A stretch of DNA of 21,322 bases from a virus (IMGVR_UViG_3300009790_000097:1-21322); one strand, 5' to 3'. Counted from the first letter of the stretch, positions 1 to 21,322 are shown. Numbers and translations: made by a program. The notes: generated from the sequence alone by a model not told the origin.

Positions 1-2
1 CT

Positions 3-128
3 CACATGGAAAAGGGTTGGGAAATATTAAAGTCTGCTGACCCTATGTTTTGGATTATGATTTCAATAGTTGTTTCAGCAAGTATGGGAGTCACTGGGTT
101 AAATAAAATAATTAGTAAAAAGAAATAA
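3..128 (+). CDS. Small single-span membrane protein, 5' end possibly outside the window
   Basis: This frame is open from the window edge to a TAA at 126-128. An ATG at 6-8 could be the start, giving 40 residues, but the upstream sequence is not visible. After a short amphipathic stretch (MEKGWEILKSADP) comes a hydrophobic segment, FWIMISIVVSASMGVTGL, that would span the membrane once, followed by a lysine-rich tail (ISKKK). The layout resembles small holin-like or lysis-associated phage proteins, and phages of this type often carry lysis genes just before the integrase, but no family was recognised. The next frame begins at the very next codon, in the same reading frame. Confidence 0.55.
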   Translation, partial: HMEKGWEILKSADPMFWIMISIVVSASMGVTGLNKIISKKK

Positions 129-419
129 TTGATTAAAAAAAATAAGTATCACCCATACTCAAAGAAATATCCTGCTGAGAGTATTCTGGGTAAATGCCCT
201 ATATGTCATAGAAATGTCAGACGCGATGATGGTTTCGTAATGGAAGAAAGAATGTACCCTAATATTGAAAAGGTTTACATTCATCATTCAAAGATTGACA
301 AATGCTTAGAAACTTATTGGGCAAATGAGAAATCGGAAAAAGAAAAGCAAAGAAAAGCTGAACTTGGTTTCCCAGAAAACCCATTAGATGAACTTCTTAA
401 AACTAAAAAATCAAAATAA
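129..419 (+). CDS. Small zinc-ribbon-like hypothetical protein, TTG start
   Basis: This is a 96-residue basic protein. It carries CPICHR near residue 23 and a HHSKIDKC motif near residue 52, so two Cys and a later His/Cys pair could bind one zinc ion, as in HNH-like or zinc-ribbon folds. The C-terminus is charged and rich in Lys and Glu. The only good start is a TTG directly after the TAA of the preceding frame, in the same reading frame. No strong ribosome binding site is visible, so translation may depend on termination-reinitiation or readthrough from the membrane-protein frame. Its 3' end overlaps the convergent integrase gene by 9 bp, so no terminator fits between them. Function unknown. 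Confidence 0.6.
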   Translation: MIKKNKYHPYSKKYPAESILGKCPICHRNVRRDDGFVMEERMYPNIEKVYIHHSKIDKCLETYWANEKSEKEKQRKAELGFPENPLDELLKTKKSK

Positions 420-1679
420 TCTGTTATTTATATAGTCATCCTTATCGCAACGATCTTGCTCCTCTAACTGCTTACAAAATAAATGTGTATATACTCTCGC
501 AGTGACGGATTCATTTTTATGACCAATGAACCTACTAATATCATATCCATTGTATATAGCATTTCGTTTCCACATAGTCACACACCAGTGCCTAAAGAAA
601 TGAAACTTATGATTATTCGGCAGTTCAAACTTACCAATTAAATAAGGCACTAATTCTTTATGTGCAGTTCTATAATTATGCCACATAGTTTTACCATCCT
701 TAAACAAAGGGAATAATATTTCATTATTCTTTGTAAATGGATCGTTATTCCTATGCTTAATATAATTCCTTAATTCATCTGCTAACCCAGTTCCAAGTGG
801 AACATATCTATTACCCGCAGAAGTTTTAACATTCCTCTGAAATCCATCACGATCAATTTGTGAATAAACATCTAACTTAGGAACATAGTTCCCAGTGTTA
901 TCTATAAAATCCTTTGTTAATAATCCTAAGACTTCACTAATCCTCAACCCACATGAAAAACATATTGAAATGACTAATCTCAGCACACGATTTTCAATTG
1001 TTTCCTTAAATTCCTTAACCATTTTAAAATCCCATTTCTCAATTAATTTCATTGTATCGTTTCTGTGAGTCTCGGTATCAATTTTAAGATCAATCATATT
1101 AACTGGATTCTTTTTAAACTGAACAATTGGGTTTTGATCTTTGGCATCAAAGTCGTTTGTGTTCATTGAATTAAAAAATGAGTCTTGGATGATTTTAAGA
1201 TAAGTACCAAGAACATTTGCTGATTGAGTTCTTTTCTTAAAATAATTCATTAGCTTTAAAGTATCACTACTCTGCCAATCTCTTATATCCCGATTAGACA
1301 AAGTATCATCTCCATATAGAATATTAATTATTTTTTGAGCATTACCATTCTTCTGATTAAAGTTGCTCGTAGATATTTTACCCTCACCTCTTTTTTCTTC
1401 TAAGCAATAAACATAATAATTTATAGACTGAATAAGGGTTGTCTTAGGTCTGGGAACAACAATCTTCCCTTCATCTATTTGTCTTATTAGACCCGCAATC
1501 TGTTCAATTAAATTCTCTTTATTTTTCTTAGTAAACTGTTTTACCGAACCATCCAACTTCTTTAACTTTGTTTGGTATGCTTTAAATTCCTTTCTACCAT
1601 TTACAGTTTCATAAATCTTATAGACAGTTCCTTGCCCATATTCATTCTGCCATTTATTTAGTATTTGTGTTCTTTCCAT
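411..1679 (-). CDS. int: Tyrosine recombinase / phage integrase
   Basis: This 422-residue protein would catalyse site-specific recombination between attP and a chromosomal attB. The C-terminal catalytic domain shows the family residues in order: Arg246 in SCGLRISEVLG, a candidate beta-hairpin Lys285 (KTSAGNR), the HxxR box at His360-Arg363 (HFFRH), His387 in FIGHKNES, and the nucleophile Tyr397 (ARVYTHLF). The first 200 residues hold the arm-binding and core-binding (SAM-like) regions. The length is typical for a prophage integrase. The ATG follows AAAGGAGTC at about 5 bp, a good ribosome binding site. The upstream gene 1654-1851 overlaps the start by 26 bp, so the two are probably co-transcribed leftward. 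The attachment site is expected upstream. Confidence 0.95.
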   Translation of the reverse strand: MERTQILNKWQNEYGQGTVYKIYETVNGRKEFKAYQTKLKKLDGSVKQFTKKNKENLIEQIAGLIRQIDEGKIVVPRPKTTLIQSINYYVYCLEEKRGEGKISTSNFNQKNGNAQKIINILYGDDTLSNRDIRDWQSSDTLKLMNYFKKRTQSANVLGTYLKIIQDSFFNSMNTNDFDAKDQNPIVQFKKNPVNMIDLKIDTETHRNDTMKLIEKWDFKMVKEFKETIENRVLRLVISICFSCGLRISEVLGLLTKDFIDNTGNYVPKLDVYSQIDRDGFQRNVKTSAGNRYVPLGTGLADELRNYIKHRNNDPFTKNNEILFPLFKDGKTMWHNYRTAHKELVPYLIGKFELPNNHKFHFFRHWCVTMWKRNAIYNGYDISRFIGHKNESVTARVYTHLFCKQLEEQDRCDKDDYINNRLF

Positions 1680-1851
1680 TACTGACTCCTTTTATTTGTT
1701 CAATATGTTCCATGAGTAATTCACACATTTCTGGAATCCCCATAACTACATCTGCATCTTCCTCACTTAATCTATCCACATCGAATCTCTTATCAGTAAG
1801 AAAGTTCTTTATACTTCTCTTGTCACCTTCACTTAGATTTTTCATTAACAT
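1654..1851 (-). CDS. Small acidic protein upstream of integrase
   Basis: This 65-residue protein is rich in Glu and Asp (for example RLSEEDADVVMG) and is predicted mostly helical. It lies directly upstream of the integrase and overlaps it by 26 bp, the position where excisionases or directionality factors often sit. However, it is acidic, whereas typical Xis proteins are basic winged-helix proteins, so it cannot be called an excisionase from sequence. The chosen ATG at 1851 has AAGAAAGG about 10 nt upstream. A second in-frame ATG at 1845 is also possible. No family recognised. Confidence 0.6.
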   Translation of the reverse strand: MLMKNLSEGDKRSIKNFLTDKRFDVDRLSEEDADVVMGIPEMCELLMEHIEQIKGVSNGKNTNTK

Positions 1852-2192
1852 TGTTCCATAACCTTTCTTGGTTGTAAAGTTTAAGGATATATATAAATCT
1901 TATGTATAATATTCCCTTATTCACTATTCTTCTGGTGTCACTAAGTAGGCGGTGAAACCTTCCAAACCCAGTTATTAACTCGATAAAAGATTGTGTAATT
2001 TAGGTGTTTTTTAAAAGAATGAGGCGAATCAACAGTTATTATTCTTGGTACATGATGTTCTTGAACTTACTGTGACCCGCCAAATCCCTAACTATTTTCT
2101 TTCCTAATTAAAAATCTTCACCACAAGTTCACTAACTATGTAGCCATTATTCACCTTGAGTGAATTTTTGCAAGTGAAAAAAATAAATAAAA
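1852..2192. other. Non-coding stretch upstream of integrase, candidate attP region
   Basis: These 341 bases contain no convincing gene on either strand. The stretch is AT-rich and carries repeated short TTCAC/GTGAA words (around 1920, 2118-2132, 2151 and 2176). One of them is a perfect inverted repeat ATTCAC-cttga-GTGAAT at 2149-2165, followed on the plus strand by five T. Such repeats next to an integrase are what arm-type integrase sites look like. The integrase overlaps its downstream neighbour, so this is the most likely place for attP. No tRNA 3' end or core repeat was recognised, so the assignment rests on position only. Confidence 0.35.
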
Positions 2193-2396
2193 TTATTGAC
2201 TCTTGTCGAGAGTCACATTGTCGAGTCCATTCAGATACCAAAGGTCTCCGACCATTTCTTTAAGAGAGTCTATTTCTGGCGAACACCAGTTTGAATTTTG
2301 ACTTTGTTTAATTGTTATCTCCAACTCAACACATAGCCATATAAGTAGTGCAATTATTAAAATTTTAGCAAAGATATTAAAAGATTTAATTACCAT
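2193..2396 (-). CDS. Small membrane protein, last gene of the leftward operon
   Basis: The 67-residue product has an N-terminal hydrophobic segment, about residues 7-24 (IFAKILIIALLIWLCVELEI), consistent with one membrane span, then a short acidic soluble tail of about 40 residues. It overlaps the end of the zinc-finger gene upstream by 11 bp, so it belongs to the recombination operon and is its last gene. The 3' end encodes an inverted repeat that could act as the operon terminator. The last codons contain an unusual cluster of GAGTC/GACTC words (2198, 2210, 2223 and 2266). Function unknown. Confidence 0.6.
   Translation of the reverse strand: MVIKSFNIFAKILIIALLIWLCVELEITIKQSQNSNWCSPEIDSLKEMVGDLWYLNGLDNVTLDKSQ
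2197..2215 (-). terminator. Possible rho-independent terminator of the leftward operon
   Basis: A perfect inverted repeat TGACTCT-tgtcg-AGAGTCA lies in the last codons of the membrane-protein gene. On the minus strand it is followed, just past the stop codon, by a run rich in T (2170-2192, mostly T with some A). The stem is 7 bp with a 5-nt loop, which is short but plausible. The same half-sites TGACTC/GAGTCA form the dyad in the promoter at 13030-13058, so the element could instead be a protein-binding or methylation site. Confidence 0.45.
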
Positions 2397-2568
2397 TTTG
2401 TACTAATTTCTTACATTCCTCTATATGATCTATCTTTTTCTGTATTCTTCTAGCATGGTTTTTTGAATAATTGGCTTTATCATAACAAGGGTTGCTACAA
2501 TATTTCTTTGTCTTTTGATGAACTGTAATATCAAATTCTTGATGACAGTAATGGCATACATTTTTCAT
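2386..2568 (-). CDS. Small zinc-finger protein (four-cysteine)
   Basis: This 60-residue basic protein has CHYCHQEF near its start and KKYCSNPCYDKA in the middle, giving a CxxC...CxxxC arrangement that should bind one zinc ion. The C-terminal half is charged and helical. The arrangement resembles small zinc-ribbon or MYM-like phage proteins of unknown role, which may bind DNA or protein partners. The ATG overlaps the stop codon of the 51-residue gene upstream as ATGA, which indicates translational coupling, and its own end overlaps the next gene by 11 bp. It is part of the ERF/exonuclease operon. Confidence 0.65.
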   Translation of the reverse strand: MKNVCHYCHQEFDITVHQKTKKYCSNPCYDKANYSKNHARRIQKKIDHIEECKKLVQNGN

Positions 2569-2720
2569 ATAGGCACACCCTCAAAATCTCTTTCTGGATG
2601 GCAAGTATAAGTTCTGAACTTGCTATGTTTGTTTAGCATTTCACATATTTGCTCACAAACTTCACGATTATCACATTCAAAAATTGTGTCTCTGTTCTTA
2701 CTTGATTCAATCCAAAACAT
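2565..2720 (-). CDS. 51-residue hypothetical protein
   Basis: A short frame starting MFWIESSKNRDT and ending DFEGVPI. It contains four cysteines (FECDNREVCEQICEML and YTCHPE), which might bind metal, though the spacing matches no known finger. It is supported by its operon position: it fills what would otherwise be the only gap in the operon. Its start overlaps the gene before it by 14 bp, and its TGA overlaps the ATG of the next gene as ATGA. Function unknown. Confidence 0.6.
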   Translation of the reverse strand: MFWIESSKNRDTIFECDNREVCEQICEMLNKHSKFRTYTCHPERDFEGVPI

Positions 2721-3072
2721 TTTCTGTCATTCCATCCATATAATCGTCATGGAACTTCCCATTAATTTCAATTTCAGAATCAATAGCAATTTTATTACCT
2801 ACTGTCTTATCCCATTCTTTTTGTATTAATCTCTTTATTACACTTTGATTGCTATGCTTGTTCTTTTGAACCTTAACAAGTATCTCAACACCCTCTATAT
2901 CCGCTTGACCATAAAGTTTTTCTGCTTTGTCTTTAAAATCTTTATTATGGAAATCAACAATCTCTTTAAGTTGTTTTACCACACCCTTTAAAGTTTCTTC
3001 CTCAAATGAGATTGATAATGATTTATGTATTATTCTCTGCTTTGAATAGTTAGTGCTATTCCCTCTACTCAT
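2707..3072 (-). CDS. Hypothetical protein of the recombination operon
   Basis: This 121-residue protein is lysine-rich and probably mixed alpha/beta. No family was recognised. The N-terminus is basic and polar (MSRGNSTNYSKQR), the middle is helical (KGVVKQLKEIVDFHNKDF), and the end is acidic (DDYMDGMTENVLD). The ATG overlaps the stop of the preceding gene as ATGA, so translation is coupled. The location in an ERF/exonuclease operon suggests a DNA-related early function, but this rests on context alone. Confidence 0.65.
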   Translation of the reverse strand: MSRGNSTNYSKQRIIHKSLSISFEEETLKGVVKQLKEIVDFHNKDFKDKAEKLYGQADIEGVEILVKVQKNKHSNQSVIKRLIQKEWDKTVGNKIAIDSEIEINGKFHDDYMDGMTENVLD

Positions 3073-3521
3073 ATAGTTTCTCCATTAATTAATTGTTCTT
3101 TATAATTACTACTTAATCTATTTTTAGAATCTAATTGTAGTTCTATCTTTCTTCCGTCTGACTTGTTGCTTAGTATATCCTTGAAGTTTTCTCGAATGTA
3201 GTTTCCTACTACTCCAACGAATCCAGATTTTCCTAGCGCTAAACATTCTTGATCGAATGAACCGCCTTTTTTAAGGTTGCGATTGAAACCTATAATTGAT
3301 TCTTCAATTAGTGTATCTAAGAAGTCGCCTCTTGAGGTACTCCCAGTCATCGGTCTTGCTGATATTTTTAACTTTCTAATTACTGGTAGGTCATCTATTA
3401 ATTCTTCTTTTAAATCCCAATAAACCATTGCGTGTACTTTATATCCGCCACCGTTAGTTGCTCTTAATAAAAGTTTGAAACCAACACCAGTCATTCTATT
3501 CGGTATTATTATTTCGTTCAT
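3069..3521 (-). CDS. Hypothetical protein with glycine-rich central motif
   Basis: This 150-residue protein has no family assignment that I can defend. Visible segments are an N-terminal beta-rich part (TGVGFKLLLRATNGGGYKVH), then ARPMTGSTSRGDF, and a segment with GKSGFVGVVGNYIREN near residue 105. It overlaps its upstream neighbour by 26 bp and couples to the downstream gene by ATGA. The start at 3521 has only a weak purine-rich sequence (AGAAGA) upstream, which fits translation by coupling inside the operon. A DNA or nucleotide metabolism role is possible from context only. Confidence 0.65.
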   Translation of the reverse strand: MNEIIIPNRMTGVGFKLLLRATNGGGYKVHAMVYWDLKEELIDDLPVIRKLKISARPMTGSTSRGDFLDTLIEESIIGFNRNLKKGGSFDQECLALGKSGFVGVVGNYIRENFKDILSNKSDGRKIELQLDSKNRLSSNYKEQLINGETI

Positions 3522-3804
3522 ATTCTAATTCATCTTCTCTCTTGGATTTTAATTCATGTGCAATTGCCATATATCCAACTGCGTCTCGATAATCGTCTGG
3601 GTTATAACACCCCGCTTTCGTTCTACCGATCTTGGCTAATGCAAATAAGACTGCGACATCATGGGGGGAGACATTCAGTTCAAGATAAGCTGACCAGAGA
3701 CTAGCAATGTTTTGATGATTTTCTTCCTTATCACCATGTTGCCTATGTCTATCACCTTGTACTAAATTTTTAGCATGGTCGCATGTCTCACTTGCATACT
3801 CCAT
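3496..3804 (-). CDS. DUF6378-like phage protein
   Basis: The 102-residue product matches the pattern I know for DUF6378: an N-terminal GDRHRQHGDKEENH, then IASLWSAYL, then HDVAVLFALAKIGR and a C-terminal DDYRDAVGYMAIA. These helical proteins are common in phage early regions near recombination and replication genes and are related in pattern to all-alpha nucleotide pyrophosphohydrolases. The exact reaction is not established. The ATG overlaps the stop of the preceding gene as TAATG. The plus strand of this gene carries one copy of the origin motif GTTCTACCGA at 3620-3629. Confidence 0.75.
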   Translation of the reverse strand: MEYASETCDHAKNLVQGDRHRQHGDKEENHQNIASLWSAYLELNVSPHDVAVLFALAKIGRTKAGCYNPDDYRDAVGYMAIAHELKSKREDELEYERNNNTE

Positions 3805-4112
3805 TATTCTGCGGGTTTATTCCACTTAGGTTTTAATCTAATGTTTACCTGACCACTATATTGTTGAAAAATTTTTCTAACTAGATCATTAACACTATCA
3901 CCTTTGTCATTTACCGCATCACCGAAGTCTAAGTAAGCATCGAACTGTACCCAGTTCTTATCTAACTTTATTTGTTCCATAAGCGCATCATCCATAAAAA
4001 CATTGTTAGAAAACTCTTTCTTGTTTTTAAACCATGCTTGAAAGTCTGGTGCTTGGGGATTGGGCTTTTCGCCTTCTGTGATTTTAGCATTGATATACAT
4101 TCCTTCTGCCAT
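3804..4112 (-). CDS. Hypothetical protein downstream of ERF
   Basis: This 102-residue protein lies between the ERF gene (11 bp gap) and the DUF6378-like gene (TAATG overlap). It has a polar N-terminus (MAEGMYINAKITEGEKPNPQ), an aromatic-rich centre (FQAWFKNKKEF and NWVQFDAYLDFGDAV) and a basic end (NIRLKPKWNKPAE). In many phages a single-stranded DNA-binding protein sits beside the annealing protein, and the size and beta-rich look would fit, but I see no diagnostic OB-fold motif. The ATG has AAAGGA about 9 nt upstream. Confidence 0.65.
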   Translation of the reverse strand: MAEGMYINAKITEGEKPNPQAPDFQAWFKNKKEFSNNVFMDDALMEQIKLDKNWVQFDAYLDFGDAVNDKGDSVNDLVRKIFQQYSGQVNIRLKPKWNKPAE

Positions 4113-4123
4113 ATTTTTTTCCT

Positions 4124-4681
4124 TTAGTTATTTATTAAGTTATTGAAGGCATTACTTGGTATATTTTCACCAACACTACCTTTATTCTGTTGAGGCACTT
4201 CTTCACTAGGGTTTCTAAAGTCTAGTTTTTCATCAGTATCTACAAAGAATCCTTTTTGTTGCGCATACTTTGACGCATAACTCGACACCGAACCACATGT
4301 CATTGGTTTCTGTGTCTTAGGTTGCCAATCAGAATAAGCATATCCCTGACAAACTAATTTTCTTTCATTGAATAAATGACCCTCAGAGTTTCTAACTGGG
4401 GTTTTATTTTCTACAATAAACAACGCATGACATCCAACACCATGCTCATCCTTCTCAAATTTCAATTCCATTTGAGGAACTAGCCCATTCTCTAGACACG
4501 CAGTTCTTACCGAATCTGACATATCCTCATGGGAGAATCCTTTATTGTATTGCGTATTGTTTTTCTTAACTGTCGCACAACTTGAGATAGCATCGAACAA
4601 TCTTTCTGTGATTGTTTTATATTCTACCGTATTTCGTTCTACCGACTTAGTTTTTTTGTTTTCTGTTTTCTTCTCTGTCAT
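4124..4681 (-). CDS. erf: ERF-family single-strand annealing recombinase
   Basis: The ERF protein anneals complementary single strands and promotes phage recombination and circularisation, usually with a partner exonuclease. The 185-residue product has a low-complexity lysine-rich start, then the ERF core: ITERLFDAIS, a central beta-rich part (GVGCHALFIVENKTPVRN), and the family signature SVSSYASKYAQQKGFFVDTD. The C-terminal tail is polar and ends NAFNNLINN. An ATG 24 nt further upstream is open, but the start at 4681 overlaps the exonuclease stop as ATGA and has AGAAAGG 6 nt upstream, so it is preferred. The exonuclease immediately upstream is its likely partner. Two copies of the TTCTACCG motif lie at 4622 and 4637. 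Confidence 0.88.
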   Translation of the reverse strand: MTEKKTENKKTKSVERNTVEYKTITERLFDAISSCATVKKNNTQYNKGFSHEDMSDSVRTACLENGLVPQMELKFEKDEHGVGCHALFIVENKTPVRNSEGHLFNERKLVCQGYAYSDWQPKTQKPMTCGSVSSYASKYAQQKGFFVDTDEKLDFRNPSEEVPQQNKGSVGENIPSNAFNNLINN

Positions 4682-5682
4682 TGTTTGCCTTTCTGGTTTA
4701 ACCAAAGTTTTTTTGCGTCATCTAAATATTCTTTCTCCACACCGCGCCATTTCCAATGAGAGAAATCGGGTTGTATGATTTGGAATAAATCTCTTGGATC
4801 GTTCACTATTGATAATAAATTCTGCCGAGTAATTGCATTGACTCTTACATACTTTAAGACCTCTTTTAAATTATCCCATTGTATCTGAGGATAATCTTCA
4901 TTCTCCATAAGTACCGCCTCATCTTCATTTACATACATAACATCTAGAGGATGATTAAGTCCGAAACTGTATATTGCTATTTGAGGTAAGTTAATTGAAC
5001 GAGGCTCTAATGGAATAGATTGCTTAGTCCAGATACGATCTCCCATTTTTTTATCTCTGTAATTTTTTTTATAAAAACCTTTTGGGTTAGACCACATTGT
5101 TTTTAATTCTACTACCTTTGCAATCTTTCCGTCTTTTAAAAAAACGAAATCTGCAAAACCAATAAATAAAACTCTTAACCCTTCCATTTTAAGAACTAAA
5201 GGATATTGAGTAAGCATTGTACCGAATTGCTCTTTCAATCCGTAAAGAACATCAATTGTATGTTTTAAATAATTCTCAACAATTGTTAAATAATGTTCGA
5301 CTCTCTCTTTATCTGTTTCATCTGCACTAGAAGGCTCATATCTTTTTGCCGAGTCATAAATGTTCGATACAACTTGATCGTATGACATTTCACCATTAAC
5401 AATATATCCAGATCCTTCATCAACAAACTTGCCAAATTCCATTCTGCTATGTCTTGAAAATTTATGTCTATTTAAAGGGTTTCTAATATAACCATAATAA
5501 AACTGATCCAATTCTTGAGAGGCACTATTATTACTTAACCAGTTAATTCCCGCCCTTTGCCATTCTTCACCGATAATAAAATTGTTTTCCTTGCAATAAT
5601 CATCTACAAGTTTTTTCTGGTTAGGGTTTTTACCTGACCATACTTTTGCATCACCAATTATATTTTGTTCTCTTAATTGCAT
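4678..5682 (-). CDS. PD-(D/E)XK nuclease, likely recombination exonuclease
   Basis: The roughly 334-residue protein shows the PD-(D/E)XK nuclease core: GFADFVFLKDGK with Asp near 178, VVELKT with Glu192 and Lys194, and the later helix LPQIAIYSFGL seen in Cas4/RecB-type and phage exonucleases. It would resect DNA ends to give single strands for ERF, to which it is coupled by an ATGA overlap. It is the first gene of the leftward operon. The start is uncertain: GTG at 5688 and ATG at 5682 are in frame, and an ATG at 5690 is out of frame. No Shine-Dalgarno sequence is visible; instead a long hairpin (5695-5753) lies just upstream. Confidence 0.85.
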   Translation of the reverse strand: MQLREQNIIGDAKVWSGKNPNQKKLVDDYCKENNFIIGEEWQRAGINWLSNNSASQELDQFYYGYIRNPLNRHKFSRHSRMEFGKFVDEGSGYIVNGEMSYDQVVSNIYDSAKRYEPSSADETDKERVEHYLTIVENYLKHTIDVLYGLKEQFGTMLTQYPLVLKMEGLRVLFIGFADFVFLKDGKIAKVVELKTMWSNPKGFYKKNYRDKKMGDRIWTKQSIPLEPRSINLPQIAIYSFGLNHPLDVMYVNEDEAVLMENEDYPQIQWDNLKEVLKYVRVNAITRQNLLSIVNDPRDLFQIIQPDFSHWKWRGVEKEYLDDAKKLWLNQKGKQ

Positions 5683-5694
5683 CACCACATTTGC

Positions 5695-5753
5695 GCTAGA
5701 GCATGGGTTTCATGAAGTAGTTTATTCTACCGAGTACCTTCCCATGCCCTAGC
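5695..5753 (-). promoter_or_regulatory. Long hairpin in the leader of the recombination operon
   Basis: Arms at 5695-5707 (GCTAGAGCATGGG) and 5741-5753 (CCCATGCCCTAGC) pair over 13 positions. On the plus strand one pair is an A/C mismatch; on the minus strand, the transcribed one, it becomes a G-U pair, so the RNA stem would be unbroken. The 33-nt loop holds a small inner repeat (GTAG-tttatt-CTAC), the palindrome TTCATGAA, and one copy of TTCTACCGA, the core of the origin iterons. The stem ends only 7 to 13 nt before the possible start codons, so it may control translation of the exonuclease. Confidence 0.55.
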
Positions 5754-5827
5754 TTTGAAAGGAGTCTAAGGTACTCTTTCATTAATTGTTTTCACTAAGT
5801 GTCATATCTCAATAAAAACTAGATTCC

Positions 5828-5857
5828 TTTATAGTTCGATTTACGACTCATAGCAAA
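5828..5857 (-). promoter_or_regulatory. Leftward early promoter (pL-like)
   Basis: On the minus strand, TTTGCT (5857-5852) is followed after 18 nt by TATAAA (5833-5828). The 14-mer TTTTTTGTTTGCTA that covers the -35 region (5864-5851) is repeated exactly on the plus strand at 7864-7877 in front of the Cro-like gene. This shared block makes a common promoter/operator design likely. The transcript would have a leader of about 130 nt with two hairpins before the exonuclease gene. Confidence 0.5.
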
Positions 5858-5952
5858 CAAAAAATAGCCACAATACCTTTTATTTTATGTTTAGGTGAAT
5901 TATTAATCTAATATTTCCTAGTTTATCAACAAATAATTGTAGCCAAAATATC

Positions 5953-5981
5953 TTGTATCAAGTAGCCAAATAGTTTATAAT
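5953..5981 (+). promoter_or_regulatory. Rightward promoter TTGTAT-N17-TATAAT with operator half-sites
   Basis: A near-consensus sigma-70 promoter has TTGTAT at 5953-5958, a 17-nt spacer and TATAAT at 5976-5981. A TAGCCAA half-site lies in the spacer (5963-5969) and another just upstream of the -35 (5940-5946), 23 bp apart and thus on roughly the same face of the helix. It should drive the four small rightward genes that end at the terminator at 7086-7116 and is probably repressed by the phage repressor. Confidence 0.6.
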
Positions 5982-5996
5982 CTGGTCTAGAAGGAA

Positions 5997-6164
5997 ATGA
6001 TGACACAAATTAGAAAATTAGAAAAAGATTTTTACATTAAAAAATTAACTAAAGACCCTTATGGTTTTAAATGGTCATTGTGTAAAGGTAAATTAGAATT
6101 ACAAAAGTTTGATTATTTTGCAGAGGCAAAAAACTATTTTTGGGCATTTTTAAAGGAAGAATAA
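5997..6164 (+). CDS. 55-residue basic hypothetical protein
   Basis: A small frame directly downstream of a strong rightward promoter. It starts with two consecutive ATG codons (5997 and 6000). The ribosome binding site AGAAGGA at about 5989-5995 fits the second ATG better. The product is rich in Lys and aromatic residues (IRKLEKDFYIKKLTKDPYGF and YFWAFLKEE) and has no recognisable domain. Early small proteins in this position of temperate phages are often regulators or host-takeover factors, but nothing here proves that. Confidence 0.55.
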   Translation: MMTQIRKLEKDFYIKKLTKDPYGFKWSLCKGKLELQKFDYFAEAKNYFWAFLKEE

Positions 6165-6308
6165 AAAGGATGATTTGGAACATATTAAACAAACAAATTA
6201 GATTAGATATTCCTTGTGTCAAAGGATAGAGAGACTATTTGATCTTATATGTTGGGAAAAGAAACCCATTGTTTTGTCAAGGGTGTATCTACAAGTATGA
6301 GATTAGTC

Positions 6309-6333
6309 TCTCGTTATAGACAAAAGAACGAGA
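6309..6333 (+). promoter_or_regulatory. Hairpin upstream of gene 6354
   Basis: TCTCGTT (6309-6315) pairs perfectly with AACGAGA (6327-6333) across an 11-nt loop, in the untranslated stretch before the next gene. It is followed by an A-rich run and a strong AAAAAAAGGAG ribosome binding site rather than by T residues, so it is more likely an RNA stabiliser or processing site than a terminator. The preceding 140 bases (6165-6308) hold only a tiny frame without a ribosome binding site. Confidence 0.35.
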
Positions 6334-6353
6334 AATAAAAAAAGGAGAATAAA

Positions 6354-6608
6354 ATGAGTATAACATATAACAATATGACGGTTTCAAAGGTAATAACCGA
6401 AAACGAATATTACGATAGTAATAAAAAGAAACGCATAAAATATAAAAAACCTAAAATAACTAAAACAAAAATTTATGAAGGCTCACCATACTGTATTGGT
6501 GAACTATATAAAACTTTAGATTTCTTGATTGATGATAACCTTGAAGGACAAGGTTATTATGAACAAGCGGTTCTCAAGGTTGAATTAGATGTTGAGAGAA
6601 TGTACTAA
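6354..6608 (+). CDS. 84-residue basic hypothetical protein
   Basis: The protein is lysine- and tyrosine-rich in its first half (NKKKRIKYKKPKITKTKIYE) and acidic at its end (LIDDNLEGQGYYEQ and LDVERMY). No domain was recognised. The ATG has an excellent ribosome binding site, AAAAGGAG, 6 nt upstream, the best in this small operon, so it may be highly expressed. Its TAA overlaps the next ATG as TAATG, so the two are translationally coupled. Expression is probably from the promoter at 5953-5981 with repressor control. Confidence 0.65.
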   Translation: MSITYNNMTVSKVITENEYYDSNKKKRIKYKKPKITKTKIYEGSPYCIGELYKTLDFLIDDNLEGQGYYEQAVLKVELDVERMY

Positions 6609-6895
6609 TGAATAAAGATAAAGCAGAGTTATTAAGAAAAACAAGATTGTACTGCATAAACGAATTAAGAGAAGTGCAAGTAAACGAACTTCGTTTTGGT
6701 CGAATGTGGGCGGAAAGAGGCGCAATTTTTTGGAGTGAGGGCGCTGATAGTTTTGCTTATGTAAAACCAACAAAAAACATAAAAACCAAGTGGGGAACAC
6801 CTGAAGATTTATTGTGGAGTGTACCTGATAAAGACTTATGGTTTTACTACAAAAATAATCAAGAAGAAATTGATGAATGGGGTAAATATGAGTAA
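6608..6895 (+). CDS. 95-residue hypothetical protein rich in Trp
   Basis: A soluble protein with an N-terminal basic helix (KDKAELLRKTRLYCINELRE) and several Trp-containing segments (RMWAERGAIFWSEGAD and EDLLWSVPDKDLWFYYKN), ending acidic. No family recognised. It is coupled to the previous gene by TAATG and overlaps the following cysteine-rich gene by 8 bp. As part of the short operon between two repressor-controlled regions, it could be an early or lysogenic accessory protein. Confidence 0.65.
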   Translation: MNKDKAELLRKTRLYCINELREVQVNELRFGRMWAERGAIFWSEGADSFAYVKPTKNIKTKWGTPEDLLWSVPDKDLWFYYKNNQEEIDEWGKYE

Positions 6896-7097
6896 AAAAG
6901 AACATGGTTTTTTATATGATGATAAAATAATTTATGGTTATATTCTTCTAAATTTAGATTTTGTAGAACCTAACAAAGATTGCAATACTTGTCGTTGCTC
7001 TGGTGATGTTTGTTTTGGTTGTGAAATGGATCAAGTACAACACAAATACAATGCAATTTATACTGATGATTGTGAATGGATAATTAAAAGGCACTAA
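6888..7097 (+). CDS. Small cysteine-cluster protein
   Basis: The 69-residue product has a compact metal-binding-like cluster, CNTCRCSGDVCFGC, with five Cys in 14 residues, followed by a His (VQH). Such a cluster could hold one zinc ion. The N-terminal half is predicted beta-rich (IIYGYILLNLDFVE). The chosen ATG at 6888 overlaps the previous gene by 8 bp; a longer frame exists upstream but would run far into that gene. It is the last gene before a rho-independent terminator. Function unknown. Confidence 0.6.
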   Translation: MSKKEHGFLYDDKIIYGYILLNLDFVEPNKDCNTCRCSGDVCFGCEMDQVQHKYNAIYTDDCEWIIKRH

Positions 7098-7116
7098 ATA
7101 AATAGTGTCTTTTTTT
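7086..7116 (+). terminator. Rho-independent terminator between convergent genes
   Basis: AAAAGGCACTA (7086-7096) pairs with TAGTGTCTTTT (7103-7113), with one G-U pair and the 6-nt loop AATAAA, and is followed by a run of seven T (7110-7116). It ends the rightward small-gene operon. The A-rich left arm gives T residues on the opposite strand, so it probably also stops the leftward repressor transcript. Confidence 0.85.
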
Positions 7117-7759
7117 ATTTTGGAATATCTTTAAGTATCTCGCCTTTTTCGTTTATCCAATCCCAATCCCAATCAATCCTTGCTACTGGAATTACATACT
7201 CCCAATCTGCTTTCTTAATCTTTTTATTATCCCAATCAACAGAGGGGTCATATCTTCTAAATTTTCCGTCAAAGGATTTATTTACAAAACCCAATGCTCC
7301 GTTTTTATGTTTTACCATATACATTCCATAGTTATTATCTGGTATTGATTTTGTTTTTGCATTTTTTTCTAATAACCAGACGGATGATCCTTGAGGATCG
7401 TAAAGACAGATTAGATTTTTAACATCAGATATGAAATGATCTAAACGAATATATCTAGGTGTTGTGTATATGGGGTCATTTAACTCTACTTCTGGTGCTT
7501 TCTTCTCACCTACAAATTGATTAATCTCTCCATGAACTTGAACAATCATTTCAATTGGCTCATACAATTCAAACCATGAACGATTAATTATTTTACCGAT
7601 CTTCCTAGCAGTTTCTACATCTAGCTTTCTGTTGTTATTTACTATCTTGTTAAAGTTAATCCTAGACTGACCAATCTGTTTTGCCATATCGGTCTGTGAT
7701 ATATTATAACTATCCAAGATAACTTTAAGATAATTGGCATTATCTGATAACTTAACCAT
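7115..7759 (-). CDS. CI-like repressor with N-terminal HTH and degenerate LexA-like C-terminus
   Basis: This 214-residue protein should be the lysogeny repressor. Residues 10-65 form a HTH_3/XRE domain: SYNISQTDMAKQIGQSRINF followed by IVNNNRKLDVETARKIGKII. After a linker, VQVHGEINQFVG resembles the entry to the S24/LexA peptidase fold. I do not see the usual catalytic Ser in a GxSM context nor its Lys partner, so RecA-stimulated self-cleavage is doubtful. The gene is transcribed divergently from the Cro-like gene, with a strong ribosome binding site (AAGGAAGGAG). Half-sites in both intergenic regions are its likely operators, including one at its own transcription start. Confidence 0.85.
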   Translation of the reverse strand: MVKLSDNANYLKVILDSYNISQTDMAKQIGQSRINFNKIVNNNRKLDVETARKIGKIINRSWFELYEPIEMIVQVHGEINQFVGEKKAPEVELNDPIYTTPRYIRLDHFISDVKNLICLYDPQGSSVWLLEKNAKTKSIPDNNYGMYMVKHKNGALGFVNKSFDGKFRRYDPSVDWDNKKIKKADWEYVIPVARIDWDWDWINEKGEILKDIPK

Positions 7760-7799
7760 TATGTTTACATTCTCCTTCCTTTATTAACATTCTGGCTAC

Positions 7800-7827
7800 A
7801 TTATACATACATTCACAATTATCACAA
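7800..7827 (-). promoter_or_regulatory. Repressor promoter (pRM-like)
   Basis: On the minus strand TTGTGA (7827-7822) is separated by 16 nt from TATAAT (7805-7800). A second TTGTGA lies inside the spacer. The half-site TAGCCAG (7798-7792) follows the -10 immediately and covers the expected transcription start, suggesting autoregulation. The leader to the repressor ATG at 7759 is about 35 nt and includes a good ribosome binding site. Confidence 0.6.
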
Positions 7828-7870
7828 TAGTTTTCTAAGGTATCTATTTTATATACTATGTTCTTTTTTG

Positions 7871-7904
7871 TTTGCTAGTAGCCAAGAATAAGGTATATAG
7901 CAAA
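7871..7904 (+). promoter_or_regulatory. Cro operon promoter with overlapping dyad operator (pR-like)
   Basis: TTTGCT (7871-7876) and TATATA (7894-7899) are 17 nt apart. The sequence TTTGCTA-g-TAGCCAA (7871-7885) is a nearly perfect 7-1-7 dyad covering the -35, and a further TAGCAAA half-site (7898-7904) lies at the -10, 19 bp from the previous TAGCCAA. Binding there would block transcription. The -10 ends only 6 nt before the ATG of the Cro-like gene, so the transcript would be nearly leaderless. Confidence 0.55.
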
Positions 7905-7905
7905 T

Positions 7906-8133
7906 ATGAAATTACAAAAGTATCGAGAAGAAAACAATCTAACATTACAAAAATTGGCTAATTTACTGGGTATTGAGGGTACTAATCCTAGAAGGACAAC
8001 TAATAGATATTGTCTAGGATTAAGGAAACCTAATCCTGAAATTATGGGTAAAATAGAAATTTTAACCGAAGGAAAGGTACAATCTAAAGATTTTACCGAA
8101 CACTACAAGGCAGTACATGGTCAAGGTAAATAA
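7906..8133 (+). CDS. Cro-like HTH regulator
   Basis: A 75-residue DNA-binding protein with an HTH: residues 5-22 (KYREENNLTLQKLANLLGI) look like helices 1-2 of the XRE/HTH_3 fold, and NRYCLGLRKPNPEIMGKIEI contains the loop and final helices. Position, size and divergence from the repressor fit a Cro-type lytic switch protein; a CII-type activator is a less likely alternative. There is no good Shine-Dalgarno sequence (only AAGG 12 nt upstream), and the probable -10 box is right next to the ATG, so a leaderless mRNA is likely. The next gene overlaps its end by 17 bp. Confidence 0.75.
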   Translation: MKLQKYREENNLTLQKLANLLGIEGTNPRRTTNRYCLGLRKPNPEIMGKIEILTEGKVQSKDFTEHYKAVHGQGK

Positions 8134-8470
8134 AACACCCTTACCAAAGGTTGTAGATATTTCCTACCACACAATAGCCTTCAAATTGTTAGATCAGCAA
8201 GTTGCCTTAGAGGTTGGGGATCAGCAAGGTAGTTATGTTGCAAGAGATCAGGTTATATTCCTAGATGAGTCAATTATAGAGCAAGGTGGAGCAAGAGCAG
8301 TATCTCTTGTCCTTCACGAAATTGGTCATGCTATTTATTATATCTACAATTTAAAAGACCGAGAAGAAGAACCAACAGTAGATAGTTTTGCAAATGCCTA
8401 TACCGAAGTTTTCAGACGCAATAAACAATTAACAAAATGGATGGTTGAGAACTTAAATGGCACAATTTGA
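8117..8470 (+). CDS. HExxH metallopeptidase, ImmA/IrrE (M78)-like
   Basis: The 117-residue protein contains the zinc-metallopeptidase motif HEIGH (His67, Glu68, His71) in VSLVLHEIGHAIYYIY, followed by an acidic segment EEEPTVDSFANAYTEVFRRN that could provide the third ligand (a Glu/Asp around 83-89) and resembles the EExxAxxFA region of the ImmA/IrrE family. ImmA of ICEBs1 cleaves the resident repressor to start induction; IrrE cleaves DdrO. Encoded directly after the Cro-like gene (17-bp overlap), it is a candidate antirepressor protease. It is shorter than many M78 proteins, and other small HExxH families cannot be excluded. Confidence 0.7.
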   Translation: MVKVNKTPLPKVVDISYHTIAFKLLDQQVALEVGDQQGSYVARDQVIFLDESIIEQGGARAVSLVLHEIGHAIYYIYNLKDREEEPTVDSFANAYTEVFRRNKQLTKWMVENLNGTI

Positions 8471-8900
8471 AGAAAGTTTATTAGTTGGTCGTGAGGTAGA
8501 ACACCTTGTACTAGAACAGATCCAAACAAAATATCCTAGCGCGGTATTAATTAAAAATAAATTTTCAGAGTACGACATTTTCATTCCAGAGAACGATAAG
8601 AAGATAGAGGTTAAATTAGATAAGAAAAGTCAATTTACTGGGAACTTAGTTGTCGAGTTATACATGTATGGAAAACCAAGTGGACTACTTAGAACACAAG
8701 CAGACTACTGGTACTGGGAAACTGGAAATAATTTGTTGTGTATTAGACCAATAAAAATAATTGAATGTTTACTCATGAATAGTGTTCCTAGCAGAACATT
8801 TATCGGCAACGGAGATACAGTTGAAAAGACCGCATGTTTAGTAAAGATTGAAACAATTAAACCTTACTGTGAATCAATAAGCGCGAGTTTATTTAACTAA
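8457..8900 (+). CDS. Small PD-(D/E)XK-type nuclease
   Basis: This 147-residue protein has the core of a restriction-like or resolvase-like nuclease: EYDIFIPENDKKIEVKLDKK, where Asp40, Glu51 and Lys53 form the D...ExK triad, then TGNLVVELYMYGKPSGLLRT and ADYWYW, a pattern I know from phage endonucleases of this fold. Likely roles are Holliday-junction or branched-DNA cleavage during replication, or host DNA cutting. It overlaps the metallopeptidase gene by 14 bp, and its TAA overlaps the methyltransferase ATG (TAATG), so nuclease and methyltransferase are made together. Confidence 0.75.
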   Translation: MAQFEESLLVGREVEHLVLEQIQTKYPSAVLIKNKFSEYDIFIPENDKKIEVKLDKKSQFTGNLVVELYMYGKPSGLLRTQADYWYWETGNNLLCIRPIKIIECLLMNSVPSRTFIGNGDTVEKTACLVKIETIKPYCESISASLFN

Positions 8901-9499
8901 TGGGTAGAATCTATGATATAGAAACTGGTACTGAACTACATAATGTAGAACCCCTACCTATTCAAAAGAAATATGATATATTGTATGTTGATCCGCCTTA
9001 CAAATTTAGAACTTACGATAAAAAAGATGTAGTGCCTTATCCAACTATGACTGATGAGGAATTGTATGCCTTGCCAGTAGAACAGATTGGAAAACCAAAT
9101 AGTGCGATGTTTATGTGGGTCACGAACCCTAAATTAATAACTGGCATTAATCTAATGGCAAGTTGGGGGTATAGATATAAAACAGTCGCATTTTGTTGGG
9201 TAAAGAAGAATAAAAAAGCAGATAGTTTCTTTTTCGGACAAGGATATTACACCAGACAAAATATCGAGTGCTTATTGCTTGGAACTAGAGGTAAACCCCT
9301 TAAAAGAGAATCTAAAGCAGTAAGTCAGATCATCTATGAACCCATAAGGGAACATAGCAGAAAACCAGACATAGTAAGGGATAAGATAGTCGAATTATTT
9401 GGCGATATACCTCGTATAGAACTGTTTAGCCGAGAAGATGTTGAAGGTTGGGATTCATGGGGTTTTGATAAAGGAATGTTTAATGAAAAAAAAGACTGA
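8900..9499 (+). CDS. MT-A70-family DNA N6-adenine methyltransferase
   Basis: The 199-residue enzyme would transfer a methyl group from S-adenosylmethionine to adenine N6 in DNA. The catalytic DPPY motif is at residues 31-34 in YDILYVDPPYKF, preceding the typical MT-A70 run MFMWVTNPKL, SWGYRYKTVAFCWVKK, and GYYTRQNIECLLLGTRGKPL. REHSRKPDIVRDKIVELFG and IELFSRE complete the cofactor site. The length is standard for phage members. Target specificity cannot be read from sequence. It is coupled to the nuclease upstream and overlaps the replication gene downstream by 17 bp. The possible link to the GANTC-rich operon is discussed in the findings. Confidence 0.92.
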   Translation: MGRIYDIETGTELHNVEPLPIQKKYDILYVDPPYKFRTYDKKDVVPYPTMTDEELYALPVEQIGKPNSAMFMWVTNPKLITGINLMASWGYRYKTVAFCWVKKNKKADSFFFGQGYYTRQNIECLLLGTRGKPLKRESKAVSQIIYEPIREHSRKPDIVRDKIVELFGDIPRIELFSREDVEGWDSWGFDKGMFNEKKD

Positions 9500-9914
9500 A
9501 TACACAATTGACGAGTTGCTGAACCCCACAAAGCATTTCGTAAAAGTTTCGCAAGGGATCTTTCAATTAAATATGAGTAGCCATGCCAAGATATTATTCA
9601 TGGTACTTATCGGCTTTAGAAACAACAATTCTAGCGGAGTGCATCCGTCATTATCTTACCTTGCAAAACAAATTAATGTGAAATGTAGAAAATCGGTGAT
9701 GAGGTGTCTAAAGGAGTTAAGAGAACTCGGACTGATCGAATGGGAGCAATTAGCACACAATGGCGCGAACCATTATTACTTTGATAGCAGTAATATTGTG
9801 AGGTTAAGAAAGAAAAGAACGATGGGTAAAAAGACCCAACGCAGTAGGGTGAAATCGCCCACCTATAAAGATATAAAACTATTAAGAAATAATATTATAG
9901 AATTTAAAAAATGA
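9483..9914 (+). CDS. HTH replication initiator-like protein
   Basis: The 143-residue product begins MKKKTEYTIDELL; a longer frame upstream exists, but AAGGA 7 nt before this ATG decides the start. Residues about 35-85 form a winged HTH of the HTH_36/replication-O N-terminal type: SSHAKILFMVLIGFRN, GVHPSLSYLAKQINV, and SVMRCLKELRELGLIEWEQ. The C-terminus is a basic tail (RLRKKRTMGKKTQRSRVK). This is the part of lambda O-like proteins that binds origin iterons. No helicase-loader or helicase domain follows, so it would have to recruit host proteins. It is the best candidate to bind the 22-bp iterons 770 bp downstream. Confidence 0.75.
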   Translation: MKKKTEYTIDELLNPTKHFVKVSQGIFQLNMSSHAKILFMVLIGFRNNNSSGVHPSLSYLAKQINVKCRKSVMRCLKELRELGLIEWEQLAHNGANHYYFDSSNIVRLRKKRTMGKKTQRSRVKSPTYKDIKLLRNNIIEFKK

Positions 9915-10162
9915 ACTTAATAGATAACCTTCTCAAAGATTATAAACCGCCTACTGAAAAGCAGAGGAAGGCTAATAAGTTAAAAGAATTACAATATATT
10001 GTTAAACAGATGTCTAAAAGGAGCAATTTCGCTTACCAAAGCGCAATTGAGAGAAATAAAAAGAACAATGACTATAAACAGTACCTTCTAAGAGCAAAAG
10101 CAGAATTAAACCCCACAAAACAACATGAGATTATTGTTAATTACCTAAAAGAGAAAGGATAA
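9911..10162 (+). CDS. Basic hypothetical protein of the replication operon
   Basis: This 83-residue, highly basic and helical protein (KQRKANKLKELQYIVKQMSK) overlaps the initiator gene as ATGA and is followed 1 bp later by the HTH gene. No family recognised. Its place directly after an O-like initiator is where a helicase loader often lies, but it is much too short for a DnaC- or P-type loader and has no Walker motif. An accessory factor for replication is the most that context suggests. Confidence 0.6.
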   Translation: MNLIDNLLKDYKPPTEKQRKANKLKELQYIVKQMSKRSNFAYQSAIERNKKNNDYKQYLLRAKAELNPTKQHEIIVNYLKEKG

Positions 10163-10163
10163 T

Positions 10164-10586
10164 ATGATAGAAATAGGTGATCTTATGGATCTTTACGATG
10201 ATTTCTATAAAACAGATAAACGACTACCACCTATTGTGCCAAAATCATTAAAGGGAAATATAATGAAATGGGAGTTTCCAGAAGAATTTTCAGATAAAGT
10301 GAATACATGGAAGAATAAAAAGCAAACTTACATAGCACCAACAAAAGAAGATATTGATAGATACTGGGTAGCAACAGAACTAGCATTAACCCTTAATGAT
10401 TATGATAGAGGACTACTGTATGACCGACACAGAGGCAATTCGTACCGAAGATTAGCAAAACTATACGGAGTATCGAGAGAGACGATTAGAGTCGCTTATC
10501 TTGGCATATTATTGGATTTGCAGTTGAGGATTAACAAACTAGCAAAAGGTAGTATCAAACATTACATTTATTTAAAAAAGAATTGA
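10164..10586 (+). CDS. Sigma-like HTH protein (DUF6362-like), possible late regulator
   Basis: The 140-residue product has a polar N-terminal region and a C-terminal HTH that resembles sigma-70 region 4: VATELALTLNDYDRGLLYDR, then NSYRRLAKLYGVSRETIRVAYLGIL. DUF6362 proteins with this fold sit before the packaging genes in many alphaproteobacterial phages and are often likened to late-gene regulators. It closes the immunity-replication operon and directly precedes the putative origin. It may activate the downstream promoters, which is inference. The ribosome binding site GAGAAAGG lies 5-10 nt before the ATG. Confidence 0.65.
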   Translation: MIEIGDLMDLYDDFYKTDKRLPPIVPKSLKGNIMKWEFPEEFSDKVNTWKNKKQTYIAPTKEDIDRYWVATELALTLNDYDRGLLYDRHRGNSYRRLAKLYGVSRETIRVAYLGILLDLQLRINKLAKGSIKHYIYLKKN

Positions 10587-10597
10587 CAAAACACACA

Positions 10598-10619
10598 ATA
10601 TATAGTTGTTTCTATATAT
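10598..10619. other. AT-rich dyad beside the iterons, candidate unwinding element
   Basis: ATATATAG (10598-10605) and CTATATAT (10612-10619) form a perfect 8-bp inverted repeat around TTGTTT, inside an almost pure A/T stretch. AT-rich segments next to iterons commonly act as the first melted region of an origin. A terminator for the preceding operon is less likely because no T run follows. Confidence 0.4.
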
Positions 10620-10681
10620 AATTAGGCAACATGTATGCTTAATCGAAACATCTTCAAAACAAATCAATAACTTGCCAAAAC

Positions 10682-10783
10682 CATTCTACCGAATGACATG
10701 ATTCGTTCTACCGAATACGCGATTTCGTTCTACCGAATACTAAAAATCATTCTACCGAATGGAAAAAATCATTCTACCGAATA
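10682..10783 (+). repeat. Five 22-bp-spaced iterons, putative replication origin
   Basis: Five copies of YRTTCTACCGAAT occur with the TTCTACC core starting at 10684, 10706, 10728, 10750 and 10772, exactly 22 bp apart each time. Copies 1 and 4 are CATTCTACCGAATG, copies 2 and 3 GTTCTACCGAATAC, and copy 5 CATTCTACCGAATA. The ATTC/GAAT ends give each copy partial dyad symmetry. The 22-bp step is about two helical turns, so all copies face the same side of the DNA. The array follows the initiator operon and an AT-rich dyad. This is the classic layout of an iteron origin; an operator array for a regulator is the alternative. Confidence 0.8.
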
Positions 10784-10795
10784 GGAAAAAAAACT

Positions 10796-10945
10796 ATGGA
10801 ATTTCTAACAAAAATTAAAGAAAAAATACTTGATATTTATTATCAAGAATTTGAATACTTAGATAAAAAAGAAAAGATAAAACGCGCTATAATCTCAATA
10901 ATTGGAATAGTTATAGTTATTTCAATTATTACTAGCATAGCTTAA
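10796..10945 (+). CDS. 49-residue single-span membrane protein
   Basis: The frame starts 12 nt after the last iteron. It encodes a charged N-terminal half (LTKIKEKILDIYYQEF, then YLDKKEKIKR) and a C-terminal hydrophobic helix (AIISIIGIVIVISIITSIA) ending at the stop, so it looks like a tail-anchored membrane protein. AGGA lies about 9 nt upstream of the ATG. No family recognised. Its place beside the putative origin raises the possibility that it tethers replication to the membrane, but only position suggests this. Confidence 0.55.
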   Translation: MEFLTKIKEKILDIYYQEFEYLDKKEKIKRAIISIIGIVIVISIITSIA

Positions 10946-10973
10946 TATTGGTATCATTTATATAATATCAATA
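10946..10973 (+). terminator. Weak AT-rich hairpin after the membrane-protein gene
   Basis: TATTGGTAT (10946-10954) pairs with ATATCAATA (10965-10973) with one G-U pair and a 10-nt loop, then CTTTTAAT. It begins directly after the stop codon, where a terminator would be expected before the next promoter, but the stem is AT-rich and the T run is short, so efficiency is doubtful. Confidence 0.35.
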
Positions 10974-10997
10974 CTTTTAATAAAATGTTTCTAAATA

Positions 10998-11027
10998 GTT
11001 TACACATGTAAACATTTTCTATATAAT
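10998..11027 (+). promoter_or_regulatory. Strong promoter with a 7-2-7 dyad over the -35
   Basis: TTTACA (10999-11004) and TATAAT (11022-11027) are separated by exactly 17 nt. The -35 lies in the dyad GTTTACA-ca-TGTAAAC (10998-11013), flanked by a wider repeat AAAATGTTT (10982-10990) and AAACATTTT (11011-11019), so a dimeric regulator probably binds here. The expected start falls in GACTC (11030-11034). It would drive the GAGTC-rich operon at 11065-12922. Confidence 0.65.
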
Positions 11028-11064
11028 ACGACTCAACATTAAACAACTTAAAAGGAGTCGTAAA

Positions 11065-11193
11065 ATGGAAGAATATCAAGATAACATCACACTAGATTCA
11101 AAATTTGATATTGATTCAAGTTTTGATTATTTAACTGAGATTTTAAACGATAGAAGTAATCAAGAGTCAATGGAGTCTGATTATGATAGTTAA
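11065..11193 (+). CDS. 42-residue acidic protein
   Basis: First gene of the GAGTC-rich operon. The product is very acidic and Ser-rich (MEEYQDNITLDSKFDIDSSF and SNQESMESDYDS). AAAAGGAG lies 7 nt before the ATG. Small acidic early phage proteins often mimic DNA or bind host polymerase or nucleases, but no family was recognised. Its 3' end contains GAGTC twice (11164 and 11173), both as GAG-TCN Glu-Ser codons, and the second also serves as ribosome binding site of the next gene, which overlaps by 11 bp. Confidence 0.55.
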   Translation: MEEYQDNITLDSKFDIDSSFDYLTEILNDRSNQESMESDYDS

Positions 11194-11548
11194 TTCTCAG
11201 ATAGATAATGAGATTTTAAAAGATTCAATCTTTTTCACTCAATTACTAGAAAAAGAAATTATAGAAAAGCATAAAGCAAAGGAAAAAGACAATCAAGACT
11301 CTATCATGGCGCGATCTATGATAGATAGAGCCTTAACCAATGTTCCAAGAAAATTTTGTGTTAATTCAGGTACTATTGTTAAATATAGAATTAATGTCTT
11401 ACAAGAAAATTTAAGGCATTATTTAACTTTACATGAAAAATGCAATCAGGCTAGGCATATTGTCAATTACTGTAAGCATTTAATGACTCATGGAGTTAGA
11501 AACTACTACAAGGCTAAAAAATTATATGGAGTCTCTTATGTCTCTTAG
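11183..11548 (+). CDS. 121-residue hypothetical protein, His/Cys-containing C-terminus
   Basis: A mainly helical protein (FFTQLLEKEIIEKHKAKEKD, then NVLQENLRHYLTLHEKCNQA) whose C-terminal half carries several His and Cys (LHEKCNQARHIVNYCKHLMTHG), compatible with metal binding but not matching a named finger. The ATG is inside the end of the preceding gene, with GGAG 8 nt upstream. It overlaps the next membrane-protein gene by 11 bp. Function unknown; it belongs to a compact early operon. Confidence 0.6.
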   Translation: MIVNSQIDNEILKDSIFFTQLLEKEIIEKHKAKEKDNQDSIMARSMIDRALTNVPRKFCVNSGTIVKYRINVLQENLRHYLTLHEKCNQARHIVNYCKHLMTHGVRNYYKAKKLYGVSYVS

Positions 11549-11693
11549 TTTTTTAGCATTTATGGTTGTTATATTAATTGTTTGTTTGGTTATGCTTTTA
11601 ATTAACCTAGCATACAAATATGACTACCTAAACGAACAATACTACATTGTTAAAAAGGAACTTGAGAAACAAAGGAGTCTATATAATGGATGA
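11538..11693 (+). CDS. 51-residue membrane protein
   Basis: The product starts with a long hydrophobic helix (LSFLAFMVVILIVCLVMLLI), followed by a short charged region (YKYDYLNEQYYIVKKELEKQ), so it is probably an N-in, single-span protein with a cytoplasmic or periplasmic helical tail. A longer frame begins at 11490 but would lie inside the preceding gene; the start at 11538 has GGAG 6 nt upstream (part of GGAGTC) and is preferred. Function unknown; holin-like or superinfection-exclusion roles are possible for such proteins. Confidence 0.6.
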   Translation: MSLSFLAFMVVILIVCLVMLLINLAYKYDYLNEQYYIVKKELEKQRSLYNG

Positions 11694-11955
11694 TAAATTC
11701 AAGACAGTTGCTCAAATATCTCAAGTATTCGATTTAATGAGTAAACACTCAGAGTCTAATCAGACTCCCAAAGTTAAGGAAGAAATGGCGCATAAAAGAC
11801 TAGATCAAAGATTAAGATTTTATTTAGTAAGTGATAATGGATTCATAAAACCTGATGACTGGGAGTCTCTTAGTGTTAATGAAAAGGAAAAAAGATTAAA
11901 TAGATTAGATAAAATTAATCTTTTTTTAGATTCAAAGTTTCCTAAGAGTCAATAA
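11686..11955 (+). CDS. 89-residue hypothetical protein
   Basis: A polar, helical protein (MDDKFKTVAQISQVFDLMSK and DDWESLSVNEKEKRLNRLDK) with no recognised domain. The chosen ATG has AAAGGAG 9 nt upstream and overlaps the previous gene by 8 bp; an alternative start at 11647 would overlap much further. It ends in TAATG shared with the next gene. The coding sequence carries five RGAGTC-type or GACTC words, several as GAG-TCT Glu-Ser codons. Confidence 0.6.
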   Translation: MDDKFKTVAQISQVFDLMSKHSESNQTPKVKEEMAHKRLDQRLRFYLVSDNGFIKPDDWESLSVNEKEKRLNRLDKINLFLDSKFPKSQ

Positions 11956-12221
11956 TGAATAGTGAATTGAATACAGTATATAGGAAGGCTTGTAGATTTA
12001 TTAATACTGGTAAATGGTTGCAATTTGAGGGTTCAACTGGAAGATTTTACAACGATAATTTCATAGAGTCTAGAATACTAAAACCAACTAAATTTAGAAC
12101 TCAATATATAGACGGATATAATAGACTGTTAAACATGCCTATTTTTAAGGTTGATAGAAACAGAGTCGAAGAATTAACAATGAATGATCCTGATTTTATA
12201 GAGTTTTTAGAAGATCAATAA
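11955..12221 (+). CDS. 88-residue hypothetical protein
   Basis: A small, mildly basic protein, aromatic-rich in the middle (FINTGKWLQFEGSTGRFYND and KFRTQYIDGYNRLL), with an acidic end (DPDFIEFLEDQ). No family recognised. It is translationally coupled to the previous gene by TAATG, which supports that both are real. GAGTC occurs at 12066 (GAG-TCT, Glu-Ser) and 12163 (AGA-GTC-GAA). Function unknown. Confidence 0.6.
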   Translation: MNSELNTVYRKACRFINTGKWLQFEGSTGRFYNDNFIESRILKPTKFRTQYIDGYNRLLNMPIFKVDRNRVEELTMNDPDFIEFLEDQ

Positions 12222-12253
12222 CAAATAAATAATTGAAAGTAAGGAGTCAATTT

Positions 12254-12922
12254 ATGAATAAAGAAATAATAAATAATACCGATGTATCAAGAAAACCATT
12301 TAATAAGGCTCAAATTGAGTGGTGGACTAATAGAATCGATAATTTAACCAGAGAAAAAAGAAGATCTTTAGAGTCTGAGTTTGAAAGTCATATTCAAGCA
12401 GAGTCTAAAAAGAATATGGATAAGTTTATTAATACTTTAAAAATCAACAAAGAATTAGAGTCTTATAAAAATGCTTATTCAAAGTATGAAAAAACTATAA
12501 ACAAAAGCGTTGATTTACAATTTAAACAAAAAGCGGAGCTAAGAAAATTAGAAGAAAAACACAAAGAAGAAGAACATAAATTAAATCAGATAAAAGAAAA
12601 AGAGGGAGAAGGATTAAAAAAGGCACGAACTGAACTTACTCAGGTTTTAGAGAACTGGGAAAAAATAAGAGGATGGCAAGTATATTTCAATTATGATAAT
12701 CCTAGTGAAGTAAATGCAACTTTGACTAATTGTTGTTATGAAGAAACTAAAAAGGCTTTTTATAAATCAAAGGCAGGAAAAGAACTAAAACAGATAGACG
12801 ATGTAAGATTAAATATATTAGATAACATTTACTCTAATAATCTAGATCAGAATATATTGTCCGTAATTGGTGTTAATCTTGCAAGTATTGGCATTAATAC
12901 GCAATTACAACTAACAAACTAA
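12254..12922 (+). CDS. 222-residue coiled-coil protein
   Basis: The largest product of this operon. Residues about 25-125 are a long, highly charged coiled coil (for example KQKAELRKLEEKHKEEEHKL), and the C-terminal third is a small folded-looking region with CC (TLTNCCYEETKKAFYKSKAG). No enzymatic motif is visible. AAGGAG lies 7 nt before the ATG at 12254; a TTG further upstream is less likely. Phage coiled-coil proteins may act as structural, inhibitory or DNA-organising factors, so no function is assigned. A rho-independent terminator follows 25 bp after the stop. Confidence 0.65.
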   Translation: MNKEIINNTDVSRKPFNKAQIEWWTNRIDNLTREKRRSLESEFESHIQAESKKNMDKFINTLKINKELESYKNAYSKYEKTINKSVDLQFKQKAELRKLEEKHKEEEHKLNQIKEKEGEGLKKARTELTQVLENWEKIRGWQVYFNYDNPSEVNATLTNCCYEETKKAFYKSKAGKELKQIDDVRLNILDNIYSNNLDQNILSVIGVNLASIGINTQLQLTN

Positions 12923-12946
12923 CATAAAAAAGAACTAATAAAACAT

Positions 12947-12981
12947 AGAGAGATGACTCTTTTCAGGGTTGTCTCTCTTTT
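12947..12981 (+). terminator. Rho-independent terminator of the GAGTC-rich operon
   Basis: AGAGAGATGAC (12947-12957) pairs with GTTGTCTCTCT (12968-12978), eleven positions with two G-U pairs and a 10-nt loop, followed by TTTTAATTTC. It lies 25 bp after the last stop codon of the operon and separates it from the late promoter at 13030. Confidence 0.8.
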
Positions 12982-13029
12982 AATTTCAATAACTTAATTA
13001 ATATTCTATCCGAGTCTGGCGCGTAAAAG

Positions 13030-13058
13030 TTGACCTGACTCACGAGTCAAAATGTAAT
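13030..13058 (+). promoter_or_regulatory. Late-module promoter with GANTC dyad in the spacer
   Basis: TTGACC (13030-13035) and TGTAAT (13053-13058) are 17 nt apart. The spacer begins with the perfect dyad TGACTC-ac-GAGTCA (13036-13049), so two GANTC sites lie between -35 and -10. It is the only good promoter between the terminator at 12947-12981 and the head genes, so it probably drives packaging and capsid genes. The dyad could be an operator or a methylation-sensitive switch. Confidence 0.6.
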
Positions 13059-13092
13059 CTTCACTAGATACTTAGTTAATTAATTACAATTA

Positions 13093-13239
13093 ATGTTGAA
13101 AAACAAACAAAAAGAATATTATTCACAGAAATTTACTATATTTTTGGCGGGTTTTACCGAGAGGACAAGGGCAAAATCTTCTCGGCTTACCAGAGTTCCA
13201 GATAGGTACTTCATACGCACAAAAGAGAGGGTCTTATGA
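13093..13239 (+). CDS. Possible 48-residue basic protein at the head of the late operon
   Basis: An open frame starting MLKNKQKEYYSQKF and ending RTKERVL, strongly basic. It begins about 28 nt after the expected start of the late transcript, and its TGA overlaps the ATG of the next gene as ATGA, which favours it being real. Against it, no Shine-Dalgarno sequence precedes the ATG and it contains the inverted repeat at 13157-13185. If it is not translated, 12923-13235 is a 313-base untranslated region holding the terminator, promoter and hairpin listed separately. Confidence 0.35.
   Translation: MLKNKQKEYYSQKFTIFLAGFTERTRAKSSRLTRVPDRYFIRTKERVL
13157..13185 (+). other. Hairpin upstream of the packaging genes
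   Basis: CCGAGAGG (13157-13164) pairs with CTTCTCGG (13178-13185), one G-U pair, 13-nt loop. It has no T run, so it is not a terminator. It lies 440 bp before the large terminase in a locally GC-richer patch (GGCGGGTTTTACC just before). It could be a packaging-site element or an RNA structure in the late leader. Confidence 0.35.
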
Positions 13240-13430
13240 CGACAGACGACAACTATGGTTTCAGAGTTTCAGTAGATGACGCAAAAGATGTTGTCTTATT
13301 GGAAATAGAGGGGTTTGATACAGACATTGAAAGGCAAGAGTTTGCCGATCTTTTATTCAACACCCTAAAATTTGATAAATTATATCTTATGAAACTTTTA
13401 AGTAGCAGAGATAAATCAACATTACATTAA
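13236..13430 (+). CDS. 64-residue acidic hypothetical protein before terminase
   Basis: The protein is acidic and probably mixed alpha/beta (DNYGFRVSVDDAKDVVLLEI followed by TDIERQEFADLLFNTL). No family recognised. GAGAGG lies 5-10 nt before the ATG, a good ribosome binding site. It stands at the start of the late operon, followed 14 bp later by the repeat protein gene. A role in packaging or head assembly is suggested only by position. Confidence 0.6.
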   Translation: MTTDDNYGFRVSVDDAKDVVLLEIEGFDTDIERQEFADLLFNTLKFDKLYLMKLLSSRDKSTLH

Positions 13431-13444
13431 TAAAAGGATAAATT

Positions 13445-13618
13445 ATGGCAGATAACATATATGTAGGCGCACAGATGACTGAAAAAGAGTTGCAGAGACT
13501 CCAGAAACTTATGACTGGCGCACAAGTATCAGAAAAAGAAAAGAAAAGAATTATGCAAAAGATTAAAGGATTAACTGGCGCACAATTTACTGAAAAAGAA
13601 AAAAACAGACTTAAATAA
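13445..13618 (+). CDS. 57-residue protein made of three GAQ-xEKE repeats
   Basis: The protein is three copies of a 17-20-residue unit: VGAQMTEKELQRLQKLM, TGAQVSEKEKKRIMQKIKGL and TGAQFTEKEKNRLK. At the DNA level, each begins GGCGCACA (13466, 13517 and 13577). Each unit should be a short helix with a GAQ cap, so the whole may be a three-helix bundle or extended adaptor. AAAGGA lies about 7 nt before the ATG. It ends 6 bp before the large terminase. A DNA-binding or terminase-accessory role is conceivable, but the family is unknown to me. Confidence 0.65.
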   Translation: MADNIYVGAQMTEKELQRLQKLMTGAQVSEKEKKRIMQKIKGLTGAQFTEKEKNRLK

Positions 13619-13624
13619 CTTACT

Positions 13625-14914
13625 ATGCCCACAGTTGTAATTCCGTATAAACCGCGTGAAGTACAAAAGCATTTACATAAACAAATAGACAAGCATCGGT
13701 TCAGTGTAATCGTGGCACATCGGAGACTAGGCAAATCTCTGATGACAATAATGCACTTAATTAAGGATGCTTTAAGGACAAAGAAAAAAAATTATAGGGG
13801 GGTTTATATAGCACCAACTATAACGATGGCTAAGTCTGTTGCATGGGATTATGTAAAAACTTTTACTGAAAAGTTGCCTGATACTAATTATAACGAGGCA
13901 GAACTCCGTGTTGATTTCCCTAATGGGTCTAGACTTCAATTAGTTGGCGCAAATGATGGCGGACAAAAGCTAAGAGGTCGTTATTTTGATAGTTGTGTGA
14001 TGGATGAGACACAAATGTTATCATCTGATCTCTTTAACCAGATTATTAGACCCGCATTAGTGGATAGGAATGGTTTGGCAGGGGAACATACTTGGTGCGT
14101 GTTCATTGGAACACCACAATTACAGAATTACTTTTACCAGATTTACGAGTACGCAAAGAAAACTGAGGGATGGTATAATGTTGTTTTACCAGTTAGTGAG
14201 ACTAAAGTTGTACCTAAAGATGAATTAGAACAAGCAAGAAAGATCATGGGGGAAGATGCCTATGAGCAAGAGTTTGAATGTTCATTCAATGCTAATATTA
14301 GTGGTTCTTATTACGGAAAATTGATGCAGAAGGCATTTGAAGAAGGAAGGATTGGCAAAGTTGAGGAAGATGTTGATTTAGAAACCGAAGTTTACCTCGA
14401 TTTAGGCATGAATGATAATACTGCAATGTGGTTTGTGCAAAGGCATAAGCATGAATACCGATTTATTGACTATGAGGAGTTCAACGGAGAGGGTTTGCAG
14501 TTCCTAGCCGACTTTTTGGAACGAAAAGGTTATGTATATTCAAGAATTATCGTTCCGCATGACATTAGAGTTAAAGAATTAGGTACTGGGGTCTCTAGAT
14601 TTGAAATATTATCTGGTTTGGGGGTTGGCAACATCGAAATTGCACCCAAATTACCTTTGAACGATGGTATTGAGGCAGTCAGGCATAATTTTGATAATTT
14701 TTGGTTTGATGAAACCAATTGTGCAATGGGAATACAACATTTAAAGGCATATACGAAAGTATTTGATTCAAGACACCGAATTTACAGAAACAGACCTAAA
14801 CACGATAACGCATCACATTCGGCAGATGCTTTGAGGTATGGAATGGTTATGGGCGGTGCAACAATAACAAATTGGGAAAAACCCTTAGAATTAGAAAATA
14901 GAGGAATAGTTTAG
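13625..14914 (+). CDS. terL: Terminase large subunit
   Basis: The 429-residue ATPase-nuclease translocates phage DNA into the procapsid and cuts it. The ATPase domain has Walker A AHRRLGKS (31-38), Walker B VMDE (125-128) with the catalytic Glu, and the coupling motif FIGTP (160-164). The RNase H-like nuclease domain has Asp259 in YLDLGMND, a PHD at 311-313 and the C-terminal HSADALRYG with Asp401. The length is typical. It lacks a clear Shine-Dalgarno sequence and may depend on coupling to the small gene 6 bp upstream. Its TAG overlaps the GTG start of the portal gene. Confidence 0.95.
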   Translation: MPTVVIPYKPREVQKHLHKQIDKHRFSVIVAHRRLGKSLMTIMHLIKDALRTKKKNYRGVYIAPTITMAKSVAWDYVKTFTEKLPDTNYNEAELRVDFPNGSRLQLVGANDGGQKLRGRYFDSCVMDETQMLSSDLFNQIIRPALVDRNGLAGEHTWCVFIGTPQLQNYFYQIYEYAKKTEGWYNVVLPVSETKVVPKDELEQARKIMGEDAYEQEFECSFNANISGSYYGKLMQKAFEEGRIGKVEEDVDLETEVYLDLGMNDNTAMWFVQRHKHEYRFIDYEEFNGEGLQFLADFLERKGYVYSRIIVPHDIRVKELGTGVSRFEILSGLGVGNIEIAPKLPLNDGIEAVRHNFDNFWFDETNCAMGIQHLKAYTKVFDSRHRIYRNRPKHDNASHSADALRYGMVMGGATITNWEKPLELENRGIV

Positions 14915-17169
14915 TGGCTAGAAAGAATAAAAAGATCACAGAAACAGAATTAAAATCATTATTAGGTCAGCATATTAGCACCTCTCAAGGTGTTGATGGT
15001 GGAACTTTGTCATCACAGAGAGAGAAATCTTTAGATTACTATTTAAGTGAAAGACTAGGTAATGAGATTGATGGTCGTTCTCAAGTGGTATCTTCTGATG
15101 TTAGTGATGCAATAGAACCTTTGATGGCGAACTTAATGCGCATATTTACATCCAGTAATGAATTATGGCGATGTGAACCAGTAGGCGCGGATGATGTTGA
15201 GGTTTCCGAACAAGCAACGAATTATATTAACCATGTATTTTTCAAAAAGAATAATGGGTGGTTAGTTCTACATAACTACATAAAAGATGCTCTCATTGAG
15301 AAGAATGGGGTTTGCAAGGTATATTATTATAAATCAGACAAAGTAGAACGCGAAGAATATGAGGGATTATCTGATGCTGAATTTACTTTGTTAGTTGATG
15401 ATAAAAATGTTGAAGTCATAGAACATACTGATTATCCAGACGATAATCCGACAAATAATTATTCTGCACCTCAAATGCCAATTCCTAATGACATGGGCAT
15501 GGGAATCGGTGAGGATCAAGACCCTGAAACACCAAAACCAATGCTACACGATGTAGTAATACATAGAAGTTATGAAAAGGGTAAATGTTGTGTTGAGGGT
15601 ATTCCCCCAGAGGAATTTTTAATTGAAAGTCGTGCTAAGACAATTGATGAGGCAAACTTTTGCGCACATAGAACAACTAAGACTAGAGGTGAACTAATTG
15701 AGTCGGGATATGATCGCGATATAGTTGATACTCTGCCGAGTAAAAATCAAGTAGATATAAATTCAGAGGCAAGTGCTAGGTTCAAAGGCATTGAGAATAA
15801 TTTTGGTCGTGAGACGAGTGATTATGCTACCGAAGAAACGGATGTCTATGAGTGTTATATTCGATGTGATTATGAGGGTGATGGTAAGGCAGTTTTAAGG
15901 AAGGTCACTGTTGGCGGTGAACATGCAAGTATTCTTTTAGATGATGAACCTTGCGACACGATGCCATTTGTTAGTATGACCCCTATTATCATGCCACACA
16001 GATTTTATGGTCGTTCAGTTGCCGAACTGGTTGAGGATATTCAATTAGTAAAAACTTATGTTATTCGTGCATTGAACGATAATATTTATGGTATCAATAA
16101 TAATCGTTTGATTGTTAATGATAGTGTCACAAACCTATCGGACATTTTGACCAACAGACCAAATATGGTTGTTAGAGTAAAAGGATCTCCTTCTGATGCG
16201 GTACAATCTATGCCAGTTCAATCAATTGGCGACACTGCATACCCAATGCTTGAGTATTATGACAGTTTAAAAGAACAAAGAACTGGTGTGACTAAGGTTG
16301 GGCAAGGGTTAGATGCTGATGCTCTTAAATCGAGAACTGCGTCTGGTGTAAACCAAGTTATGACCCAAGCGCAAGGAAGAATGGAATTTTTTGCAAGAAC
16401 TTTCTCTAATACTGGGATCAACGATTTAGGTCGTAAGATTTTAGAATGTGTAATTAAACATCAAGACAAAGAAGATATAATTAGAGTACATGGAGAGTTT
16501 ATTCCATTTAAACCTTATGAGTGGAAAAGTAGATGCGATATTACTGTGACTTCTGGTTTAGGTAATGGCAATAGAGAACAACAATTGACAATGCTTAATT
16601 CTATCTTGGAAAGACAGATACAAGCAATGGAACTACAAGGTAATCCAGATGCACCGATAGTTAATATCAATAAAATTTATACTACACTACAAAGAATAGT
16701 TGAGACTGCGGGTTTAAAAGATGTAGACCAATTCTTTATGAACCCAACACAAGGACAACAACAAATGCCACCAGAAGAACCTAAAGAACCTTCTGAGTTT
16801 GAAAAAGTTTCTATGGCGCAGATACAAGGTGAAAACCAACGCAAGATGATGGATTTGGAGCAACGCAATAAAGAACTTGAATTGAAACATAGAGAAAAAC
16901 TACTTGAGTTTGAAACTAAGATCAAAGACCTAGAGTTGAAATACAAAACACAGATAGATCAAGAGGAAATCAAAAGAGATACCAAACTATCTAGTGATGT
17001 AATGAAATTAGAGGCGCAGATGCGATCAGCACCTTCACCACAGACTCCTTCCGTGCCGATTAATGCGCCTCGACCAAACCCAATTCCAAACCCAGTTGAT
17101 GCACCTGATGTAAACGCACCGATGCCAATGCCGATGCCTAATTTACCGCCAGATGTACCAACGGAATAA
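14914..17169 (+). CDS. Portal protein, P22-like
   Basis: The 751-residue protein forms the dodecameric ring at the capsid vertex through which DNA passes. Family-like segments are SREKSLDYYLSERLGNE-type N-terminal text (QREKSLDYYLSERLGNEIDG), SDAIEPLMANLMRIFTSS, HNYIKDALIEKNGVCKVYYY, then HRFYGRSVAELVEDIQLVKT, and SRTASGVNQVMTQAQGRMEF. The C-terminal 120 residues are a long charged coiled coil ending in a Pro/Met-rich tail (APMPMPMPNLPPDVP), the place of the P22 barrel. The GTG start overlaps the terminase stop by one base and has GAGGA 8 nt upstream. A long portal of this type usually goes with a short-tailed (podovirus) particle. Confidence 0.9.
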   Translation: MARKNKKITETELKSLLGQHISTSQGVDGGTLSSQREKSLDYYLSERLGNEIDGRSQVVSSDVSDAIEPLMANLMRIFTSSNELWRCEPVGADDVEVSEQATNYINHVFFKKNNGWLVLHNYIKDALIEKNGVCKVYYYKSDKVEREEYEGLSDAEFTLLVDDKNVEVIEHTDYPDDNPTNNYSAPQMPIPNDMGMGIGEDQDPETPKPMLHDVVIHRSYEKGKCCVEGIPPEEFLIESRAKTIDEANFCAHRTTKTRGELIESGYDRDIVDTLPSKNQVDINSEASARFKGIENNFGRETSDYATEETDVYECYIRCDYEGDGKAVLRKVTVGGEHASILLDDEPCDTMPFVSMTPIIMPHRFYGRSVAELVEDIQLVKTYVIRALNDNIYGINNNRLIVNDSVTNLSDILTNRPNMVVRVKGSPSDAVQSMPVQSIGDTAYPMLEYYDSLKEQRTGVTKVGQGLDADALKSRTASGVNQVMTQAQGRMEFFARTFSNTGINDLGRKILECVIKHQDKEDIIRVHGEFIPFKPYEWKSRCDITVTSGLGNGNREQQLTMLNSILERQIQAMELQGNPDAPIVNINKIYTTLQRIVETAGLKDVDQFFMNPTQGQQQMPPEEPKEPSEFEKVSMAQIQGENQRKMMDLEQRNKELELKHREKLLEFETKIKDLELKYKTQIDQEEIKRDTKLSSDVMKLEAQMRSAPSPQTPSVPINAPRPNPIPNPVDAPDVNAPMPMPMPNLPPDVPTE

Positions 17170-17190
17170 TTGAGAAAGGTTTTATAAATT

Positions 17191-17382
17191 ATGAGTAGAT
17201 TTACTTGGTTAGATACTTTTGAAATGGTAGTTCGGATGTTTGTATTATCAATTCTAATATTTATTGTATCTGTATTTTTAATTTATGTTTCTGATTTAGT
17301 CGCATCAGTAATTGGGGAAAGTTTCTTAGACTATCTAAAATATTATTTTTCAAAAGTTCAAATATTCTTTAATGAATTATGA
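17191..17382 (+). CDS. Small membrane protein between portal and small terminase
   Basis: The 63-residue product has one long hydrophobic segment (VVRMFVLSILIFIVSVFLIY) and a second, weaker amphipathic stretch (SDLVASVIGESFLDYLKYYF). GAGAAAGG lies about 10 nt before the ATG. It lies in the middle of the head operon, which is an unusual place for a membrane protein; small hydrophobic proteins here might help anchor assembly at the membrane or be a holin-like gene in an atypical position. No family recognised. Confidence 0.55.
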   Translation: MSRFTWLDTFEMVVRMFVLSILIFIVSVFLIYVSDLVASVIGESFLDYLKYYFSKVQIFFNEL

Positions 17383-17391
17383 ATAATGTAA

Positions 17392-17787
17392 ATGGCAAAA
17401 AAGAGTAAACAATTAATAGAATCTATTTTAAGTGAACTAATAAAAGCTAAGACGATAAAACAAGTTTTAAAAGAACATGACTTGAGTTTTCAATCTTGGA
17501 ATAATTGGCTCATTAAAGACCCAGAATTGATGAATAGGTATCATCAAACTAAATTGTCAGCGCTAGACTTAGAGTTGTCCGATTTAGAAGATGAATTAAC
17601 AAAAGCAATTAATGAATCGCGTGAAAAAGGGAAGAAGGACATGTCGTTTATTAATGCGATCAAGTTAAAGATGACCCACATACATTGGAAGTTATCAAGA
17701 CTTGATCCTAAGAAGTATAGTAATAACACAAACATATTACATAAAGGGGATTCAAACGAACCTTTGGTGATTAAATTTTTGGATTAA
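17392..17787 (+). CDS. terS: Terminase small subunit-like protein, Sf6 gp1 type
   Basis: The 131-residue protein follows the known Sf6-type pattern: an N-terminal HTH (LIESILSELIKAKTIKQVLK and EHDLSFQSWNNWLIKDPELM), a helical oligomerisation part (RYHQTKLSALDLELSDLEDE) and the typical ending HIHWKLSRLDPKKYSN, plus a short acidic tail. It would recognise the packaging site and load the large subunit. Unlike most phages, the gene is not next to terL but after the portal and a membrane protein. The ATG at 17392 has no strong ribosome binding site; another ATG in the previous gene's stop region is out of frame. Confidence 0.72.
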   Translation: MAKKSKQLIESILSELIKAKTIKQVLKEHDLSFQSWNNWLIKDPELMNRYHQTKLSALDLELSDLEDELTKAINESREKGKKDMSFINAIKLKMTHIHWKLSRLDPKKYSNNTNILHKGDSNEPLVIKFLD

Positions 17788-17797
17788 GGAAGGATTT

Positions 17798-18076
17798 ATG
17801 CAAAAAGAAAATGAAGAATTAAAATTAGCAAAAGAAAATGATCGTGGTGTTCGCGCAGAAATTTTGCTAAAAGATGAATTACTACAAGAGGCATTTACAA
17901 CTCTTAAAGAAAATTATAAAGACGAAATTATAAAAACAGACATAGGTGATAATGAACATAGATTGAATTTACTTGTTCACTATAAAACATTAGAAAAAAT
18001 AGAAGATCACCTAAAAGAAATTGTCATTACTGGGAAACTGGCTAATGAACAATTAAAATCATTAAAAAAGTTTTAA
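17798..18076 (+). CDS. Conserved-type head-operon protein, unnamed family
   Basis: The 92-residue helical protein shows the pattern RGVRAEILLKDELLQEAFTT and EHRLNLLVHYKTLEKIEDHL, followed by ITGKLANEQL. I recognise this as a small family found between portal and coat genes of many alphaproteobacterial podoviruses and related elements; its function is not established, though a role in head assembly is generally inferred. AAGGAAGG lies 6 nt before the ATG, a strong ribosome binding site. It lies 11 bp after the small terminase gene. Confidence 0.65.
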   Translation: MQKENEELKLAKENDRGVRAEILLKDELLQEAFTTLKENYKDEIIKTDIGDNEHRLNLLVHYKTLEKIEDHLKEIVITGKLANEQLKSLKKF

Positions 18077-18093
18077 GGTATTCATAGAGTCAA

Positions 18094-18138
18094 CCCAATT
18101 GGGAACTGATGAATATGTTTAGTAATTAAACTAAACAT
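18094..18138 (+). promoter_or_regulatory. Palindrome and hairpin before the scaffold gene
   Basis: The intergenic stretch holds a perfect palindrome CCCAATTGGG (18094-18103) and the hairpin ATGTTTAGT-aattaa-ACTAAACAT (18115-18138), followed by an A-rich ribosome binding site region. The hairpin has no T run, so it is more likely an RNA processing or stability element adjusting scaffold and coat levels, or an operator. A GAGTC word precedes it. Confidence 0.4.
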
Positions 18139-18159
18139 TTAAAAGAAAGGTCTATCATT

Positions 18160-19188
18160 ATGGAAAATGATGGTTCAATATCAAATGCAACTGACAGTAT
18201 AGTCGGTCTTTTACAACAAAGCGGTGTTCCGAACAACGATTTGTCAAGTTTAAGCAACGATACTAACAGTGCAAAACAAGAAACTGTTGAACAAGCACCA
18301 GTTGAAACAGAGGAAGAACTAGACACTACTCAACCGCAATCGGAAGTAGCAGTCGTTGATGAATCTGCTGATACGCGTGAAGATTCTATTGAGCAACAGT
18401 CAGAAGAACCGCATCTAGAAACAACGGAAATTCCAGAAGAACCAACAGAACAAACTTATACTGTTAAGGTTCAAGGTGAAACATTCGATGTTAATTTAGA
18501 TGAACTGAAAGCGGGTTATCAAAGAGAATCAGACTACCGAAGAAAAACCGAGTCTTTGAGTATTGAAAAGCAACAACATCAAGAACAATTAGGTAAAGAT
18601 AATAGCATTGTCACAGACAAGCTAAATAATCTTGAAAAATTGACTTCTATGGCTAGACAACAACTCCAATTAGACGCGGGTGATTTGAACGAACTCATGC
18701 AACGCGACCCAGTAGAAGGGATGCGTAAAAAACATGCACTTGAACAACGCGCTATGCAATTACAAGCGCAAGATCAAGAGGCATCGAAAATAAGGAATGA
18801 GGAAATGCAAAAAGTTCTTAAAGAAGAAGAACGCAAGATGTATTTAGAAATTCCTGAAATGCGGGATGCGGGTCAAAAGGCTCAATTCGTAAATAACATG
18901 AGAACTTACTTAACTGGTATGGGATTTAATGACAATGAAGTCAATAATGTTAATGACCATAGATATGTCAAACTGATAAGGGATGGCATGAAATGGAACG
19001 CACTTCAAAAATCAAATCCTAGAGTTAGTAAGAAAGTTCAAGGTACACCTAAAGTCGTTAAAGGTGGAGTTGCATTAAGTAAAGGTGCTAGAAATAGAAA
19101 ATTATCTAATGATAAAATGGCTAGATTGAAAAAATCTGGTTCACTTGATGATGCAACAGAAATGCTAAAAGACATATTCAATGGTTAA
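18160..19188 (+). CDS. Capsid scaffolding / assembly protein
   Basis: The 342-residue protein has a long acidic, disordered N-terminal part (residues 40-105, rich in Glu/Gln/Thr), then the conserved segment VKVQGETFDVNLDELKAGYQ with ESDYRRKTESL, a helical region (QQHQEQLGKDNS and EEMQKVLKEEERKM) and a basic C-terminus (SKGARNRKLSNDKMARLKKS). This matches phage scaffolds that sit directly before the coat gene: the basic end binds coat protein and the helices dimerise. AGAAAGG lies about 9 nt before the ATG. It should be lost from the mature particle. Confidence 0.85.
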   Translation: MENDGSISNATDSIVGLLQQSGVPNNDLSSLSNDTNSAKQETVEQAPVETEEELDTTQPQSEVAVVDESADTREDSIEQQSEEPHLETTEIPEEPTEQTYTVKVQGETFDVNLDELKAGYQRESDYRRKTESLSIEKQQHQEQLGKDNSIVTDKLNNLEKLTSMARQQLQLDAGDLNELMQRDPVEGMRKKHALEQRAMQLQAQDQEASKIRNEEMQKVLKEEERKMYLEIPEMRDAGQKAQFVNNMRTYLTGMGFNDNEVNNVNDHRYVKLIRDGMKWNALQKSNPRVSKKVQGTPKVVKGGVALSKGARNRKLSNDKMARLKKSGSLDDATEMLKDIFNG

Positions 19189-19228
19189 TCTTCTTTTTTT
19201 TAATAACTAATAAAAAAGGATAACTAAT

Positions 19229-20197
19229 ATGGCTATCGTCACAAATGCAGGGAACACCTATGCGTCAGGTGGGCAAGATGCAAGTATTCGAGAGCAACTT
19301 TCAGATGTAATATCTAATATCTCTCCATACGAAACACCTTTCCTTAGTTCCCTAAGAAAAGAAAACGCAAAAAATACTAAAGTAGAATTTTTAAAAGATA
19401 CTTTAGCAACACCGAGTACAACAAATGCTCAACTCGAAGGTGAAACATACAGTGCTACTGCTATTGCGGATGTCACAAGATTAGACAACATGTGTCAGAT
19501 CTTTGCAAAATCATTCGCGGTTTCTGGTACACAAGATAGTGTGGATCACAGTGCAATGAGTACCTTCTCAGCTTACACATTAAGTAAGAGGGCGAAGGAA
19601 TTAAAAACCGACATTGAATCTGCTCTTTTGCAAAATGGTGCAAAGGTATCAGGTGGAACTACAACTGCTAGAAAACTTGCGGGTGTAGGTTCATGGGTTG
19701 CCACTAACAGATCAAAAGGTGGTGGTTCTGGTGCTGACCCAACTGGGGATGGCTCAGATGCTCCTACTGACGGAACTCAAAGAGCAATGACAGAAGATTT
19801 GCTTAAAACTGTTCTCAAAGGAATTTGGGATTCAGGCGGGGATGCAAAAAACATTTATGTTGGATCATTCAATAAGCAAAAAATCTCATCAGTATTTACT
19901 GGTGGTGCATCTGTCACTGTAAACAGAGACACAAAAGACAATACTGTCTATGGCAGTGTTAGTGTTTACCAGTCAGATTTCGGACAACTTACAATTCATC
20001 CTTCTAGACATCAACGCGCTAGAGATTGCTTTGTAATTGACCCTGATCTATGGGCGCTTTCAACTTTAAGAGATTATAAAGTTGAAGAACTAGCAAAAAC
20101 TGGTGATGCAAAACATTGGTTGCTAACTTGTGAACATACTCTTATCGCTAAAAACGAAAGCGGTAATGGTGCGGTTGCAGATTTAACAACATCGTAA
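19229..20197 (+). CDS. Major capsid protein, SU10/DUF5309 family
   Basis: The 322-residue coat protein has an HK97-like fold by family. Diagnostic segments are DVISNISPYETPFLSSLRKE near residue 27, LEGETYSATAIADVTRLDN, SKSFAVSGT-like text (FAKSFAVSGTQDSVDHSAMS), and the C-terminal SVYQSDFGQLTIHPSRHQRA, then DLWALSTLRDYKVEELAKTG. A flexible Gly-rich loop (GGGSGADPTGDGSDAPTDG) near residue 165 may be exposed on the capsid surface. AAAAGGA lies 9-10 nt before the ATG, and a strong hairpin follows the gene, as expected for the most highly expressed late product. Confidence 0.92.
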   Translation: MAIVTNAGNTYASGGQDASIREQLSDVISNISPYETPFLSSLRKENAKNTKVEFLKDTLATPSTTNAQLEGETYSATAIADVTRLDNMCQIFAKSFAVSGTQDSVDHSAMSTFSAYTLSKRAKELKTDIESALLQNGAKVSGGTTTARKLAGVGSWVATNRSKGGGSGADPTGDGSDAPTDGTQRAMTEDLLKTVLKGIWDSGGDAKNIYVGSFNKQKISSVFTGGASVTVNRDTKDNTVYGSVSVYQSDFGQLTIHPSRHQRARDCFVIDPDLWALSTLRDYKVEELAKTGDAKHWLLTCEHTLIAKNESGNGAVADLTTS

Positions 20198-20198
20198 T

Positions 20199-20237
20199 CA
20201 CTATAATAGTGGGGGTCATTAGTTTGACCCCTACTAT
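20199..20237 (+). terminator. Strong hairpin after the coat gene, with a competing small repeat
   Basis: ATAGTGGGGGTCA (20206-20218) pairs with TGACCCCTACTAT (20225-20237), thirteen positions with one G-U pair and a 6-nt loop, then CTTTC. The T run is weak, so it may be a partial terminator that lets some transcripts reach the decoration and tail genes, or a 3' stabiliser of coat mRNA. The overlapping repeat CACTAT-a-ATAGTG (20199-20211) shares the left arm and could compete. Confidence 0.65.
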
Positions 20238-20256
20238 CTTTCAATAAGGATTTTAA

Positions 20257-20526
20257 ATGGAATACAGAGATAAAAGCACAGACAAAATTGCAATATCAAC
20301 AACATCAGCGCAATCATCTGCAATTGCAGAAGGGATATACGCAATAAGATTGATTTGCTCTCAAGCAAGTCATTTTGTTATTGGCGCTAACCCTACCGCA
20401 ACAGTGAGTGATGCTTATATACCCGCAGATACAGAATTGTATTTAGGGATAAGTTCTGGTGAAAAAGTTGGGATAAGAACTGCAAGTGGTTCTGGTTCTG
20501 CTTATATAACTTCATTAACTAAATAA
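20257..20526 (+). CDS. Head-associated beta-rich structural protein, copy 1
   Basis: The 89-residue protein is beta-rich and without charge clusters. It belongs to a type common after coat genes: TSAQSSAIAEGIYAIRLICS, followed by HFVIGANPTATVSDAYIPAD and GEKVGIRT, ending AYITSLTK. Members probably decorate the capsid or head-tail junction; the exact role is unknown. The next gene is a clear paralogue. The start follows AATAAGGA about 7 nt upstream. Confidence 0.7.
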   Translation: MEYRDKSTDKIAISTTSAQSSAIAEGIYAIRLICSQASHFVIGANPTATVSDAYIPADTELYLGISSGEKVGIRTASGSGSAYITSLTK

Positions 20527-20537
20527 AGGAAAAAATT

Positions 20538-20831
20538 ATGGCAATAGGTGGCTATCCAACTTCATATATTTTAGGTACAACGCAAACAGTCGCAGTAGGT
20601 TCATCCTCTGCACAATCTACCGCAGTAAGTGGTAAGTTAAATGTTTACAGAGTAATTGCATCTTGTGATACACACATAGAGTTCGGTACTAATCCGACTG
20701 CAACGACTTCATCAGCTATGCTACCTGCATATACTATTGAATACATTGTTATACCAGAGGGAGAAAAAATGGCGGTTTTAAAATTCGCAACTCAAACTGG
20801 AACTATGTATATAACTGAGTGTACTAGATAA
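20538..20831 (+). CDS. Head-associated beta-rich structural protein, copy 2
   Basis: The 97-residue protein repeats the plan of the preceding gene product: SSSAQSTAVSGKLNVYRVIA matches TSAQSSAIAEGIYAIRLI, HIEFGTNPTATTSSAMLPAY matches HFVIGANPTATVSDAYIPAD, and the ends MYITECTR and AYITSLTK align. It has a longer N-terminus (MAIGGYPTSYILGTTQT). Tandem duplication with divergence is clear. AAAGGA lies 8 nt before the ATG. Its TAA shares a base with the following ATG. Confidence 0.72.
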   Translation: MAIGGYPTSYILGTTQTVAVGSSSAQSTAVSGKLNVYRVIASCDTHIEFGTNPTATTSSAMLPAYTIEYIVIPEGEKMAVLKFATQTGTMYITECTR

Positions 20832-21046
20832 TGTTAGGCGGAAGATTAACTCAAAGAAAAAATGTTCGTTCTCCTGCAAGATATAGAGGCAGACGAACTG
20901 ATGTTGGTGGGTGGAACTTACTTGGTGATGATGGCAGTGGTGGTTCTTTTTCAATCACTATACAAGAAACAAACGATAACATTATCATTGAAGAAGGAAG
21001 AACTTATCAAATAGATACCTCTGAGCCGATTTCACCAAATGGCTAA
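20831..21046 (+). CDS. 71-residue Gly-rich structural-type protein
   Basis: The protein has a basic start (RLTQRKNVRSPARYRGRRTD), a Gly-rich centre (GGWNLLGDDGSGGSFSITIQ) and a beta-rich acidic end (NIIIEEGRTYQIDTSEPISP). No named family, but small proteins of this layout follow decoration genes in related phages. It is coupled to its neighbours by a one-base TAATG overlap upstream and an 8-bp overlap with the next gene. Virion component is the likely role, by context. Confidence 0.6.
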   Translation: MLGGRLTQRKNVRSPARYRGRRTDVGGWNLLGDDGSGGSFSITIQETNDNIIIEEGRTYQIDTSEPISPNG

Positions 21047-21173
21047 GAGAAAAGGTTTTTATTATAAGGAACATGAGAGGATCTCAAAACGAACTTCAAT
21101 TGGCAATCCAAAAAAAACAAAATTAAAAACAAGTTCAATGAACAAACATAAAAGAAGAAATAAAGGATTATAA
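21039..21173 (+). CDS. 44-residue Lys/Arg-rich protein
   Basis: A small, strongly basic frame: MAKRKGFYYKEHERISKRTS at the start and MNKHKRRNKGL at the end. Very similar tiny basic proteins beginning MAKRKG occur in head operons of many podoviruses, and they may bind DNA or neutralise charge inside the virion; the function is not established. It overlaps the previous gene by 8 bp and lies 3 bp before the next, so it is part of the same late operon. Confidence 0.65.
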   Translation: MAKRKGFYYKEHERISKRTSIGNPKKTKLKTSSMNKHKRRNKGL

Positions 21174-21176
21174 GAA

Positions 21177-21322
21177 ATGGCAGATAAAAAGATTTCAGCA
21201 ATGGTGGCAATGACATCATCAGAGATAGCAAATGATGATAATATTGTTATTTCAGATACAAGTGCTAGTCATACAAAAAGAACACCAATATCAGAACTAT
21301 CAAATTTCTTTGGTATAAACCC
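21177..21322 (+). CDS. N-terminus of a fibre- or tail-associated protein, cut by the window end
   Basis: Only 48 codons are visible. The text MADKKISAMVAMTSSEIAND followed by DNIVISDTSASHTKRTPISE is the well-known N-terminal pattern of phage fibre, spike or head-fibre proteins (ADKKIS...TKxxxxSEL), which attaches the fibre to the virion. AAAGGA lies about 12 nt before the ATG, near the end of the preceding gene. The rest, which would carry receptor-binding repeats, is outside the window. Confidence 0.7.
   Translation, partial: MADKKISAMVAMTSSEIANDDNIVISDTSASHTKRTPISELSNFFGIN

Follow-up and report, generated by a model that had tools for sequence, protein, structure and literature searches.

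Clustering of the word GASTC over an accessory operon and the predicted promoters at either end in a marine phage contig

We examined a 21.3-kb virus contig with a GC content of 33% (hereafter the window, meaning the whole stretch of 21,322 nucleotides) and found that the words GAGTC and GACTC, together GASTC, are concentrated in one short accessory operon, where 16 GAGTC and 6 GACTC lie between positions 11,030 and 13,048. The excess is independent of codon usage, involves both orientations of the word, does not extend to GANTC in general, recurs with different genes at the same site in related phages and is restricted to that locus. We give about an even chance to the interpretation that this homotypic cluster, which extends across the operon and its flanking promoters, is read by a protein that binds or methylates GASTC specifically. 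Whereas the search for phage control sites usually centers on promoters, here a regulatory or epigenetic word apparently extends through coding sequence, to a degree that would bend codon choice and perhaps even the choice of amino acids, and it remains at the locus when the genes differ.

The window encodes an integrase-like protein (411-1679, minus strand), a CI-like repressor (7115-7759, minus strand), a Cro-like protein, a replication-initiation-like protein and an MT-A70 methylase (8900-9499). The final conserved gene upstream of the insert (10,164-10,586, plus strand) encodes a helix-turn-helix protein, similar to sigma region 4, that matches DUF6362 (Pfam PF19889, with an E of 1e-5 that falls short of the curated threshold), and the packaging and head genes lie downstream of the operon. 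The large terminase (TerL) shares 45% identity with its counterpart in Pelagibacter phage HTVC106P, and it is by TerL only that the phage would be called Pelagibacter-like. Profile searches with TerL and DUF6362 detected no prophage of this phage family among 84,980 genomes. Related loci with the same region were collected through their terminase homologs, and most of these relatives are fragments. The small-terminase-like gene (17,392-17,787 in the window) is found behind the portal gene in the window and L003, and directly past the insertion site in L009, L011, L119 and G024.

The operon is of the moron type: it has its own predicted promoter and terminator, is missing from G024, a close relative of the array-bearing G014, and has different genes in its place in L008, L009 and L119. 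Its promoter, predicted from a consensus match (TTTACA-17 bp-TATAAT; 10,999-11,027, plus strand), is followed at once by ACGACTC, a layout also seen in L003 and L007. The leader contains the inverted repeat ACGACTC...GGAGTCGT (11,028-11,061, plus strand; predicted RNA fold -9.2 kcal/mol, z -3.5) and reads TAATACGACTCA, a 12-base match to the T7-type promoter TAATACGACTCACTATAGGG, with no CTATAGGG downstream. Six genes follow on the plus strand. The ribosome-binding site is GGAGTC in gene 1 (11,065-11,193; 42 aa, acidic), gene 2 (11,183-11,548; 121 aa, with homologs in L003 and L007), gene 3 (11,538-11,693; 51 aa, with a membrane segment predicted by inspection) and gene 4 (11,686-11,955; 89 aa), while gene 5 (11,955-12,221; 88 aa) has AAGAGTC at that position and gene 6 (12,254-12,922; 222 aa, coiled-coil-like) contains three GAG-TCT words. 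For the third gene, 11,538 is the most likely start, since GGAGTC lies just before it, and this corrects an earlier assignment to 11,490. Family searches of the operon proteins matched only families of unknown function, and no known RNA family was found within 10,500-13,650.

Past gene 6, a predicted intrinsic terminator carries GACTC in its stem (12,947-12,981, plus strand; -18.3 kcal/mol, z -5.8), and upstream of the packaging genes there is a promoter-like element (13,030-13,058, plus strand) composed of TTGACC, 17 bp holding GACTCACGAGTC, and TGTAAT, which reads TTGACC-T-GACTC-AC-GAGTC-AAAA-TGTAAT. A TTGACC(A)GACTCA(C/T)GA-like form of this element occurs in all array phages and is degenerate in most array-less relatives. 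Strict coupling of its word to the array can be rejected, since several array-less relatives retain TTGACC and some have one or two GASTC words. The words occupy similar places in both promoter regions. An initial reading of this DNA from the sequence alone (the sequence-only reading) had placed the word in ribosome-binding sites and in both flanking promoters, and this proved accurate, as GAGTC occupies the ribosome-binding-site position in all six genes and GASTC lies by the -10 box of the operon promoter as well as in the downstream promoter-like element.

The window contains 42 GAGTC/GACTC words compared with 22.6 +/- 4.6 in dinucleotide shuffles, none of 100 of which reached 42. Our recount of the operon region gave the same 22 words and the same roughly tenfold excess that had been reported from the sequence alone (about 2 would be expected from the rest of the window); the other 20 words are distributed over the remaining 19.3 kb, so that density is about 10 per kb in the array and about 1 per kb elsewhere. 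When all 5-mers were scanned in 1.5-kb windows, as the sequence-only reading had suggested, GAGTC/GACTC formed the strongest cluster (18 vs. 1.9; p about 1e-11.7, compared with 1e-5.9 for the runner-up word). Raw clusters of other words that are equally strong, including several of low complexity or with the look of repeats, exist elsewhere among 197 phage loci, and we therefore consider a codon-preserving test to be the decisive one.

For this test the proteins and their codons were kept and synonymous codons were redistributed. The six window genes contain 12 GAGTC compared with 2.8 after shuffling (maximum 8 in 2,000 shuffles), and 8 compared with 2.3 when the ribosome-binding-site copies were masked; with masking and both orientations summed, none of 2,000 shuffles reached the observed count. 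Thus codons do not explain the excess, and the original observation withstands the shuffle that had been named as a way to overturn it. The preference for GAG-TCN in Glu-Ser pairs was also reproduced. The nine pairs in the operon are encoded by seven GAG-TCT, one GAG-TCA and one GAA-AGT, which gives GAG-TCN in 8 of 9 compared with 3 of 11 in ten other window genes, and the GAA:GAG ratio within the operon is 36:18. Since the shuffle holds the protein fixed while Glu-Ser dipeptides are themselves over-represented in the window operon (9 vs. 3.8, p 0.007), the test is if anything conservative.

Related phages have the word as well. L003 and L007 carry it together with homologs of some of the window operon genes, and L008 and the pair L009/L119 carry it with non-homologous genes at the same site. 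These five operons were pooled with that of the window, although the six phages are not all independent because the window, L003 and L007 share operon genes. With ribosome-binding sites masked, the codon-preserving shuffle gave 35 GASTC compared with 10.7 expected (z 8.6), the most enriched of 488 words (next word z 5.6). In control genes from the same phages, GAGTC/GACTC counts were 9 vs. 6.1 and 6 vs. 6.6, with no excess when combined. Taken singly, the word inside genes gave p <0.0005 in the window, 0.013 in L003, 0.001 in L007, 0.0005 in L008 and 0.0065 in L009; in L119 the value was 0.24, and the word is found mainly at its ribosome-binding sites. The last operon gene of a further relative, L002, is 84% identical to gene 6, yet all three coding words are gone; the ribosome-binding-site word is retained, as are those of the terminator and the downstream element. 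The coding words of the last gene are therefore not conserved between homologs and the sites turn over, which would be expected of words selected as a set. The proposal that relatives might keep the word at different codon positions is thus borne out, and extends to other genes. Survival of the codon shuffle and this recurrence support the conclusion, already drawn from the sequence alone, that selection acts on nucleic acid and not on protein.

Comparison of these regions indicates that the word belongs to the locus, given that non-homologous genes there carry it and relatives without the insert have no array. Both insert and array are absent from G024, L011 and L013. G024 is otherwise close to the array-bearing G014, with many proteins 80-95% identical, and has only about 0.2 kb, without an array, between the DUF6362 gene and the small-terminase-like gene. 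One L119 operon gene with a GGAGTC ribosome-binding site has a window homolog at 6608-6895 with no GASTC around it, and distant homologs of the 222-aa protein in Baldr-type pelagiphages are surrounded by DNA without any GASTC, L233 being the exception.

The 16:6 strand bias of the array had been taken to allow a signal at the RNA level. In such a scheme GAGUC in ribosome-binding sites and early mRNA would serve as the target of a phage translational repressor or a RegB-like endoribonuclease, or would pair with GACUC in the leader. We consider such a signal unlikely, though several observations are in keeping with it. By inspection, GAGTC is at the ribosome-binding site of about 20 of the 29 genes in the six operons, and the excess is stronger at these sites than in the coding parts, as an RNA model would predict. 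The leader repeat is able to pair with the first ribosome-binding site in the window, L003 (RNA fold -6.7) and L007 (-8.4), and coding regions fold slightly better than codon shuffles. However, selection for a word in RNA should enrich just one of its two senses, and in the masked coding sequence of the six operons GAGTC (23 vs. 6.6) and GACTC (12 vs. 4.1; maximum 10 in 2,000 shuffles) are both about threefold enriched. Since both orientations are alike in this respect, reading as double-stranded DNA is favored over RNA. Words are also found past the terminator, in the promoter-like element, and immediately beside the operon's predicted -10 box, and the leader GACTC is absent from L009 and L119. 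While the 16:6 count is correct, it is largely due to ribosome-binding sites, which can carry GGAGTC only, and to codon supply; the ratio of 23:12 in masked sequence, compared with 6.6:4.1 expected, leaves little bias. In the fold models, a local RNA role of the leader hairpin with the first ribosome-binding site could still apply in the three phages. T4 RegB, which cleaves RNA at the GGAG of early ribosome-binding sites and in one orientation, resembles the present case in that a GAG-containing word lies in ribosome-binding sites of early genes, but differs in that here both orientations are enriched in coding DNA.

A second alternative is restriction-related pressure, in which a GAGTC-specific nuclease or restriction-modification system acts and the cluster is a decoy or an import from a word-rich genome. 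Baldr-type pelagiphages are entirely without GASTC (0 vs. about 53 expected; in the Baldr genome alone 0 vs. 9.7, with GAWTC near expectation), and the insert is accessory DNA. However, such pressure should deplete the word, not concentrate it; elsewhere in the window there is no depletion, and unrelated inserts show the same excess, so we regard this explanation as quite improbable.

The MlyI/PleI restriction-modification systems share the word and its orientation-free specificity (the endonuclease recognizes GAGTC and the MlyI methylase GASTC; PMC4081073), and in the array it is likewise symmetric GASTC, and not GAWTC, that is enriched, but no such enzyme was found in the window and restriction predicts avoidance where the array shows local excess. 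Methylation signals at GANTC, GASTC and GAGTC have been reported in marine Alphaproteobacteria (PMC9516812), and together with the absence of GASTC from Baldr-type phages they suggest that a GASTC-specific activity plausibly exists in this environment. To the question why methylation words are so sharply avoided by marine phages, or as here concentrated, the array adds one particular word.

The sequence-only reading had favored a region whose methylation is sensed at GANTC, the CcrM site; in the form considered here, methylation by CcrM of an alphaproteobacterial host would be sensed at the array, with control of the GcrA type. GASTC is a subset of GANTC, words lie in both flanking promoter regions, and in Pelagibacter GANTC is methylated and its density splits pelagiphages (PMC9516812), so that the overlapping word, its promoter-adjacent sites and its presence in likely hosts all recall CcrM/GcrA. 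However, neither GAATC (6 vs. 12.4) nor GATTC (17 vs. 14.2) is enriched over the six operons, and the word is therefore GASTC and not the CcrM word GANTC. The extended GcrA site, YGAKTCK, shows no concentration in the array, whose region contains 3 of its 13 window matches, and ten phage records of the family yielded no CcrM-type methylase (PF01555). We rejected the GANTC form on the lack of GAWTC enrichment and of clustered GcrA sites, and accord it little probability; a narrower form of the methylation idea survives, since GASTC is the specificity of the MlyI methylase.

It has a similarly small probability that the common GGAGTC word of ribosome-binding sites is a junction at which accessory genes are exchanged by recombination at cassette boundaries. 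Variable genes with one stereotyped ribosome-binding site are indeed found at one site, and L145 has a similar operon with a different stereotyped word, GGAGAACC, but the synonymous excess in two orientations inside genes and the words in promoters and terminators would be left unexplained. Chance, codon composition or repeated protein motifs, for which the equally strong raw clusters in other, partly low-complexity or repeat-like phage loci might speak, are very improbable, since five of six operons individually survive the codon-preserving shuffles, GASTC is first of 488 words combined and control genes show no excess, so that this explanation is refuted, provided that the replication in five phages does not simply reflect common ancestry.

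Under the preferred interpretation, a GASTC-specific protein reading the cluster, the array would be a set of short double-stranded DNA sites distributed over a moron-type operon, in a phage with genes for an integrase and a CI-like repressor, and reaching into the operon's own promoter and the promoter-like element downstream. The words would sit where they are cheapest: in ribosome-binding sites, where GGAG needs only TC, in Glu-Ser codons, in terminator stems and in promoter spacers. The reader would take GASTC either way round and pick out the block by its density, and would then act on the operon and the neighboring promoter as a single unit. It might be a regulator that binds the DNA, or a methylase that shares the GASTC specificity of MlyI and is combined with a methylation-sensitive reader. 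We infer the protein reader, regulation or marking as its purpose, and any direction in which expression would change. In a more general form, which we offer tentatively and with the balance somewhat against it, phages would mark cargo by a dense, gene-independent GASTC code written into the ribosome-binding sites and synonymous codons of whichever accessory genes are present there, and the whole block would be switched or silenced by a methylase or binding protein specific for GASTC. Should a reader of GASTC exist, it would account for the way in which phage cargo is brought under control after its acquisition, and word statistics would become a means of finding such systems.

No candidate reader was found solely in array-bearing phages. 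MT-A70 is the only methylase family recognized in the window and, like DUF6362, is present in array-less relatives too, and we rejected DUF6362 as the reader on this ground. A fold model of DUF6362 gave sigma region 4-like and weak Q21-like matches without significance in fold searches; its gene lies before those for packaging, which would be fitting for a late regulator. The CI repressor was also set aside as an improbable reader, as no GASTC lies in the CI-cro control region and TAGCCA motifs look likelier as the early operator. Nor do the words resemble typical operator arrays: apart from the G of the ribosome-binding site there is no flanking information beyond the 5 bp, and we found no consistent spacing or helical phasing (about 10.5 bp).

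Among known phage systems, elements controlled through Dam and GATC, such as Mu mom and P1 pac, contain a few GATC sites grouped within a short control region. They are similar in that clusters of a methylation word lie near accessory or packaging functions, but the GASTC array has about 20 sites across coding sequence. Another such system is that of the stoperators of cluster A mycobacteriophages (L5 repressor), which are 13-bp asymmetric, orientation-dependent sites numbering more than 20 per genome (PMC9283540). They too are many short sites in promoters and between genes, through which one protein is thought to control a block of genes, as proposed for the array. In contrast, the GASTC words are 5 bp, nearly palindromic, present in both orientations and confined to about 2 kb, many lie within genes while the CI control region has none, and they show neither the long asymmetric consensus nor the transcription-tied orientation of the L5 type.

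A possible second GASTC array is present in L020, an unrelated phage contig (GC 46%) selected as the top case among about 95 loci that a leader pattern had retrieved; coding GASTC is 9 vs. 2.4 in its cluster with no excess elsewhere, and several GGAGTC ribosome-binding sites lie within 7600-10,100 of the reverse complement. On this basis unrelated phages may use the same code. Within the window but outside the main array, four GASTC words lie in about 70 bp (2198-2270) where a gene transcribed leftward (2193-2396) has its 3' end.

Several words are missing or nearly missing from some of the phages examined. GASTC and CTNAG are both missing from Baldr-type pelagiphages (L241, the whole Baldr genome; L225-L232; L234-L239), CTAAG/CTTAG from HTVC010P (L243; 0 vs. 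76) and CGAG from HTVC106P (L242; 0 vs. 44). GATC is nearly missing from one clade (L009-L015, L118-L129, G009, G011, G014 and G024), with 1 seen in all and 0 in the four longest records where 117, 100, 87 and 37 are expected; in the clade of the window (the window and L002-L008) GATC counts are normal.

Upstream of the operon, five direct repeats of about TTCTACCGAAT at 22-bp steps (10,684-10,782, plus strand) are possible iterons or operators, and they provide the sole hint of the adjacent origin that the sequence-only reading had supposed. Similar repeats lie between the DUF6362 gene and the operon in L003 (about 4710-4810) and L007 (about 963-1080), and a lone copy is found near 5725 in the window. 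TAGCCA/TGGCTA motifs, a candidate CI/Cro operator, occur near early promoters in the window (5940-5970, 7793 and 7879) and in L007 (1326), L009 (469), L119 (5464) and L123 (5979-5995); the array-operon promoters of L007, L009 and L119 are among these sites. In L145, the small-gene operon at 980-3400 has GGAGAACC as the ribosome-binding-site word of most genes, and one gene is homologous to a gene of the L009 GAGTC operon. Finally, a single accessory-like gene starting with GGAGTCGAATATG is found in L123 (about 6030) and in L129 (about 500 bp before TerL), in both between a 64-aa-type ORF and TerL, and its promoter region in L123 holds TAGCCA.
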